Source: Albidovulum denitrificans (GTDB lineage Bacteria > Pseudomonadota > Alphaproteobacteria > Rhodobacterales > Rhodobacteraceae). Taken from it: a stretch of 64,000 nt of DNA. The stretch covers positions 620,001 to 684,000 of the forward strand of contig NZ_PVEP01000001.1 of the NCBI RefSeq assembly GCF_002973535.1, read 5' to 3'. The notes under the pieces are model-generated. The model was not told where the DNA came from, did not search any database, and worked only from the letters and a program-made list of their open reading frames with translations. Positions 1 through 64,000 of the stretch are shown in pieces. Each line of letters opens with the position of its first letter. The first letter of the stretch is position 1. The position numbers were made by a program, and so were the translations under genes.

Positions 1-1
1 C

Positions 2-295
2 GAGGTGTTCGGCACCTCCTGCCTTCAGGCGAGCCAGCAGCTGACGCGGCTCTGGCCCTCGCTCGGGATCGTGGTGGGGTTCGGCGGCGCGTTCTTTTTC
101 TTCATGCAGGTTCTGAAGGAACTGCCGCTTGGCATCACCTATGCGCTCTGGTCCGGGCTGGGCATCATCCTTGTCTCGATCTCCGGCTGGGTCGTCTTTG
201 GCCAGAAGCTCGACCTGGCCGCGCTTCTCGGCATCGCCCTCATCATCGCGGGGATCGCGGTCATCAACCTTTTCTCGATCTCCTCGCCGCACTAG
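2..295 (+). CDS. SMR-family multidrug efflux protein (5' end outside window)
   Basis: This is the C-terminal part, about 97 residues, of a small multidrug resistance transporter of the EmrE/QacE type, an inner-membrane antiporter that exports cationic compounds in exchange for protons. The first full codon in the window is GAG, followed by VFGT. By alignment from memory with EmrE this Glu corresponds to the essential Glu14, so only about 13 residues are missing. The GTG at position 5 is an internal Val codon, not a start. FTRLWPS-like (LTRLWPS), YALWSGLG and the final INLFS are family signatures, and three hydrophobic helices are visible. typA follows on the same strand after 64 bases. Confidence 0.88.
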   Translation, partial: EVFGTSCLQASQQLTRLWPSLGIVVGFGGAFFFFMQVLKELPLGITYALWSGLGIILVSISGWVVFGQKLDLAALLGIALIIAGIAVINLFSISSPH

Positions 296-359
296 CTTTG
301 GGCTGGCCTTTGTCCCGCCTTTCGTCTATCGCGGCGGCGCAGCACGAACAGGCGGACCC

Positions 360-2177
360 ATGGACCTTCGCAATATCGCGATCATCGCACACGTTGACCA
401 CGGCAAGACCACGCTGGTGGACGAGCTTCTGAAGCAATCCGGCGCGTTCCGGGAAAATCAGGCCGTGGCCGAACGGGCGATGGATTCGAACGACATCGAG
501 CGTGAGCGCGGGATCACCATCCTTGCCAAGGCGACCAGCGTCGAGTGGAAAGGCACGCGGATCAACATCGTCGACACGCCCGGCCACGCCGATTTCGGCG
601 GCGAGGTGGAGCGAATCCTGTCGATGGTCGATGGCGTGGTCCTTCTGGTGGACGCCGCCGAAGGGCCTATGCCGCAGACGAAATTCGTGACCTCGAAGGC
701 GCTGGCGCTTGGCCTCAGGCCCATCGTGGTGCTGAACAAGGTCGACAAGCCGGATGCCGAACCCGACCGGGCGCTGAACGAGGTCTTCGACCTGTTCGCC
801 AATCTCGGCGCCGATGACAACCAGCTGGATTTCCCGCATATGTATGCCTCTGGCCGCTCGGGCTGGGCGGATATGGAGTTGGACGGGCCGCGCAAGGACC
901 TGTCGGCGCTTTTCGACCTGATCGTCCGCCACGTTCCCGCGCCGAAGCAGGTGGCGGATGCGGGCAAGCCTTTCCGCATGCTGGCGACAACGCTGTCGGC
1001 CGACCCGTTCATCGGCCGCATCCTGACGGGCCGCGTCGAAAGCGGCACGCTGAAGGTGGGCGAGACGATCAAGGCGCTGTCGCGCAAGAACGAGCGGATC
1101 GAACAGTTCCGCGTGACCAAGATCCTCGCCTTCCGGGGCCTCGCGCAGGCGCCCATCGACATGGCCGAGGCGGGCGACATCGTCACGCTGGCGGGCATGA
1201 CCAAGGCCACCGTCGCCGACACGCTTTGCGCGCTTGAGGTCGATACCGCCCTGCCCGCGCAGCCGATCGACCCGCCGACCATCTCCGTGACCTTCGGCAT
1301 CAACGATTCCCCCCTCGCGGGCAAGGACGGCAACAAGGTGCAGTCGCGGGTGATCCGCGAACGGCTGATGAAAGAGGCGGAATCCAACGTCGCGATCAAG
1401 ATCGAGGACACGCCGGGGGGTGAGGCCTTCGTCGTCTCGGGCCGTGGCGAATTGCAGATGGGGGTTCTCATCGAGAACATGCGCCGCGAGGGGTTCGAGC
1501 TGTCGATCTCCCGCCCGCGCGTGATCTTCCGCGAGGAGGACGCCCAGCGCATGGAGCCGATCGAAGAGGTCATCGTCGATGTCGATGACGAATATTCCGG
1601 CACCGTGATCGACAAGCTGACCGGCCAGCGCAAGGGCGATCTGGTGGAGATGAAGCCCGCGGGCGCGGGCAAGACCCGGATCGTCGCCCATGTGCCGTCG
1701 CGCGGGTTGATCGGCTATCACGGCCAGTTCCTGACCGACACGCGCGGCACCGGCGTCCTGAACCGCATCTTCCACGGCTGGGCGCCGCACAAGGGCGCCA
1801 TCGAGGGGCGGCGCGTCGGCGTCCTGATCTCGATGGAAAATGGTGTCAGCGTGGCCTATGCGCTGTGGAACCTCGAAGAGCGTGGCAAGCTTTTCATCGG
1901 TGCGCAGGAACAGGTCTATGAGGGGATGATCATCGGCGAACATTCCCGCGACAACGATCTGGAAGTGAACCCGCTGAAGGGCAAGAAGCTGACCAACGTC
2001 CGCGCCTCTGGCACTGACGAGGCCGTGCGCCTGACGCCGCCGGTCAGGATGAGCCTTGAGGAAGCCATCGCCTATGTGCAGGACGATGAACTGGTCGAGG
2101 TCACGCCCAAGATCGTCCGCCTGCGCAAGCGCCACCTCGACCCGCACGAACGCAAGCGGCAGGCGCGGGCCAACTGA
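360..2177 (+). CDS. typA: Ribosome-associated translational GTPase TypA/BipA
   Basis: TypA (BipA) is a 605-residue EF-G-like GTPase that binds the ribosome and acts in ribosome assembly and stress adaptation. The G1 motif AHVDHGKT is at residues 10-17, ERERGITI follows near 47-54, DTPGH is at 72-76 and NKVD at 126-129. The C-terminal half has the TypA signature [11 protein letters not shown] and [12 protein letters not shown]. The ATG at 360 gives [18 protein letters not shown] and a length close to the 607 residues of E. coli TypA. The reading frame runs open upstream to 129, but that part is only the shadow of the SMR gene. Confidence 0.97.
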
Positions 2178-2183
2178 CCGCCC

Positions 2184-2208
2184 CCGGCAGAAACCTGCGC
2201 CCTGCCGG
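2184..2208 (+). terminator. Possible typA terminator hairpin
   Basis: Seven bases after the typA stop codon, CCGGCAG (2184-2190) can pair perfectly with CTGCCGG (2202-2208) around an 11-base loop. No T-run follows, which is common in GC-rich alphaproteobacteria. The same stretch carries a tandem GCAG-N4-CTGC arrangement, so an operator for the next operon is the alternative reading. Confidence 0.35.
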
Positions 2209-2331
2209 GCAGAAAGCTGCGCCCGAAATCTCCCAAGGGGCAAAAAACCGGGTGACCTTCGGCCCCCGTCCGTCCTAGCCTGCATCATCCCGCGCCCCGC
2301 GTGAGGACGACATTGTCTATGGGAGGACATC

Positions 2332-3282
2332 ATGATTACGTTGAAGGGCAGGATCGCTGCCATGATCACGGCTGCCGCGCTGGTGGTGCCGACGGCGTCT
2401 CAGGCCGAGGAATTTATCAATATTCTCACCGGCGGCACCTCGGGCGTCTATTACCCGCTGGGCGTCGGCCTGTCGGAGATCTATGCCGAAGGGATCCCCG
2501 GCGCGCGCACGCAGGTGCAGTCCACCAAGGCCTCGGTCGAGAACCTGAACCTGCTTCAGCAGGGCAAGGGCGAACTGGCGCTGGCGCTGGGTGACAGCGT
2601 CAAGATGGCCTGGGAGGGCAACACGGACGCAGGCTTCAAGGGGCCGCTCGACAAGCTGCGCGGGATTGCCGCCGTCTATCCGAACTACATCCAGATCGTC
2701 GCGACGAAGGAGAGCGGCATCAAGACGCTGGCCGACCTGAAGGGCAAGAGCGTGTCGGTCGGCGCGCCGAAATCGGGGACCGAGCTGAACGCCCGCGCGA
2801 TCTTTGCCGCCGCCGGGATAAGCTACGACGACTTCGCCAAGACCGAATACCTGCCCTTCGCGGAATCGGTCGAGCTGATGAAGAACCGCCAGTTGGACGC
2901 GACGCTGCAATCGGCGGGGCTTGGCGTGGCCTCGATCAAGGACCTGTCCACCTCCATCGCCGTGCAGATGGTCGAGGTTCCGGCCGATGTCGTCGCCACG
3001 CTTGGCGCGCCCTATATCGACGCGACGATCCCGGCTGGCACCTATGACGGGCAGGACGGCGACGTGAAGACCGCCGCCGTGGTCAACTTCCTTGTCACCA
3101 ATGACGGTGTGTCCGACGACACCGCCTATGCGATGACGAAGCTGCTGTTCGAAAACCTCCCGAAGCTTGAGGCCGCGCACAAGGCCGCTGCCCAGATCAA
3201 GCTGGAAAACGCGCTGAAGGGGATGCCGCTGCCGCTGCATCCGGGTGCGGAGAAGTATTACAAGGAACAGGGCCTGATGTAA
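2332..3282 (+). CDS. TAXI-family TRAP transporter solute-binding protein
   Basis: This 316-residue periplasmic protein is the substrate receptor of a TRAP transporter of the TAXI class, whose substrates are mostly unknown organic acids such as 2-oxoglutarate. A signal peptide covers residues 1-25 (cleavage after ASQA), followed by INILTGGTSGVYYPLG, the N-terminal signature of the TAXI family. The ATG at 2332 has a good ribosome binding site (GGGAGGAC). The fused permease and a DUF1850 protein follow on the same strand, making a complete TAXI system. A strong hairpin lies directly after the stop codon. The ligand cannot be read from the sequence. Confidence 0.93.
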   Translation: MITLKGRIAAMITAAALVVPTASQAEEFINILTGGTSGVYYPLGVGLSEIYAEGIPGARTQVQSTKASVENLNLLQQGKGELALALGDSVKMAWEGNTDAGFKGPLDKLRGIAAVYPNYIQIVATKESGIKTLADLKGKSVSVGAPKSGTELNARAIFAAAGISYDDFAKTEYLPFAESVELMKNRQLDATLQSAGLGVASIKDLSTSIAVQMVEVPADVVATLGAPYIDATIPAGTYDGQDGDVKTAAVVNFLVTNDGVSDDTAYAMTKLLFENLPKLEAAHKAAAQIKLENALKGMPLPLHPGAEKYYKEQGLM

Positions 3283-3290
3283 GGCCCCGC

Positions 3291-3316
3291 GCCGGGCGGC
3301 CGCCGCGCCGCCCGGC
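3291..3316 (+). terminator. Hairpin between TAXI binding-protein and permease genes
   Basis: GCCGGGCGGC (3291-3300) pairs perfectly with GCCGCCCGGC (3307-3316) around a 6-base loop, eight bases after the binding-protein stop. There is no T-run. Such a hairpin inside a transport operon usually acts as a partial terminator or protects the upstream message, so that binding protein exceeds permease. Confidence 0.55.
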
Positions 3317-3346
3317 CCATTCGATTTCCGGGGAGGGGAAATCCGC

Positions 3347-5449
3347 ATGGCAACGCTTGCCCAGGACGATCACGAAATGCCGAAGGACGCGCCCGATCTG
3401 GGGCTGCACGATCCCCTGGCCGACAATTTCCCCGCCGGGTTCGAGGGACGGTTCCTGTTCTGGATCGCGGTCGCCTTTTCGGTCTTTCAGGTCGCCACCG
3501 CCGCGCATCTGATCGACATGCCAAGTCAGGTCGTGCGCGCCATCCATGTGGGCTTTCTGGCACTTCTGGGCTTTCCGCTGCTGGCGCTGGCCCGGCGCCG
3601 GGCGCTGCCTTTCAAGGCCGTCGCCTGGGCGCTGGCGCTGGCGGGCGTTTCGGTCGCGGCCTATCAGTGGGTGGAATACGCGCCCCTGATCCTGCGCGCG
3701 GGCGATCCCTTGCCGCGCGACATCGTCATGGGGGTGATCTCCCTCATCGTGGTCTTCACCGCCGCCTGGATGCTGATGGGGCCAGCACTGCCGATCATCG
3801 CGGGGCTGTTCCTGTCCTATTGCCTTTTCGGGCAACACCTGCCCTCACCCCTGAACCATCGCGGCTATGATTTCGCGCAGGTGATCGACCACATGACCTA
3901 TGGGACCGAAGGGATCTACGGCATCCCGGTCTATGTCTCCTCGACCTATATCTTCCTCTTCATCCTCTTCGGGTCGTTCCTGGAACGCGCGGGGATGATC
4001 AAGCTGTTCACCGATGTCTCGCTTGGCCTTGTCGGCCACAAGCAGGGCGGCGCGGCGAAGGTCGCGGTGATCTCGTCCGGCCTGATGGGGACGATCTCGG
4101 GTTCCGGCGTCGCGAATGTCGTGACCACGGGCCAGTTCACCATCCCGCTGATGAAAAGCTTCGGCTACCGGCCGGCCTTCGCGGGGGGCGTGGAATCCAC
4201 CGCCTCCATGGGCGGGCAGATCATGCCGCCGGTCATGGGCGCGGTCGCCTTCATCATGGCCGAGACGCTGGGCGTGGACTATGTCGAGGTCGTGAAGGCC
4301 GCGCTGATCCCCGCCATCCTCTACTTTCTCGGCGCCTTCTGGATGGTGCATCTTGAGGCCGGGCGCCATGGCCTTGTCGGCATGGCCAAGGAAGACCTGC
4401 CCTCGCCCCTGAAGGCGGTGAGGGAGAACTGGTATCTCCTCCTGCCGCTGGCTGTGCTGGTCTACCTCTTGTTCAGCGGTTACACGCCCCTCTTCGCAGG
4501 CACCATCGGGCTGGCGCTGACGATCCTGCTGATCCTTGGCGGGTCGGTCATCCTCGGCCTGCCGTCGCAGGCGCTGCGTATCCTCGTCTGGATCGGGCTT
4601 GGCCTTGTCGCCGCGTCGTTCTTCGAATGGGGGATCATGCCGGTTCTGGCCGCGCTGGTGGTGCTGGTCGGCTGGAACGCGCTGTCGAAGGGCGGGCGCG
4701 AGACGCTGATCCTGTGCCGCAACTCGCTCGCCGAGGGGGCCAAGACCGCCCTGCCCGTCGGCATCGCCTGTGCGCTGGTGGGTGTCATCATCGGCACCAT
4801 GACCCTGACCGGCGTCGCCACGACCTTTGGCCAGTTCATCGTCCATGTCGGCGATAAAAGCCTGATCCTGTCGCTGATCCTGACCATGATCACCTGCATC
4901 ATTCTGGGCATGGGCATCCCGACGATCCCGAATTACATCATCACCTCCTCCATCGCCGGTCCGGCGCTGCTGGAGCTGGGGGTGCCGCTGATCGTCAGCC
5001 ATATGTTCGTCTTCTACTTCGGCATCCTGGCCGACCTGACGCCCCCGGTGGCGCTGGCCTGTTTCGCCGCCGCCCCGATTGCGAAGGAAAACGGGCTGAA
5101 GATCTCCATCGAGGCGATCAAGGTCGCGGCGGCGGGCTTCGTGATCCCCTTCATGGCGGTCTATACGCCCGCGCTGATGTTGCAGGATGGCGGGCCGCTG
5201 GCGGCGTCCATCGGCTATTGGCCCGCCGTGATCTGGATCGTCTTCAAGGCGGTGCTGGCGATCGGGCTTTGGGGCAGCGCGGTGATCGGCTGGCTGGGTC
5301 ACCCGCTGCCCGTCTGGCTGCGACTGCTGGCGGCGGCCGCCGCCGCATCGCTCGTCGCGGCCCTGCCCCTGACGGATGAGATCGGACTGGCCCTGACGGC
5401 TGCCTTCGCGGTCCTCGCCTGGCGGATGCAGCCCGCCCGCGCGGCATGA
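3347..5449 (+). CDS. TRAP transporter fused permease (DctQ-DctM type, TAXI system)
   Basis: This 700-residue inner-membrane protein is the permease of the TAXI-TRAP transporter, which uses an ion gradient to import the solute delivered by the upstream binding protein. It is much longer than DctM alone because the small and large subunits are fused, as is usual for TAXI systems. Many hydrophobic segments are visible. The core contains GTISGSGVANVVTTGQFTIP and FGILADLTPPVALA, typical of the large permease subunit. The stop codon overlaps the start of the DUF1850 gene by four bases (ATGA), indicating translational coupling. Confidence 0.95.
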   Translation: MATLAQDDHEMPKDAPDLGLHDPLADNFPAGFEGRFLFWIAVAFSVFQVATAAHLIDMPSQVVRAIHVGFLALLGFPLLALARRRALPFKAVAWALALAGVSVAAYQWVEYAPLILRAGDPLPRDIVMGVISLIVVFTAAWMLMGPALPIIAGLFLSYCLFGQHLPSPLNHRGYDFAQVIDHMTYGTEGIYGIPVYVSSTYIFLFILFGSFLERAGMIKLFTDVSLGLVGHKQGGAAKVAVISSGLMGTISGSGVANVVTTGQFTIPLMKSFGYRPAFAGGVESTASMGGQIMPPVMGAVAFIMAETLGVDYVEVVKAALIPAILYFLGAFWMVHLEAGRHGLVGMAKEDLPSPLKAVRENWYLLLPLAVLVYLLFSGYTPLFAGTIGLALTILLILGGSVILGLPSQALRILVWIGLGLVAASFFEWGIMPVLAALVVLVGWNALSKGGRETLILCRNSLAEGAKTALPVGIACALVGVIIGTMTLTGVATTFGQFIVHVGDKSLILSLILTMITCIILGMGIPTIPNYIITSSIAGPALLELGVPLIVSHMFVFYFGILADLTPPVALACFAAAPIAKENGLKISIEAIKVAAAGFVIPFMAVYTPALMLQDGGPLAASIGYWPAVIWIVFKAVLAIGLWGSAVIGWLGHPLPVWLRLLAAAAAASLVAALPLTDEIGLALTAAFAVLAWRMQPARAA

Positions 5450-5808
5450 GCGCGGCCTGCCTTCTGGTCGGCGCGACCGCGCTGTCGCTGGCCTCGGGCG
5501 GGTTCGAGCTCAGCTGGACCCATTCGGTCGAAAAGACCGGCTGGCGGGAGCATTGGGTGGTGGAGGGCCGCGCGCTCCGCCTGACCGAGGCGGCAGTGAA
5601 GGGATCGGGCGCGGGGATGGACCCCGGACCCGGCGCGATGCTGAAAGGCGGTTGGTGGGTCTGGACCCCCGACCTGCCCCCGGTGCCAGAGGTCAACCTC
5701 GCCGCCTCGGGCGCGACCATCGGCGGCTGGCATCTATGCGCCGACGGCGCCTGCCGCGACCTTGGCGTCACCCCCGGCGCGGGCATCCGCCTGCGCCCCT
5801 GCGACTGA
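5446..5808 (+). CDS. DUF1850 domain protein of the TAXI-TRAP operon
   Basis: This short protein of 120 residues matches the DUF1850 pattern: a hydrophobic N-terminus, then FELSWTHSVEKTGWREHWVVEG. DUF1850 genes are typically found next to TAXI-TRAP permeases, and here the start overlaps the permease stop by four bases. The N-terminus is hydrophobic and could be a signal or membrane anchor, so the protein probably acts at the membrane or in the periplasm with the transporter. Its molecular role is unknown. The ATG at 5446 fits the coupling. Confidence 0.85.
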   Translation: MSAACLLVGATALSLASGGFELSWTHSVEKTGWREHWVVEGRALRLTEAAVKGSGAGMDPGPGAMLKGGWWVWTPDLPPVPEVNLAASGATIGGWHLCADGACRDLGVTPGAGIRLRPCD

Positions 5809-5871
5809 CCGCCCGGAAAGCCACACGCCGATATGCCGTCGCGCCTCGACATCCACCCCTGACGCCGCGCC

Positions 5872-5888
5872 GCAGAATAAATTTCTGC
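5872..5888. promoter_or_regulatory. Palindrome and AT-rich promoter region before XRE-cupin gene
   Basis: GCAGAA (5872-5877) and TTCTGC (5883-5888) form an inverted repeat with a 5-base centre, followed by an unusually AT-rich run to about 5910. It lies 56 bases before the proposed start of the regulator gene, so autoregulation is plausible. The site is inferred from symmetry and position only. Confidence 0.35.
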
Positions 5889-5944
5889 AAGACAAAAATT
5901 TTTTTACTCGTTACGTTCACGGTGTCGAGAGGGATTCGTCTGAC

Positions 5945-6562
5945 TTGAGCCTGCCGCAGAAACACACGACGCCGACGCTTGGCCCGCTGATCCGGTCGCG
6001 CCGCCGCAAGATGTCGATCACGTTGCAGGACCTGTCCGACCGTTCCGGCGTGTCGGTCGGCTATCTCAGCCAGGTCGAACGCGACAACGCGACCCCCACG
6101 CTTGGCACGCTGGCGCAGATCGCGCAGGCGCTTGGCGTCGGCGTCGATTACTTCATCGCCACCCCGCGCCCCGCCGATGCGCTGACCCAGGCCGACGCGC
6201 GGATGCGCTTTTCCATCGACGGGTCGTCCATCGTCTACGAACGCATCGGGGCCGAGTTTCCGGGCAGCCAGATGTCCTCCTTTATCCTTCATGTGCCTGA
6301 CGGGTTCCGCTCGGAAACCATGCAGCATGCGGGGGAAGAGATCGTCTATGTCCTTGAAGGCAACGTCGTGCAGGTGCTGGAGGGGGAGGAGTTTCGCATG
6401 ATGCCCGGCGACAGCCTGCATTATCGCGGCAACCGCGCCCATGCCTGGTACAATGACAGCGGCGCGCCCGCCCGGATCCTGTGGACCGGCACGCTTGAGC
6501 TCTTTCACGGAATGCCCGCCCCCGGTGGCGCGATGAAGCGGGGGGCGGACACGACGACTTGA
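5945..6562 (+). CDS. XRE-family transcriptional regulator with C-terminal cupin domain
   Basis: This is a regulator of about 205 residues with an N-terminal helix-turn-helix (roughly residues 12-70; TLQDLSDRSGVSVGYLSQVE) and a C-terminal cupin (roughly 120-195; HAGEEIVYVLEGNVVQVLEG and MMPGDSLHYRGNRAHAWYN). Proteins of this build usually control amino-acid, polyamine or small-organic-acid catabolism and may sense the substrate through the cupin. I chose the TTG at 5945, preceded by GAGAGGG, because it gives the usual short tail before the HTH. The ATG at 6011 would cut into the HTH. It probably regulates the ABC-transporter operon that starts 136 bases downstream. Confidence 0.87.
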   Translation: MSLPQKHTTPTLGPLIRSRRRKMSITLQDLSDRSGVSVGYLSQVERDNATPTLGTLAQIAQALGVGVDYFIATPRPADALTQADARMRFSIDGSSIVYERIGAEFPGSQMSSFILHVPDGFRSETMQHAGEEIVYVLEGNVVQVLEGEEFRMMPGDSLHYRGNRAHAWYNDSGAPARILWTGTLELFHGMPAPGGAMKRGADTTT

Positions 6563-6698
6563 CCTTGCGGCAGGCCCCGACGTCACCCGACGCGCGGGGT
6601 TGAAGGCCCACAAGAAGGCGCTAAGCCTCATCTATCGAGCCAAAAGAACGAAACTTTCAGCCAGAGCGGCCGATGCGCCGCCAACACGGAGGAAGACC

Positions 6699-8291
6699 AT
6701 GAATCTCAGATATCAACTCGCCACGGGCCTCGTCCTTGCCGCGCTCGCGGCCGGATCGGCCGGCGCCAAGACGCTGGTCTATTGCTCGGAAGGCTCGCCC
6801 GAGGGCTTCGACCCGGCGCTTTACACCGCCGGCACGACCTTCGACGCCTCCTCGCACCCGGTCTACAACCGCCTGGTGGAATTCGTCACCGGCACGACCG
6901 AGGTCGTCCCCGGCCTTGCCGAAAGCTGGGAAACCTCGGAAGACGGGCTGGAATACACCTTCCACCTGCGCAAGGGCGTGAAGTTCCATGCCAGCGACAA
7001 GTTCACGCCGACGCGCGACATGAACGCCGATGACGTGATCTTTTCGTTCGAGCGTCAGTGGAAGGAAGACAATCCCTACAACAAGGTCTCCGGCGGGACC
7101 TGGGAATATTTCAACGGCATGTCGATGCAGGACCTGCTGAAAAGCATCGACAAGGTCGATGACTACACCGTCAAGTTCGTCCTGAACCGGCCCGAGGCGC
7201 CGATGATCGCCAACCTCGCGATGGACTTCGCCTCGATCCAGTCGAAGGAATATGCCGACGCGATGCTGGCCGCGGGTACGCCCGAGATGCTGAACCAGGA
7301 GCCGATCGGCACCGGCCCGTGGAGCTTCGTCGCCTATCAGAAGGACGCCGTGATCCGCTACAAGGCCAACCCGGACTACTGGGAAGGCAAGCCCGCGATC
7401 GACGATCTGGTCTTCGCCATCACGCCCGATGCCTCGGTGCGCTACCAGAAGATGAAGGCGAACGAATGCCAGATCATGCCCTATCCGAACCCGGCCGATA
7501 TCGAGGCGATGAAGGCCGACCCGGACATCAACATGCTGGAACAGGAAGGCCTGAACGTCGGCTACCTCGCCTATAACACCAAGCAGGCCCCCTTCGACAA
7601 TCCGAAGGTCCGCAAGGCGCTGAACATGGCGATGGACAAGCAGGCGATCATCGACGTCGTCTTCCAGGGCTCGGGCAAGATCGCCAAGAACCCGATCCCG
7701 CCGACCATGTGGTCCTACAACGACGCCGTGGTGGACGATGCCTACGATCCCGAAGCCGCCAAGGCGATGCTGGCCGAGGAAGGCGTTTCCGACCTGTCGA
7801 TGAAGGTCTGGGCGATGCCGGTGCAGCGCCCCTACAACCCGAACGCGCGGCGGATGGCCGAACTGATCCAGTCCGACTTCGCCAAGGTTGGCGTGAACGT
7901 GGAAATCGTCTCCTACGAATGGGGCGAATACCTCGACCGGTCGAAGGCCGAGGACCGCGACGGCGCCGTGCTTCTGGGCTGGACCGGCGACAACGGTGAC
8001 CCGGACAACTTCCTCGCCGTGCTGCTGGGCTGTGACGGTGTGGGCGGGTCGAACCGCGCGCAATGGTGCTACCAGCCGTTCGAGGACCTGATCCAGAAGG
8101 CCAAGGTGACCTCGGACATGGCCGAGCGCACCAAGCTTTACGAAGAGGCGCAGGTCGCCTTCAAGGAGCAGGCCCCCTGGGCCACGATCGCCCATTCGGT
8201 CGTGTTCATGCCCGTCCGCAAGGAGGTGACCGGCTACAAGGTTCACCCGCTGGGCGGCCATATCTTCTACGGCGTCGATATCGCCGAATAA
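6699..8291 (+). CDS. ABC transporter substrate-binding protein, peptide/nickel (DppA/SBP_bac_5) family
   Basis: This 530-residue periplasmic receptor belongs to the oligopeptide/dipeptide-binding family. A signal peptide spans residues 1-23 (cleavage AGA/K). KTLVYCSEGSPEGFDPA and LRKGVKFHASDKFTPTRDMNADDVIFSFERQ are typical of DppA-like proteins. I use the ATG at 6699, which has a GGAGGAAG ribosome binding site; the open frame upstream lacks a signal peptide. It starts an operon with an M24 hydrolase, two permeases and two ATPases. The true ligand may be a peptide or a modified amide, given the enamidase at the end of the cluster. Confidence 0.93.
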   Translation: MNLRYQLATGLVLAALAAGSAGAKTLVYCSEGSPEGFDPALYTAGTTFDASSHPVYNRLVEFVTGTTEVVPGLAESWETSEDGLEYTFHLRKGVKFHASDKFTPTRDMNADDVIFSFERQWKEDNPYNKVSGGTWEYFNGMSMQDLLKSIDKVDDYTVKFVLNRPEAPMIANLAMDFASIQSKEYADAMLAAGTPEMLNQEPIGTGPWSFVAYQKDAVIRYKANPDYWEGKPAIDDLVFAITPDASVRYQKMKANECQIMPYPNPADIEAMKADPDINMLEQEGLNVGYLAYNTKQAPFDNPKVRKALNMAMDKQAIIDVVFQGSGKIAKNPIPPTMWSYNDAVVDDAYDPEAAKAMLAEEGVSDLSMKVWAMPVQRPYNPNARRMAELIQSDFAKVGVNVEIVSYEWGEYLDRSKAEDRDGAVLLGWTGDNGDPDNFLAVLLGCDGVGGSNRAQWCYQPFEDLIQKAKVTSDMAERTKLYEEAQVAFKEQAPWATIAHSVVFMPVRKEVTGYKVHPLGGHIFYGVDIAE

Positions 8292-8298
8292 GCGACAC

Positions 8299-8324
8299 GG
8301 CGCGGGGGTTCCGGCCCCCGCGCC
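8299..8324 (+). terminator. Hairpin after peptide-binding protein gene
   Basis: GGCGCGGGGG (8299-8308) pairs perfectly with CCCCCGCGCC (8315-8324) around a 6-base loop, seven bases after the stop codon. Stem and loop lengths equal those of the hairpin behind the TAXI binding-protein gene. It probably reduces expression of the downstream genes or stabilises the binding-protein message. Confidence 0.55.
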
Positions 8325-8334
8325 TGCCCGCCTT

Positions 8335-9432
8335 ATGCACATGACAGATCGTTATCAGGATTTCCGGCGCCTTGCCGCAGCGCTTGGGACCGAGGCCGTG
8401 GCCCTCGTCCCCGGTCCGAATTTCACCCGCCTTTACGGGCATGTGTTCCACACCAACGAACGCCCGCTTGTCGTGGTGATCCCGGTGACGGGGACGCCCG
8501 CCGCCGTGGTGCCGAACCTTGAGCTGACCAGCTTTGCCGCGCTGAATTTCGAGGGCGAGGTTTTCGACTGGCGCGACCAGACCGGCTACGCCGACGCCTT
8601 CGCCGCGCTGGCCGCCCATATGCCTTTGAAATCATTGGCCGTCGAAGGCCAGGTCATGCGCGTCTTCGTCCAGCTTGCGCTGACCGAAACGCAGCCGAGG
8701 CTACGGATCGTCGATGGCGAAAAGGCGATCACCAGCCTGCGCTACCGCAAGACACCCGAAGAGATTGCCGCGATGGAACGCGCCATCGCTATTTCCGAGG
8801 CCGCCCTTGGCGACACGCTCGACCGCGTCCGCATCGGCCAGACGGAACGCCAGATCGAGGCGATGCTGGTGCAGGCCATGTTCGCCCACGGGGCCGAGGA
8901 ACAGGCCTTTGGTGCGCTTGTCGCCTGTGGCCCGCATTCCGCCGCCTCCCACGCCCATGCCCGCGATGTGGCGGTCAGGGCGGGCGATCCCTTGCTGATC
9001 GACTTCGGCGCCCGCTGGGGCGGGCTGTGCGCCGACATCACCCGCACCGTCTTTGTCGGCCATTGCACCGACGCGGCAGCGGCGGTCTATGAGGTGGTGC
9101 TGGCCGCGAACGAAAAGGGCCACGCGGTCACCAAGCCCGGCATCACCGCCCATGACGTCGACGATGCGGTGATCTCGGTGCTTGAGGCCTCCGCCTATGC
9201 CGACCGCATCCGCACCAAGACCGGGCATGGCCTCGGCCGCGACGTGCATGAGGCGCCCTATATGATGCGCGGCAATCATCAGATCCTTGAACCCGGCGTG
9301 GTGTTCACCAATGAGCCGGGGCTTTACCACCCCGACCATTTCGGCATCCGTATCGAGGATGATATGCTTGTCACCGAAACCGGAAGCCGGTCGCTGACCC
9401 GCTTCCCCAAGGACATCAGGATTGTCGGCTGA
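8335..9432 (+). CDS. M24-family metallopeptidase (Xaa-Pro peptidase/creatinase-like)
   Basis: This 365-residue cytoplasmic enzyme has the pita-bread fold of aminopeptidase P, prolidase and creatinase. All five metal ligands are recognisable: Asp223 (LLIDFGA), Asp234 (CADITRT), His298 (TGHGLGRDVHEAP), Glu327 (TNEPGLY) and Glu341 (RIEDD). An N-terminal creatinase domain covers about residues 1-130. It lies inside the transporter operon and its stop overlaps the next gene (TGATG), so it probably cleaves the imported substrate. The start is either 8335 or the ATG at 8341; neither has a strong ribosome binding site. A dipeptidase is likely, but a creatinase-like C-N hydrolase cannot be excluded. 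Confidence 0.88.
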   Translation: MHMTDRYQDFRRLAAALGTEAVALVPGPNFTRLYGHVFHTNERPLVVVIPVTGTPAAVVPNLELTSFAALNFEGEVFDWRDQTGYADAFAALAAHMPLKSLAVEGQVMRVFVQLALTETQPRLRIVDGEKAITSLRYRKTPEEIAAMERAIAISEAALGDTLDRVRIGQTERQIEAMLVQAMFAHGAEEQAFGALVACGPHSAASHAHARDVAVRAGDPLLIDFGARWGGLCADITRTVFVGHCTDAAAAVYEVVLAANEKGHAVTKPGITAHDVDDAVISVLEASAYADRIRTKTGHGLGRDVHEAPYMMRGNHQILEPGVVFTNEPGLYHPDHFGIRIEDDMLVTETGSRSLTRFPKDIRIVG

Positions 9433-10439
9433 TGCTCAGATTCATCTTCTCGCGACTGCTCACCTTCCTGCCGACCTTCTTCGGCGTGACGCTGATCGCC
9501 TTCGCCTTCATCCGCGTGCTGCCGGGCGATCCGATCATCGTCATGGCGGGCGAACGCGGCGTGACGCCGGAACGGTATCAGGAGCTTATCACCCAGTTCG
9601 GCTTCGACCGGCCGGTGATCGTGCAATACTGGGACTACCTGAAAGGCGTGCTGCACGGCGATCTGGGACACAGCTTTGTCACCAAGAAGCCGGTCTGGGA
9701 CGAATTCTTCACCCTCTTCCCGGCCACGCTGGAACTGTCGCTTTGCGCCATCGTCTTCGCCACACTCCTTGGCCTGCCCGCGGGCGTGATCGCCGCCGTG
9801 AACCGGGGCAAGTTCTTTGACCGGACGCTGATGTCCTCGGCCCTGATCGGCTATTCGATGCCGATCTTCTGGTGGGCGCTGCTGCTCATCATCGTCTTTT
9901 CCGGCTGGCTTGGCTGGACGCCGGTGTCGGGCCGGATCAGCCTGATGTATTACTTCGACAATCCCACCGGCTTCATGCTTTGGGATGCGCTCTGGTCGGG
10001 GCAGAAGGGCGCGCTCTGGTCCGCGATCCATCACCTGATCCTGCCCACGATCGTCCTTGGCACCATCCCGCTGGCCGTCATCGCGCGCCAGACCCGGTCG
10101 GCCATGCTTGAGGTGCTGTCAGAGGATTACATCCGCACCGCCCGCGCCAAGGGCCTTGCCCCCTTCCGCGTCAACGGCGTCCATGCGCTCAGGAATGCGC
10201 TGATCCCGGTCATCACCGTCATCGGCCTGTCGGTCGGCACGCTTCTGGCGGGCGCCATCCTGACCGAGACGATCTTTTCCTGGCCCGGCATCGGCAAGTG
10301 GATGGTCGATTCGATCTTCCGCCGCGACTACCCGGTCGTGCAGGGCGGGCTGGTCCTGATCGCGGTCATGGTGATGATCGTGAACCTGACCGTGGACATG
10401 CTCTACGGCTTCATCAATCCCAAGATACGGAAGCGCTGA
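9432..10439 (+). CDS. ABC transporter permease, DppB type
   Basis: This 335-residue inner-membrane permease forms half of the translocation channel of the peptide-type ABC transporter. The N-terminus MLRFIFSRLLTFLPTFFGVTLIAFAFIRVLPGDP is split over two typical DppB blocks, and the EAA loop region reads YIRTARAKGLAPFRVNGVHA. It overlaps the M24 gene by one base and the DppC-type gene by one base, so translation is coupled across the operon. Confidence 0.95.
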   Translation: MLRFIFSRLLTFLPTFFGVTLIAFAFIRVLPGDPIIVMAGERGVTPERYQELITQFGFDRPVIVQYWDYLKGVLHGDLGHSFVTKKPVWDEFFTLFPATLELSLCAIVFATLLGLPAGVIAAVNRGKFFDRTLMSSALIGYSMPIFWWALLLIIVFSGWLGWTPVSGRISLMYYFDNPTGFMLWDALWSGQKGALWSAIHHLILPTIVLGTIPLAVIARQTRSAMLEVLSEDYIRTARAKGLAPFRVNGVHALRNALIPVITVIGLSVGTLLAGAILTETIFSWPGIGKWMVDSIFRRDYPVVQGGLVLIAVMVMIVNLTVDMLYGFINPKIRKR

Positions 10440-11344
10440 TGGCCGAGACAACCGCCTCCACCCCGACCGCCGCCGTCGCCCGTCCCGGCCGCCTGCGTGA
10501 GTTCTGGTATTACTTCCGCGAGAACCGGGGCGCCGTCATGGGCTTCTGGGTCTTCGCGGCCTTCATTGTCGTGGCGCTGTTCGCCCCCTGGATCGCGCCG
10601 CATGATCCCAGCCAGCAGTTCCGCGACCACCTGCTGCAACCGCCCTTCTGGCAAGAGGGCGGCAGCCTCGCCTTCCCGCTTGGCACCGACGCGCTGGGCC
10701 GCGACATGCTGTCGAGGCTGCTGAACGGCGCGCGCTATTCCTTCTATGTCGGCATCGTCGTCGTCGCCTTTGCCGCCACCGGCGGGATCATCATCGGCCT
10801 GATCGCGGGCTTCGCGCCGAAATGGCTCGACACGATCATCATGCGGATCATGGATATCGTGCTGGCCTTCCCGTCGCTTCTGCTGGCGCTGGTGCTGGTG
10901 GCGATCCTCGGGCCCTCGCTGACCAATGCGATGATCGCCATCGCCATCGTTCTGCAACCCCACTATGTCCGCCTGACCCGCGCCAGCGTCATGTCCGAAC
11001 GATCCAAGGACTATGTGACGGCGGCCAAGGTCGCGGGCGCCGGGACGGTGCGGCTGATGTTCGTCACCGTCCTGCCGAACTGCCTGTCGCCGATCATCGT
11101 GCAGGGCGCGCTGTCGTTTTCGACCGCGATCCTCGACGCGGCAGCGCTCGGCTTTCTCGGCATGGGCGCACAGCCGCCGACCCCGGAATGGGGGACCATG
11201 CTGGCCGAGGCGCGCGAATTCATCCTGCGCGCCTGGTGGGTCGTGACCTTCCCCGGCCTCGCCATCCTCATCACCGTTCTGGCCATCAACCTGATGGGCG
11301 ACGGCCTGCGCGACGCGCTCGACCCGAAACTGAAGCGGAGCTGA
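10439..11344 (+). CDS. ABC transporter permease, DppC type
   Basis: This second channel subunit has 301 residues starting at the ATG at 10439, which overlaps the preceding stop codon (TGATG). The frame is open further upstream, but that would run through the DppB gene. It has the DppC pattern: a soluble N-terminus, one helix ([22 protein letters not shown]), then the permease domain with [19 protein letters not shown] and the EAA loop [14 protein letters not shown]. It pairs with the DppB-like subunit and the two ATPases downstream. Confidence 0.95.
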
Positions 11345-11348
11345 TCCG

Positions 11349-12326
11349 ATGCCCCTTCTTGAACTCCGCAACCTCTCGGTCGATTTCGCCACCGCCTCCG
11401 GCCCGTTCCGCGCCGTCGACGGCGTCGATGTCTCGGTCGACAAGGGCGAAATCCTCGCCATCGTGGGTGAAAGCGGCTCTGGCAAATCGGTCTCGATGCT
11501 CGCCATGATGGGCCTCTTGCCCTGGACCGCGACCGTCACCGCCGATGTGATGAACTTCGACGGCAAGGACCTGCGCCAGCTTTCGCCGAAAGCGCGCCGC
11601 AAGATCATCGGCAAGGACATGGCGATGATCTTTCAGGAGCCGATGTCCTCGCTGAACCCCTGCTTCACCGCCGGCTACCAGATCAAGGAAGCGCTGCGCC
11701 TCCACCTTGGCCTTGACGCGAAGGCCCGCCAGAAACGCGCGGTGGAACTCTTTGAGATGGTCGGCATCCCGGCGCCTGAGGAACGGCTGAAAGCCTTCCC
11801 GCACCAGTTGTCAGGCGGCATGAACCAGCGCGTGATGATCGCCATGGCCATCGCCTGCAACCCCAAGCTGCTGATCGCCGACGAACCCACGACCGCGCTT
11901 GACGTGACCATTCAGGCGCAGATCCTCGACCTTCTGACCGGCTTGCAGCGCGACACCGGCATGGCGCTGATCCTCATCACGCATGACATGGGCGTGGTGG
12001 CCGAAACCGCCGAACGTGTGTCGGTCCAATACGCGGGCCAGAAGGTCGAAGAGCAGCCGGTCGCGGACCTTTTCGCGACCCCGCACCACCCCTATACATC
12101 CGCCCTTCTGGCAGCCCTGCCCGAACGCGCGACCGAACGCCACCTGCCGACCATTCCCGGTGTCGTGCCGGGACAGTTCGACCGGCCCGAGGGCTGCCTC
12201 TTCAGCCCGCGCTGCAAATTCGCCGATGACCGCTGCCGCACCGTACCGCCCGTCCCGGCCAGCGCCGATCTGGGCTTTGCCCGCTGCCACTATCCCCTTT
12301 CCGTTTCCGCCGAGGCCGAAGCATGA
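11349..12326 (+). CDS. ABC transporter ATP-binding protein, DppD type
   Basis: This 325-residue ATPase energises the peptide-type transporter. Walker A GESGSGKS is at residues 40-47, the signature is LSGGMNQR and Walker B reads [12 protein letters not shown]. The C-terminal oligopeptide-transporter extension ends in [14 protein letters not shown], whose cysteines resemble the Fe-S/Cys-rich tail of DppD and OppD proteins. It starts four bases after the DppC stop and overlaps the DppF-type gene by four bases (ATGA). Confidence 0.95.
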
Positions 12327-13279
12327 CCGCCCCCGTCGTCGTCGCCGACAAGCTGACCCGCCATTACGAAGTCAAGCGCGGCCTCTTCGCCGCCCCCGGC
12401 ATCGTCAAGGCGGTCTCGGAAACCTCCTTCACGCTGGAACCGGGCAAGACGCTGGCCATCGTGGGCGAAAGCGGCTGCGGCAAGTCCACGCTGGCCCGCG
12501 TGATTACCATGATCGAGGAACCGACCTCGGGCAGCTTCTCCATCGGCGGCGTGACGGCGGGGCCGGACACGCAGGCGCAATTGCGCACCGATGTGCAGAT
12601 CGTCTTTCAGGACCCCTACGGCTCGCTCAACCCGCGCCAGCGGATCGGGTCTATCCTTGAAGAACCGCTGAAGATCAACCGCCCGAAGATGAGCGCCGCC
12701 GAACGCACCGCGAAGGCGCGCGAGATGCTGGCGCTGGTCGGCCTGCGCCCCGAACATTTCGACCGCTACCCGCATATGTTCTCCGGCGGTCAGCGCCAGC
12801 GCATCGCGGTCGCCCGCGCGCTGATGCTGGAACCCAAGGTCCTCGTGCTGGACGAACCCGTCTCGGCGCTCGACCTGTCGATCCAGAGCCAGATCCTCAA
12901 CCTTCTGGTGGATCTGCAGGAACGGATGGGGCTGGCCTATCTGTTCATCAGCCATGACCTGTCGGTGGTCAAACACATGGCCGACGACATCATCGTCATG
13001 TATCTCGGTCGCCCCGTGGAAATGGGACCGAAGGACCTGGTCTTCGCCCATCCGCGCCACCCTTATACCAAGGCGCTTCTGTCGGCGACGCCGGTCGCCG
13101 ACCCGAAGGGCGCACGCCAAAGGATCAAGCTGGAAGGCGAACTGCCCTCACCCCTGAACGTGCCGCCCGGCTGCGCCTTCGCGCCGCGCTGCTGGAAGGC
13201 CGAGGCGCGTTGCCGGGCCGAGAGGCCGGAACTGGAAGGCGCCCCCCAGTCCGCCGCCTGCTTCTTCCCCGAAGGCTAA
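12323..13279 (+). CDS. ABC transporter ATP-binding protein, DppF type
   Basis: This 318-residue second ATPase of the transporter pairs with the DppD-like subunit. It has Walker [10 protein letters not shown], the signature [15 protein letters not shown] and Walker [13 protein letters not shown]. The tail ending [15 protein letters not shown] is the usual oligopeptide ABC extension. It is the last transporter gene; the enamidase-like gene follows after a 92-base gap that probably contains its own promoter. Confidence 0.95.
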
Positions 13280-13303
13280 GGCCGCCCGCGCAGCCCAAAA
13301 TCA

Positions 13304-13315
13304 TTTGCCTGCAAA
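13304..13315. promoter_or_regulatory. Palindrome TTTGC-CT-GCAAA upstream of enamidase-like gene
   Basis: TTTGC (13304-13308) and GCAAA (13311-13315) form an inverted repeat in the 92-base gap before the amidohydrolase start at 13372. The gap suggests a separate promoter, and the palindrome could be the binding site of the XRE-cupin regulator upstream. There is no supporting evidence beyond symmetry and place. Confidence 0.25.
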
Positions 13316-13371
13316 CGAAAGCTGTGGGAGCATCCGGGCGAAGAGTCCCCCGCAACGCGAAAGGCAATCCC

Positions 13372-14568
13372 ATGGCCGATCCCGCCCCCGCCGCCACCGG
13401 CAAGACGAAACTCGTCATCCGCAACATCGGCCAGATCCTGTCCGGCAAGATCGAGGAACCGCTGATCGACGGCGATTGCGTGGTCTGCGACGGCGGCAAG
13501 ATCACCGCCGTGGGCTACGCCAAGGACCTCGACACCGACCGGGCGACGACGGTGGTCGATGCCAAGGGCGTGACGCTCTGCCCCGGCCTGATCGACAGCC
13601 ATGTCCACCCGGTCATCGGCGACTACACGCCCCGGCAACAGCAGCTGAACTGGATCGACTCGTGCCTCCACGGCGGCGTCACCACGATGATCTCGGCGGG
13701 TGAGGTCCACGCGCCGGGCCGTCCCAAGGACATCGTCGGCCTCAAGGCGATGGCGATCGCCTCGCAGCGCTGGTACGAGAATTTCCGCCCCTCCGGCGTC
13801 AAGGTCCATTCCGGCGCCCCGGTGCTGGAAGAGGGCATGGTCGAAAGCGACTTCAAGGACCTTGCCGATGCCGGCGTGACCCTTCTGGGCGAAGTCGGCC
13901 TCGGCTCCGTCAAGGCGGGTGAAACGGCGGCGCAGATGGTCAAATGGGCGCGCAAATACGGCATCCAGTCGACAATCCACACCGGCGGCCCCTCGATCCC
14001 CGGCTCCGGCCTGATCGACAAGGACGTGGTGCTTGAGGCCGACGCCGACATCATCGGCCATATCAACGGCGGCCATACCGCCCTGCCCGACGACCAGATC
14101 ATGTGCCTTTGCGAAAGCTGCCTGCGCGGGATCGAGATCGTCCATAACGGCAACGAACGCGCGGGCCTTCTGGCGATGCGCACCGCCTTCGAACTTGGCC
14201 AGCCGGAGCGGGTGATCCTTGGCACCGACGCGCCCGCAGGCTCCGGCGTCCAGCCGCTCGGCATCCTGCGCATGATCGCGATGCTGTCTTCGTTGGGCGA
14301 CGTCCCGGCCGAGATCGCCTTCTGCTTCGCCACCGGCAACACGGCGCGGATGCGCGAGCTTGACTGCGGCATCATCGAACCCGGCAAATCGGCCGATTTC
14401 ATCCTGATCGACATGGCCCAGCACGCGCCCGGCAAGGACATGCTGGAATCGATCCGCCAGGGCAACCTGCCCGGTGTCGGCATGACGGTGATCGACGGCG
14501 TGGTCCGCTCGGCCCGCAGCCGCAACACCCCGCCCGCCGCCCGGTTGCCGGAAATCGTCGAAGGCTGA
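13372..14568 (+). CDS. Amidohydrolase, enamidase-like (cyclic enamide/lactam hydrolase)
   Basis: This 398-residue cytoplasmic metal-dependent amidohydrolase resembles, from memory, the enamidase of Eubacterium barkeri nicotinate fermentation over long stretches (LHGGVTTMISAGE, PGRPKD, GVKVHSGAPVLEEG, GEVGLGSVK). That enzyme opens the ring of a cyclic enamide. Putative metal ligands are His77 and His79 (DSHVH), Glu174 (GEVGLG), His203, His230 and Asp286 (GTDAP). The ATG at 13372 follows GAAAGGCAATCCC; the upstream open frame is not conserved. It lies behind a peptide-type transporter, so it probably opens a cyclic amide brought in by that system. The nicotinate pathway itself is not seen here. 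Confidence 0.85.
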   Translation: MADPAPAATGKTKLVIRNIGQILSGKIEEPLIDGDCVVCDGGKITAVGYAKDLDTDRATTVVDAKGVTLCPGLIDSHVHPVIGDYTPRQQQLNWIDSCLHGGVTTMISAGEVHAPGRPKDIVGLKAMAIASQRWYENFRPSGVKVHSGAPVLEEGMVESDFKDLADAGVTLLGEVGLGSVKAGETAAQMVKWARKYGIQSTIHTGGPSIPGSGLIDKDVVLEADADIIGHINGGHTALPDDQIMCLCESCLRGIEIVHNGNERAGLLAMRTAFELGQPERVILGTDAPAGSGVQPLGILRMIAMLSSLGDVPAEIAFCFATGNTARMRELDCGIIEPGKSADFILIDMAQHAPGKDMLESIRQGNLPGVGMTVIDGVVRSARSRNTPPAARLPEIVEG

Positions 14569-14580
14569 TCCCGGCCGCCC

Positions 14581-14621
14581 CCGCCGGACGCCTCCGGCGG
14601 GAGTATTTGGACAACGAAGAA
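14581..14621 (+). repeat. 3'-end repeat motif, copy A (hairpin + GAGTATTT...CAACGAAGAA)
   Basis: A perfect 8-bp hairpin (CCGCCGGA/TCCGGCGG, 14581-14600, 4-base loop) is followed directly by GAGTATTTGGACAACGAAGA (from 14601). It begins 13 bases after the enamidase-like stop codon. The same arrangement occurs at 14632-14686 on the other strand, at 20112-20160 and at 23105-23172. It may be part of a terminator. Confidence 0.7.
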
Positions 14622-14631
14622 ATCCGGCCTA

Positions 14632-14686
14632 CTTCTTCGTTGGAAAAGTACTCTCCAGGGGGTCCGGGGGATGGAAAATCCCCCGG
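14632..14686 (-). repeat. 3'-end repeat motif, copy B, facing copy A
   Basis: Read on the minus strand, a perfect 9-bp hairpin (CCGGGGGAT/ATCCCCCGG, 14664-14686, 5-base loop) is followed by GAGAGTACTTTTCCAACGAA and GAAG (14655 down to 14632). It starts nine bases after the stop of the minus-strand aminotransferase gene. Copies A and B are therefore mirror images in the gap between two convergent genes. Confidence 0.7.
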
Positions 14687-14694
14687 CCTTCGCC

Positions 14695-15837
14695 TTAGCC
14701 GCGCGCGGCCATGAAGGCCTGAAGCCGCTTCAGCCCCTCGGCAATATCCGCGGTGGAGCGGGCATAGGAAAAGCGCAAGGTACGCCCACCCCGGCGCGGA
14801 TCGAAATCCAGCCCCGGCGTGACCGAGACGCCCGCCTTTTCAAGGAGTTCCGCCGCGAAGCTCAAGCTGTCATCGGTCAGGTCCGACACATCGGCATAGA
14901 TGTAGAAGGCGCCATCGGGCGGCGCGATGCGGGTGAAGCCCGCTTTCGGCAGGCCTTCCAGCATCAGGCGGCGATTTTCCGCGTAGACGGAACGGTTTGC
15001 CTCCAGTTCCTCAACCGCGCCCAGCGCGCCGAGGGCGGCGATCTGGCTGGCATGGGGCGGGCAGATGAACATGTTCTGCGCCAGACGCTCCACCGTGCGC
15101 ACATGCGCCTCTGGCACGACCATCCAGCCGATGCGCCAGCCGGTCATGGAAAAGTATTTGGAAAAGGAGTTTATGACGTAAACTTCATCCGATACTTCAA
15201 GGGCGGAGACAGCGCGCCCCTCATAATGCAGCCCGTGATAGATCTCGTCCGAGACGAAGCTGACGCCCTTCTTCCCGGCCGCCCCGATCAGCGCGGCAAG
15301 CGCGTCATGGTCGAGCATCGTGCCGGAGGGGTTGGCGGGCGAGGCGACGATCAGGCCCTGCACACCGTCAGGGATCGCCTCGGGGCGCGGCTGATAGCGG
15401 TCCCCGGCCGCCGTGGGGATGCCGACCGGGGTCAGCGACAGGGCGCGCAGGATCTGCCGGTAGGAGGGGTAGCCCGGCTCCCCCAGCGCCACGCGGTCAC
15501 CGGCATCGAAAAGCGCGGTGAAGGCCAGCAGGAAGGCCGCCGAGGATCCCGCCGTCACCACCACCCGCGCGGGGTCAAGATCCACCCCGTACCAGCGGCG
15601 GTAAAGCGCCGCGATCCCCTCGCGCAACTCCGGCAGGCCAAGCGCCACGGTATATCCCAGCGCGTCGCCCTCCATCGCCGCCGCCAGCCTGTCGCGCGCC
15701 AGACGCGGCGCGGGGGTGGAGGGCTGGCCGACCTCCATATGGATGATGTGGCGCCCGGCGGCCTCGGCCTTGCGGGCGGCTTCCATGACGTCCATCACAA
15801 TGAAGGGATCGACCTCACCCCGGCTTGATAAACGCAT
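14695..15837 (-). CDS. PLP-dependent aminotransferase, class I/II
   Basis: This 380-residue aspartate-aminotransferase-fold enzyme transfers an amino group using pyridoxal phosphate. The PLP lysine is Lys227 in NSFSKYFSMTGWRIGW. Substrate and cofactor signatures GYPSYRQ, SPANPSGTML and SDEIYHGLHYEG are present, as is the C-terminal Arg of RFSYARS. The start MRLSSRGEVDPF at 15837 is preferred over the long open frame further upstream, which lies antisense to the DsbA-like gene. It stands alone, divergent from that gene. The amino-acid substrate cannot be named; the sequence looks closest to class-I enzymes annotated as aspartate or alanine aminotransferases. Confidence 0.92.
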   Translation of the reverse strand: MRLSSRGEVDPFIVMDVMEAARKAEAAGRHIIHMEVGQPSTPAPRLARDRLAAAMEGDALGYTVALGLPELREGIAALYRRWYGVDLDPARVVVTAGSSAAFLLAFTALFDAGDRVALGEPGYPSYRQILRALSLTPVGIPTAAGDRYQPRPEAIPDGVQGLIVASPANPSGTMLDHDALAALIGAAGKKGVSFVSDEIYHGLHYEGRAVSALEVSDEVYVINSFSKYFSMTGWRIGWMVVPEAHVRTVERLAQNMFICPPHASQIAALGALGAVEELEANRSVYAENRRLMLEGLPKAGFTRIAPPDGAFYIYADVSDLTDDSLSFAAELLEKAGVSVTPGLDFDPRRGGRTLRFSYARSTADIAEGLKRLQAFMAARG

Positions 15838-15987
15838 CCCCGCCCTCCATTCTGGCCACCGACAATCCGGGCCTTCTTTCCAGCGCCGCCGCGAAAGGTC
15901 AATCGGGCCTGCGACGGCGCGACGCTTGCGCGGGACCGGCCCACCCCCTATTCCCGGGCCAACGCCTTGGACAGACCGGAGCCGACG

Positions 15988-16734
15988 ATGAAACTTGCCC
16001 CCCTTGCGACCGCCGCCCTTCTGGGCCTTGCCAGCCCCGCCCTGGCCGTCGATCTCAGCGCCATGTCGGCCGAGGAGAAGGCCGCCTTCGGCGATGCCGT
16101 GCGCGCCTACCTGCTGGAAAACCCCGAGGTGCTGACCGAGGCGATCGAGGTCCTGAAGGACCGTCAGGCGGCGGCGGAAGCGGTCGCTGATGTCGAACTG
16201 GTCAAGGCCAATGCCGCGGATCTTTTCGCCGACACCGCCAGCTATACCGGCGGCAATCCCGAGGGCGACCTCACGGTGGTGGAGTTCATCGACTACCGCT
16301 GCGGCTACTGCAAGAAGGCGCATTCCGAGGTCATGGACCTTGTGAACGGCGACGGCAATATCCGCTACATCGTCAAGGAACTTCCGATCCTGAGCGAGGA
16401 CTCGGCGACCGCCGCCCGCTTTGCCATCGCCACCCTTCAGGTTGCGGGGCCAGAGGCCTATGCCAAGGTCAATGCGGGCTTTTACGAAAGCTTCCGGGGT
16501 GAGGTGACGCCCGACACGCTGTCGGCCTTTGCCGATGATCTGGGCCTTGATGCGGCGCCGATCCTGGCGCGGATGGAGGCGCCCGAGGTCACGAAGGTGA
16601 TCGAGGACAATCACGCGCTGGCGCAACGGATGCAGATCTCCGGCACGCCGACCTTCGTCATGGGCGAACAGATGGTGCGCGGCTATATCCCGCTGGCCCA
16701 CATGCAGCAGGTCGTGGCCGAGGAACGCGGCTAA
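15988..16734 (+). CDS. DsbA-family thiol-disulfide protein (periplasmic)
   Basis: This 248-residue exported protein has a signal peptide (residues 1-20, cleavage after SPALA) and a thioredoxin-like domain with C105-G-Y-C108 and the cis-proline segment SGTPTF. An N-terminal helical region (about 25-85) precedes the fold, as in the DsbA/Com1 group common in alphaproteobacteria, which act as disulfide isomerases or oxidases. The ATG at 15988 is chosen because it begins the signal peptide directly. The aminotransferase gene is divergent. Confidence 0.92.
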   Translation: MKLAPLATAALLGLASPALAVDLSAMSAEEKAAFGDAVRAYLLENPEVLTEAIEVLKDRQAAAEAVADVELVKANAADLFADTASYTGGNPEGDLTVVEFIDYRCGYCKKAHSEVMDLVNGDGNIRYIVKELPILSEDSATAARFAIATLQVAGPEAYAKVNAGFYESFRGEVTPDTLSAFADDLGLDAAPILARMEAPEVTKVIEDNHALAQRMQISGTPTFVMGEQMVRGYIPLAHMQQVVAEERG

Positions 16735-16829
16735 CCCCGCCCTTCCCTGCCCGGCACGGGTCTTGCGCTGCCGCGCCGGATCGGCTTGTCTGGACCGACC
16801 TCTGTCCAGCCAAGGGTCCGTGCCTCCCC

Positions 16830-17987
16830 GTGTCCAAAATCGCCCCCCTCACCGCCCGCGATCCCGACGAACATCACCGCGCGGCGACGACGCTTGAGCT
16901 TTTCTTCGACCTCGTCAGCGTGATCGCCATCGCGGCGGTGACGGTGGGCCTGCACCATGCCATCGCCGAGGGCCACGGGATCGAGGCGCTGCCGCGCTTT
17001 GTCTTCCTCTTCCTCGCGATCTGGTGGGCCTGGATGAACTTTACCTGGTTCGCCTCGGCCTTCGACAATGACGATACGCTCTATCGCCTGCTGGTCATGG
17101 TCATCATGGGCGGCGCGCTGATCTTCGCGGGCGGCGCGGGGCATATCTTTCAGACGCTGGATCTCTCCTTCGGCCTCTTCGGCTGGGTGGTGATGCGGCT
17201 GGGGATGATCGGGCTTTGGCTGCGCGCCGCGCGGGTGCCGGGCTATCGCACAACCTGCCTGCGTTACGCCGCCGGGATCGCCGTCGCGCAGATCGCCTGG
17301 TGCGTGACCTACTTCGCCGCCGCGCCGGGATCGGCGGTCTTCTACGCCCTCGGCCTTGCCTGTTTCCTGATCGAATTCGCCGTCCCGCCCTTTGCCGAAA
17401 GCGCCCGCGTGACGCCCTGGCACCGCCACCACATCATCGAACGCTACGGCCTTTTGATGATCATCTCGATGGGGGAGATCGTGCTGTCGATCAGCCACGG
17501 TTTCGGCGCGCTCTTTTCCGACCATCCCAGCCTTCATGCCGCCTTCGTCTCGGTCTCGGCGCTGGTCATCGTGTTTTCGATCTGGTGGGTCTATTTCTGC
17601 GAGGAAGAGCATCTGGTCAGCACGAAACTGCGGACCGCGCTGATCTGGGGCTATGGCCATGTCTTCCTGTTCATGGCCACGGCAGCCTTGGGCGCGGCCA
17701 TCGCGGCCTCGATCGACGTGGCAACGGATCACGCCCATGCCAGCCAGCATGAGGTGTCGAAATGGCTGGGCGGCAGCCTTGCCGTGGGGAGCCTCGCGCT
17801 TTGGGTGACGCGCGACCGGGTGCTGGCGCTGCCAGCCCGGCTGAAAGCCGCGCTGCCGGTGATGACGCTGATCTTCGCCCTTGCCGCCACCCTTGGCCTG
17901 CCGGTCTGGGCCTTCGCCCTTCTCTCGGTCGTGACCGCGCTTTGGCGCGCGCCCGGTACGCGGCGCGACCATCCTGCCGCAGCCTGA
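16830..17987 (+). CDS. Low temperature requirement protein A (LtrA) family membrane protein
   Basis: This integral membrane protein of 385 residues has about ten hydrophobic segments. The family signature HHRAATTLELFFDLVSVIAI is near the N-terminus, and the rest contains repeated tryptophan-rich helices (FLAIWWAWMNFTWF, FSIWWVYFCEEEH). LtrA was named for cold growth in Listeria, but the biochemical role is unknown. The start is a GTG at 16830, which gives a natural short N-terminus. Confidence 0.9.
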   Translation: MSKIAPLTARDPDEHHRAATTLELFFDLVSVIAIAAVTVGLHHAIAEGHGIEALPRFVFLFLAIWWAWMNFTWFASAFDNDDTLYRLLVMVIMGGALIFAGGAGHIFQTLDLSFGLFGWVVMRLGMIGLWLRAARVPGYRTTCLRYAAGIAVAQIAWCVTYFAAAPGSAVFYALGLACFLIEFAVPPFAESARVTPWHRHHIIERYGLLMIISMGEIVLSISHGFGALFSDHPSLHAAFVSVSALVIVFSIWWVYFCEEEHLVSTKLRTALIWGYGHVFLFMATAALGAAIAASIDVATDHAHASQHEVSKWLGGSLAVGSLALWVTRDRVLALPARLKAALPVMTLIFALAATLGLPVWAFALLSVVTALWRAPGTRRDHPAAA

Positions 17988-18065
17988 CCGCTTCATGCCG
18001 CTTGCGGGACATTGCCCTTGCCGCGAAAGGGCTTAGATAGGCAGGCGAACAGAGTGAGTAGTGCC

Positions 18066-20099
18066 ATGACCGACGACGCCCTCGTGATCTTCACCCCCTC
18101 GGGCAAAAGGGGGCGGTTTCCGTTGGGAACGCCGGTCCTCACGGCCGCGCGGCAATTGGGGGTGGACCTCGACAGCGTCTGCGGCGGGCGCGGCATCTGC
18201 TCCAAATGCCAGATCACGCCGGGCTATGGTGAGTTTCCCAAGCATGGCGTCACCGTCACCGAAGCCGCGCTGTCGGAATGGAATGAGGTCGAGGCGCGCT
18301 ATGACCGGATCCGGGGCCTGAAAGAGGGCCGCCGCCTCGGCTGTCAGGCCAAGGTGATGGGCGATGTGGTCATCGACGTACCGCCCGAAAGCCAGGTCCA
18401 CCGCCAGGTGATCCGCAAATCCGCCACCGCGCGGGCGATCACCATGCACCCGGCGACGCATGCCTATTACGTCGAGGTGGCCGAACCCGACATGCACGAA
18501 CCCTCGGGCGATTTTCAGCGCCTCTGCGTGGCGCTGAAGGACCAGTGGCAGATCGAGGGGGTAGAGGCCGACCCCGCCCTTCTGCGCCGCTTGCAACCGA
18601 TCCTGCGCAAGGGCGAATGGAAGGTGACGGTGATCCTTTACAAGGACCACCACGACAAGGTGCGCATCATCGACATCCATCCCGGTTTCTGGGAGGGGCG
18701 GCTTTACGGCCTTGCCATCGACCTCGGGTCCACCACCATCGCGGCGCATCTGTGCGACCTGCGCAATGGCAATGTGCTGGCCTCATCCGGCCTGATGAAC
18801 CCGCAGATCCGCTTTGGCGAGGACCTGATGAGCCGGGTCAGCTACGCGATGATGAACCCCGGCGGCGACCGCGAAATGACCAATGCCGTGCGCTCGGCGA
18901 TCAACGAACTGGCGCTGGCGATTGCGACCGAGGGCGGCATCGACCCGATGCTGATCGTGGAAACGGTCTTTGTCTGCAACCCGGTGATGCACCACCTGCT
19001 TCTGGGCATCGACCCGGTTGAGCTTGGTCAGGCACCGTTTGCGCTTGCGACCTCGGAAAGCCTGTCGATCCCGGCGCGCGATCTGGACCTTCTGTCGATC
19101 CACGAAAACGCGCGGGTCTATATCCTGCCCTGCATCGCGGGCCATGTCGGCGCCGATTGCGCCGCCGTCGCGCTGTCGGAAGAGCCCTACACCTCCGAGG
19201 ACATCGCCCTGATCGTCGATGTCGGCACCAATGCCGAGATCCTTCTGGGCAACAAGGACCGGGTTCTGGCCTGCTCCTCGCCCACCGGGCCTGCCTTCGA
19301 GGGCGCGCAGATTTCCTCCGGCCAACGCGCCGCACCCGGCGCCATCGAGCGGGTGGAGATCGACGCCGAAACGAAGGAACCGCGCTTCCGCGTCATCGGC
19401 TGCGATCTTTGGTCCGACGATCCGGGCTTTGCCGCCGCCACCGCGCAGACCGGCATCACCGGCATCTGCGGGTCGGGCATCATCGAGGTGGTGGCGGAAA
19501 TGCGCATGGCGGGGCTGGTCGACCCTTCGGGCCTGATCGGATCGGCCGAACAGACCGGGACGGCGCGGTCGGTGCCGCAGGGGCGGACCCATGCCTATGT
19601 GCTTCATGACGGCACCGCCGAGGGCGGGCCGCTCATCACCGTGACGCAGGGTGACATTCGCGCCATCCAGCTTGCCAAATCGGCGCTTTACGCGGGCGCG
19701 CGGTTGTTGATGGACGAATTGGGCATCGAAACGGTGGACCGCGTCGTGCTGGCGGGCGCCTTCGGGGCGCATATCTCCCCCAAGCACGCGATGGTGCTGG
19801 GCATGATCCCCGACTGCCCGCTGGACAAGGTCACCTCGGCCGGAAACGCCGCCGGCACCGGCGCGCGGATCGCGCTTTGCGACACCTCCGCCCGCGCCGC
19901 GATCGAACGCGAGGTCGGCAATATCCACAAGGTCGAAACCGCCATCGAGCCGCGCTTTCAGGAGCACTTCGTGGCCGCCAACGCGATCCCCCATGCCACC
20001 GCCCCCTTCCCGGAGCTTGGCAAGATCGTGACCCTGCCCGATGTCAGCTTCAACACCGCGGGCGGTGGCGAGGGCGGCCGCAGGCGGCGGCGCGGGTAA
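18066..20099 (+). CDS. ASKHA-domain protein with N-terminal 2Fe-2S domain (corrinoid activation protein, RACo/RamA-like, DUF4445)
   Basis: This 677-residue cytoplasmic protein has an N-terminal plant-type 2Fe-2S ferredoxin domain with Cys39, Cys45, Cys48 (CGGRGICSKC) and Cys93. A linker domain and a C-terminal ASKHA ATPase domain with LAIDLGSTTIAAHL and VDVGTNAEILLG follow. Family members (RACo, RamA) use ATP to re-reduce inactive Co(II) corrinoid proteins. In related Rhodobacterales such a protein has been linked to reactivation of a methionine synthase lacking its own reactivation domain; that is recalled knowledge. No corrinoid protein or methyltransferase lies nearby here. The ATG at 18066 begins MTDDALVIFTPSGKRG. 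Confidence 0.9.
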   Translation: MTDDALVIFTPSGKRGRFPLGTPVLTAARQLGVDLDSVCGGRGICSKCQITPGYGEFPKHGVTVTEAALSEWNEVEARYDRIRGLKEGRRLGCQAKVMGDVVIDVPPESQVHRQVIRKSATARAITMHPATHAYYVEVAEPDMHEPSGDFQRLCVALKDQWQIEGVEADPALLRRLQPILRKGEWKVTVILYKDHHDKVRIIDIHPGFWEGRLYGLAIDLGSTTIAAHLCDLRNGNVLASSGLMNPQIRFGEDLMSRVSYAMMNPGGDREMTNAVRSAINELALAIATEGGIDPMLIVETVFVCNPVMHHLLLGIDPVELGQAPFALATSESLSIPARDLDLLSIHENARVYILPCIAGHVGADCAAVALSEEPYTSEDIALIVDVGTNAEILLGNKDRVLACSSPTGPAFEGAQISSGQRAAPGAIERVEIDAETKEPRFRVIGCDLWSDDPGFAAATAQTGITGICGSGIIEVVAEMRMAGLVDPSGLIGSAEQTGTARSVPQGRTHAYVLHDGTAEGGPLITVTQGDIRAIQLAKSALYAGARLLMDELGIETVDRVVLAGAFGAHISPKHAMVLGMIPDCPLDKVTSAGNAAGTGARIALCDTSARAAIEREVGNIHKVETAIEPRFQEHFVAANAIPHATAPFPELGKIVTLPDVSFNTAGGGEGGRRRRRG

Positions 20100-20111
20100 C
20101 GCGGGCCCTCC

Positions 20112-20160
20112 GTGGGGGCGCTGCCCCCACACCCCCGGAGTATTTTCGCAACGAAGAAGC
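20112..20160 (+). repeat. 3'-end repeat motif, copy C
   Basis: A perfect 8-bp hairpin (GTGGGGGC/GCCCCCAC, 20112-20130, 3-base loop) is followed by GGAGTATTTTCGCAACGAAG and AAGC (20137-20160). It starts 12 bases after the stop of the corrinoid-activator-like gene and matches copies A and B in layout. Confidence 0.7.
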
Positions 20161-20170
20161 AGCAGCGGCT

Positions 20171-21253
20171 TCAGGCGCTCCACCGTTTGAGCAGCGCGTC
20201 GGCGTCAAGCGGGCCTTCGGTCGTCTCCGCGATTTCCCCCGGCGTGCGCGACAGGCGCGGCGCGGGGGCGGGCTGGGTCCGTCCGCCGGGGGTGACATAG
20301 GTCTCGCGCGCGGCGTTGTGGCGGTGCAAGGGCGCCTCGGCGATGGTCAGGACCGGCGTCAGGCAGGCGTCGGAGCCTTCCATGAGGGCCGTCCACTCCT
20401 CCCGCGTTCGTTCGGCCAGACGCGCGGCGACGATGGCGCGCAGGTCCGGCCAGCGGGCGCGGTCCCACTGATCGGGCAGCGCTTCGGGATCGATATCCGC
20501 CAGACGCAGGAACTCGGCCCAGAACTTCGCCTCGATGGCGCCAAGCGCGACGAAACCACCGCATTTGCAGCGATAGACGCCGTAGAAGGGCGCCGCCCCG
20601 TCGAGGATATTCGCCTCGCGGTGATCGGACCAAAGCCCGCCCGCCGCCATCCCCTGCATCATCGCCATCAGATGCGCCGCGCCATCGCTGATCGCGGCAT
20701 CGACGACCTGCCCCCGCCCGGTCCGCGCCGCATCGAAAAAGGCGCAGACCATGCCGAAGGCGAGATACATCGCCCCGCCGCCGAAATCGCCCAGCAGGTT
20801 CAGGGGCGGCACCGGGCGATCCCTGGTCCCGATCGCATGAAGCGCGCCGGACAGCGAGATGTAGTTGATGTCATGCCCCGCCGCATGCGCGAGCGGCCCC
20901 GCCTGCCCCCAGCCCGTCATCCGGCCATAGACGAGGCGCGGGTTGTCGGGGAAGTCGCCGGGGCCGAGGCCGAGGCGTTCCATCACGCCGGGCCGCATCC
21001 CCTCGATCAGCCCGTCCGCGGCCCCGATCAGCCGCCGCGCGATGGCGCGCCCTTCATCGGATTTCAGGTCAAGGGGCAGCGCGCCGCGCCCCCGGTCAAG
21101 GATGTCATGCTCGAGCCCCAGAAGGTGGCGGTTGCCGGGCCGTTCGATCCTGACGACCTCTGCCCCCATATCGGCCAGCGTCATGGCCGCGAAGGGCGTC
21201 GGGCCAAGGCCCGCGATCTCGACGATGCGAAGCCCGTCAAGCGGCCCGGTCAT
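20171..21253 (-). CDS. Alpha-methylacyl-CoA racemase-like CaiB/BaiF CoA-transferase family protein
   Basis: This 360-residue class III CoA-transferase-fold enzyme has the hallmarks of alpha-methylacyl-CoA racemase: His127 in [13 protein letters not shown] and Asp156 in [11 protein letters not shown] correspond to the catalytic His126/Asp156 of the mycobacterial enzyme. It would interconvert 2-methylacyl-CoA epimers before beta-oxidation. The ATG at 21253 overlaps the stop of the ABC-F gene by four bases, so the two are co-translated although their functions look unrelated. The longer frame start ten codons upstream is not needed. Confidence 0.93.
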
Positions 21254-23061
21254 GTCGCGGCCTTTTCTTCCAGCATCAGCCATTCCTCCTCGGCCGCCGC
21301 CAGCGCCGCCTGCCGCTCCGCCAACCCTTCCGAGGCTTTGCGGAACTTTTCCGGCGCGGTCGTGAAGAGCGCCGGGTCAGAGAGGAAGGTGGAGAGCTTG
21401 CCGATCTCGGCCTCCAGCCGCTCGATCACGCCGGGCAGCGCCTCAAGCCGGTGTTTTTCCGTGAACGTAAGGCCTTGCGCGGCACTCTTCACCTTCGGTT
21501 CTGCCGCAGGCGCGGGTTTCGCGGCGGGTTTCGCCGCCTTCACCGGGGCGTCATCCCCGCGCTGCGCCTGGTAATCGGTCCAGCCGCCCGCATAGACCAC
21601 CGCGCGCCCGTCGCCCTCCAGCGCCACGGTCGTCGTCGCCACCCGGTCGATGAAATCGCGGTCGTGGCTGACCAGCAGCACGGTCCCGTCATAATCGCCA
21701 AGGATGTCCTGCAACAGGTCCAGCGTCTCCACATCCAGATCGTTCGTCGGCTCATCGAGGATCAGAAGGTTCGACGGCTTCGCCATGATCCGCGCCAGCA
21801 AAAGCCGCGCCCTTTCACCGCCCGAAAGCGAGCCGATCGGCGCACGCGCCTGCGCCTCATCGAAAAGGAAATCCTTCAGATAGGCCACGACATGCTTCGG
21901 CGTGCCGCGCACCATGACCTGATCGGACCGCCCGGAAACGCGCATCTCGGGATCGTTCACCAACCCGTCCCAAAGCGTCATGCCCAGATCCAGCGCCGCG
22001 CGCGCCTGATCGAAAACGGCGATGTCGAGATTCGTCCCCAGACGCACCGATCCCGCATCCGGCGCGACCTCGCCCACCAGCATCTTCAGAAGCGTCGTCT
22101 TGCCGACGCCATTCGGCCCGACAAAGGCTACCCGATCACCACGCAGCACCTTCAGATCGAAGGGCCGCAGGATCAGCTTCTCGCCGAAAGCCTTTGAGAT
22201 TCCTTTCGCCTCGATCACCAGCTTGCCCGACACCTGACCGGAGTCCAGCGCCATGTCGGCCGTTCCCTGCCGCCGGATCATCGCCGCGCGTTCGGCCCGC
22301 ATCGCCTGAAGCGCCCTGACCCGGCCCATGTTCCGCTTGCGTCGCGCCGAAATCCCTTCGACCGCCCAACGCGCCTCGGCCTTGATCCGGCGGTCGAGCT
22401 TGTGGCGCGCCAGATCCTCCTCGGCCCAGGTCGTCTCACGCCAGTCCTCGAAGGCCTCGAAGCCCTTCTCGTTGCGCCGCACCTCGCCCCGGTCGATCCA
22501 GAGCGTCGCCTTGGTCAGCGCCCGCAGAAAGGCGCGGTCGTGGGAGATGATGACATAGGCCGCGCGCGTCTCGCGCAGCTGATCCTCCAGCCAGCGGATC
22601 GCCTGAATATCCAGATGGTTGGTCGGCTCATCCAGCAGCATCAGTTCCGGCGCCTCGGCCAGCAACTTCGCCAGCGCGGCGCGCCGCCGCTCCCCGCCCG
22701 AGGCCGATGTGACCGGGGTCGCGGGATCGAACTTCAACCCCTCGGCCACCACCGCGACCTTGTACCCTTCCCCCTCCGGCAGGGCCGAGGCGGCGAAATC
22801 GCCGAGCGTCGCGAAGGCGGTCAGGTCCGGCTCCTGCTCCATATAGCCGACGCTCACCCCCGGCGGCACGACGCGGCCCCCCGCATCCGCTTCCACAAGC
22901 CCCGCCATCACCTTCATCAGCGTCGATTTGCCCGACCCGTTGCGCCCGACAAGCGCCACGCGGTCGGCAGGCTGGACGACAAGGTCAAGCCCGTCAAACA
23001 CCGGCGTGCCGCCGAAGGTCAGGGAGATGCCGGAAAGCTGAAGAAGAGGTGCGCGTGCCAT
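21250..23061 (-). CDS. ABC-F family ATPase, Uup-like
   Basis: This soluble 603-residue protein has two ABC cassettes and no membrane segments, as in ABC-F translation factors. Walker A motifs are GRNGSGKST and GPNGVGKTT, and the signatures are [12 protein letters not shown] and [14 protein letters not shown]. Walker B motifs [10 protein letters not shown] and [11 protein letters not shown] are ABC-F-typical. A basic linker joins the halves, and a C-terminal charged coiled coil (about the last 80 residues) resembles the DNA-binding tail of Uup. Uup acts in ribosome or DNA metabolism. ispG is upstream on the same strand. Confidence 0.93.
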
Positions 23062-23104
23062 GGCGCCTCAGCTAATCCGCCGCCGCCGGGCCGTCAACGT
23101 CCCT

Positions 23105-23172
23105 GCTTTCATCTTGCCGGAAATACCTCGGGGGGGTGTCCATTGGTGCGCCATTGGTCCGAGGACCAATGG
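23105..23172 (-). repeat. 3'-end repeat motif, copy D (divergent)
   Basis: On the minus strand, 18 bases after the ispG stop, a 9-bp hairpin (CCATTGGTC/GACCAATGG, 23151-23172) is followed, after a C-rich spacer, by GAGGTATTTCCGGCAAGATG and AAAGC (23129 down to 23105). The tail is more degenerate than copies A-C but keeps GTATTT, CAA-GA-GAA-like spacing and the position behind a gene. CCATTGGT also occurs a second time next to the hairpin. Confidence 0.5.
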
Positions 23173-23190
23173 ACGACGGGGCTGGCCCCG

Positions 23191-24312
23191 CTACTCCGCC
23201 GCCTCTTTCGCGGCCTCGAGCTCCGCCGCGCGGCCTTCGACCAGTTCGACGATATGGTCGATCATCTGGTCATTCGTCATCTTGTGGCTCTGCCGTCCGG
23301 CGACATAGACCATGCCGGCCCCCGCGCCACCGCCGGTAAAGCCGAAATCGGTCATCAGCGCCTCGCCCGGCCCGTTCACCACGCAACCGATGATCGACAG
23401 CGACATCGGCGTCTTGATGTGTTCCAGCCGCTTTTCCAGCGTCTCGACCGTCTTGATGACGTCAAAGCCCTGCCGCGCGCAGGTCGGGCAGGAGATGATC
23501 TGGACGCCCCGCGTCCGCAGGCCCAGCGATTTCAGGATCTCGTACCCGACCTTCACCTCTTCCACCGGATCGGCCGACAGCGACACGCGGATCGTGTCGC
23601 CGATCCCAGACCAGAGCAGGTTGCCGAGCCCGATCGCCGATTTCACCGTCCCGGCGACAAGGCCCCCGGCCTCGGTGATGCCCAGATGGATCGGGGCGTC
23701 CGTCGCCTCGGCCAGTTGCTGATAGGCGGCGGCGGCAAGGAAGACGTCAGAGGCCTTGCAGGAGATCTTGAATTCGTGAAAATCGTTGTCCTGCAACAGC
23801 TTGATATGATCAAGCCCGCTTTCCACCATCGCGTCCGGGCAGGGTTCGCCGTATTTTTCCAACAGATGCCGTTCCAGCGACCCCGCATTCACCCCGATGC
23901 GGATCGAGCAATTGTGGTCCTTCGCCGCCCGCACGACCTCGGCCACCCGTTTCGCATCACCGATATTGCCGGGGTTGATGCGCAGGCAGGCGGCGCCCGC
24001 CTCGGCCGCCTCGATGGCGCGGCGGTAGTGGAAATGGATGTCCGCGACGATCGGCACCGGGCTTTCGGCGACGATCTGGCGCAGCGCGCGGGTCGAGGCT
24101 TCATCGGGGGTGGAGATGCGGACGATGTCGGCCCCGGCCCCGGCGGCGCGCTGGACCTGCTCCACCGTCGCCTTGACGTCGGTCGTCAGCGTGTTGGTCA
24201 TCGTCTGAACCGTGATCGGCGCATCGCCCCCCACGGGGACATTGCCCACCATGATCTGCCGGGACGTGCGGCGCGCAATGTCGCGCCACGGTCGGATGGG
24301 GTTGTGAGACAT
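23191..24312 (-). CDS. ispG: 4-hydroxy-3-methylbut-2-en-1-yl diphosphate synthase IspG (GcpE)
   Basis: This 373-residue enzyme of the methylerythritol phosphate pathway reductively converts the cyclic diphosphate MEcPP to HMBPP for isoprenoid synthesis. Ligands of its 4Fe-4S cluster are visible: Cys275 and Cys278 ([10 protein letters not shown]), Cys310 (GCVVNGPGE) and Glu317. The N-terminal TIM barrel contains VQTMTNT and RINPGNIG. The length matches E. coli IspG (372). A RodZ-like gene lies upstream on the same strand, a gene order frequent in proteobacteria. Confidence 0.98.
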
Positions 24313-24379
24313 GGGGCTTCCCGCCGCTATTCGCTGTCACGCCCTAGATAGTCGGTGCGGCCCGGCGCGGCAACCGGCG

Positions 24380-25612
24380 CTATTCCGTCGGGGCCAGGGC
24401 GCCGGTCATGCCCGCCGCGTCGGCGGTGGCGAATTTCGCCAGATCGGCGTCCTGGGTCATGTCGGCGACCGCATAGGCCGTGGTCAGCGCATCGGGCGAC
24501 AGGGTGACGTTCTTGGTCACCGATCCGCGCGCGCCCGCCGGACCGTAGGTCTGGCCGTTCACGGCGAAATAAAGCGCCCCGGATTCGCCCACGCGCAGCA
24601 CCGGCGCCTCCTCAAGCTTTGGCAGGGCATAGCGTTCGCCCGCGTCCAGAACCTTTTCGAAGATCGTGGTGCCATCGGCCGAGGTCACGCGGACCCAGGC
24701 CGGGCGCACCGCCAGAAGCTCCACCTGCGGCGCATCGGGGGCGACGACCTGCACCGGCGTATCCCCCAGCGCGAGTTTCACCGCCGCGTTGACGGCATCT
24801 TCGGCATCGGCCTGCGGAACGGCATCGGCCAGCGCGCCCACGGTGCGCGGGTCGATGGCGGCGATGGGACCGTCGCGGGCGACAAGGACGGGAACGTCCA
24901 GCGCCTCGGGCCGGTAGAGGCGGTCGAAGGCCTCGGGCTGCGGCGCCTCATCGGTGGCGGGGCGTTGGGCCAGCGCGATCTCCGTCGCCTCGGCCTGGTT
25001 TGCGGCCTTGCCGCCTGCCGAAGACAGCGGATCAAGCTCTGCCACCACGCCCGGCGCCTGATCGACGGGGGCAAGCTGCACCTTCTGCACCTCGTTCAGG
25101 ACCGTCCAGCCGCCATAGCCCAGACCGCCGATCAGGATCAGCAGCACGGCGATGGAGCCGATGGCGCCCGGCTGGATGCCCGACCAGACGCTTTCCCCCT
25201 GCGGCACGAAGGGCGCCTTGGGATTGGCCAGCGGATCGGCATAGGCGGTCGCCAGAACGCCCACGGATTTCTTCGGACCAGAGGCGGCGGCGGACATGCC
25301 ATGGGAGACGGTGAAATTCGCCTCTTCGCAGAAGCGCTGAAACGCCCATTCCGGGTCCATGCCCAGATAGCGCGCGTAGGACCGGACATAGCCCGCGACG
25401 AAACCCGGCGTTTCGAACGCCGAGACGTCGCAATTCTCGATCGCGGCAATGTAACTTGCCTTGATCTTCAATTCGCGCTGAACGTCGAGAAGGGATTTGG
25501 CCATCGTCGCGCGTTCGCCGCGCATGGTGTCGCCAAGGCGCACCTCGAAATCGTCAAACCCTTTGGGTTTGCTCTCTTCCTGCGTCGAAGGAGGAGTCCT
25601 CCGCCCGATCAT
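24380..25612 (-). CDS. RodZ-like helix-turn-helix membrane protein (HTH_25, DUF4115)
   Basis: This 410-residue bitopic protein of the RodZ type links the cytoskeleton to cell-wall synthesis in rods. The N-terminal HTH_25 domain (about residues 20-100) shows ELKIKASYIAAIENCD and FVAGYVRSYARYLGMD. One transmembrane helix follows (GSIAVLLILIGGLGYGGW, near residue 170-190), then a Pro/Ala-rich linker and a C-terminal periplasmic domain with the DUF4115 signature VRVTSADGTTIFEKVLDAGE. Position upstream of ispG supports the call. Whether it controls shape here is inferred. Confidence 0.88.
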   Translation of the reverse strand: MIGRRTPPSTQEESKPKGFDDFEVRLGDTMRGERATMAKSLLDVQRELKIKASYIAAIENCDVSAFETPGFVAGYVRSYARYLGMDPEWAFQRFCEEANFTVSHGMSAAASGPKKSVGVLATAYADPLANPKAPFVPQGESVWSGIQPGAIGSIAVLLILIGGLGYGGWTVLNEVQKVQLAPVDQAPGVVAELDPLSSAGGKAANQAEATEIALAQRPATDEAPQPEAFDRLYRPEALDVPVLVARDGPIAAIDPRTVGALADAVPQADAEDAVNAAVKLALGDTPVQVVAPDAPQVELLAVRPAWVRVTSADGTTIFEKVLDAGERYALPKLEEAPVLRVGESGALYFAVNGQTYGPAGARGSVTKNVTLSPDALTTAYAVADMTQDADLAKFATADAAGMTGALAPTE

Positions 25613-25720
25613 CCCGCTGCCCCGTACTATCCCCAGACGGCCGACGATTCGTCGCCCTTTATGCCGTCCTATTGTTCAACTGTTACCACAGGGCAAGGCC
25701 GAATGCGACCGTTCATGCCC

Positions 25721-26944
25721 TCAGGCAGAGAGTTCAGCACGATTCAGCGCACAGTGCGACCAGAGTTTGTCCATCGCGCGGACAAGATGGTCGATATCGC
25801 CCGAAGAATGGACAGGCGACGGCGTGAAGCGCAGACGTTCCGTCCCGCGCGGAACGGTCGGGAAGTTGATCGGCTGAACGTAGATCCCGTAATGCTCAAG
25901 CAGCATGTCCGAGATTTTCTTGCAATGCACCGGATCGCCGACATGGACCGGCACGATATGGGTGCCATGGTCGATGATCGGCAGGCCAAGCGCCTTCAGC
26001 CGCATTTTCAGGATGCGGGCATGTTCCTGTTGCTTGTCGCGCAGGCCCTGATCGGTCTTGAGGTGCCGGACCGAAGCCGCCGCCCCCGCCGCGACCGCGG
26101 GCGGGATCGAGGTGGTGAAGATGAAGCCCGGCGCATAGGACCGGATCGCGTCGCACATCTTGGCGGTGGAGGCGATGTAGCCGCCCATCACGCCATAGGC
26201 CTTGGCCAGCGTCGCGTTGATGATGTCGATGCGCCCCATCAGGCCCAGCTTTTCGGCCACGCCCGCGCCACGGGGGCCGTACATGCCCACGGCGTGAACC
26301 TCATCGAGATAGGTCAGCGCGTTGAATTCGTCCGCCAGATCGCAGATCGCCTCCATCGGGCTGATGTCGCCATCCATGGAATAGATCGATTCGAAGGCGA
26401 TCAGCTTCGGCGCGGCGGGATCGTCGGCCTGCAAAAGCTCGCGCAGATGGGCCACGTCGTTGTGGCGGAAGATGCGCTTGGCACCGCCGTTGCGACGCAC
26501 GCCCTCGATCATCGAGGCATGGTTCAGCGCGTCGGAATAGATGATGAGGCCGGGGAAAAGCTTCGGCAGGGTCGAAAGCGTGGCGTCGTTGGCGATATAG
26601 GCCGAGGTGAAGACCAGCGCCGCTTCCTTCTGATGCAGGTCGGCCAGTTCGGCCTCAAGCCGCTTGTGATAGACCGTGGTGCCGGAAATGTTGCGCGTCC
26701 CGCCCGACCCGGCGCCGGTGGCGTCCAGCGCCTCGTGCATCGCCTGCAACACCACCGGGTGCTGGCCCATGCCGAGGTAATCGTTGCCGCACCAGACGGT
26801 GATTTCCTGTTCGGACCCGTCGGGGCGCGACCAGATCGCCTTGGGGAACTGACCCTTGCGCCGCTCGATGTCGATGAAGGTGCGGTACCGGCCTTCGTCG
26901 TGAAGCCGCTTCAGCGCCTGGTCGATCTGTGCGTCGTAGTTCAT
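25721..26944 (-). CDS. hemA: 5-aminolevulinate synthase
   Basis: This is a 407-residue PLP enzyme that condenses glycine with succinyl-CoA to 5-aminolevulinate, the first step of tetrapyrrole synthesis in alphaproteobacteria. The length equals Rhodobacter sphaeroides HemA and the sequence agrees throughout from memory ([48 protein letters not shown]). The PLP lysine is Lys248 ([11 protein letters not shown]). The start [11 protein letters not shown] at 26944 matches the family; the longer open frame is artificial. An FNR-type box lies about 60 bases upstream. Confidence 0.98.
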
Positions 26945-27004
26945 GTCTGTCTCCCGGCCCTTGTTCCTTACCCTCGGGCTTAGAGCCCCTGTTCGCATTC
27001 CACA

Positions 27005-27018
27005 TTGATAAAGGTCAA
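27005..27018 (-). promoter_or_regulatory. FNR/FnrL-type box upstream of hemA
   Basis: TTGAT-AAAG-GTCAA matches the FNR consensus TTGAT-N4-ATCAA at nine of ten positions. A possible -10 element (CTCTAA on the minus strand, 26985-26980) has its centre about 29 bases downstream of the box centre, the spacing of a class II activated promoter. hemA starts at 26944. FnrL control of hemA is established for R. sphaeroides; here it is predicted. Confidence 0.65.
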
Positions 27019-27137
27019 GTCGCGATCCCGTCAGTGTACAAATTGCCGCCCCCCTTTCCCTTGGGGGGCCTCGCCCTCTGGACACCACCGGCGGCATCGC
27101 TAGGGTTGCCGCGAACCCGCAAGAAGGAGCGCGCCCC

Positions 27138-28517
27138 ATGTCCCTCGACGCCGTCCTGGCCCGTATCGACGACACCCTTCCAGAAGCGATGGAACGGCTT
27201 TTCGGCCTCATGCGCATTCCGTCGATTTCCACCGATCCGGCTTACAGGGAAGACTGCGCCAAGGCCGCCGACTGGCTGGCCAAGGACCTGGAATCGCTGG
27301 GTTTCGACGCCTCGGCGCGCAAGACGCCGGGCCATCCGATGGTGGTTGGCCATGCGGGCGGTGCGGGCAAGCACCTGCTCTTTTACGGCCATTACGACGT
27401 GCAGCCGGTCGATCCGCTGTCGCAGTGGAAGACCCCGCCCTTCGAACCCGCGATCGAGGACACGCCGAACGGAAAAGTGATCCGGGGCCGCGGGTCATCG
27501 GATGACAAGGGCCAGTTGATGACCTTTATCGAGGCCTGCCGCGCCTGGAAGGCGGTGCATGGCACCCTGCCCGGCAAGATCACGGTGTTCCTTGAGGGGG
27601 AAGAGGAATCGGGGTCGCCCTCCCTCATCCCCTTCATGCACGAAAACGCGGGCGAGCTGACGGCCGAGATCGCGCTGATCTGCGATACTTCCATGGTCTC
27701 CCCCGGTGTGCCGTCCATCGCCGGGCAGTTGCGCGGGATGCTGAAGGACGAATTCACCCTGCACGGGCCGAAGATCGACCTGCATTCGGGCCATTACGGC
27801 GGGCCGGGCCTGAACCCGCTGCGCGAGATTGCGAAGATCGTCGCCTCCTTCCACGATCCCGAAACCGGCCGCGTCGCGGTCGAGGGGTTCTATGACGGCG
27901 TGCATGAGGTGCCGCCCGCGCTGCTGGAGCAATGGAACAACACCGGCTTTGACGAGAAGGACTATCTGACCAGCGTCGGCTACACCGTCCCGCATGGCGA
28001 ACAGGGCTATTCCACGCTGGAACAGCAATGGTCGCGCCCGACGCTTGAGATCAACGGGCTTTGGGGCGGCTATCAGGGCGCCGGGTCGAAAACCGTCATC
28101 CCGGCCGAGGCGCATTGCAAGATCACCTGCCGACTGGTCGGCGACATGGACCCCGACGACCTGCGCGAAAAGATCCGCGCCCATGTCGCGGCGCGCCTGC
28201 CGGTCGATGCGCGGGTGACATGGGACAGCGACCTCGAAGGTTCCCCCGCCGCCGTGATGAACACCGACCGGCCGGAATTCGCCGCCGCGAAACGGGCGCT
28301 GTCGGACGAATGGGACCGCGAGGCGGTGATCGTCGGCATGGGCGGGTCGATCCCCATCGCCGGTTTCTTCAAGGAAATCCTTGGCATGGACGCGATGTTG
28401 ATCGGGTTCGCCAATGATGACGACGCGATCCACAGCCCGAATGAGAAATATGACGTGAAGAGCTTTCACAAGGGCATTCGGAGCTGGGCGCGCATCCTTG
28501 CCGCGCTGAACGAATGA
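27138..28517 (+). CDS. M20-family metallopeptidase (dipeptidase-like)
   Basis: This 459-residue cytoplasmic zinc peptidase belongs to the M20 (ArgE/DapE/carnosinase) family. Metal and catalytic motifs are present in order: [24 protein letters not shown] and [10 protein letters not shown] (catalytic Glu and zinc-binding Glu), plus a C-terminal His in [10 protein letters not shown]. The lid domain lies between about residues 200 and 360. It is the first gene of a three-gene operon in which each stop overlaps the next start by four bases. A dipeptidase or N-acyl amino acid hydrolase is likely; the substrate is not known. Confidence 0.92.
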
Positions 28518-29377
28518 CGGGCTTTGCCGGGCATCGGATCGCCGTGAACGGGCAGGAGATCGCCTGTTCCACCGGCGGTTCCGGCCCGGCGGTCCTGCTG
28601 CTGCACGGCTTCCCGCAGACCCGCGCGTTATGGCACAAGGTGGCGCCGGTGCTGGCCGGGCATTTCACCGTCGTGACCGCCGATCTGCGCGGCTATGGCG
28701 CGTCCTCGAAGCCCGAAGGGGTGGAAAACTACACCTTCCGCGAGATGGGCCGCGACATGGCGGCGCTGATGGCGGCGCTTGGGCATGATCGCTTTGACCT
28801 TGCAGGCCATGACCGGGGCGCGCGGGTGGCGCACCGGATGGCGCTGGACGATGACGCGGGCCGGATCGGCAGGCTGGTGCTGATGGACATCGTGCCGACC
28901 CAACACCTGCTTTGCGACCTCACAAGGCAGGTCGCGGCGAGCTATTACCACTGGTTCTTCCTCGCCCAGCCGGAACCCTTCCCCGAACGGCTGATCCTGT
29001 CCGACCCCGACTATTTCTTCGAAAGCTGCCTTCTGGGCTGGGGCGGTGCGCGGCTGGACGATTTCGATGCAGACCAGCTGGAGGCCTACCGCACGGCCTG
29101 GCGCGACCCGAAGACCGTGCGCGCGATGTGCGACGACTACCGCGCCGCCGCCAGCCTCGATTTCGCGCTGGATGAGGGCGATCTGGGCCGCAAGGTCCCC
29201 CACCCCGCGCTTGTCCTTTACGGCGCGGCGGGCGCCATGGCGCGGGCCTATGACGTGCCTGCCACCTGGGCCGACCGGCTGGCCGACATGCGCTCTGCAA
29301 CCATCCCCGGCGGGCATTTCTTCATCGACACCGCACCCGGGGAAACGGCCCGCGCGCTTCTGGAGTTCCTGACATGA
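28514..29377 (+). CDS. Alpha/beta hydrolase, fluoroacetate (haloacetate) dehalogenase-like
   Basis: This 287-residue alpha/beta hydrolase closely matches the fluoroacetate dehalogenase pattern. The nucleophile is Asp100 in LAGHDRGARV (not Ser), with Arg101 and Arg104 placed to bind a carboxylate, acid Asp125 and catalytic His268 (PGGHFF). His146-Trp147 (YYHWFFLAQP) and Tyr209 correspond to the halide pocket of the Rhodopseudomonas enzyme RPA1163, as recalled. It would hydrolyse the carbon-halogen bond of haloacetates to glycolate. The same fold includes epoxide hydrolases, so the activity needs proof. It sits between an M20 peptidase and an acetyltransferase gene. Confidence 0.85.
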   Translation: MTGFAGHRIAVNGQEIACSTGGSGPAVLLLHGFPQTRALWHKVAPVLAGHFTVVTADLRGYGASSKPEGVENYTFREMGRDMAALMAALGHDRFDLAGHDRGARVAHRMALDDDAGRIGRLVLMDIVPTQHLLCDLTRQVAASYYHWFFLAQPEPFPERLILSDPDYFFESCLLGWGGARLDDFDADQLEAYRTAWRDPKTVRAMCDDYRAAASLDFALDEGDLGRKVPHPALVLYGAAGAMARAYDVPATWADRLADMRSATIPGGHFFIDTAPGETARALLEFLT

Positions 29378-29817
29378 CCCCGACCATCCGCGACGCGCGG
29401 GCAGAGGATGAGGCCGGGTGGCGGCGCCTCTGGCAGGCCTACCTGACCTTCTACGACCATCCGCTACCGGAAGAGACGACCGCCTTCACCTGGGCGCGGC
29501 TGATGTCACCGGATTCCGCGCTGAACATGCGCCTTGCCGTGAACGGCCCCGACATCCTCGGCTTCGCCATCCATCAGCATCACGCCTCGACCTGGGTCGC
29601 GGGCGACGACTGCTATCTTGAGGACCTTTTTGTCGATGAAGCGCAACGTGGCGGCGGTATCGGCCGGGCGCTGATCGACGATCTGAGGGCGCTTGCCCGC
29701 GCGAAGGGCTGGAAACGCCTCTACTGGCACACCGGCCGCGACAACGCCCGCGCCCGCGCCCTTTACGACAGCTACACGCCCGAGGACGGGCATGTGCGCT
29801 ATCGCATGACGCTTTGA
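29374..29817 (+). CDS. GNAT-family N-acetyltransferase
   Basis: This 147-residue acetyl-CoA-dependent N-acyltransferase has the motif A region DLFVDEAQRGGGIGRALIDDL for CoA binding and the C-terminal motif region DNARARALYDSY. It overlaps the dehalogenase-like gene by four bases and ends the operon before a GC-rich hairpin. The acceptor is not predictable. Confidence 0.9.
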   Translation: MTPTIRDARAEDEAGWRRLWQAYLTFYDHPLPEETTAFTWARLMSPDSALNMRLAVNGPDILGFAIHQHHASTWVAGDDCYLEDLFVDEAQRGGGIGRALIDDLRALARAKGWKRLYWHTGRDNARARALYDSYTPEDGHVRYRMTL

Positions 29818-29830
29818 GGCGGGCGGAGGC

Positions 29831-29852
29831 CGGGCGGGCCTGAACCCGCCCG
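29831..29852. terminator. Bidirectional terminator hairpin between convergent genes
   Basis: CGGGCGGG (29831-29838) pairs perfectly with CCCGCCCG (29845-29852) around CCTGAA. It lies between the GNAT gene (plus) and the PhoD-like gene (minus). A second short inverted repeat, CCGGTT/AACCGG (29855-29874), overlaps the end of the PhoD-like gene. No T-run is present. Confidence 0.5.
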
Positions 29853-29859
29853 GTCCGGT

Positions 29860-31401
29860 TCAGGCCAGAACCGGCTGAAGTTCAACCGACCAGAGTTCGG
29901 TATCGGCCACATCCATCAGGCGCACGCTCATCACCCGGGTCGCCGCCGAGATATCGACCTTGCCGAAGAACTGAAGCCCGTCGGAAGGCGGCAGGTTCGC
30001 GCCCTGCGCCTCGCTCGGGTGCTTGGCAAAGCGGATCTCGGGGCCGAAGGTGTTGTCATAGCCGTTCGGCCCGAACGTCCCGGCATGAAGCGGACCAGAG
30101 ACGAATTCCCAGAACGGTTCGAAGTCCTGAAACTGCGCCCGGTCAGGGCTGTAGTGATGCGCGGCGGTGTAATGCACGTCGGCGGTCAGCCAGACGGTAT
30201 TGGTCACGCGGGCATGTTTGATGAAGCTCAGCACCTCGGCGATGTCGAGTTCCCGGCCAAGCGCCGGCCCGTCGCCATTCGCGGCATTCTCAAACGCCGT
30301 GTCGCCGTCCTTGACCACCATCCCGATCGGCATGTCGGCCGCGATCACCTTCCAGACCGCACGGCTTGCCGCCAGTTCACGCTTCAGCCAGGCTTTCTGC
30401 TCGGCGCCAAGGAAGGGCGCGCCGCCGGGTTCGTCATTCGCGGTGTTGTCACCCCGGTAGCTGCGCATGTCGATGAAGAAGATGTCCAGAAGCGGCCCGT
30501 AGGCAACCTTGCGGTAGACCCGATAAGGCTCCGACAGGTTTGAGCGGATCGGATACATCTCATGAAAGGCGCGCGCCGAACGCGACGACAGCAGTTGCAT
30601 GGACTTGACGGTATAGCGGTCGTCCGTGGCGAGGATTTCATCGGGATACCAGTTGTTCGTCACCTCATGGTCGTCCCACTGGTAAAAGACCGGCACATCG
30701 GCGTTGAAGGCGCGCACGTTCCGGTCGAGCATGTTGTAAAGATGCTGGCCACGGAATTCGTCCAGCGTCTCGGCTACCTTGGACTTGGCCTCGGTCAGCA
30801 GGTTCTTCCACTTTGTGCCGTCCTTGAGGTCGACCTCGGCCACCATCGGGCCATCGGCATAGACGGTATCGCCGGAATGGATCAGGAAGTCGGGCCGATG
30901 CGCGGCCATCGTGGCATAGGTCTTCATCCCGCCGCGCGCCTCGTCGATGCCCCAGCCCTGCCCAGCCGTATCGCCGGACCAGACGAAGGAAATGTCGCGC
31001 AGGCCCATCGGCGCCGTGCGGAAATGCCCCGTGACGGGTTCGGAGGTCGCATTGGCATCGGCCAGATCGCGCATCGTGACGCGGTAGAAGATGTCCTGAT
31101 CCGAGGGCAGCCCGTCGAGCAGAAGCTTGCCGGTGAAATCGGTCGGCGCGCCGACGTCCAGCGGCTGCACGCGGGTGGCATCGGCGAAACCTTCGGTCGT
31201 CGCCCATTCGATCATCATCTTCGCCTCGCGGTCGGCGCGCGCCCAGATCACCGCCCCGTCATGGGTGACATCGCCGGACTGGACGCCATGGGTGATAAGC
31301 GGTCGCGACTGCGCCCGGCTGAGAGACGGCAGGGCGAGGCTTGTGGCAAAGGCGGTCGATCCGATCAGGGTCTGGCGGCGGGACATACGGATGGCAGGCA
31401 T
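29860..31401 (-). CDS. PhoD-like alkaline phosphatase/phosphodiesterase, Tat-exported
   Basis: This 513-residue exported metallophosphatase of the PhoD family releases phosphate from phosphodiesters and monoesters in the periplasm. The N-terminus carries a twin-arginine signal (SRRQTLIG followed by a hydrophobic stretch and SRAQS). PhoD motifs FVWSGDTAGQGWG, LIHSGDTVYADGP, WDDHEVTNNW and WLTADVHYTAAHHY supply the metal ligands. The ATG at 31386 (MSRRQTL) is an alternative start. No Pho box was recognised. Confidence 0.94.
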   Translation of the reverse strand: MPAIRMSRRQTLIGSTAFATSLALPSLSRAQSRPLITHGVQSGDVTHDGAVIWARADREAKMMIEWATTEGFADATRVQPLDVGAPTDFTGKLLLDGLPSDQDIFYRVTMRDLADANATSEPVTGHFRTAPMGLRDISFVWSGDTAGQGWGIDEARGGMKTYATMAAHRPDFLIHSGDTVYADGPMVAEVDLKDGTKWKNLLTEAKSKVAETLDEFRGQHLYNMLDRNVRAFNADVPVFYQWDDHEVTNNWYPDEILATDDRYTVKSMQLLSSRSARAFHEMYPIRSNLSEPYRVYRKVAYGPLLDIFFIDMRSYRGDNTANDEPGGAPFLGAEQKAWLKRELAASRAVWKVIAADMPIGMVVKDGDTAFENAANGDGPALGRELDIAEVLSFIKHARVTNTVWLTADVHYTAAHHYSPDRAQFQDFEPFWEFVSGPLHAGTFGPNGYDNTFGPEIRFAKHPSEAQGANLPPSDGLQFFGKVDISAATRVMSVRLMDVADTELWSVELQPVLA

Positions 31402-31504
31402 GGATGATCTCCGAAACGGGTTGCTTCACAGGCCTGCGGTACGGCACCATCGTGTCGCCCCGATGCCGGGGCGATGACGTTTGGGAAACGGTTTGGTAAC
31501 GCCC

Positions 31505-31726
31505 CTACCCGCGCAGCAGCGCCATGCGGATCAGTTTCGCGATCAGCACCGCCCAGGGCGCGGCGTGAAGCATGAGGTCGAAGATATCGAGCGGCCTGAC
31601 CAGCGTCCCGGCGACCAGCATCTTCAGCTTTTCCCAGAGATGCGGTTCGGGGAAAAACGGCGCAAGTCCCAGCGTCAGAGCCGCCAGAACGGCGATGTTC
31701 ATCGGTATCCTGTCGAGAATCTCCAC
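31505..31726 (-). CDS. Small conserved membrane protein, 73 residues, GTG start
   Basis: This short protein has two hydrophobic segments separated by a proline- and charge-rich loop (APFFPEPHLWEKLKML, then RPLDIFDLMLHAAPW). I recall similar small proteins in proteobacteria, sometimes loosely labelled RND-transporter related; the function is unknown. The GTG at 31726 is preferred because AAAGGGGAA lies six bases upstream and it yields MEILDRIP. The frame is open a further 19 codons, to 31783, without a plausible start signal. Confidence 0.7.
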   Translation of the reverse strand: MEILDRIPMNIAVLAALTLGLAPFFPEPHLWEKLKMLVAGTLVRPLDIFDLMLHAAPWAVLIAKLIRMALLRG

Positions 31727-31817
31727 CGCGTTCCCCTTTCTCCTGCGCCCATGGGGCATAGCCGAAAGACAAGCGACCGTCACCGGGACGAATCAACGCG
31801 GGCGGGGCGGGGAGAGG

Positions 31818-31894
31818 TGGCGCGGTTGACGGGGCTCGAACCCGCGACCCCCGGCGTGACAGGCCGGTACTCTAACCGACTGAGCTACAACCGC
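31818..31894 (-). tRNA. tRNA-Asp (GTC), second of tandem pair
   Basis: On the minus strand GCGGTTG pairs with CAACCGC as the acceptor stem, and the anticodon loop CCTGTCACG gives anticodon GTC. The T-loop GGGTTCGAGCCC and an encoded CCA end are present, for 77 bases in all. It differs from the upstream copy by one base in the D-stem/loop region (TCGGT versus TTGGT). Confidence 0.96.
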
Positions 31895-31951
31895 GCATGG
31901 GTGCCATTTCTGGCGGTCCCTTTCGGGAACGGCTCGGGCGATCCGGGGTGG

Positions 31952-32028
31952 TGGCGCGGTTGACGGGGCTCGAACCCGCGACCCCCGGCGTGACAGGCCG
32001 GTACTCTAACCAACTGAGCTACAACCGC
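31952..32028 (-). tRNA. tRNA-Asp (GTC), first of tandem pair
   Basis: This is the promoter-proximal copy, with the same acceptor stem, GTC anticodon, T-arm and encoded CCA as its neighbour 57 bases downstream. A consensus-like promoter lies about 40 bases upstream. Confidence 0.96.
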
Positions 32029-32067
32029 GTGTCCACCCGCCCGGATCGCCGCCCGAGCGTGGAGTGC

Positions 32068-32096
32068 GTAATAGGCATGCGCGCGGGTCCCGTCAA
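32068..32096 (-). promoter_or_regulatory. Sigma-70-type promoter of the tRNA-Asp pair
   Basis: On the minus strand TTGACG (32096-32091) and TATTAC (32073-32068) are separated by exactly 17 bases, a near-consensus housekeeping promoter. The first tRNA begins 40 bases downstream of the -10 element. Confidence 0.7.
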
Positions 32097-32143
32097 GCGC
32101 TGCCGAACGCTTTTTGATGCCGCCGTCGCGACGGCCCCGCACG

Positions 32144-32581
32144 TCAGGCCAGAAGCGTGGCCAGACGCCTGAGCGCGAGGTCGTAACCTTCCGTCCCGCA
32201 GCCCGCGATCACCCCGTCCGCGCGCAGCGAGACATAGGAGTGATGGCGGAACGCCTCGCGCTTGTGGATGTTGGAGATATGGACCTCGATCACCGGGCCG
32301 TCGAAGGCGTTCAGCGCGTCGAGGATGGCGACCGAAGTATGGGTGAAAGCGCCCGGATTGATGACGATCCCGGCGGCCTTGTCGCGCGCCTCATGGATCC
32401 AGCCGATCAGCTCGCCCTCATGGTTGGACTGAAGGCCACGCACCGTCAGGCCAAGCGCCTTCGCAACGCCGCCCGCGCGGGCCAGCACGTCCTCCAGCGT
32501 CTCGCCCCCGTAGATCTCCGGCTGGCGGCGACCAAGGAGGTTCAGGTTCGGCCCGTTCAAAATGTAGATCTGCTTGTCCAT
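32144..32581 (-). CDS. aroQ: Type II 3-dehydroquinate dehydratase
   Basis: This 145-residue enzyme of the shikimate pathway dehydrates 3-dehydroquinate to 3-dehydroshikimate and forms a dodecamer. Type II signatures are [17 protein letters not shown], with catalytic Tyr24, then [10 protein letters not shown] and the His-containing [18 protein letters not shown]. The start [12 protein letters not shown] at 32581 matches the family; the longer open frame adds a basic stretch not found in AroQ. Confidence 0.97.
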
Positions 32582-32698
32582 CGGCCTGCCCTTCGCGGTC
32601 TTGCACCTGCCGCCCTTGTAGCCCGCTTTCACCGCCCGCGCACCCATGCCGCGCGCCTTTGTCGGCGGACGTGTCGTTCCGGCGTCAGGGGGGGCGCG

Positions 32699-34438
32699 TC
32701 AGACCGCGTCTCGGATCGCCGCAAGCAGGACATGGGCCGAGGCGGCGCCGGGGTCCACATGGCCGATGGAGCGCGCCCCAAGCTTGGCCGACCGGCCCCG
32801 GCGGCTTTCGATCGTGGCGGTGTGGTCGCGCCCCTTTCGCGCGCCTTCGGCGGCGGCGGCGAGGCAGGCGCGCAGGTCGCCACCCCCGGCCAGTGCGGCC
32901 CGCGCCGCCTCGAGCGCAGGCACCCAGGCGTCGATCATCGTCTTGTCGCCCACCGCGGCCCCGCCACGCGCAAGGATGCCGTCGCACATCCCCGCCACCC
33001 AGGCGACCAACGCCCCGGCGTCAAGGTTCAGCCGGTCCGACACCGCCGCCCCGGCGCTGCGGAAGGCGCTGGCGTAAAGCGGGCCGGAGGAGGCGCCGAC
33101 AGCATCGAGGAACGCCTTGGCCATGCGGTCGGAGGTCTCGCTTACCGTCTCATCCCCCGGCGCGGCGTCCAGGGCCTTGCGCACGGCGGTCCAGCCGATA
33201 TCCATCGTTATGCCGTGGTCGCCATCGCCGATCACGCCGTCAAGCTCCGACAGCCAGTCGCGGTTTTCGGCAATCGCATCGCCCGCCTTCCGCATCATCG
33301 CGCGGAAGATCGCGGGCGTGACCTCACCCTCCGTCTTCAGCGTGCTGCGATCCACCACCGCTTTCGCCTGCGCATTCCCCGCCGCCCTGCGGACCCGGCG
33401 CCCGGCGGCGGGCGGCAGGACGTTGCCGACCGTCAGCGCGGGCGTCCGGCAGGGCGTGTCGAGCAAGGCCTTGAGGTCGGCGTCAAGCTTCATCAGCGTG
33501 ACCGAAGCCCCGGCCATTTCCAGCGAGGTCGCGTATTCGCCGACCCAGGAATGATGGATCGCCACGCCGAGCGATTTGAGCGTCTGCGCCACGCGGCGGT
33601 GGATGATGTAAAGCTCAAGCTGCCCGGTCGCGCCAAGGCCGTTGACCAGCACCGCGACCTCATCCCCCGCAGCCAGGCCAAGATCGGCGATCACCGGGGC
33701 CAGCAATTCGTCCGTCACCGCGTCCGCCGGTTCCAGCTTGCCACGCCGCATCCCCGGCTCGCCATGCAGGCCCATGCCGATTTCCATCTCGTCATGACCG
33801 ATCTCGAAATTCGGTTTGCCGGTCTGGGGCATGGAACAGGCGCTGAGCGCCACGCCCATCGACCGGGTGTTGGCGTTCGCGGCGCGCGCGGCGGCCTCGC
33901 AGCCGTCAAGGTCGCGGCCCTGTTCGGCGGCCGCCCCCGCGACCTTGAAGACAAAGAAATCGCCCGCGATGCCGCGCCGTTCGCCCGCCCGTTCGGCGGG
34001 GGCCGAGGCGACATCGTCGGTGACCTGCACCGACCGCGCCGGGATGCCCGCCGCCGTGCATTCCTCCGCCGCCATGTCGAAGTTCATCACATCGCCGGTG
34101 TAATTGCCGTAAAGGAACATCACCCCGGCCCCGCCCTCGACCGCGCGGGCGGCATCCATGATCTGTTCCGGGCTGGGCGAGGCAAAGACATTGCCGACCG
34201 CCGCCGCATCGGCCAGACCGCGCCCGACATAGCCAGCAAACGCCGGTTCATGCCCCGATCCGCCGCCGATCACGATGCCCACCTTGCCCTCGCGCGGGCC
34301 ATCGACGGCGACCACCGCGCGGCCCGTGGCACCTTCGACCACCAGCATGTCGGGATGGGCGGCGACCATGCCCTCGATCGCCTCGGCGATCAGGTCCTCG
34401 GGCGCGTTGATAAGCTTCTTGGTGCGGATATCGGTCAT
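32699..34438 (-). CDS. Dihydroxyacetone kinase, DhaK-DhaL fusion (ATP-dependent type)
   Basis: This 579-residue fusion has an N-terminal DhaK domain (about 1-330) with GGGSGHEP at 58-65 and His225 in GMGLHGEPG, the residue that binds the triose covalently. The C-terminal DhaL domain (about 370-575) has the ATP/Mg motif GDGDHG at 404-409. Such single-chain kinases phosphorylate dihydroxyacetone or related ketoses such as erythrulose. I chose the ATG at 34438, which follows GAGGGAGGAC. It lies directly behind a broken LysR gene, and aroQ follows 117 bases downstream. Confidence 0.93.
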   Translation of the reverse strand: MTDIRTKKLINAPEDLIAEAIEGMVAAHPDMLVVEGATGRAVVAVDGPREGKVGIVIGGGSGHEPAFAGYVGRGLADAAAVGNVFASPSPEQIMDAARAVEGGAGVMFLYGNYTGDVMNFDMAAEECTAAGIPARSVQVTDDVASAPAERAGERRGIAGDFFVFKVAGAAAEQGRDLDGCEAAARAANANTRSMGVALSACSMPQTGKPNFEIGHDEMEIGMGLHGEPGMRRGKLEPADAVTDELLAPVIADLGLAAGDEVAVLVNGLGATGQLELYIIHRRVAQTLKSLGVAIHHSWVGEYATSLEMAGASVTLMKLDADLKALLDTPCRTPALTVGNVLPPAAGRRVRRAAGNAQAKAVVDRSTLKTEGEVTPAIFRAMMRKAGDAIAENRDWLSELDGVIGDGDHGITMDIGWTAVRKALDAAPGDETVSETSDRMAKAFLDAVGASSGPLYASAFRSAGAAVSDRLNLDAGALVAWVAGMCDGILARGGAAVGDKTMIDAWVPALEAARAALAGGGDLRACLAAAAEGARKGRDHTATIESRRGRSAKLGARSIGHVDPGAASAHVLLAAIRDAV

Positions 34439-34449
34439 GCGGTCCTCCC

Positions 34450-34897
34450 TCAACGGCCTTTGATGAAATCCTTGGCGGCGGCGACCGTCTGGTCAAGCCA
34501 CGGTTTTTCCTGCGCGCGCGTCGATGCGGATGTTCCATTCGGCATTGTCGGCCAGAAACCCCGCGATCCGGGGGCCAAGCCAGCGGACACCGAAGCTGGG
34601 GCTGACCCGGATGATCAGGTTGCGCAGATCGCGCTGCCGGGTGATCGCGCTGCGCACGTTGCGAAGCGCGCCAAAGGCCTGCGCGGCAGTCTGAAACAGG
34701 ATCTCCCCGTCCTGGGTCAGGGTCAGGCGGCGCTTTTCGCGACGGAAAAGCTTCACACCGAACTGGGTTTCCAGATGGCGGATCTGCTGGCTGACGGCAG
34801 AGGGCGAAACGCCAAGCTCCTCCGCCGACTTGGTGACGGAGCCAAGCCGGGCTACGGATTCGAAATACTCGATTGCCTTGATGTTGATGTCACGCAT
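34450..34897 (-). pseudogene. Truncated LysR-family regulator
   Basis: The open frame (34897-34493) encodes 134 residues: a complete LysR helix-turn-helix (AIEYFESVARLGSVTKSAEELGVSPSAVSQQ split across two motifs) and linker helix, but only the first strands of the effector domain (VSPSFGVRWLGPRIAGF). It stops at IDARAGKTVA, where about 300 residues are normal. In another frame the bases just beyond encode KPWLDQTVAAAKDFIKGR and a stop at 34450, which looks like a natural C-terminus. An internal deletion with frame loss is the likely history. The DNA-binding part could still be made. Confidence 0.75.
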
Positions 34898-34907
34898 GGG
34901 CGGAGAT

Positions 34908-35000
34908 TAAAGCGTTTCGGGTTTACGTTGAGAAAGTAAGTATCAGAATTCGAACGAAACAGGTTCAAATTCTGAGTCAGTGTAAACCCGAAATGCTATA
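34908..35000. repeat. 93-bp MITE-like palindromic element, copy 1
   Basis: Terminal inverted repeats TAAAGCGTTTCGGGTTTACG and its imperfect mirror at the right end enclose an inner palindrome around GAATTCGAAC. Ends are TA on both sides. It is nearly identical to the copies at 50931 and 63471, with about six differences from the former by eye. It ends ten bases before the start codon of the truncated LysR gene, in the place of its promoter. Confidence 0.88.
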
Positions 35001-35038
35001 GCGAAAGCCCGAGCGCCGGGCCACAGCGCTTTGCCCGT

Positions 35039-35329
35039 TCAGGGCTTCAGTTCCACCTCGATGAAGCTCATCGGGTCGGGGCCGTTGTTGACGACGTTGT
35101 GTTCGACACCGGCGGCGCGCTTGTAGGCCTCGCCCGCGCGCACCAGAACCTCGCGCACGGCGCCGCCCGGTTCTTCCAGCAGCATCGCGCAATCGGTGAT
35201 CGCGGTGATGACATAGTCCATTCCGTGCCGGTGCCAGCCGGTCTCCGCGCCGGGGACGAAGTCGAAACGGGTCACGCGGACGGCGTCATCCTCGATCAGT
35301 TGCGTGGCGCGGGCTTCGGGCCGGGTCAT
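35039..35329 (-). CDS. Small cupin-domain protein
   Basis: This 96-residue single-domain cupin has motif 1 region GAETGWHRHGMDYVITAITD, which supplies likely metal-binding His residues, and motif 2 region AGEAYKRAAGVEHNVVNNG. It is the last gene of the hyu-liv operon, 60 bases behind the binding-protein gene and separated from it by a hairpin. Proteins like this can be small dioxygenases, isomerases or sensors; no activity can be assigned. Confidence 0.85.
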   Translation of the reverse strand: MTRPEARATQLIEDDAVRVTRFDFVPGAETGWHRHGMDYVITAITDCAMLLEEPGGAVREVLVRAGEAYKRAAGVEHNVVNNGPDPMSFIEVELKP

Positions 35330-35348
35330 GGGTCTGTCTCCTGCAAGG

Positions 35349-35374
35349 GCCGGCCGCGCGGGGGCGCGACCGGC
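35349..35374 (-). terminator. Hairpin between Liv-type binding-protein gene and cupin gene
   Basis: GCCGG-C-CGCGC (35349-35359) pairs with GCGCG-A-CCGGC (35364-35374) around a 4-base loop with one mismatch. It lies 15 bases after the binding-protein stop on the minus strand. It probably limits read-through to the cupin gene. Confidence 0.45.
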
Positions 35375-35389
35375 AAGGGTAGTGAAGCC

Positions 35390-36571
35390 TTACTTCATCA
35401 GTTCGGCAACCGGGATCGGCTCGGCGATCGTCCATTCATCGACCACGGCGGGCTTGCCGCCCGTCGTCTCGACGATCAGGTAGCGCGCCTTGTTCTGGTG
35501 GTGCAGTTCCGGCGTGAAGGTGCGCGGGCCGAAAAGGGTCGGCTCCTCGTTCATCTTCTCAAGTTCCGCCACCACGGCGCCTGCCTCGGTCGTCCCCGCA
35601 CGCTCCACCGCCTTGGCCCAGACGTCGATCATCACATAGCCCGGATAGGTGTACTGGGTCGACGGATCGCCGCCGGTCGTTTCCTTGTACTTGGCGTTGA
35701 AGGTGGTCACGTCGGCGTTCGGATCGTCGCCATAGACGGAGCCCTGCACCGGCACGAAGAAGTTCGACAGGTCCGGCACGGCGGACAGCCAGTAGGACCC
35801 GTCCACGGCCGAGCCGTTCAGGATCATCGAATTGATGCCCGCCGCGCGGATCTGCTTGATGGCCGACACCGCGCCCGGCATCATCGTGCAAAGCATGATC
35901 GCGTCGGGTTCTTCGGGCAGCGACTTGATCCGGGTGATCTGCGCGGCGATGGAGGCGTCTTCGTTCTTGAACGTATCCTCGCCCACCAGCTTCGCCTCGG
36001 ACAGTTGCGGCATGGCCCAGTCGAAGCCGTCGCAGATGCCCTTGTTATACTCCGTCCAGGTGTCAAGCAGGCGGTAGAAATTGCGCGCGCCCTTCTTCTC
36101 ATAGGCCCATTGCGCCATGGTCGCGCCCTGCACGGCGGCCAGCACCGAGGCGGAGAAGCTGTGCGGGCCGACGCCCTGAATGCCCGCCTTGATCGACTCC
36201 GCGCAGAGGAAGAAGGACACAAGGCCCTGGCTTTCCGCCGCCAGCGCCGCCGGGGCGCCAAAGTCATAGTCGCAGGAGACGACGACAAGGTCCGCGCCCT
36301 CGTCTATCACCGTCAGACCGGCCTTCGCGCCCTCGGCCCGGTCGGTCTTGGTGTCGGCATTGACCACCTCGATCTGCTTGCCGAGCAGCCCGCCCGCCTC
36401 GTTGATCTCCTTGATGCGGATCATCGCGGCGTCCTGCGCGGGCTTGTCATAGGCCTGCATGAAGCCCGATTCCGCCGTCGCAAAGCCGACCACCACCCGG
36501 TCGTCCTGCGCCAGCGCCGGTCCGGTCGCGCCCACCAGCGCGGCCGTCGTCAGACATGTCAGTCTTTTCAT
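35390..36571 (-). CDS. Branched-chain amino acid-type ABC transporter substrate-binding protein (LivJ/K family)
   Basis: This 393-residue periplasmic receptor of the Peripla_BP_6 type has a signal peptide at residues 1-21 (cleavage after ALAQ or just before it). VGFATAESGFMQAYDKPAQD and INEAGGLLGKQIEVVNADT are family landmarks. It is encoded after its permeases and ATPases, and its start overlaps the LivM-like stop by four bases. Because hydantoinase/oxoprolinase genes lead the operon, the ligand is more likely a cyclic amide or amino-acid derivative than leucine. Confidence 0.92.
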   Translation of the reverse strand: MKRLTCLTTAALVGATGPALAQDDRVVVGFATAESGFMQAYDKPAQDAAMIRIKEINEAGGLLGKQIEVVNADTKTDRAEGAKAGLTVIDEGADLVVVSCDYDFGAPAALAAESQGLVSFFLCAESIKAGIQGVGPHSFSASVLAAVQGATMAQWAYEKKGARNFYRLLDTWTEYNKGICDGFDWAMPQLSEAKLVGEDTFKNEDASIAAQITRIKSLPEEPDAIMLCTMMPGAVSAIKQIRAAGINSMILNGSAVDGSYWLSAVPDLSNFFVPVQGSVYGDDPNADVTTFNAKYKETTGGDPSTQYTYPGYVMIDVWAKAVERAGTTEAGAVVAELEKMNEEPTLFGPRTFTPELHHQNKARYLIVETTGGKPAVVDEWTIAEPIPVAELMK

Positions 36572-37656
36572 TTCGATACTCCCTTGTTGAGCTCTGGTTG
36601 TTGTTGTCCGGTCGTTGCCGGAGCCACCGGGCGGGCCTTTGGCCAGCCGAGTTCGCGGTTGCCCATGATGCCCGCCGAGCGGAAGGCGAGGATCGCTACC
36701 ATGACGATCCCAAGGGCGATTTCCTGCACCCCGTTGGGGATGGCGAAGGTCGATGTGCCGATGCTGACCCCGGCCTCAAGCCAGCGCAGCGCCTGGATCA
36801 GGCTCGACAGGATCAGGACGCCAAGAACGGCGCCCGACAGGCTGCCCATGCCGCCGACGACCAGCATCGAAAGCGTGATGAAGGTCAGGCCGAGGTAGAA
36901 GGTATCGGGCGTCACGACGCCGATGGAATGGGCAAAAAGCGCGCCCCCCATGCCCATGATCGCGCCCGAGACGATGAAGGCGATCAGCCGTTCGCGCGGC
37001 AGGTCGATGCCCGAGGCGGATGCCGCCGTCGGTTCGTCCCGCGCGGCGCGCAGCGCAAGGCCGGTGCGGCTGATGGCATGGCCCCAGGCGATGAAGACGG
37101 CAAGGATCGCGGCAATCAGGAAGGGCCAGATGGAGCGCAGGATCGGGATGCCCACGACGGATGAGGTCGCGCCCGTCACGTCCTCCCAGTTCGAATAGAT
37201 CGTGTTGATCATCGCCAGCATCGCGAAGGTCGCGATAGAGGCCGCGATCCCCGACAGCCGCATCAGTACCTTGCCGAAGATCCCCGCCCAGAGCGCGGCC
37301 CAAAGCGCGGCCAGGATCGCCCCCGCCCAGTAGGGCAGTTGCAGCGCGATCAGCCAGTCCGGCAATCCCGGCAGCAGGGTCTGTTTCATCATCGGCGGCA
37401 TGGTCAGCCAGGCGGCGGCATAGGCGCCAAGGCAGGTGAACCCGATATGGCCAAAGCTGATGACGCCGGAATTGCCGACAAAGACGTAAAGCCCGACGAC
37501 AAGGATCACCCGCAGGAAGATGTCGATGATGGTCTGGTTGAAGGGCTTCGACCCGACCATGACGGCCAAGAGCGCGAAGGCCAGAAGCAGCGCCGACAGG
37601 ATCAGCGGCGTGGCGATGGTGCGCCCGGCGATAGAGGTCCGCTTGGCCATGGTCAC
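36568..37656 (-). CDS. ABC transporter permease, LivM type
   Basis: This 362-residue inner-membrane permease of a Liv-type transporter contains GNSGVISFGHIGFTCLGAYA, typical of LivM, and the loop ALRAARDEPTAASASGID that contacts the ATPase. The start is at 37656 or the ATG two codons later (37650); the former overlaps the LivH-like stop by four bases. The tail after the last helix is Pro/Gln-rich. Confidence 0.94.
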   Translation of the reverse strand: MTMAKRTSIAGRTIATPLILSALLLAFALLAVMVGSKPFNQTIIDIFLRVILVVGLYVFVGNSGVISFGHIGFTCLGAYAAAWLTMPPMMKQTLLPGLPDWLIALQLPYWAGAILAALWAALWAGIFGKVLMRLSGIAASIATFAMLAMINTIYSNWEDVTGATSSVVGIPILRSIWPFLIAAILAVFIAWGHAISRTGLALRAARDEPTAASASGIDLPRERLIAFIVSGAIMGMGGALFAHSIGVVTPDTFYLGLTFITLSMLVVGGMGSLSGAVLGVLILSSLIQALRWLEAGVSIGTSTFAIPNGVQEIALGIVMVAILAFRSAGIMGNRELGWPKARPVAPATTGQQQPELNKGVSK

Positions 37657-38567
37657 ACCCTTTCCTTCGTGCCGCGCCCCGAGAGCAGGCCCTGCGGCCG
37701 CACGATCAGGATCGCGATCACCGCGCCATAGACGAAGGCATCGCGGAAGGGCCGCGCGTCGATGGGCAGCGTCACCTGCATCACGACCGAGGCCGCGCCG
37801 AGGAGGAACCCCGCAATGACCGCGCCCGGCAGACTGCCCAGCCCGCCAATGACGGTGGCGATGAAAGCCATCAGCATGACATTCGCGCCCATCTGGATAT
37901 CCGCCGTCCCGGTCTGGCTGCCAAGGATCAGGCCGATGGCGGCGGCCAGCGCGCCCGACAGCGCGAAGGCCCCCATGATGACCCGGTTGGCCCGCACCCC
38001 CAGCATCCGCGCCATGGTGAAGTTTTCCGCCGCCGCCCGCATCTCAAGCCCGAAGCGGGTGCGGCGCAGGAATGAGGTCAGCCCGAAGAGGATGGCGACG
38101 GTCGCGAGGATGGTGATGACCTGCAAGAGCGGGATACGCGCGCCCAGGATCTCGACCGGCTGGCTCAGCGCCGGAAGAAGCGAGATCGACTTCGGCCGGC
38201 TCGAATAGAGCATCAGGAGGAAGTAGCGGATCACGAAACCCAGCGCGAAGGAGGCGATCATCATCGTCGCGGGACTGGCGTTGCGGAAACGGCGAAAGAC
38301 CGTCAGCTCCGCCAGCACCGACAGCCCCGCACCGACGGCAAGGACGAAGGGGATCAGAAGGAACCACGGCAGGTTCCCCGCCCCCACCCGCGCCACCACA
38401 TCGACCGACGGCCAGAGGAGCGCGAAGATCGAAAAGGCGATCACGTCGCCATGGGCGAAGTTCACCAGCCGCATGACCCCGAAGATCAGCGCGATCCCCA
38501 GCGCGCCGAGCGCATAGAGGGACCCGAGGCTGAGCGCGTCGAACAGGATTTGCAGGATCGCGGACAT
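37653..38567 (-). CDS. ABC transporter permease, LivH type
   Basis: This 304-residue inner-membrane permease pairs with the LivM-like subunit. The N-terminus LFDALSLGSLYALGALGIAL, the segment GVMRLVNFAHGD and the EAA-like loop MRAAAENFTMARMLGVR are characteristic of LivH. It shares one base with the preceding LivF-like stop codon, so translation is coupled. Confidence 0.95.
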   Translation of the reverse strand: MSAILQILFDALSLGSLYALGALGIALIFGVMRLVNFAHGDVIAFSIFALLWPSVDVVARVGAGNLPWFLLIPFVLAVGAGLSVLAELTVFRRFRNASPATMMIASFALGFVIRYFLLMLYSSRPKSISLLPALSQPVEILGARIPLLQVITILATVAILFGLTSFLRRTRFGLEMRAAAENFTMARMLGVRANRVIMGAFALSGALAAAIGLILGSQTGTADIQMGANVMLMAFIATVIGGLGSLPGAVIAGFLLGAASVVMQVTLPIDARPFRDAFVYGAVIAILIVRPQGLLSGRGTKERV

Positions 38568-39301
38568 CAGTGTTCCCCATAACCGAAATAGGCGGCCTGC
38601 ATGGCCTCGGACTGTCCCATGGCGCGGGCATCGCCGTCGATCAGCACCTCGCCGCCGCGCATCAGGATCATCCGCCCGCCGACCATCATCGCGCGGGTGG
38701 AGCTTTGTTCGACGATCAGAAGTGTCAGCTTGCGCTGGCCTTGCAGTGCGATCAGCCGTTCATAGACCTGGTCGGTGATGTTCGGCGCAAGGCCAAGCGA
38801 GGGTTCGTCGATAGCGACAAGGCGCGGGTTGGTCATCAGCGCGCGGCCGATCACCAGCATCTGCTGCTGCCCGCCCGACAGAAGCCCCGCCTGCGCGTGG
38901 CGGCGGTCCCTGAGGATCGGGAAGGTCTCATACACTTCCTCAAGCGCATTCGTCACCCTTGCGCGCCAGTTGCTTTCCTTCACATGCATCCCGGCGCCGA
39001 CCATCAGGTTTTCCTCGATGGTGAGCGAGGCGAAGACGTCGCGCCCCTCCGGCACCATCGAGAGGCCAAGCCGCGCGATATCCTCGGGCGCGCGGCCGGT
39101 GATGTCGTGATCGGCAAAGTCGATCCGTCCCCCGGCGGGCGGCGTCACCCCGGCGATGGCCCGCAGAAGCGAGGATTTGCCCGCCCCGTTCGGCCCGGTG
39201 ATGAACAGAACCTCCCCCTCTGCCAAGGTCAGGGCGACATTGCGCACCGCCGTCAGGCGGCCATAGCGGATGGTGACGTCCGAAAGCGCCAGCAAGCTCA
39301 T
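38567..39301 (-). CDS. ABC transporter ATP-binding protein, LivF type
   Basis: This 244-residue ATPase has Walker A GPNGAGKSSLLRAI, signature LSGGQQQMLVIGRAL and Walker B LVAIDEPSLGLAP; the last two are characteristic of LivF. It drives uptake together with the LivG-like subunit, whose stop it overlaps by four bases. Confidence 0.95.
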   Translation of the reverse strand: MSLLALSDVTIRYGRLTAVRNVALTLAEGEVLFITGPNGAGKSSLLRAIAGVTPPAGGRIDFADHDITGRAPEDIARLGLSMVPEGRDVFASLTIEENLMVGAGMHVKESNWRARVTNALEEVYETFPILRDRRHAQAGLLSGGQQQMLVIGRALMTNPRLVAIDEPSLGLAPNITDQVYERLIALQGQRKLTLLIVEQSSTRAMMVGGRMILMRGGEVLIDGDARAMGQSEAMQAAYFGYGEH

Positions 39302-40050
39302 TCCATCACCTCCAGAACCGGCAGGTCAGAATCGGCGGCGGTCCCCATATAGGCGTGGCGCACCTTTTCCGAAGCGCGGATCGCGGCGGGCGCCCCGGTT
39401 TCGATGATCGCGCCGGAATCGAGGACCGCGATAGGATCGCACAGGTCCAGCACCAGCCCGACATTGTGTTCGATCAGAAGAACGCCGCAGCCCATCTCGC
39501 CCGCGATGCGGCGGATCAGGGCGGCAAGATCGGCGGCCTCAGCCGCGCTCATCCCCGCGGCGGGTTCGTCGAGAAGGACGAAGGCGGGCTTGCCCATCAA
39601 CGCCCGACCGATGGCGACGCGGCGTTCGTCGGTATAGGGCAAGGTCCCCGCGATCCGGTCGGCCAGCGCGCCGATGCCGACCCAGTCGAGCATCCGCTCC
39701 GCCTCGGCAATCGCCGCCCGGCGGCTTTGGCCAAGCCCGATCCCCGTCACCTCAAGATTGTCGATCACCGGCAGATCGCGGAAAAGCCGCCCGCCCTGAA
39801 AGGTGCGGGCGACGCCCTGGCGGCGGATCTCATGCGGTTTCAGGCCCGACAGGACGGTGCCGCCAAGCGACACCGCCCCGCCGGTCGGGGCCTGAAACCC
39901 GGTCAGCACGTTGACAAGGGTGGTCTTGCCCGCCCCGTTCGGCCCGATCAGCCCGACGATCTGGCCGGGAGAAACCTCCAGATCGACCTCGCTGAGCGCC
40001 GTGAGGCCTTCGAAGGCCACCGTTACCTTGTCTGCGCCGAGCCGTTGCAT
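39298..40050 (-). CDS. ABC transporter ATP-binding protein, LivG type
   Basis: This 250-residue ATPase of the Liv-type system has Walker A GPNGAGKTTLVNVLTG and Walker B FVLLDEPAAGMS, with VARTFQGGRLF as the Q-loop typical of LivG. The canonical signature region reads YTDERRVAIGRAL, a usual LivG variant of LSGG. It follows the hydantoinase A gene with a one-base overlap (TGATG), tying transport to the enzyme genes. Confidence 0.94.
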   Translation of the reverse strand: MQRLGADKVTVAFEGLTALSEVDLEVSPGQIVGLIGPNGAGKTTLVNVLTGFQAPTGGAVSLGGTVLSGLKPHEIRRQGVARTFQGGRLFRDLPVIDNLEVTGIGLGQSRRAAIAEAERMLDWVGIGALADRIAGTLPYTDERRVAIGRALMGKPAFVLLDEPAAGMSAAEAADLAALIRRIAGEMGCGVLLIEHNVGLVLDLCDPIAVLDSGAIIETGAPAAIRASEKVRHAYMGTAADSDLPVLEVME

Positions 40051-42137
40051 CAGCCCCCCTTCCTGACCCTGGTGATGAGGTAGGACCCGCTTTCATCCAG
40101 CGCCGCAACCCAGCCGGGCTGGATCACGATGGTGGTGGTCACCTCTTCGATGATGGCGGGGCCCGCGATCTTGGCACCGGCCCCGATCAGCGCGCCGTCA
40201 TAGACCGGCGTCCTGACCCGCTTGCCATCGGCCGAAAACACCGCCTCGCGATGCGCCTTCAGGGCGTTTGCCACCGGCTTGCCCCTGGCGATGGCCATCC
40301 GTTTCGGCTTTTCCACACGGCCGTAGACGGTGCTTTCGATATTCACCACCTCGACCGTCGAATGGCGTTCGGAGTAGGTGTAAAGCTGCTCGTGCCGCTT
40401 GTGGAACGCCTCCTTGATCTTCTCGATCGACTTGGCGTCGACCTTGAAGGTCCCGATGTCCACCGTGCATTCATGCACCTGCCCGACATAGCGCATGTCA
40501 AGGCTGCGGCGGATGTCGATGTCCTTCTTGGCGAAACCGTCATCCTTCAGATGCGCGATGCCCTGTGCCTCGATCTCATTGAAAAGGCTGTCGATCTTCG
40601 CGTAAGCCTCGTCATTGTCGAGCCGTAGCGGCGCGGTGGCCATGTAGTTGTACTTCACGTCCGAGATGATCTGGCCAAAGGCGCAAAGGCCCGAGGCGAG
40701 CTTCGGCAGGACGATGGTCCCGATCCCCATCTCCTCGGCCAGCGCCGTGATATGGGCCGCCGTCGCGCCCCCGGCGCCGACCAGCACGAAGTCGCGCGGA
40801 TCATAGCCGCGTTCCACGGTCACGCGGCGGATGCCGTTGACCATGTTGGCGTTGACGATGGTGAACATCCCATAGGCCGCGCGTTCGACCGACAGGCCCA
40901 GCGGATCGGCCAGCCGCGATTTCACCGCCTCGCGCGCCAGTTTCGCGTCGAGCGGCAGCCGCCCGCCCACAAGCCCGTCCGGGTTCAGGTAGCCCAGCAC
41001 AAGGTTGGCGTCCGACACGGTCGGTTCGGTCCCGCCCTGCCCGTAGCAGGCCGGTCCGGGGTCCGATCCGGCCGATTGCGGCCCCATCTGCATCAGCCCC
41101 ATCTCATCAATCCAGCCGATGGAGCCACCGCCCGCGCCCAGCGTTTCGACCTGGATCATCGGCACCCCGATCCGGTAGCGCAGGAAGTCGATATTCTTGT
41201 TGATGTTGGTCAGGCCATCCTTGGTCAGCGTGATGTCGAAGGAGGTGCCGCCCATATCGACGGAAATCACGTCGCGCTTGCCGAAGGGTTCGCAGACATA
41301 TTGCCCGGCGGCGGGCGCCGAGGCGGGGCCGGAGTTGATCGCGTAGACCGACCGGTCCGTCATCGCCTGCCCGATGGCAAGGCCGCCGTTCGACTGGTAG
41401 TAGCGCACCGGCTGCTTCGCGCCGAGCGCGCGGAAATAGGCATCCACCGCATCGACATAGCGCTTCATGATCGGGGCGAGATAGGCGTTCACCACCGCGG
41501 TCGAGGTGCGGGTATATTCGCGCACCTGCGGATAAAGCTCCGACCCCAGCGTCAGGATCACGCCCGGCATCATCTGGCGCACGATCTCGGCCGCGCGGCG
41601 TTCGTGGTCGGGGTGAAGGACCGACCAGACGAAGCTGATCGCGACAGTTTCCACCCCTTCCGAGCGGAACAGCTCGCAAGCCGCGCGCACGTCATCCTCG
41701 TTCAGCGCCGTGCGGACGGTGCCGTCCGACAGCACCCGTTCGCTGACGCCCCGGCGCAGGTAGCGCGGCACGATCATCGTCGCGGGCGGGTATTCGGGAT
41801 CGTAGCGGTAGCCGTCTTCCTTGTGGCCCAGCCGGATTTCAAGGCTGTCCTCATGCCCGGCGGTGCAGATCAGGCCGGTCTTCGCGCCCTTGTGCTGGAT
41901 CAGCGCGTTCAGGCCCACGGTGGTGCCGTTGATGCAAAGATCGCAGTTGGAGATGACGTGTTCGGCCGAAACCCCAAGCTCTTCGGTGATAAGGCCAAGG
42001 CCGTTTCGGATGGCCTGCGTCGGGTCCTGCGGCGTGCTGAGCGCCTTGAACAGCCGCACCTGCCCGCTTTTGTCGGCCAGAACGAAGTCGGTGAAGGTGC
42101 CGCCGGCGTCGATGCCAAGACGATATTCGGTTTTCAT
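40050..42137 (-). CDS. Hydantoinase/oxoprolinase subunit A (HyuA family)
   Basis: This 695-residue ATP-dependent subunit of the hydantoinase/5-oxoprolinase family opens lactam or hydantoin rings together with HyuB. The ASKHA nucleotide-binding start LGIDAGGTFTDFVLAD is clear, followed by QSNGGLAIG, SVDMGGTSFDI and GAGGGSIGWIDEMG, all typical. The ATG at 42137 follows AGGGGGACCCTGAC. Relatives act on N-methylhydantoin, 5-oxoproline, acetone or caprolactam, so the substrate is open. It lies between hyuB and the Liv-type transporter genes. Confidence 0.94.
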   Translation of the reverse strand: MKTEYRLGIDAGGTFTDFVLADKSGQVRLFKALSTPQDPTQAIRNGLGLITEELGVSAEHVISNCDLCINGTTVGLNALIQHKGAKTGLICTAGHEDSLEIRLGHKEDGYRYDPEYPPATMIVPRYLRRGVSERVLSDGTVRTALNEDDVRAACELFRSEGVETVAISFVWSVLHPDHERRAAEIVRQMMPGVILTLGSELYPQVREYTRTSTAVVNAYLAPIMKRYVDAVDAYFRALGAKQPVRYYQSNGGLAIGQAMTDRSVYAINSGPASAPAAGQYVCEPFGKRDVISVDMGGTSFDITLTKDGLTNINKNIDFLRYRIGVPMIQVETLGAGGGSIGWIDEMGLMQMGPQSAGSDPGPACYGQGGTEPTVSDANLVLGYLNPDGLVGGRLPLDAKLAREAVKSRLADPLGLSVERAAYGMFTIVNANMVNGIRRVTVERGYDPRDFVLVGAGGATAAHITALAEEMGIGTIVLPKLASGLCAFGQIISDVKYNYMATAPLRLDNDEAYAKIDSLFNEIEAQGIAHLKDDGFAKKDIDIRRSLDMRYVGQVHECTVDIGTFKVDAKSIEKIKEAFHKRHEQLYTYSERHSTVEVVNIESTVYGRVEKPKRMAIARGKPVANALKAHREAVFSADGKRVRTPVYDGALIGAGAKIAGPAIIEEVTTTIVIQPGWVAALDESGSYLITRVRKGG

Positions 42138-42150
42138 GTCAGGGTCCCCC

Positions 42151-43938
42151 TCAGTTCGCGGCCACGGTTGCGCGGCGTCTTGCGCGCAGGGCATCGGTTG
42201 CGGTCATGTCGACGGCAAGCGTCGCGGGGTCCTTGATGATGACGCCGTAATCCTCCCTTGCGCCTTCCAGTGAAACGAGGCCGTTCTTCACGTCCCAGAC
42301 GACCTTTTCGACGGCGCGGTCCATCGGGTTGCCATAGCCGCCGCCGCCGGGGTTCATGTTGGTGATGCGGTCGCCGGGCCTGATGACCTCGATCACGTTC
42401 TCGCGGATCGTCTTGGCATCGTCGCCCTTGACCAGTTCCAGCCGCCCGACCTTGGTCCCCACCATGGTGCTGGCCGCCCCCGCCGCGCCGACGGCCGGGA
42501 TACGGCGACCTTCGCCGAAGGTGATGAAGGTCATGTCGTCGTTGAGGGGTTCCACCTCCCACGCCGTTCCCGACCCGCCGCGGAACTTGCCCGCACCCCC
42601 ACTGTCGGTCATCAGCGAGTAGCGGTGGATGATGATCGGGTAGGAATATTCCAGAAGCTCCACGTCCCCCGAGGTCAGCGCGCCGAAGCAGCATTCCGGC
42701 CCGCAGGCGTGCCAGCCGTCCTGGCTGGGCGTGGCGCCCGCGCCGGAGATGATGGTGGCCAGCACCATCGTGACGTATTCCTCATCATGCCGCTTGTCCC
42801 AGCCCGCGATGTTCAGCCCGTTCGCGTGGCCCCAGCTTGCCGAGACCTTGGACGGCACCGCCTTTTCAAACGCCAGACGCACCGCATCGGTCAACGTCTC
42901 CATCGGCGTGGTGGTGCAGTTCATGTGCGGCGCGGGTTCTTTCGCGTTGCAAAGCGTCCCCTTCGGCCCCATGTCCACGCTGACACAGCGGTAAAGCCCC
43001 TCGTTATAAGGCGGTGGCAGCTGGGCGAACATCATCAGGCCAAGGTAGACGCCGGAATAGCTGTTCCCCTCATAGCTGTTGATGAAATAGGGGATCTGCG
43101 GCGGGCTTGAGATTTCGATATGGCAGGTGTCGTCCTTGATCGTGACCTTCGCCTTGATCTCGAAATCGCCGAAGCCGTGGCCCGCATCCTCAAGGATCGC
43201 CGCGCCCTCATAGGTGCCGTCGGGGACGGAGGCGATCAGCGTCCGCATCTGCTTTTCGGCCATGTCCAGAAGCGTATCGACGCAGGCGTCCACCTGCTCC
43301 TCGCCATACTTCTCAAGCATGTTCAGAAGCGCGCGTTCACCAACCTGGCAGGCGCCGATCAGCGCGTTGAAGTCGCCCTCCTGATCGCGGCGCGCGCGCA
43401 TGTTGGTCAGGATCATGTTCAGCACGTCCTTGCGCGGCTGGCCCCGGTCCCAGACCTTGACGGGCGGAATGCGCAGGCATTCGGCGTAGATCTCTTTCGC
43501 ACCGGGGTTGTAGCCCGCAGGCACCGGGCCGCCGACATCGGTCAGGTGGCCCTTGCAGACGGTCCAGTATTTCAGGCGCCCCTTCCAGAAGACCGGCCGG
43601 TAGAAACAGGTGTCGATGGCGTGGCTGCCACCCCAGGCGGGGTCGTTGTGGATGATCAGGTCGCCCTCGTGGATGTCGTCGCCGAAATACCCCGCGACGA
43701 CCTTCATCGCCGGGATGAGAGAGCCGAGATGGATCGGAATATCCTGCCCCTGAAGGATCATCTCGGGCGCCGCGTTGAACAGCGCCGTGGAATAGTCATG
43801 CGCCAGGTTGAACACGCTCGACCGCGCGGTCTTTTCCAGGCTCAGCGTCATTTCGCGCTGGGTGGTTTCCAGAATCCCGCGCACGACCGATAGTGTGATC
43901 GGATCGACCTTCACGGGCTTTTTGGCAGCTTTGGCCAT
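42151..43938 (-). CDS. Hydantoinase/oxoprolinase subunit B (HyuB family)
   Basis: This 595-residue partner of the HyuA-like subunit has DPITLSVVRGILETTQREM and SSVFNLAHDYSTALFNAA at the N-terminus, and later GDLIIHNDPAWGGSHAID and GSGTAWEVEPL, all conserved in HyuB. It is the first gene of the minus-strand operon hyuB-hyuA-livGFHM-binding protein-cupin. The 254-base gap upstream separates it from a divergent AraC-type regulator. Confidence 0.95.
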   Translation of the reverse strand: MAKAAKKPVKVDPITLSVVRGILETTQREMTLSLEKTARSSVFNLAHDYSTALFNAAPEMILQGQDIPIHLGSLIPAMKVVAGYFGDDIHEGDLIIHNDPAWGGSHAIDTCFYRPVFWKGRLKYWTVCKGHLTDVGGPVPAGYNPGAKEIYAECLRIPPVKVWDRGQPRKDVLNMILTNMRARRDQEGDFNALIGACQVGERALLNMLEKYGEEQVDACVDTLLDMAEKQMRTLIASVPDGTYEGAAILEDAGHGFGDFEIKAKVTIKDDTCHIEISSPPQIPYFINSYEGNSYSGVYLGLMMFAQLPPPYNEGLYRCVSVDMGPKGTLCNAKEPAPHMNCTTTPMETLTDAVRLAFEKAVPSKVSASWGHANGLNIAGWDKRHDEEYVTMVLATIISGAGATPSQDGWHACGPECCFGALTSGDVELLEYSYPIIIHRYSLMTDSGGAGKFRGGSGTAWEVEPLNDDMTFITFGEGRRIPAVGAAGAASTMVGTKVGRLELVKGDDAKTIRENVIEVIRPGDRITNMNPGGGGYGNPMDRAVEKVVWDVKNGLVSLEGAREDYGVIIKDPATLAVDMTATDALRARRRATVAAN

Positions 43939-44013
43939 TATCGCGCCTCTCTTCTGAGGCCGCGCAAAAGGGCGTCGGTCGGGCGAAAGGCCCGGCGGAA
44001 TGGTGGATACTCC

Positions 44014-44047
44014 CTGTCGCGCGGCGTTCTTTGCACCGTTGCGACAG
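44014..44047. promoter_or_regulatory. Inverted repeat in hyuB/AraC-regulator intergenic region
   Basis: CTGTCGC (44014-44020) and GCGACAG (44041-44047) form a perfect inverted repeat spaced by 20 bases in the 254-base divergent region (43939-44192). It may be an operator for the AraC-type protein. Apart from this repeat, that gap shows no recognisable feature. Confidence 0.3.
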
Positions 44048-44192
44048 GAAGGCTAGCGCCGCCCCCGAAGGCCGGTCTTTGCGCGGGGCGCACGGTTTTT
44101 TGACGCTGAGCGCATTCCGCCGACCTGACCGTAAACGCAGCTTTACAGGGCATACGCCCCTCTTCCACACTAAGCGAAGGGAGGACGCGGCG

Positions 44193-45155
44193 ATGAAGAC
44201 CACCATCACCACGCGCGGGATCGACACGGCGGCGCGCAGCCGTCACTGGCATGAGACGATCGGGCGTACCTACTTTCCGCTCGACCTGACGTTCCGGCGG
44301 CCCGAGGCGTTCGACGGGGAACTGACCTGTTGGGACCTTGGCACGGTCTCCCTCTCGCGGTTGACCTCCGACGCGGCTCTCTACCGCCGCCTGCCGCGCC
44401 ATCTGGCCGCGCAGCGGGCCGAGGAATTCCTGGTCACGGTGCCTGCCAAGGCCGAGCTTCGATTTTCCCAATGCGGCAAGGACATCCGCGCCAATCCCGG
44501 CGCCTTCTTCATCGAGCGCAGCCATGAGCCTTACGATTTCAGCCATGCCGAATGCGCCGACCTCTGGGTGCTGAAACTGTCCTCGGACATGCTGGCGGGG
44601 CGGGTGCGGGCGCCCGACCGTTTCTGCTCGCTCGAATTCGACGCGACGAACGGGGCCAACGGGCTGTTCGTCGACATGCTGCACCTGATCCCGCACCGCT
44701 ATGACATGATGAGCGAGGAGACGCGGCTGACCGTCGGGCGGCAGTTGGTCGATCTTCTGGCGCTGGCGCTGCAAGCGGATGAACGGGTGCTGACCTCGGG
44801 CCTCTCCACCGTCCGCGCCGCGCATCTGGCGCGGATCGAGGCCTTCCTGAACCGCCATATCGACGATCCCGACCTTGGCCCCGACAGCGTCGCCGCCGGA
44901 TGCGGTATCTCGGTCCGGTATCTGCATGAATTGCTGCGTGAGACGAACACGACGCTGGGCCAGTGGATCCGCGACCGGCGCTTGCAGGCCGCGCATGAGG
45001 ACCTGTCCGACCCGGCCAACACCCGCAGCATCGGCGAGATCGCCTATGCGCGGGGTTTCGCGGATCAGGCGCAGTTTTCCCGCGCCTTCCGCGCCCGGTT
45101 CGGGCTGACCCCCAAGGACCTGCGCGCGCAGCATCGCCGCCCCGCCCGGCCCTAG
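44193..45155 (+). CDS. AraC-family transcriptional regulator
   Basis: This 320-residue regulator has an N-terminal AraC-binding-like domain (FeaR/NdeR type, residues about 1-200; FSQCGKDIRANPGAFFIERS). The C-terminal double HTH (about 215-312) ends in EIAYARGFADQAQFSRAFRARFGLTPKDLR, split over the usual two motifs. The ATG at 44193 has the ribosome binding site GAAGGGAGG; the longer open frame is not needed. It is divergent from hyuB and probably activates the hyu-liv operon. Its stop codon overlaps that of the convergent bioY gene. Confidence 0.93.
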   Translation: MKTTITTRGIDTAARSRHWHETIGRTYFPLDLTFRRPEAFDGELTCWDLGTVSLSRLTSDAALYRRLPRHLAAQRAEEFLVTVPAKAELRFSQCGKDIRANPGAFFIERSHEPYDFSHAECADLWVLKLSSDMLAGRVRAPDRFCSLEFDATNGANGLFVDMLHLIPHRYDMMSEETRLTVGRQLVDLLALALQADERVLTSGLSTVRAAHLARIEAFLNRHIDDPDLGPDSVAAGCGISVRYLHELLRETNTTLGQWIRDRRLQAAHEDLSDPANTRSIGEIAYARGFADQAQFSRAFRARFGLTPKDLRAQHRRPARP

Positions 45156-45697
45156 CCGCGCCCGCGACGGGCGAGCGGACGGGCCAGAAGGACGGCCAGC
45201 GCCAGCTTGAACGCCTCGGCCGGCAGGAACGGGATCAGACCGCCCGCGACGGCCTTCTCCGCCCCGATCAGCGTCGCCAGCCAGGCCACGCCCGGCAGGT
45301 AGATCAGCGCCATCGCGGCGAACATGACCGCCGCCACCGGCACCACCCCGCGCAGCCAGCCCCGGTCGGCGGCAAGGCCCACGAAGGTCGCGGCCAGCAG
45401 GAAGCCCAGAAGGTAGCCGCCCGTCGGCCCCGCCATATAGGCCAGCCCCGCACCCGAGGCGAAGACCGGCAGGCCAACCGCGCCCTCGGCAAGGTAGGCG
45501 AGCAGCGTCGCCCCCGCCATCCGCGCGCCAAACGTCGCGCCGATCATCAGGACGGCCAGCGTTTGCAGCGTCATCGGCACCGGCCAGAACGGCACCTGCA
45601 CCTTTGCCGCCAGCGCCAGCAGCGCGGTCCCGGCCAGGACCAGCGCGATTTTTGCCGGAAGACGCGCCGGGCGGGTCAGAAGGATGTTCCTGTCCAT
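45152..45697 (-). CDS. bioY: Biotin transporter substrate-binding component BioY
   Basis: This 181-residue membrane protein is the biotin-specific S-component of ECF/BioY transport. Six hydrophobic segments are visible, with the family stretches KVQVPFWPVPMTLQTLAVL and GPTGGYLLGFLLAA. It is the last gene of the pxp operon, 22 bases behind pxpC, and no bioM or bioN is present. Co-transcription with a biotin carrier and biotin carboxylase makes local sense, since those proteins need biotin. Confidence 0.95.
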   Translation of the reverse strand: MDRNILLTRPARLPAKIALVLAGTALLALAAKVQVPFWPVPMTLQTLAVLMIGATFGARMAGATLLAYLAEGAVGLPVFASGAGLAYMAGPTGGYLLGFLLAATFVGLAADRGWLRGVVPVAAVMFAAMALIYLPGVAWLATLIGAEKAVAGGLIPFLPAEAFKLALAVLLARPLARRGRG

Positions 45698-45719
45698 GGT
45701 CTTTCTCCTCTCTACGGGG

Positions 45720-46691
45720 TCAGTTGCGGCCCAGATGATCGCGCACGCGCTGGATCGCGGCCTGCCGGTCGGCCCGCGCCGCCAGCGCCTGATCCATCGT
45801 CACCTCGACGAAGCGCGCGGGCGAATGCGGCTGAAGCTGGCCGATCAGGTCCATGTCGGCCGAGATCACGCAGCCCACCATCATGTAGCCGCCGCCCGAC
45901 ACCGCGTCGCGATGCAGCACGATCGGCTCGGTCCCGCCAGGCACCTGGATGGAGCCGTAGGGATAGCAGGCATCGACGATATTCGACGGGTTCGACCCGG
46001 CGCCGAAGGGCTGCTCACGCGGCACGAAATCAAGCGCTGTGCCGCCCCGGAAGCGGTATCCGATCCGGTCCGCCTCGGGCGCGACCTTCCAGGTATCCGC
46101 GAAGAACCGCTTGCCGCTTTCGCCGGTGATCCGGTGCCAGTAAAGCCCCGGCAGCATCCTGAGTTCGGCGGGGTTGCCCGGCATCCGCCGCAGGGTCGCC
46201 GGAACGGACCCGCCGCCCTTGCCCCCCTGCCCGACCGGCAATTCATCGCCCGCAGCCAGCGCGCGGCCCTGATGCCCGCCAAGCGCGCCCAGCGTATAGG
46301 TGGAGCGCGATCCGAGCGTCACCGGAACGTCGATCCCGCCAGAGACCGCGATATAGGCCCGCGCGCCCGCTTTCAGGAAACCGAAGGACAGCCGGTCCCC
46401 CGCCCTGACCTCGAAGGCCGACCAGCTCTCGCGCTCCGCACCGTTCAGCTTTGGCGGCAGATCGCCGCCGGTGATCGCGACGGTGGCAGGCGCGGTGAAT
46501 TCCAGTTCCGGCCCCAGGAACACGGCCTCAAGCACCGCCGCGCCCTCCTCATTGCCGACCAGCATGTTGGCGGCGCGCAGCGCGAAACGGTCCATGCCCC
46601 CGGAGAGAGGAATCCCGAGGTGATAAAAGCCCGGACGGCCAAGGTCCTGAACGGTGGTCGACAGACCGGGGGTGATGACTTTAACGGCCAT
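45720..46691 (-). CDS. pxpC: 5-oxoprolinase/carboxyltransferase subunit PxpC (KipA family)
   Basis: This 323-residue protein has the KipA/CT_A_B fold. Landmarks are ITPGLSTTVQDLGRPGF, GIPLSGGMDRFALRAAN and GGIDVPVTLGSRSTYTLGALGG. With PxpB it forms the unit that, in 5-oxoprolinase, activates the lactam. The same fold pair is the carboxyltransferase domain of urea carboxylase. It overlaps pxpB by 11 bases. With a biotin carboxylase and carrier in the operon, a carboxyltransferase role is likely. Confidence 0.93.
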   Translation of the reverse strand: MAVKVITPGLSTTVQDLGRPGFYHLGIPLSGGMDRFALRAANMLVGNEEGAAVLEAVFLGPELEFTAPATVAITGGDLPPKLNGAERESWSAFEVRAGDRLSFGFLKAGARAYIAVSGGIDVPVTLGSRSTYTLGALGGHQGRALAAGDELPVGQGGKGGGSVPATLRRMPGNPAELRMLPGLYWHRITGESGKRFFADTWKVAPEADRIGYRFRGGTALDFVPREQPFGAGSNPSNIVDACYPYGSIQVPGGTEPIVLHRDAVSGGGYMMVGCVISADMDLIGQLQPHSPARFVEVTMDQALAARADRQAAIQRVRDHLGRN

Positions 46692-47556
46692 GGAGAACCT
46701 CCATCAGCTTGGCATTGGTGCCGTCGATGTCCTTGTTGAAATCGCTCAGGCTGAAGCTGCATTCGCGCACGACCGGCTCGAAGGCATTACGCTCAACCTC
46801 CTCCAGCGCGGCGTCGTAGTCGTCGCGGCTGATCGGCTTCCATTTCACGATGTCGCCCGGCTTGAAGAAACACATCTCGTCGCGCAGGTAGCTGACCTTC
46901 TGTTCCGGGTCGTAGATCGGCATCGGCGTGATGCCGAACATCTGGTAGCCACCCGCGCCGCGCACCGAATAGATGCAGGAAAAGCAGCCGCCATAGCCCA
47001 CGGTCAGTTTCGGCGTATCGGTCCGGGGCCGCAGGTATTTCGGCACCTCGATCTGCCGCTGCCGTTCCACCATCTGGTAAAGGAACGGCAGACCGGCGAC
47101 GAAGCCGACCATGGAGACGAACCACGGGCTGCCCGAATGGGCGGCAATGAACTCGTCAACGGATTTGAAGCCGTTGATCTCGGCCGCATATTCGATATCG
47201 GTCGCGTTCGGGTCCTGATGGCGTTCGCGAAAGCGCATCAGCGTTTCGTGCGTCCAGGGGTCCTGATAGAAGACCGGGATTTCCATGATCCGGGTCCTGA
47301 GGCTGGCATCGGATTTCGACGCCGCGCCCTCCATCGACTGAAGCTCCCGCAGAAGATCGCCGGGCTTGATCCGGTCGGGGTCGAACTTGATCTGGAAGCT
47401 GGCATTGGCCGGACATATCTCGGTCACGCCGGAAATCCCGGCCTCCCGCACGGCATTGGTCATCGAGAGGCTGGTGAAGAACGCCTCAAGCGACATGGAT
47501 TCGGAAACCTCGGCGAAGATGTGTTCGTCACCGCCAAAGCTGAAACGGATCGACAT
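46681..47556 (-). CDS. pxpB: 5-oxoprolinase/carboxyltransferase subunit PxpB (KipI family)
   Basis: This 291-residue protein has the KipI/CT_C_D fold (GFVAGLPFLYQM, RTDTPKLTVGYGG, AGGYQMFGITPMPIYDPEQ). It is somewhat longer than Bacillus KipI (about 240), with extra residues before the conserved C-terminal part. The ATG at 47556 (MSIRFSFGGDE) follows GGAAGGGAGGG. It lies between the biotin carboxylase gene and pxpC, and pairs with PxpC. Confidence 0.92.
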   Translation of the reverse strand: MSIRFSFGGDEHIFAEVSESMSLEAFFTSLSMTNAVREAGISGVTEICPANASFQIKFDPDRIKPGDLLRELQSMEGAASKSDASLRTRIMEIPVFYQDPWTHETLMRFRERHQDPNATDIEYAAEINGFKSVDEFIAAHSGSPWFVSMVGFVAGLPFLYQMVERQRQIEVPKYLRPRTDTPKLTVGYGGCFSCIYSVRGAGGYQMFGITPMPIYDPEQKVSYLRDEMCFFKPGDIVKWKPISRDDYDAALEEVERNAFEPVVRECSFSLSDFNKDIDGTNAKLMEVLHGR

Positions 47557-47569
47557 GGCCCCTCCCTTC

Positions 47570-48946
47570 CTAAAGTTGCGCGGCCGCCGCGACGGCGCCC
47601 GCATGAGCATCCAGCCAGCCCTCAAGCCAGCGCGTATGAACCGCCCCCGCCCGCACACCGGGATCATCGGCCAGCGCAAGGAACAGCGGTTTGGTGGTTT
47701 TCAGCCCGTCGATCTGGAGTTCCCCAAGCGCGCGGGTCAGCCGGGTGATCGCGCCGTCGCGGTCCTCGGCGTGGACGATAAGCTTGGCCAGCAGCGAGTC
47801 GTAGAAGGGCGGCACCTGATACCCGGCGTAAAGCATCGAATCGAACCGCACCCCCGGCCCGCCCGGCAGGCGCAGCCCGGTGACGGTTCCGGGGAAGGGC
47901 GCGAAGTTGTTGACCGGGTCTTCGGCGTTCAGCCGCACCTCGATCGCATGGCCGCGCACGGCGATGTCGGATTGTCGCAGCCGCAGCTTCTCCCCCCCGG
48001 CAATCCGCAACATCTCCGCCACAAGGTCGATGCCGGTGATCATCTCGGTCACCGGATGTTCGACCTGAATGCGGGTGTTCATCTCGATGAAGTAAAAGCG
48101 GTCGGCCGCGTCGTCATAAAGGTATTCGACCGTCCCCGCCCCGGAATAGCCGACCTCGCGCGCGAGCCTGACGGCGCTGGCGCACAATTCCGCGCGCACA
48201 CGATCCGACAGCGCCATCGACGGCGCCTCTTCCCAGACTTTCTGGCGGCGGCGCTGGAGCGAGCATTCGCGTTCGTAGCAATGGACCGCGTCTGTGCCGT
48301 CGCCCAGCACCTGCACCTCGATATGGCGGGCCTGTCCGATGACCTTTTCCATGTAAAGCCCGCCATCGCCGAAGGCGGCCAGCGCCTCGGCTTCGGCCTG
48401 CGGGAAGGCCTGCTCGAACTCGGCGAGGTTGCCCGCGATGCGGATGCCGCGCCCGCCACCCCCGGCGGCGGCCTTGATCATGACCGGAAAGCCGGTCTCG
48501 GTCAGGATATGGCGCGCCTCCTCGATCCCGGCCACGCGGCCCGTGGAACCGGGAACGACAGGCACACCCGCCGCCGCGGCCGCCGAACGCGCCGCGACCT
48601 TGTCGCCCATCAGCCGGATCGCATCGCCCGAGGGGCCGACAAAGACCATCCCCGCCGCCGTCACCGCATCGGAAAACGCCGCATTCTCGGCCAGAAAGCC
48701 ATAGCCGGGATGGACGGCGTCGCAGCCGGTATCGGCGGCGGCCTTCAGGATCGCCTCGACATTCAGATAGCTTTTCTTCGCCGCCGGGGGGCCGATATTC
48801 ACCGTCTCATCCGCGATCAGCACATGCAGCGCTTCGGCATCGGCGTCGGAATGAACCGCGACCGTCCGGATGCCAAGGTCCCGCGCCGCCCGGATCACCC
48901 GGACCGCGATTTCCCCGCGATTGGCGATCAGAAGCTTTTTCAGCAT
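47570..48946 (-). CDS. Biotin carboxylase (AccC-like) of the pxp operon
   Basis: This ATP-grasp enzyme of 458 residues carboxylates biotin on a carrier protein using ATP and bicarbonate. It shows KLLIANRGEIAVRVIRAARD, HPGYGFLAENA, the glycine-rich loop KAAAGGGGRGI, the tract RRRQKVWEEAPS and EMNTRIQVEHPVTEMITGID. Size and motifs equal those of AccC. Its neighbours (a 77-residue carrier, PxpB, PxpC and PxpA) indicate that it does not serve fatty-acid synthesis but a dedicated substrate carboxylation. Confidence 0.93.
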   Translation of the reverse strand: MLKKLLIANRGEIAVRVIRAARDLGIRTVAVHSDADAEALHVLIADETVNIGPPAAKKSYLNVEAILKAAADTGCDAVHPGYGFLAENAAFSDAVTAAGMVFVGPSGDAIRLMGDKVAARSAAAAAGVPVVPGSTGRVAGIEEARHILTETGFPVMIKAAAGGGGRGIRIAGNLAEFEQAFPQAEAEALAAFGDGGLYMEKVIGQARHIEVQVLGDGTDAVHCYERECSLQRRRQKVWEEAPSMALSDRVRAELCASAVRLAREVGYSGAGTVEYLYDDAADRFYFIEMNTRIQVEHPVTEMITGIDLVAEMLRIAGGEKLRLRQSDIAVRGHAIEVRLNAEDPVNNFAPFPGTVTGLRLPGGPGVRFDSMLYAGYQVPPFYDSLLAKLIVHAEDRDGAITRLTRALGELQIDGLKTTKPLFLALADDPGVRAGAVHTRWLEGWLDAHAGAVAAAAQL

Positions 48947-49179
48947 CAGTCGAGATCCGCCAGAACCGCGCCCGCCATCACGGGTTCCTCATTGTCGACC
49001 GCGAAGCGGACATTGGCCCCCGCGACCTCGGCCTTCACCTCGTGAAAGCTTTTCATCACCTCGATCAGCCCGATCACGTCGCCCACCGCCACGCTGTCGC
49101 CATCGGCCTTGTAGGGCGGCTTGTCGGGCGAGGAGGCGCGGTAGAAAGTGCCGGGCAAGGGGGACAATATCTGCGTCAT
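48946..49179 (-). CDS. Biotin carboxyl carrier protein (short, biotinyl-lipoyl domain)
   Basis: This 77-residue protein consists of just one biotinyl domain. The modification site is Lys43 in GLIEVMKSFHEVKA, a variant of the usual AMKM/VMKM. The opening LSPLPGTFYRASSPDKPPY resembles AccB C-terminal domains. It starts three bases after the pxpA stop and shares one base with the biotin carboxylase start. It would shuttle carboxybiotin from the AccC-like enzyme to PxpBC. Confidence 0.93.
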   Translation of the reverse strand: MTQILSPLPGTFYRASSPDKPPYKADGDSVAVGDVIGLIEVMKSFHEVKAEVAGANVRFAVDNEEPVMAGAVLADLD

Positions 49180-49182
49180 GGG

Positions 49183-49917
49183 TCAGGTCCTCTTCTCGGA
49201 GTAAGGGGCGATGGCGGTGCGCACCGCGCGGGCGATGTCGAGCGCGTTGGGCGTGTCGGAATGGATGCAGATCGATTCGCAGCGCGTCGGGAAATGGGAC
49301 CCGTCGGTCGCCGTCCCCTCACCCTGCTCGATGGCGCGCAGAACGCGGGCCGCCATCTCGTCGGGGTCCTTCGCGTCATGCTCGCGCGTCACGATCAGCG
49401 TACCATCGGGGCGATAATCCAGATCGCCGTAATATTCGGCGATCATCCTGTGGCCGCGCGCGGGATAAACGGTTTCATGCAGTGTGCCGGTCATGCCCAG
49501 AAGCGGCACGGTGTAGACATCGGCCGCGTCGCAGACCGCCTGCGCGATCTCCTCCAGCCGCCCGGCCATCCCGAAGAGGGAGCCATGCGGCTTGATATGG
49601 TTCAGCTCCATCCCCTCGGCCTTCAGGAACCCCGACAGCGCGCCGATCTGGTAAATCAGGCAATTCGCCATCTCCTCCCGGCCCATCTTCATTTCACGTC
49701 GGCCAAAGCCCTGAAGATCGGGCAGCGAGGGATGCGCGCCGACTTTCACGCCATGTTTCTTGGCCAGTTGCACCGTCGCGCGCATGTGGTTGAAATCGGA
49801 CGCATGAAACCCGCAGGCGACATTGGCGATGTCGATGAAGGGCATCATCCCCGCATCGTCGCCCATCCGGTAAAGGCCGAAGCTTTCGCCCATGTCGCAA
49901 TTGATGGTGATCGCCAT
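49183..49917 (-). CDS. pxpA: 5-oxoprolinase subunit PxpA (LamB/YcsF family)
   Basis: This 244-residue protein has the YcsF/LamB hallmark INCDMGESFG, then NVACGFHASDF, VGAHPSLPDLQGFGRREM and QIGALSGFLKAEGM. In 5-oxoprolinase PxpABC, this subunit is thought to hydrolyse the activated lactam. It is the first gene of the operon, divergent from a LysR gene. The start MAITINCDMGES is conserved. The natural substrate may be 5-oxoproline or another lactam or amide. Confidence 0.95.
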   Translation of the reverse strand: MAITINCDMGESFGLYRMGDDAGMMPFIDIANVACGFHASDFNHMRATVQLAKKHGVKVGAHPSLPDLQGFGRREMKMGREEMANCLIYQIGALSGFLKAEGMELNHIKPHGSLFGMAGRLEEIAQAVCDAADVYTVPLLGMTGTLHETVYPARGHRMIAEYYGDLDYRPDGTLIVTREHDAKDPDEMAARVLRAIEQGEGTATDGSHFPTRCESICIHSDTPNALDIARAVRTAIAPYSEKRT

Positions 49918-49964
49918 CTTACCCCCCGGATGCCGTGATCAAGGGAATGTTGCGACGGGTTCTT

Positions 49965-50014
49965 CGTATTGTAAAATTCGAAAAATTGCATGACCGTATC
50001 TGAAAATTCGATAC
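49965..50014. promoter_or_regulatory. LysR-type operator region between pxpA and LysR gene
   Basis: Two direct repeats, CGTATTGTAAAATTCGA (49965-49981) and CGTATCTGAAAATTCGA (49995-50011), begin 30 bases apart. The second contains a symmetric GTATC-N9-GATAC (49996-50014), which includes ATC-N9-GAT of the T-N11-A LysR box. Position just before the LysR start and between divergent genes fits an autoregulated activator. Confidence 0.6.
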
Positions 50015-50027
50015 AAGAGGTGCGATC

Positions 50028-50933
50028 ATGTCGCTGACGCTGAAACAGGTGCGCTATTTTCTTGCCGCCGCCGAGACCGGGCAGATCAGCCATGCGGCGA
50101 TGGAGATGAACATCTCCCAATCCGCCGTGACGGCGGCGATTCAGCAGCTTGAGGCGCAGCTGGGCGTCACGCTTCTGGAACGCACCACGACCGGCGTCCG
50201 CCCGACGATCGAGGGCGCGCGGTTCCTGAACCATGCGCGCAACATCACCGCCGCGGTCGAGGACGCGGTGCGCAGCCCCTTGGGCGAAAGCGGCGGCGTG
50301 ACCGGGACGCTGCGGGTGGCGACGACCTATACCGTCGCGGGCTATTTCATGTCGCGCCATTACACCCGCTTTCGCCGCGCCTATCCCGACATCACCATCG
50401 AAATGATGGAACTGCCGCGCGGCGAGATCGAGAAGGGTATCGTCAACGGCTGGATCGACATCGCCGTCATGCTGGTCTCGAACCTCGCCAACCACGCCGA
50501 GATCGACCACGAACCGCTGTTCCGCTCGCACCGCAGGCTCTGGCTGCCCGCCGATCACCGGCTTCTGGGCGCCGACCGCGTCACGCTGGCCGAGGTCGCG
50601 GCGGAACCCTACGTCATGCTGACGGTGGATGAGGCACGGGTGACCGCCGGGCGCTATTGGGACAAGGCCGGGCTTGAGCCGAACGTGGTTTTCGCGACGA
50701 GTTCGGTCGAGGCGGTCCGATCCCTCGTCGCGGCCGGGATGGGGGTCACGATCCTGTCGGACATGGTCTATCGGCCCTGGTCGCTGGAAGGTCAGCGGAT
50801 CGAATTGCGCACGCTGAATGATGAGGTGCCGAGCATGGATGTGGGCCTTGCCTGGTCCAACGCGCGCCCCCTGTCGCCCGCGACGGGCGTCTTCCGCGCC
50901 TTCATGTCGGTGGCGTTGGGCGGCGGCGGGTAA
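50028..50933 (+). CDS. LysR-family transcriptional regulator
   Basis: This 301-residue LysR protein has an N-terminal HTH (YFLAAAETGQISHAAMEMNI, SQSAVTAAIQQLEAQLG) and an effector domain of normal length with AGMGVTILSDMVYRPWSLEG. It is divergent from pxpA and so probably regulates the biotin-dependent lactam operon. The TAA stop codon lies in the first three bases of a 93-bp repeat element; before insertion the codon was probably TAG (see the element). Confidence 0.94.
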   Translation: MSLTLKQVRYFLAAAETGQISHAAMEMNISQSAVTAAIQQLEAQLGVTLLERTTTGVRPTIEGARFLNHARNITAAVEDAVRSPLGESGGVTGTLRVATTYTVAGYFMSRHYTRFRRAYPDITIEMMELPRGEIEKGIVNGWIDIAVMLVSNLANHAEIDHEPLFRSHRRLWLPADHRLLGADRVTLAEVAAEPYVMLTVDEARVTAGRYWDKAGLEPNVVFATSSVEAVRSLVAAGMGVTILSDMVYRPWSLEGQRIELRTLNDEVPSMDVGLAWSNARPLSPATGVFRAFMSVALGGGG

Positions 50934-51023
50934 AGCGTTTCGGGTTTACGTTGAGAACGTAAGTATCGGAATTCGAACGAAATAAGTTCGAATTCTGATT
51001 CAGTGTAAACCCGAAATGCTATA
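50931..51023. repeat. 93-bp MITE-like palindromic element, copy 2
   Basis: The 24-base terminal inverted repeats (50931-50954 and 51000-51023) match at 20 positions. An inner perfect 10-bp stem GAATTCGAAC (50969-50978)/GTTCGAATTC (50986-50995) encloses a 7-base loop. The left TA is the start of the LysR stop codon, and the base after the right TA is G. No coding capacity is present. Confidence 0.9.
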
Positions 51024-51030
51024 GGCTGCG

Positions 51031-51954
51031 TCAGGCGAAAAGCGCGCGGCACGCCGCCAGCTTTTCCGGCAGCGCCCGCGCGCCCGGCGATTGCAGCACG
51101 GCGGCGGCGGTGGCCTGACCGCGCGCGATGGCCTCGCCCAGCCCGGCGCCGGTCAGCCGGGCGGCGAGGTAACCCGCGTTGAAGGCATCCCCCGCGCCGG
51201 TCGTGTCGCGGATGCCCGTCACCGGCGGCGTGGGGTGGCTTTCGCAGGTCCCGTCGAGGCAGGCCGTGACCGCGCCCGCGCCGTTCTTGACCACGATCTC
51301 CCCGATCCTTGCCGCGCGATAGCGCGCCACGGTCGCGGCGGGGTCGGCATCGCCCCAGGTCGCGGCCTCATCATCGAAGCTGGGCAGGATCACGTCGGTG
51401 AGCGACAGGAAGCCCGGCAGCACCTCGCGGACCTCGTCGGGCGAGGACCAGAGACGGGGGCGGATATTCGGGTCGAAGGAAATCCGCGCGCCCTGCCCGC
51501 GCGCCCTGGCCAGCGCGTCACGCAGCCGGGCGCGCGCATCGGGCGCAAGGATCGCCAGCGTGATGCCCGACAGATGGATCAGCCCGGCACCCTCGAAGGC
51601 GGCGCCAAGCGCTGCCGGATCGTCGGCCAGCCTCCGCGCGGCCGAGGTGCTGCGCCAGTAGTGAAAGCGCCGCTCCACCCCGTCGAGTTCGATCAGGTAA
51701 AGCCCCATCGTGCGGGCCGCGTCCCGCCCGACGCCCGCGATGGACAGCCCGTCCGCCTGAAGCCCCGCGACAAAGCTGTCCGACAGGCTGTCCTGCCCGA
51801 CACGGGTCGCAAAGCCGACCTCGGCGCGGCCGCCCAGAAGCTGCGCCATGTGCCAGGCGGTGTTGTAGGTGTCGCCCGCAAAACCCCGGCGAAAGAGGCC
51901 CTCGCCCACCGGCGCAAGCTCCACCATCGCCTCGCCAATGCTGACGACCTTCAC
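51031..51954 (-). CDS. PfkB-family sugar kinase (2-keto-3-deoxygluconate kinase-like)
   Basis: This 307-residue ribokinase-fold kinase has the N-terminal signature SIGEAMVELAPVGEGLFRRGFAGDTYN, split over two conserved blocks, as in KdgK. The C-terminal PfkB motif DTTGAGDAFNAGYLAARL contains the catalytic Asp. It is the last gene of the ten-gene LacI-controlled operon and overlaps the FAD-oxidoreductase gene by four bases. Phosphorylation of a 2-keto-3-deoxy sugar acid is plausible. Confidence 0.9.
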   Translation of the reverse strand: MKVVSIGEAMVELAPVGEGLFRRGFAGDTYNTAWHMAQLLGGRAEVGFATRVGQDSLSDSFVAGLQADGLSIAGVGRDAARTMGLYLIELDGVERRFHYWRSTSAARRLADDPAALGAAFEGAGLIHLSGITLAILAPDARARLRDALARARGQGARISFDPNIRPRLWSSPDEVREVLPGFLSLTDVILPSFDDEAATWGDADPAATVARYRAARIGEIVVKNGAGAVTACLDGTCESHPTPPVTGIRDTTGAGDAFNAGYLAARLTGAGLGEAIARGQATAAAVLQSPGARALPEKLAACRALFA

Positions 51955-54020
51955 GCGCCGTTCCCCCGATAGATCGCGCCGGTCAGCCAGGCGGGCCAGT
52001 CGCGTTCGAAGAAAGCCCGGCGGTGTTCGTCAAGGGCGCGGTTGGGGCGCGTCGTGACGGCGAAGGCGTCGCCCGACAGGCTTAAGGTGATCTGTTCATC
52101 CCGGTCGCCCGCGCCTTCCTCGCGGAAGCGATAGGCGTCAAGCGGGCCGCTTCGCCCCTCCGGCACCCGGCTGCCCGCCGGATCGCAGATCGCCCGCGCC
52201 CCCCGACTGCCGCCGCCATGGGAGATGTAGAAATCCAGCGCCGTCAGAACCGCCTCGGACACCAGCGCCATCTGCTGCCATTGCACCACCCGGCCCAGTT
52301 CGGCGGCACGGCCCGGCGCGATGCCCTGCCCGCGTATCTCGGCAGTCAAGGCCCGCGCCTCGGTCAGCGCCCCGGTCACGCCGGATGGGGTGCAGAAAAG
52401 ACCCGCCCGCTCGCTCATCCTCGCCTGAACCTCGCGCTTCACATCGTTGATCTTCAAAGCGCTTTTCGGGTTCGCGATGGCGCCGATCCGGGCCACGGCG
52501 CGGGCCAGTTCCGCCACCGGCACCGCCCCGTCAGGCGGCTGCGCACGGCCCGTCGCGGCGATATGCTCCGCCACCCTTGTGCCAAAGACCTGCCCCGCGT
52601 TCAGGGCGGAACCGCCGGGGCGGGTGACGCCATGGGTGCCGGCCGCCTCCCCCACCGCATAAATGCCGGGGCGGGAGGAGCGGCCCCAGATATCGACCGC
52701 GATCCCGCCGTTCATGTGCTGGTTGTTGACGGCGAATTCCAGCGGCTCGGCGGCGATGTCGATCTTGTAGCGGCGGTAAAGCTCGATCGAGAGCGGGTTC
52801 ATGTGCCGCAGCCGGTCGATGGGCCTGTCCTGCACCGCGCCCGCCGTGGTCAGATAGTCGGACACATCGGCATCCAGCCGCGACAGGCTGAAGGGCTGAT
52901 CCCCCGGCACCGGAAGCGGGTTGCGGTTGAAATCCATGAAGACGCGCCGCCCCAGCTCCCCCTCGCGGTAGATCGCCAGATCGACAAGGCTCGACCCGAA
53001 ATCGAGCATCCGGCTGGCATGGAAGGGCCATTGATAGCCCTTGCGGAAGATGTTCGACGCCAGTTCCCGCGTCGTGCGGTAATAGGCGGCCAGGAATGGG
53101 TGTTCCGTCCCCTCCTCATCGACCGAATAGATATGCGGCATGGCCTGCACATAGGTCCCCGACAGGTTCCACGGGAACCCCTCGCGCCTTGTGCCGATGC
53201 CGAACTGGCTTTCGGTCAGGTTGACGAGGTCCAGCCCCGCCTCAAGCGCAAGGCCAAGCGCGCCGAAGCAGCCGTTGGGGAAGACGCTGTCACGGTAAAG
53301 CTCCCCTGGACCACCGGCGGCGAGCACGATCACCGGCGCACGGAAAAGCGCCAGCCCCCAGGGGTTCGCCTCCGCCCGGTCCTTCGCGCGCACGGTCAGG
53401 ATGCCGTCGGGGCCGTCCGTCCCCTCAATGATCCGCACGCCCGTGGTCTGGTTGAAGATCGCCACGCCCAGCCGGATCGCCTCTTCCGCCAGAACCTTGA
53501 CCATCAGGCGCGAGGTGCGCGGCCCGCAGCTTGTGGCGCGGCCGGTTTCGTCATGGTCGGTCTGGTAGCGCAGCGTCCCGCCATAGGCATCCTGCGGCAG
53601 CGGCAGGCCGAGATATTGCAGCGACGCCATGGCGCGGCCCGACCCGACCGCCTCAATATAGGCGGTATCCTCATCCATCGCGCCGCCCGCGCGGATGGCG
53701 CGGGCCATGGCGCGGTAATTGTCGCCCCGGTCGGCGGTGTTGGCGGTGTGCAGCGTCTGCTTGTCCGAGCCGGAGCAGGCCGAGGTTCCGCCCCAGGCGC
53801 TTTGCGTCAGGACCGCAACGTCGATCCCGCGCCGCGTCATCTCAACCGCCGCGCGCAGGCCCGCCGCGCCGCTGCCAAGGACGATGGCGCCAGAGGTATG
53901 GACGGGGATGCGGTGACCCGCGACCTTGACCGCGCCGCCAGGCGCCGGTTCGGGCGGCAGGCGCGGCATGTCGACATCGGTCAGCGCGTCAAGGATGGAC
54001 TGGTCGATGGGGGCGGGCAT
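51951..54020 (-). CDS. FAD-dependent oxidoreductase, succinate dehydrogenase/fumarate reductase flavoprotein family
   Basis: This large flavoprotein of 689 residues has an ADP-binding motif near residue 45 (IVLGSGAAGLRAAVEMTRRG) and the late FAD motif GIYAVGEAAGTHGVTRPGGS. It resembles the flavoprotein subunit of fumarate reductase, aspartate oxidase and adenylylsulfate reductase alpha. There is no signal peptide and no partner Fe-S subunit nearby. The substrate is unknown; its place in the operon suggests oxidation or reduction of an intermediate of the local pathway. Confidence 0.87.
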   Translation of the reverse strand: MPAPIDQSILDALTDVDMPRLPPEPAPGGAVKVAGHRIPVHTSGAIVLGSGAAGLRAAVEMTRRGIDVAVLTQSAWGGTSACSGSDKQTLHTANTADRGDNYRAMARAIRAGGAMDEDTAYIEAVGSGRAMASLQYLGLPLPQDAYGGTLRYQTDHDETGRATSCGPRTSRLMVKVLAEEAIRLGVAIFNQTTGVRIIEGTDGPDGILTVRAKDRAEANPWGLALFRAPVIVLAAGGPGELYRDSVFPNGCFGALGLALEAGLDLVNLTESQFGIGTRREGFPWNLSGTYVQAMPHIYSVDEEGTEHPFLAAYYRTTRELASNIFRKGYQWPFHASRMLDFGSSLVDLAIYREGELGRRVFMDFNRNPLPVPGDQPFSLSRLDADVSDYLTTAGAVQDRPIDRLRHMNPLSIELYRRYKIDIAAEPLEFAVNNQHMNGGIAVDIWGRSSRPGIYAVGEAAGTHGVTRPGGSALNAGQVFGTRVAEHIAATGRAQPPDGAVPVAELARAVARIGAIANPKSALKINDVKREVQARMSERAGLFCTPSGVTGALTEARALTAEIRGQGIAPGRAAELGRVVQWQQMALVSEAVLTALDFYISHGGGSRGARAICDPAGSRVPEGRSGPLDAYRFREEGAGDRDEQITLSLSGDAFAVTTRPNRALDEHRRAFFERDWPAWLTGAIYRGNGA

Positions 54021-54024
54021 GGGT

Positions 54025-55050
54025 CTATCTTTCCTTGGACGGCTGGGCGGCGCTGGACGCCCGGATGACCAGATCGACGGCGGGGCGATCTTCGGCCGGG
54101 GGCGTCACGTCGCCCTCGACCCAGGCGAGGATCGTCGCGGCCACCGCCTGCCCGAACCCGGCAATGTCGCAGCGCACGGAACTGAGCGGCGGCCAGCTTT
54201 GGGCGCAATCCTCGATATCGTCGAAGCCGACGATGCGCAGCCCGCCGGGGCCGACCGGGCGGCCGATCTCGGCGCAACCGGAGAGAAGCCCCAGCGCCAC
54301 CTGATCGTTGAAGCAGAGCGCGGCGTCGACCTCGGGATGATCCTCGGCCAGCCGCCGGGCCATGGCGCGCCCCATGCTGCGGCCCGACCGGCCCGGCAGG
54401 ACAAGGGGCGCCAGCCCCGCGCCCGCCAGCGTCGCGCGATAGCCCGCCAGCCGTTCTTCCGTCACCATCCGGCCCTCCAACCCGCCGACAAAGGCGATGT
54501 TTCGCGCGCCTTCCGCGATCAGGTGTTCGGTCGCAAGACGGCTGCCCGCCGGGTAATCGGGCGCGGCAAAGGGAAAGAGGTCGGTGCGCCCGTCCACCCG
54601 ACGCAACACCTGCATCGCGGGCAGCCCGGCGCGGGCGATGGCGTCAAAGCCCGTCTCCCCCCCGCCATAGGCGGGCGAGACGATCAGGGCGGAAACACCA
54701 TGTTCGATCATCGCCCCGATCACCTGCGCCTGAAGCGCGGGGGTTTCGTCCGTATTGGCCAGCACCGCCGCAAAGCCGCGTTCCGACAGCGCCATCTGAA
54801 GCGAGATGGCGAATTCGGTGAAGAAGGGGTTGCGCAGGTCGTTGATGACAAGGCCGATCAGCCCGGCGCCGGAGCTTCTGAGGTTGGCGGCGGCGCGGTT
54901 ATAGACATAGCCCAACGCCTCCATCGCCGCGCGGACGGCGGCGCGGGTTTCCGCGCGCACCGAAGCGCTGTTTTGCAGGACAAGGCTGACGGTCGATTTC
55001 GACACGCCCGCCGCCCGCGCCACGTCGATGATGGTGGGCCTGCGCTCCAT
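54025..55050 (-). CDS. LacI-family transcriptional regulator
   Basis: This 341-residue repressor has the HTH TIIDVARAAGVSKSTVSLVL and a periplasmic-binding-like ligand domain (LIGLVINDLRNPFFTEFA, ALCFNDQVALGLLSGCAEIG). It is embedded in the operon with four-base gaps on both sides. Two GGAACGTTCC palindromes, symmetric about a central CG as LacI sites usually are, lie at the operon promoter at 63410-63443. Autoregulated repression relieved by a sugar-like inducer is the simplest model. Confidence 0.95.
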   Translation of the reverse strand: MERRPTIIDVARAAGVSKSTVSLVLQNSASVRAETRAAVRAAMEALGYVYNRAAANLRSSGAGLIGLVINDLRNPFFTEFAISLQMALSERGFAAVLANTDETPALQAQVIGAMIEHGVSALIVSPAYGGGETGFDAIARAGLPAMQVLRRVDGRTDLFPFAAPDYPAGSRLATEHLIAEGARNIAFVGGLEGRMVTEERLAGYRATLAGAGLAPLVLPGRSGRSMGRAMARRLAEDHPEVDAALCFNDQVALGLLSGCAEIGRPVGPGGLRIVGFDDIEDCAQSWPPLSSVRCDIAGFGQAVAATILAWVEGDVTPPAEDRPAVDLVIRASSAAQPSKER

Positions 55051-55054
55051 TCCC

Positions 55055-55378
55055 CTACCCTTCGCCCGCCGTCACCGGCAGGTCGAAGACAAGGATACCG
55101 TCCAGCCCGCCGACCGCATTGGCCACCAGCCGCGCGCCCAGCTTGCGGTGCGCCGGGTGGTCCTGATAGGCCGCCAGCGCCGCCCAGTCGGTGAAATCGG
55201 CGGTGAAGCCGTGCATATAGCCCCGCTCGATCTTCTCGGGGCTTTCGGAGCGGCCGGAGCGGATGTTCATCAGCCCCGCCACCTTGCCCTCGATGGCGTG
55301 CAACTCATCGAAGATGTCGGCGACCTCAGCCTCGGGCAGGTCGGGGTTGAAACGGATCAGGACGATGTGGCGGATCAT
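55055..55378 (-). CDS. Dabb (stress-responsive A/B barrel) domain protein
   Basis: This 107-residue single-domain protein begins MIRHIVLIRFNPDLPEAEVA and contains GRSESPEKIERGYMHGFTADFTD, matching Dabb proteins, small dimeric ferredoxin-like barrels of mostly unknown function. I use the ATG at 55378 behind GAAGGGGGC instead of the ATG six codons upstream. It lies between the LacI gene and a GMC oxidoreductase gene and might process a pathway intermediate. Confidence 0.88.
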   Translation of the reverse strand: MIRHIVLIRFNPDLPEAEVADIFDELHAIEGKVAGLMNIRSGRSESPEKIERGYMHGFTADFTDWAALAAYQDHPAHRKLGARLVANAVGGLDGILVFDLPVTAGEG

Positions 55379-55388
55379 GGCGCCCCCT

Positions 55389-56972
55389 TCAGGCATGGTC
55401 TTCGCGGATCATGTCGGCGGCCTTTTCGCCGATCATGATCGCCGCGGCGTTGGTGTTCGACGAAATCACCGTCGGCATGATGGAGTTGTCGACGACGCGC
55501 AACCCGTCGATCCCGTTGAAGCGCAGCCGGATGTCCACGACGGCGCCGTCATCCGGCCCCATGCGGCAGGTGCCGACGCAGTGGTGTGAGGTCTTGGAAT
55601 GCTGGCAGATGAAATCGAAATAGTCGGCCTCGGTCCTGACCTCCGGCCCCGGCAGGCGTTCGGCCTTGATGAAGGGTTTCAGGGGCGCCTGCGCAAGGAT
55701 CTGCTGCGTCAGCTTCAGGCCCGCGATGGACATGGCGCGGTCATGCGGGTCTTGCAGGTAATTCGGGTCGATGAGCGGCGCCTTGGCCGGGTCCGCCGAT
55801 TGCAGCCGGACAGAGCCGCGCGAGCGGGGCCGCAGGTGGCAGGAGTTCAGCGTGACGCCCCCCATCGGCATCGCCGCCACGCCATGTTCGATCCCGGTGC
55901 CAAGGCCAAGGTGGAACTGAAGGTCGGGGGAACGGGCATCGGGGTCGGCATACCAGAAGCCGCCGGTTTCAAAAAGCGAAGAGGCAACCGGCCCCTTGCG
56001 CGTCAGCAGGTATTGCAGCCCGGCAAGCGCGGCCCAGTGCGGTTTGGCGTAGCGGTCATAGCTGTAGGGGCCAGAGAGTTCGCAGATGCAATAAAGGTCA
56101 AGGTGGTCCTGTAGGTTCGCGCCCACGTTCGGCTGGTCAAGGACCGGGGCGATCCCCAGCGCGCGAAGCTCCTCTGCCGGGCCGATGCCGGACAGTTGCA
56201 AGAGGCGGGGGGAACCGATGGCGCCCGAGGACAGGATCACCTCTGTCCCCGCCGCGATGCGGCTGCCATCCATCATCTCGACCCCCGCCGCCCGGCCGCC
56301 TTCGACCAGCAGCCGCCGGATCGGCGCGCGGGTGCGCACGGTCAGGTTCGCCCGGCCCCGGTTCGGCGCCAGATAGGCCATCGCGGCGGACGACCGGCGC
56401 GCGTTGCGCTGCGTCAGTTGGTAATAGCAGACGCCGTCCTGCGCCTCTCCGTTGATATCCATGTTGCGCGGGATGCCAAGCGCTGCCGCCGCCTCGAAAT
56501 ACGCCTCGCAGATCGGCAGTGGCGCGATGGGCTGGCTGACGCCAAGGGGTCCGCCCTTGCCGTGAAAGCGGTTCTCGAACGTGTCGTTATCCTCGGCCTT
56601 GCGGAAATAGGGCAGCACGTCGTCATAGCCCCAGCCGGTGCAGCCCATCTGGCGCCAGTCGTCGTAATCCTGCGCATTGCCGCGCGTGTAGATCTGCGCG
56701 TTGATGGCCGAACCGCCGCCCAGCACCTTCGCCTGCGTATAGCGGAAGACCTTGCCCTTCATGTGCCGCTGCGGAGCGGTGTCCCAGCCCCAGGACCCGA
56801 TGCCCTTGGTCATTTTCGCGAAACCGGCGGGCAGGTGGTAAAGCGGGTTGCCGTCGCCGCCCCCGGCCTCGAGCAGCAGGACCTTGACGGCCGGATCCTC
56901 GCTCAGCCTTGCGGCGACGACCGACCCGGCCGACCCGGCGCCGATGACGATGAAATCGTAACCCTTTTCCAT
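55389..56972 (-). CDS. GMC-family oxidoreductase (choline dehydrogenase-like)
   Basis: This 527-residue FAD enzyme has the N-terminal motif FIVIGAGSAGSVVAARLSED, GMC signature 1 near KVLGGGSAINAQIYTRGN, and the C-terminal catalytic region HHCVGTCRMGPDDGAVVD. It is close to BetA-type alcohol dehydrogenases and oxidises a primary alcohol to an aldehyde. The ATG at 56972 has a GGGGGA site; an ATG at 57011 overlapping the upstream stop is an alternative start. The aldehyde dehydrogenase of this operon could take the product further. Confidence 0.92.
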   Translation of the reverse strand: MEKGYDFIVIGAGSAGSVVAARLSEDPAVKVLLLEAGGGDGNPLYHLPAGFAKMTKGIGSWGWDTAPQRHMKGKVFRYTQAKVLGGGSAINAQIYTRGNAQDYDDWRQMGCTGWGYDDVLPYFRKAEDNDTFENRFHGKGGPLGVSQPIAPLPICEAYFEAAAALGIPRNMDINGEAQDGVCYYQLTQRNARRSSAAMAYLAPNRGRANLTVRTRAPIRRLLVEGGRAAGVEMMDGSRIAAGTEVILSSGAIGSPRLLQLSGIGPAEELRALGIAPVLDQPNVGANLQDHLDLYCICELSGPYSYDRYAKPHWAALAGLQYLLTRKGPVASSLFETGGFWYADPDARSPDLQFHLGLGTGIEHGVAAMPMGGVTLNSCHLRPRSRGSVRLQSADPAKAPLIDPNYLQDPHDRAMSIAGLKLTQQILAQAPLKPFIKAERLPGPEVRTEADYFDFICQHSKTSHHCVGTCRMGPDDGAVVDIRLRFNGIDGLRVVDNSIMPTVISSNTNAAAIMIGEKAADMIREDHA

Positions 56973-57007
56973 GCCGTCCCCCTGACCTGCCTCTCCCGTC
57001 CCTCTGT

Positions 57008-58507
57008 TCATCCCGAAAGCTCCGTCCTGCGGATATGGTCCGCCGCGCGCAGCGACAGGGCCGCGATGGTCAGGGCCGGGTTGACCGCCGCCGAGGTCGG
57101 CAGGACCGAGGCGTCGGAGATGTAAAGGTTCGGGTGATCGTGGCTGCGGCAGAATGTGTCCACCACGCTTGCGCCCGCGTCCGCCCCCATCCGCGCCGTC
57201 CCGCATTGATGCGACGGCGTGCGCCGGTCGAAGGGCTGCGACATCACCACAGGATAGCCCGCCCTGCGCAGCGCCTGTTTCAGCTTTGCCACCAGCGCCT
57301 CATGCGCGGCCCAGTTCGACCGCTTCCAGTCGAGCCGTATCTGCCCGTCCTTCAGCGTGACGCGGCTTTCGGGGTTCGGCAGATCCTCGGACATTGCGTA
57401 AAGATCGACCGACCGCGCGGCGATCCAGCGCGCGGCCCAACCCGGCAGCGGGGATGAGGCCGCAAGGATCGGGCCGGAGATCTTGCCAAGAAGCTGAATA
57501 TTGCCCAGCGGCGCGCCACCCGGCCCGCCGGCCTCATAGAAGTCGTTGATCTGGAATGTTTTCTGATAGACGGAACGGTTCCGCCGCAACGGATGCAGCG
57601 CAAGGACGGCAGAGCAGTTGTGGTTCATGAAATTGCGCCCGACCTGACCGGAGCGGTTGGCCAGCCCGCCCGGCCGCGCCGCGTCGGCCGAGGCGAGAAG
57701 CAGCGCCGCGCTTTGCACCGCGCCTGCGGCAAGGACGACAAGCGGCGCATGCAGGGTCTCGCGCCCTTCCACGCCCTCCACCTCGACCCCGGTGATACGG
57801 CCCGAGGCATCGGCGATCAGCCGCGTGGCCCTTGCCCCGGTGCGCAGCGTCACGTTCGGATGGGACAGCGCCACCGTCAGGCCGACCGTCTCGGCATCCA
57901 TCTTGCCGCCGCGCGTGTTGGGGAAGGCGTCCCATGGGGTGCGCCCCTTGGCCAGCCAGCGGTCGATATCGACGCCAAGCGGCAGCGAGGACGGGTGCAG
58001 CCCGACCGCCGCCAGCCGCCGCCTGAGATCGGCAATGGCGGGTTCGTCCGGCACCGGCGGATGGGGGTAGCGGCCGGAATGGGGCGGTTCGGTCGGGTCC
58101 TCGCCGATCTGGCCGCGCACCTGATAAAACGTCTCGGCCTGCTGATAGAACGGCTCAAGCTCGGCGTAGCTGATGGGCCAGCCGGGCGTGGTGCCGCCCA
58201 TGTGGCGGACCGGCGTGAAATCGGCCTGCCGGTAGCGGGTGAAAACCGCGCCGAAGAATTTCGAATTGCCGCCCGCGTAGTAGTAATTGCCCGGATTGAA
58301 GGGCCGGTCCTGCCCGTCCAGCCACTCCTCCTTCGGGCGGAAATGGCCACGCGCAAAGATCGCGAGGTCATCGCGCGCCTCGGGGCAATCGGCCAGCCGC
58401 CCGCCGCGTTCCAGGATCAGGATGCGCCGCCCGGTGGGCGCCAGCGCCGCCGCCAGCGTCGCGCCCCCCATCCCCGATCCGATGACGATGATGTCGACCC
58501 CGGCCAT
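57008..58507 (-). CDS. GMC-family oxidoreductase (second, distinct subfamily)
   Basis: This 499-residue FAD enzyme begins DIIVIGSGMGGATLAAALAP and has GNYYYAGGNSKFFGAVFTRY and the C-terminal part SHQCGTARMGADAGASVVD. It is more like the sugar/steroid GMC dehydrogenases with GMC_oxred_C than like BetA, and differs clearly from its neighbour at 55389. It may oxidise a ring hydroxyl of a sugar or cyclitol. No signal peptide and no gluconate-dehydrogenase small subunit are seen. Confidence 0.9.
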   Translation of the reverse strand: MAGVDIIVIGSGMGGATLAAALAPTGRRILILERGGRLADCPEARDDLAIFARGHFRPKEEWLDGQDRPFNPGNYYYAGGNSKFFGAVFTRYRQADFTPVRHMGGTTPGWPISYAELEPFYQQAETFYQVRGQIGEDPTEPPHSGRYPHPPVPDEPAIADLRRRLAAVGLHPSSLPLGVDIDRWLAKGRTPWDAFPNTRGGKMDAETVGLTVALSHPNVTLRTGARATRLIADASGRITGVEVEGVEGRETLHAPLVVLAAGAVQSAALLLASADAARPGGLANRSGQVGRNFMNHNCSAVLALHPLRRNRSVYQKTFQINDFYEAGGPGGAPLGNIQLLGKISGPILAASSPLPGWAARWIAARSVDLYAMSEDLPNPESRVTLKDGQIRLDWKRSNWAAHEALVAKLKQALRRAGYPVVMSQPFDRRTPSHQCGTARMGADAGASVVDTFCRSHDHPNLYISDASVLPTSAAVNPALTIAALSLRAADHIRRTELSG

Positions 58508-58513
58508 GGCCCG

Positions 58514-60049
58514 CTACCCACCCGTTCCGGTCCGCACCCAGGGGGCGCGTGTGCGCCCGATGCGCATGACGACCGATTTGACCTCAAGGAACTCGTCGAA
58601 CCCGTATTGGCCGATCTCCCGCCCCTGCCCGGATTGCTTCATCCCGCCAAAGGCGATCTCGGGGAAGCCGTCCATCCAGGTGTTGGTCCAGACCGTCCCG
58701 GCGGCGGCGCGGCGCGCGAAATCAAGGCAGGTATGGACGTTCTCGCTCCACACCCCCGCCGACAGACCATAGCTTGCGTCATTGGTCAGCGCGATGGCCT
58801 CTTCGGCGTCGCGGAAGGTCAGCACGGTCAGGACCGGGCCAAAGACCTCTTCCCGCGCGATGGCCATGTCGGGCGTGACGCCACGGACGATGGTGGGCTG
58901 ATAGAACTGATGCCCGAGGCCCGGCACGCTCAGCGCGCCGCCGCCAAGGCAGACCTCCGCCCCCGCCGCGACCGCGTCCCGCACATAGCCGTCGATCTTG
59001 GCCTGATGCGCGGCGGTCACGATGGCGCCGACCTGCGTGTCGGGGTTCAGCGGGTTGCCAAACGCCACCTGCCGCGACAGCGCCACGACGCGGGCGGTGA
59101 AGGCGTCGGCGATATCCTCATGCACGATGATCCGGCTTGAGGAATTGCAGCACTGGCCGGTGTTGAAATAGACGCCGAAGGTCACCGCGTCGGCGGCGCT
59201 GTCCAGATCGGCGTCGGGGAAGATCACCTGCGGGTTCTTGCCGCCAAGCTCAAGCGCCACCTTCTTCAGCGTCCCGGCCGCAAGCGCGGTGATTTTCTTG
59301 CCCACAGCGGTAGAGCCGGTGAAGGTCACCATGTCCACATCGTCATGCGTCACCATCCGGCTGCCGACCGGGTCGCCATAGCCCAGGACGATGTTGCAGA
59401 CGCCGGGCGGCAGCCCCGCCTGATCCAGCAACTCCGCCAGAAGCGCGGTGGTCGAAGGCGTCATTTCCGACGGTTTCACGACGCAGGTGCAGCCCGCGCC
59501 AAGCGCGAAGGGCAGTTTCTGACCGAGAATCCAGAACGGAAAGTTCCACGGCGTGATGATGGAAACGACCCCGATCGGCTCCTTCAGCACCACGCCCAGC
59601 ATGTCGGGGCCAAGCGTGTTGTGGCTGTCGCCATGGCTGGTGCGGGCGAGCGCGGCGGCATAGCGCCAAAGGTCGGCAGCGCCCCCCACCTCACCCCGCG
59701 CCTGGGTGATGGGCTTGCCGGTTTCCAGCGTCTCGATCAGGGCGAAGCGCTCGACATTCTCCTCGATCAGATCGGCGACGCGCAGAAGGACCGTTGCCCG
59801 ATCCTTGCCGGAGATCCGGCTCCAGCGGCCATCGTCGAAGGCATGACGGGCCGCGGCGATGGCGGCGTCGGCCTCTGCCACGCCGCCCATCGCCGCGCGG
59901 CTGACGGTGACGCCATGGGACGGCGCGATGCGTTCGCAGACCGCGCCATCGGCACTGTCACGCCATGCGCCGTCGATATAGTGGCGCAGGGCCAGCGGTT
60001 CGGCGGGAAGGGCCAGATCGGCCTTGGTGATGATGGTCAGGTCGGTCAT
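58514..60049 (-). CDS. NAD(P)-dependent aldehyde dehydrogenase
   Basis: This 511-residue aldehyde dehydrogenase has general base Glu267 (ALELGGKNPQ) and nucleophile Cys301 in FNTGQCCNSSSRI. The Rossmann cofactor motif TFTGSTAVGKK and ITPWNFPFWILGQKLPFAL are also present. It converts an aldehyde to its acid. It lies six bases before the GMC gene and three bases after the enoyl-CoA hydratase gene, so it is likely to act on the product of a GMC alcohol dehydrogenase. Confidence 0.95.
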   Translation of the reverse strand: MTDLTIITKADLALPAEPLALRHYIDGAWRDSADGAVCERIAPSHGVTVSRAAMGGVAEADAAIAAARHAFDDGRWSRISGKDRATVLLRVADLIEENVERFALIETLETGKPITQARGEVGGAADLWRYAAALARTSHGDSHNTLGPDMLGVVLKEPIGVVSIITPWNFPFWILGQKLPFALGAGCTCVVKPSEMTPSTTALLAELLDQAGLPPGVCNIVLGYGDPVGSRMVTHDDVDMVTFTGSTAVGKKITALAAGTLKKVALELGGKNPQVIFPDADLDSAADAVTFGVYFNTGQCCNSSSRIIVHEDIADAFTARVVALSRQVAFGNPLNPDTQVGAIVTAAHQAKIDGYVRDAVAAGAEVCLGGGALSVPGLGHQFYQPTIVRGVTPDMAIAREEVFGPVLTVLTFRDAEEAIALTNDASYGLSAGVWSENVHTCLDFARRAAAGTVWTNTWMDGFPEIAFGGMKQSGQGREIGQYGFDEFLEVKSVVMRIGRTRAPWVRTGTGG

Positions 60050-60052
60050 GGC

Positions 60053-60829
60053 TCAGGTCCCCGGAAAGTCCGCTTTGCGCTTTTCGCGAAAGGCGGCGAC
60101 GCCCTCGGCACGGTCGTCGCTGGCGGCGATGGCGGCCGATCCCAGCGCCTCGACCATGGCGCCGCGATCCTCGGCCACGGCGGCGTGGATCATGGTCTTG
60201 GTGATCTCCACCGCGCGGGGGGAAAGCGTCGCGGCCTCTTCGGCGATGGCGGTCGCGGTGGCCGACACGTCCTCGGCCACCTCGACGGCAAAGCCCAGCC
60301 CCACCGCCCGCTCCGCCCCGATCCGGCGACCGAAAAGCGCCATTTCCTTCACCGCCGCTTCCGGCAGAAGCCGGCAAAGGCGCTGCGTCCCCGACCAGCC
60401 CGGCACGATCCCCACGCGCGCCTCGGGCAGGGCCAGCGTCGCGCGGGGCGCCATGACGCGGATATCGGCGCAGGCGGCAAGCTCAAGCCCGCCGCCGAAG
60501 GCATGGCCGTTCAGCGCCGCGATGACAGGTTTCGACAGCCGCGCCAGCCGGTCGAAGATCCGATGCCCATCGCGCACCCAGTGGCGGGCGAACTCGGCGG
60601 GCGACAGATCGCCCCAGGCGTTGATGTCGGCCCCGGTGCAAAAGGCGCGATCCCCCTCGCCCGTCAGGATGACCGCGCGGATGGCAGGGTCCTGTTCGAT
60701 GGCGATCAGATGGGTTTCCAGATCGCGCAGCATCGGGATGGTAAAGGCGTTCATCTTGGCCGGGTTTTCCAGCCTCAGCCGGGCGATCCCGCCGGTGATC
60801 TCAAGCGAAACGCGGCTCACTGGTTCCAC
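60053..60829 (-). CDS. Enoyl-CoA hydratase/isomerase family protein
   Basis: This 258-residue crotonase-fold protein carries both glutamates needed for hydratase activity, Glu116 (GGGLELAACADI) and Glu136 (LPEARVGIVPGWSGTQRL), and the oxyanion-hole segment CTGADIN. It would hydrate an enoyl-CoA or catalyse a related lyase step. It overlaps the CoA-transferase gene by 13 bases, so a CoA ester made by that enzyme is the likely substrate. Confidence 0.93.
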   Translation of the reverse strand: MEPVSRVSLEITGGIARLRLENPAKMNAFTIPMLRDLETHLIAIEQDPAIRAVILTGEGDRAFCTGADINAWGDLSPAEFARHWVRDGHRIFDRLARLSKPVIAALNGHAFGGGLELAACADIRVMAPRATLALPEARVGIVPGWSGTQRLCRLLPEAAVKEMALFGRRIGAERAVGLGFAVEVAEDVSATATAIAEEAATLSPRAVEITKTMIHAAVAEDRGAMVEALGSAAIAASDDRAEGVAAFREKRKADFPGT

Positions 60830-62388
60830 TCCATTGGCGCTTTGGACAGAAGCGACAGCGGCATGGTTTCGGCGTTCCCGGCCACCCGCACCCGCCCGTG
60901 CGAGGCGGCGACGATGTCGCGCTCCGGCTCGATGCCCGGCATGATCTCCGTCGCGATCAGCCCGCCCTCGTCCAGCCGCATCACGCAGCGTTCGGTGACA
61001 TAAAGCACCTCCTGCCCCTGTTCGCGCGCCCGGCGGCCGGAGAAGGTGACATGCTCAACCGCCCCGACCATCTTGGTGAACTTGCCGGGCTTTTTCACGC
61101 GGATACCGGTTTCCGACAACTCAATCTCTGCCCCGGCCTCGAACCAGCCGGAAAAGACGATCTTCTTCCCGTGCGAAGTGATATCCACGAACCCGCCGCA
61201 TCCGGCGGTCAGGAAGGGCTTCTTGCCAAGCTTGGAGACATTGACGTTACCCTCCACATCGACCTCAAGGAACGACAGGAAGGCGACGTCGAACCCCGCG
61301 CCTTGAAAGAAGATGAACTGCTGCGGCGAGGGCACGAAGGCATCCGCGTTCGACGCGCAGCCAAAGGCGAAATCGGTCAGCGGCATGCCCCCCACCGCGC
61401 CCTGTTCAATGGCCCATGTGACCGCCTCGGGATGCCCGGCCTCAAGCAAAATCCGCGGCACCTGGGCCGAGATGCCGAAGCCGAGATTGGCGGTCATGCC
61501 AGAGCGAAGCTCCATCGCCGCGCGCCGGGCGATCACCTTTTCCACCCCGTAATCGGGGGTGCGGAAGCTGGACCAGGGGCGCATGATCTGGCCCGAGATG
61601 GCCGGGTCATAGGGGGTTTCGCAGGTCTGTTTCTGGTCGGGGTCGATGACGACAAGGTCGACCAGATGCCCCGGCACCCGCACGTCATGCGGACGCAGCG
61701 AGCCGCGCGCGGTCACGCGGGAGACCTGCGCGATCACCAGCCCGCCATGGTTGCGCACGCAGATCGCCTGTTCCAGACCGCCAAGATAGGCGCCCTCATG
61801 CTCATAGGTCAGGTTGCCGAATTCATCCGCCGTCGTCGCCCGCAGGATGCAGACATTGGGGATGATATTGGGGAAATGCAGCCAGGTTTCGCCGTCGAAC
61901 TCCACCCGCCGCACGATGGGCTCCGCCGCCGCGCGGGCATTCATCGCGCAGCCCTCGCGGATCGGATCGGCGAAAGTGTCGAACCCGGTCCGGGTCAGGA
62001 CACCGGGACGGCGGGCGGCCGCCTCACGGTGCATGTCGAACATGATGCCGGAGGGGACGTTATAGGCCGGGATCCGGTCCTCGACGATCATCTTCCAGAT
62101 CTCGGGCATCGGCAGGTTGGAGGAGCCCGACGGGTAGGACCCCGCCAGCACCTTGGCCAAGAGCCCGTCCTTCGCGATGTGGTCGATGCCCTTCACCCCG
62201 TACATGTCCCCCGCCGCAATCGGGTGCAGCGTGGTCAGGCCGCGGGGATGGCCCTCGGCCTCGAACCGCTCTCCGATGGCCTTCAGCACCAGATCCGGGC
62301 AACCGAGAGAGGAGGAGGAGGAGACGGTGACAACGGCCCCGTCCGCGATACATTCCGCCGCCGCTGCGGCGCTGACGACCTTGCTCAT
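60817..62388 (-). CDS. Acyl-CoA:acetate/3-ketoacid CoA-transferase, fused alpha-beta (YdiF-like)
   Basis: This 523-residue family I CoA-transferase has both subunits in one chain, as in E. coli YdiF. The catalytic glutamate is Glu328 in WAIEQGAVGGMPL. The N-terminal half has GAVVTVSSSSSLGCPDLVLKA and HIAKDGLLAKVLAGSY. It transfers CoA from an acyl-CoA donor to a free acid, plausibly the acid formed by the aldehyde dehydrogenase in the same operon. It overlaps the Gfo/Idh gene by four bases. Confidence 0.94.
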   Translation of the reverse strand: MSKVVSAAAAAECIADGAVVTVSSSSSLGCPDLVLKAIGERFEAEGHPRGLTTLHPIAAGDMYGVKGIDHIAKDGLLAKVLAGSYPSGSSNLPMPEIWKMIVEDRIPAYNVPSGIMFDMHREAAARRPGVLTRTGFDTFADPIREGCAMNARAAAEPIVRRVEFDGETWLHFPNIIPNVCILRATTADEFGNLTYEHEGAYLGGLEQAICVRNHGGLVIAQVSRVTARGSLRPHDVRVPGHLVDLVVIDPDQKQTCETPYDPAISGQIMRPWSSFRTPDYGVEKVIARRAAMELRSGMTANLGFGISAQVPRILLEAGHPEAVTWAIEQGAVGGMPLTDFAFGCASNADAFVPSPQQFIFFQGAGFDVAFLSFLEVDVEGNVNVSKLGKKPFLTAGCGGFVDITSHGKKIVFSGWFEAGAEIELSETGIRVKKPGKFTKMVGAVEHVTFSGRRAREQGQEVLYVTERCVMRLDEGGLIATEIMPGIEPERDIVAASHGRVRVAGNAETMPLSLLSKAPMEWNQ

Positions 62389-63389
62389 GCGCTTTCCCCG
62401 TAATTGACGATCTGCCGGGTCCCGCTTTGCGCCGCCGCGCGCACCGCGAAGGCAACTGCAAGCGACCTTACACCATCCCGGCCATCGGCGGCAGGCCGCC
62501 CCTGCCCGCGCACGGCAGCGCCGAAATCGGCAAGGCCCTGCGTGTAAAGGTCATGGGTCGGGAACGGGATCGCCTCGCGCCCGGCGGCACTGACCAGCTC
62601 CACCTCCCCCACCGGGTTCTGGGTCATGACACCCTGCGCGAAGATCGACCCTTCGGTGCCATGCACCTCAAACCCGGACCCCGCGAAGGGATGGGTGAAG
62701 CTCTCATGGCTCATCACCATCGCGCCCGACGGCATGGACCAGACCGACATCGCGCTGTCCTCGACCCCCTGCCCCATGCCCGAGGCCGCCATCTGCGCGA
62801 CGACCGTTTCCGGCTCCTCGCCCAGGATGAAGCGCGCCACGTCGGCGTCATGGACGGTGATGTCGGGAATGACCCCGCCGCCCGCCGCCGCATCGTTGAT
62901 GCGCCAGCCTTGCAGATGCGGCGGCAGGTGGACGGCGTGGAAGAGGCGCATTGACAGGACCCGCCCGATGCGGCCGCCCGCGATCAGGTCGCGCACGGCC
63001 CGGTGGCTGCCCGAACAGCGCAGGTGGTGGTTGGTGGCAAAGACCAGCCCCGCCGCCTCGGCCGCCGCGACCATCCGGGCTGCTTCGTCCACGGTCATCG
63101 CCAGCGGCTTTTCGCACAGCACATGCTTGCCCGCCGCGATCGCCGCCATCGCCTGCGGAAAGTGCTTTTCGTTGGTGGTGGAGATATAGACGGCATCCAC
63201 CGCCGGATCGGACAGCGCCGCGTCAAGGTCGGTGCCATGGTTCACGATCCCATGCTCTGCGGCATAGGCGGCGGCGCGCCCGGCATCGCCAGAGATCAGC
63301 CAGACGACCTCATCGCCGCTCTGGGCGCGGATGGCGCGGATCACATATTGCGCGGCAATCGTACTCGCCCCGATCAGAGCCCATTTCAT
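62385..63389 (-). CDS. Gfo/Idh/MocA-family oxidoreductase
   Basis: This NAD(P)-dependent dehydrogenase of 334 residues has an N-terminal Rossmann fold (ALIGASTIAAQYVIRAIR), the family motif CEKPLAMTVDEA with the catalytic Lys, and a C-terminal sandwich with VIPDITVHDADVARFILGE, whose Asp/His side is catalytic in relatives. Relatives oxidise sugars, inositols or their derivatives. It is the first gene of the operon. The ATG at 63389 follows GGGGAGGGCAG and lies downstream of the twin operators; the longer open frame would include the operators. Confidence 0.94.
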   Translation of the reverse strand: MKWALIGASTIAAQYVIRAIRAQSGDEVVWLISGDAGRAAAYAAEHGIVNHGTDLDAALSDPAVDAVYISTTNEKHFPQAMAAIAAGKHVLCEKPLAMTVDEAARMVAAAEAAGLVFATNHHLRCSGSHRAVRDLIAGGRIGRVLSMRLFHAVHLPPHLQGWRINDAAAGGGVIPDITVHDADVARFILGEEPETVVAQMAASGMGQGVEDSAMSVWSMPSGAMVMSHESFTHPFAGSGFEVHGTEGSIFAQGVMTQNPVGEVELVSAAGREAIPFPTHDLYTQGLADFGAAVRGQGRPAADGRDGVRSLAVAFAVRAAAQSGTRQIVNYGESA

Positions 63390-63409
63390 GCTGCCCTCCC
63401 CCATGTATC

Positions 63410-63454
63410 TGGAACGTTCCAATTCATCTATCGGAACGTTCCAACCCATGTCAA
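63410..63454 (-). promoter_or_regulatory. Promoter with twin LacI-type operators for the ten-gene operon
   Basis: On the minus strand, TTGACA (63454-63449) and GATAGA (63432-63427, 16-base spacer) form a promoter. GGAACGTTCC palindromes lie at 63433-63442, between -35 and -10, and at 63411-63420, just downstream of -10. Their centres are 22 bases apart, two helical turns. With one flanking base on each side, the 63410-63421 site reads TGGAACGTTCCA. The geometry is that of repression by a LacI-type protein. Confidence 0.75.
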
Positions 63455-63470
63455 TCGGGGAATGCGGGGT

Positions 63471-63563
63471 TAAAGCGTTTCGGGTTTTCGTTGAGAGAGC
63501 ACGTATCAGAATCCGAACGAAACAAGTTCGAATTCTGATTCAACGTAAACCCGAAATGCTATA
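63471..63563. repeat. 93-bp MITE-like palindromic element, copy 3
   Basis: It has the same length, TA-flanked ends and inner palindrome as copies 1 and 2, with slightly more base changes. The right end contributes the last seven codons and the stop of the histidine phosphatase gene. The left end lies 16 bases upstream of the -35 box of the ten-gene operon. Confidence 0.87.
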
Positions 63564-64000
63564 GTCCTCCGCGTGGCGGATCTGCTGGCCACCCCGCAGC
63601 TCATAAACCACGCCCTGCCCGCCATCAGGGGCGCCAAGGTCGCGCCAGTCGGCATCCAGAAGCGCTGCGCGCAGGAACCGCGAGGTGATGCCATGGGTCA
63701 CAAGAACGGTCGGCCCGCTCACCTCACCCAGCAGCTCGGCCACACGGGCGCGCATCGACGCCATGCTTTCGCCGCCGGGGCATTGGAAATACCACTCGAA
63801 CGGCTGGCCGGGGTCGATCAGGCCGGGAAATCGGTCCTCGATCTCGGGATGGGTCAGCCCCTCGCACTGGCCGACCGACAGTTCCCGCAGCCGGTCGTCG
63901 GTGGCGAAGCCTTCGGTCAGACCCGCCAGCGCGTGACGGGCGGTTTCCTGCGTCCGGCCCAGCGGGCTGACGCGGAACGCTGTCCCCTCGGGCAGCCCGA
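63540..64000 (-). CDS. Histidine phosphatase family protein (partial; start outside window)
   Basis: This is the C-terminal part, 152 codons to the window edge, of a phosphoglycerate-mutase-like phosphatase. Visible family features are FRVSPLGRTQETARHA, LRELSVGQCEGLTHPEIEDR, PGGES and VLVTHGITSRFLRAAL, which holds the second catalytic His; the N-terminal RHGE lies outside. The last residues YSISGLR and the stop are encoded by repeat element copy 3. Without the element, the reading would end ...HAED followed by TAA. Confidence 0.88.
   Translation of the reverse strand, partial: GLPEGTAFRVSPLGRTQETARHALAGLTEGFATDDRLRELSVGQCEGLTHPEIEDRFPGLIDPGQPFEWYFQCPGGESMASMRARVAELLGEVSGPTVLVTHGITSRFLRAALLDADWRDLGAPDGGQGVVYELRGGQQIRHAEDYSISGLR

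Follow-up and report, generated by a model that had tools for sequence, protein, structure and literature searches.

A ten-gene LacI-linked operon of Albidovulum denitrificans with a putative role in the aerobic catabolism of 1,5-anhydrohexitols

Described anhydrosugar routes and their relation to the operon

1,5-Anhydro-D-glucitol (AG) ranks among the major polyols in human blood, serves as a marker of diabetes and gives rise to the toxic compound responsible for two inherited neutropenias. According to a 2025 review (PMC12441222), the known bacterial breakdown of AG is anaerobic and radical-based, an analogous oxidative AG pathway has not been described, and the aerobic soil route from 1,5-anhydro-D-fructose (AF) meets a still unidentified enzyme after 1,5-anhydro-D-fructose reductase (AFR). 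As summarized in that review, the anaerobic pathway for AG and 1,5-anhydro-D-mannitol (AM) (Ma et al. 2024) proceeds by PTS phosphorylation and radical ring opening and is oxygen-sensitive. Its substrates are those that we propose for the operon analysed here; neither a glycyl radical enzyme nor a PTS is encoded among the ten operon genes. The review also cites Kuhn et al. 2006 for the conversion of AM into D-mannose via C1 oxygenation in Sinorhizobium morelense. In that outline, the AF–AM–mannose route (Kuhn, Yu, Giffhorn 2006) has the AFR step in common with the operon, whereas its second step is C1 oxygenation and the operon instead suggests C6 oxidation and CoA chemistry.

The closest described loci are those of the Rhizobiaceae. 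In S. meliloti, SMc04390 (GMC), SMc04391 (SDR) and SMc04392 (PMC12542648) belong to a locus whose regulator is SMc04401 (PMC4560400), and its solute-binding gene smc04396 is reported as dextrin-induced (PMC4960864). The elements in common at the S. meliloti SMc04390–SMc04401 and S. morelense AFR locus are an AFR homologue, LacI, GMC genes and a sugar-type solute-binding gene. The gene order of the Rhizobiaceae relatives that we analysed equals the S. meliloti locus-tag order, the S. meliloti locus itself being taken from these papers. S. meliloti has an SDR between its GMC genes (SDR type), whereas the present operon carries a fumarate reductase (Frd)-like flavoprotein and a PfkB kinase instead. 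Literature searches turned up neither a description of this gene set nor an anhydrosugar operon.

Layout and control of the operon

The window, a 64,000-nucleotide stretch of contig NZ_PVEP01000001.1, contains ten codirectional genes on the minus strand (51031–63389), listed here from the first gene to the last.

62385–63389, minus: AFR homologue (Gfo/Idh/MocA family; matches to 2glx and 4koa)
60817–62388, minus: class I CoA-transferase, YdiF-like (PF01144; E. coli YdiF 2ahu, E=1e-90)
60053–60829, minus: crotonase (enoyl-CoA hydratase/isomerase superfamily), GTG start (PF00378, 179 bits; PDB 5zai, E=9e-48)
58514–60049, minus: NAD(P) aldehyde dehydrogenase, ALDH (PF00171, 548 bits)
57008–58507, minus: GMC1, sugar-type GMC flavoenzyme (PF00732/PF05199)
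55389–56972, minus: GMC2, choline/alcohol-dehydrogenase-type GMC flavoenzyme (PRK02106, 549 bits)
55055–55396, minus: Dabb-domain protein (PF07876, 67 bits)
54025–55050, minus: LacI-family repressor of the operon (PF00356/PF13377; co-conserved with the operators)
51951–54020, minus: FAD flavoprotein, SdhA/FrdA/NadB superfamily, own subfamily (PF00890; SdhA-like by sequence)
51031–51954, minus: PfkB kinase of the 2-keto-3-deoxygluconate (KDG) kinase clade, GTG start (4e69, E=6e-72)

The junctions range from −13 to +35 bases, with overlaps of 4–13 bases and the widest gap, 35 bases, between GMC1 and GMC2. An earlier sequence-only reading had described ten same-strand genes with junctions from overlap to 35-base gaps and had assigned their enzyme families; the ORF coordinates confirm the former, and Pfam/NCBIfam profile matches, obtained for all ten families, the latter. 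That reading had also placed one promoter with two operators ahead of the operon, and these elements are found before the first ATG (63389), the operators as two copies of the consensus TGGAACGTTCC(A/G).

63449–63454, minus: −35-like hexamer TTGACA, with a weak −10 element
63432–63443, minus: LacI-type operator 1, TGGAACGTTCCG, kept in orthologous operons
63410–63421, minus: LacI-type operator 2, TGGAACGTTCCA, kept in orthologous operons

The operon promoter was not among the sites listed by a sigma-70 consensus scan. With up to one mismatch allowed, the 4.1-Mb genome as a whole contains the operator 13-mer at this operon and at one other site only. The operator TGGAACGTTCCA precedes the orthologous operons at 27 of 29 Rhodobacteraceae loci, as against 0.03% in shuffles and 2 of 280 upstream regions of other genes, and at 13 of 13 Rhizobiaceae loci. 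Because the 13-mer is rare in the genome and conserved upstream of orthologous operons, we conclude from these sequence comparisons that the operator pair is not a chance occurrence. The operator also stands ahead of many split-off operons consisting of a second Gfo/Idh gene (Gfo2), Frd and PfkB, and ahead of the Frd loci L018 and L094, indicating that the flavoprotein and the kinase belong to the same regulon. These results support the proposal of a single LacI-controlled transcription unit. LacI would sit on both operators, located over the promoter spacer and immediately downstream of it, and would be freed from them by an anhydro sugar or an early intermediate. The text of Ravcheev 2014 on LacI regulons makes no mention of an anhydro-sugar regulon.

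As previously noted, the operon holds no dedicated transporter gene, whereas S. meliloti-type AFR operons include a CUT1 ABC transporter. Since relatives have CUT1 within the operon and this genome keeps its only close homologue elsewhere (C1:345655, unlinked, 337 kb off), the absence of the transporter from the operon is regarded as secondary.

As a separate observation, which the sequence-only reading did not contain, the operon is bracketed on both sides by a palindromic repeat of about 93 bp. Both flanking copies fold as long hairpins, and the genome contains the repeat at least 41 times.

63471–63563, minus: repeat copy upstream of the operon, 83/93 identical to the second copy
50931–51023, minus: second repeat copy, directly past the last stop codon

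Enzymes and the proposed pathway

The first gene is, judged by alignment, an AFR homologue. It matched the S. morelense enzyme (2glx) at E=1e-106 with 56% identity over 323 aligned residues, and 4koa at E=8e-103; the next Gfo/Idh family reached only 1e-28, leaving AFR and no other Gfo/Idh family as the closest match. The motifs CEKPLA and DITVHDAD are retained, and K94 of EKP and D176/H180 of DITVHD are aligned and identical; we take these to be the catalytic Lys and the Asp/His pair. This homology ties the operon to the anhydrofructose catabolism of Rhizobiaceae, and the earlier view that the combination resembles no recognizable pathway is not upheld, the AFR homologue linking the set to SMc04390–SMc04401.

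On balance, we favour the reading that the operon serves aerobic, LacI-controlled catabolism of 1,5-anhydrohexitols, namely AF, AM and probably AG. The AFR homology is specific and strong, the kinase falls in the KDG-kinase clade with a KDPG aldolase encoded in the same genome, and dextrin, the inducer of smc04396, belongs to the alpha-1,4-glucans, polymers of the type that gives rise to AF (PMC2974679). The substrate class appears fairly secure, while the middle steps are put forward more tentatively. Only AFR would be a previously known enzyme in this pathway, the later steps being new proposals.

In the first step, GMC1 would oxidize AG at C2 to AF. The best PDB matches of GMC1 were FAD-glucose dehydrogenase (6a2u, E=1e-35), fructose dehydrogenase and pyranose oxidase, making it a candidate 1,5-anhydroglucitol 2-dehydrogenase. 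AFR would then reduce AF to AM with NADPH, as its homology to the characterized enzyme suggests. Next, C6 of AM would be oxidized to an anhydrohexonic acid by GMC2 and ALDH. GMC2, a candidate C6-alcohol dehydrogenase, matched PDB 8b7s and 9lq0 at E < 1e-107; the best NCBIfam family of ALDH was BADH, with a score under the BADH cut-off. The CoA-transferase would form the CoA thioester of this acid, and these assignments support the previously claimed order of alcohol, aldehyde, acid and CoA ester.

In the weakest step, the crotonase may eliminate the C4 beta-hydroxyl, after which the enol ether would be hydrated and opened. Hydration of the CoA ester, as first suggested, is one possible task of the crotonase, but elimination suits the proposed substrate better. 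Neither an acyl-CoA dehydrogenase nor a thiolase of a fatty-acid-type beta-oxidation set was found by Pfam among the ten operon genes. Ring opening would end at KDG, matching the KDG-kinase homologue. The anhydro acid and KDG are isomers, and D-erythro KDG can arise from the manno configuration only, which explains the use of a reductase that yields AM and not AG. The kinase aligned with E. coli KdgK (3lhx) at E=3e-54, retains the YWR substrate motif of KdgK and has NCBIfam KdgK as its best family (230 bits, below the 400-bit equivalog cut-off), which fits the earlier suggestion of a kinase for a sugar-acid fragment. The proposed sequence resembles the alginate pathway (DEH to KDG to KDPG) in leading from a manno-configured delta-4 uronate-type intermediate to KDG and in using KDG kinase and KDPG aldolase, but the ring proposed here has no anomeric carbon, so it cannot open of its own accord, and we propose activation by CoA.

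The Frd-like flavoprotein and the Dabb protein may assist the crotonase step in some manner. The flavoprotein shares its superfamily and FAD_binding_2 domain with succinate dehydrogenase, fumarate reductase and L-aspartate oxidase, but forms its own subfamily, with an invariant Gly274 (QFGIG) where SdhA has the active-site His of QFHPTG, and with no companion iron-sulphur or membrane subunit among the ten operon genes. His435 and Arg467 are invariant, and the AlphaFold model (pLDDT 63.8) was too low in confidence for a fold search. The Dabb protein, conserved in both operon types, might be an isomerase or ring-opening helper. Neither protein has a firm step, and AFR alone of the operon enzymes has an assigned substrate, both of which count against the anhydrohexitol reading.

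If this reading is true, the operon supplies candidate genes and predicted intermediates for the aerobic route, testable gene by gene, the operator serves to locate the regulon in other genomes, and jobs are suggested for three orphan families, the Frd-like flavoprotein, DUF993 and the Dabb protein.

Distribution of the gene set and alternative readings

AFR was rare at class level (3/289 genomes), and a family-level sample was therefore used (25/298). The neighbourhood search suggested at the outset found AFR, CoA-transferase, crotonase, in some loci ALDH, GMC1, GMC2 and LacI together across Rhodobacteraceae and Rhizobiaceae, so that the operon shares these seven genes with loci of both families. 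AFR adjoins the CoA-transferase, with two exceptions, in the loci showing the neighbour, and CoA-transferase and crotonase are its most constant neighbours. The set has two interchangeable endings, SDR with DUF993 or, as here, the Frd-like flavoprotein with KDG kinase. The former stands in for the latter in most Rhodobacteraceae relatives, and no Frd gene was found in same-family genomes of the SDR/DUF993 type; only the family-level sample counts as unbiased for this comparison, the Rhizobiaceae loci having been picked via the flavoprotein. DUF993, for which a literature search found no describing paper, has a DHDPS/NAL (aldolase-like) fold and a GIK motif whose Lys is invariant, features that a 2-keto-acid lyase should show.

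A similar logic might act on another substrate, such as a different pyranoside or a 2-keto sugar (glucosone, a 3-keto-glycoside or a plant or algal hexopyranoside), with AFR reducing a 2-keto intermediate. AFR-type enzymes reportedly also reduce 2-keto-aldoses, GMC1 is similar to several sugar dehydrogenases of differing regiochemistry, and in some clusters, that of R. johnstonii among them, AFR is missing, the rest is kept and a second Gfo/Idh is employed. The true substrate may accordingly differ from AF. However, the conserved genes of the related loci include neither a glycosidase nor a lactonase, as expected for a substrate without an anomeric centre, and the fact that dextrin induces the S. 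meliloti transporter suits AF. We consider another substrate rather unlikely.

The reported S. morelense route from AM to mannose, as cited in PMC12441222, needs no CoA genes, which speaks against the anhydrohexitol–KDG reading and raises the alternative that a GMC enzyme or the Frd-like flavoprotein oxidizes AM at C1, the CoA genes serving a second substrate. Against this stand the constancy of CoA-transferase and crotonase beside AFR and the lack of a recognized oxygenase gene among the conserved genes; for mannose, moreover, neither a KDG kinase nor the lyase-like DUF993 would be needed. These observations make the mannose route quite improbable here.

We give similarly little credence to an acid-centred origin, in which the CoA-transferase, crotonase and Frd-like core acts on a sugar or alicyclic acid and AFR and GMC/ALDH were added later. 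Relatives of this core do occur alone with acid-uptake (TRAP) transporters or acyl-CoA dehydrogenase, without AFR or GMC genes, which also counts against the anhydrohexitol reading, and a related cluster with a TRAP transporter, the ytfB–rplI cluster, is present in 3,103 of 5,426 E. coli genomes (57%), for which a quinate/shikimate route was considered and a literature search gave no result. Such an origin is nonetheless compatible with the anhydrohexitol reading, the anhydro acid being the common intermediate, and the crotonase and CoA-transferase from E. coli share only 33–39% identity with those of the operon, so the acid may differ.

The widest form of the anhydrohexitol reading, that the operon is the missing aerobic pathway for AG and its relatives, with C2 inversion by way of AF, a cyclic ether then opened to KDG in a CoA-dependent manner, a ring opening of undescribed type by the Frd-like flavoprotein and a related set unrecognized in most E. 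coli, is possible but doubtful. Degradation of phenylpropanoids (feruloyl-CoA type) or terpenoid side chains, suggested by the ALDH, CoA-transferase and crotonase trio, was dropped given AFR, the sugar-type transporter and the KDG kinase.

Operon structure and protein identities

The ten genes that a sequence-only reading had placed in one operon form a real and well-formed unit in the 4.1-Mb genome (window at G000:C1:620001-684000, G000 being the source genome), whose relatives place it in Rhodobacteraceae: all ten ORFs lie on the minus strand at the positions proposed, and the gene families named were confirmed.

Promoter region and gene junctions of the operon (junctions in nucleotides)
63454, minus: TTGACA in front of the first operon gene
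In front of the first operon gene, minus: two TGGAACGTTCC(A/G) palindromes
63389, minus: ATG of the first operon gene (AFR), preceded by a GGGAGGG stretch
AFR/CoA-transferase: overlap 4
CoA-transferase/crotonase: overlap 13
Crotonase/ALDH: gap 3
ALDH/GMC1: gap 6
GMC1/GMC2: gap 35
GMC2/Dabb: overlap 8
Dabb/LacI: gap 4
LacI/Frd-like: gap 4
Frd-like/PfkB: overlap 4

A palindromic repeat of approximately 93 bp flanks the operon on both sides (50931-51023 and 63471-63563). With at least 41 copies genome-wide, including another in the window at about 34908-35000, it may be a two-way terminator or a small mobile repeat family. The adjoining minus-strand genes (37653-49917), encoding hydantoinase A and B, branched-chain-type ABC components, a carboxyltransferase-domain protein and a LamB/YcsF protein, are a 5-oxoprolinase-type set, beside which lies one regulator gene:
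50028-50933: LysR regulator

Judged by homology, the key to reading the whole operon is its Gfo/Idh protein. Among all solved structures, the top match was 1,5-anhydro-D-fructose reductase (AFR) of S. morelense (2glx, 1e-106; 56% identity across 323 aligned residues); the S. meliloti AFR structure 4koa gave 8e-103, and the next family only 1e-28. The alignment shows that both the lysine of EKP and DITVHD are retained. SMc04400 is reported to be the AFR of S. meliloti. In this species, SMc04390, SMc04391 and SMc04392 are annotated as sorbose dehydrogenase, short-chain dehydrogenase and putative dehydrogenase, respectively (PMC12542648), SMc04401 is a regulator (PMC4560400), and dextrin is reported to induce smc04396 (PMC4960864).

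The PfkB protein falls in the 2-keto-3-deoxygluconate (KDG) kinase clade (4e69, 6e-72; E. coli KDG kinase KdgK, 3e-54), with the YWR motif present. The CoA-transferase is YdiF-like, and the nearest matches of GMC1 and GMC2 are sugar dehydrogenases and choline/alcohol oxidases and dehydrogenases, respectively. The Frd-like flavoprotein is a distinct relative of SdhA/NadB; unlike SdhA, its family carries an invariant Gly274 in place of the active-site His, and His435 and Arg467 are invariant.

Gene neighbourhoods, operator and transporter

Among 298 Rhodobacteraceae genomes, 25 encode AFR, as do many genomes of Rhizobiaceae. In nearly all cases, the CoA-transferase and crotonase genes lie directly downstream and are followed by ALDH, a CUT1 ABC transporter, GMC1, GMC2, Dabb and LacI. 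The operons are of two types, differing at their ends. In type A, an SDR gene separates GMC1 from GMC2 and DUF993 is also present; type A genomes of the window's family have no Frd-like gene at any site. Type B, that of the window, carries the Frd-like gene, in many cases together with PfkB, and lacks the SDR. Among readable operons of an unbiased family sample, SDR-type (n=15) and Frd-type (n=4) did not overlap (exact chance 2.6e-4, uncorrected for shared ancestry). In one Rhizobiaceae genome, G589, a Frd locus exists apart from an SDR-type operon. The Frd-like protein itself has at least 284 relatives in a species-level genome collection; the 80 loci kept for comparison are alphaproteobacterial wherever naming tells.

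Of 29 Rhodobacteraceae loci, 27 carry TGGAACGTTCCA, with at most one mismatch allowed, in the 120 bases ahead of AFR, and 19 have at least two copies there (shuffles, 0.03%; other genes of the same loci, 2/280). All 13 of 13 Rhizobiaceae loci have it upstream of the LacI gene with which the operon begins. It is further found ahead of most divergent units of a second Gfo/Idh gene (Gfo2), Frd and PfkB and of the Frd loci L018 and L094. Since this operator is common to their loci, LacI, AFR, the flavoprotein and the kinase constitute one regulon. The operator pair in front of this operon is the only such pair in the window's genome. L187 and other Rhizobium leguminosarum-group loci have the same operon and operator in a genome without an AFR gene; there, Gfo2 adjoins the flavoprotein in the stead of AFR.

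The solute-binding protein of the relatives has one homologue in the window's genome, 71-79% identical to operon-borne copies in three genomes (G409, G322 and G518), compared with only 35-43% for paralogues elsewhere in other genomes. Its gene (C1:345655-346908) belongs to a locus that also encodes two permeases, an ATPase, an epimerase-like protein and a LacI-type regulator of its own:
C1:344.4-350.8 kb of G000 (locus L204, 6458-12816): CUT1 ABC transporter locus
Because of this close homologue, and because a same-genus genome (G298) lacks both it and AFR, the transporter of the pathway is probably present but unlinked to the operon.

Proposed pathway

According to a review, 1,5-anhydro-D-fructose (AF) is reduced to 1,5-anhydro-D-mannitol (AM), followed by C1 hydroxylation to mannose by a still unidentified enzyme; in anaerobes, the ring is opened by glycyl radical enzymes, and no analogous oxidative pathway for 1,5-anhydro-D-glucitol (AG) has been described so far (PMC12441222). 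Our literature search for this gene cluster found no paper. The layout of the operon, its regulon, the co-conservation and the homology of AFR and of the KDG kinase are established; the steps of the pathway are inferred as follows. GMC1 would oxidize AG at C2 to AF, which AFR would reduce to AM; GMC2 and ALDH would oxidize C6, the CoA-transferase would activate the acid, crotonase would eliminate the C4 hydroxyl, and ring opening would yield KDG. The bookkeeping of this route closes, the anhydro acid C6H10O6 being an isomer of KDG. When the chain is read from C6, only the manno configuration gives D-erythro KDG, gluco giving the wrong L-threo isomer, which offers a reason for the manno selectivity of AFR. 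Because an anomeric carbon is missing from the ring ether, its opening needs an enzyme. Candidates for this step, the weakest point of the scheme, are the Frd-like flavoprotein and the Dabb protein. Type B would end with KdgK and the KDPG aldolase of the genome (C2:351559), and type A with SDR and DUF993; both endings are compatible with a 2-keto-3-deoxy acid. The chemistry sketched in the sequence-only reading was right in outline, yet the substrate class can be identified. We regard this class, the 1,5-anhydrohexitols, as likely, and propose the KDG route only tentatively.

DUF993 and the wider family

Some AFR operons carry DUF993 where others have the Frd/PfkB ending:
L151, 17109-18272, and similar loci: DUF993 gene
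Its predicted model is a DHDPS/NAL-type barrel (TM to DHDPS, about 0.6-0.85), a fold like that of DHDPS-type 2-keto-acid lyases, in which the lysine of a GIK motif is invariant; the nearest solved structure is 4dnh (SMc04132, 57%). A literature search on DUF993 found no paper. The loci L194, L196 and L199 represent a third operon type, in which CoA-transferase, crotonase and Dabb are joined by acyl-CoA dehydrogenase, SDR, DUF993, a MOFRL-family glycerate-kinase-like gene, aldo-keto reductases and a MaoC protein; this combination hints at glycerate or glyceraldehyde as the product that DUF993 releases.

Some loci contain the CoA-transferase/crotonase/Frd core but no AFR; in alphaproteobacteria, the core is then accompanied by TRAP transporters or acyl-CoA dehydrogenases. 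In E. coli, likewise without AFR, it forms an uncharacterised cluster:
L098, 10973-19938, and L101: between ytfB and rplI; SDR, IolE-like isomerase, crotonase, CoA-transferase and Frd-like flavoprotein
TRAP transporter genes adjoin this cluster in L098, and its flavoprotein is 54% identical to that of the window. Among complete E. coli genomes, 3,103 of 5,426 contain at least 80% of the cluster.
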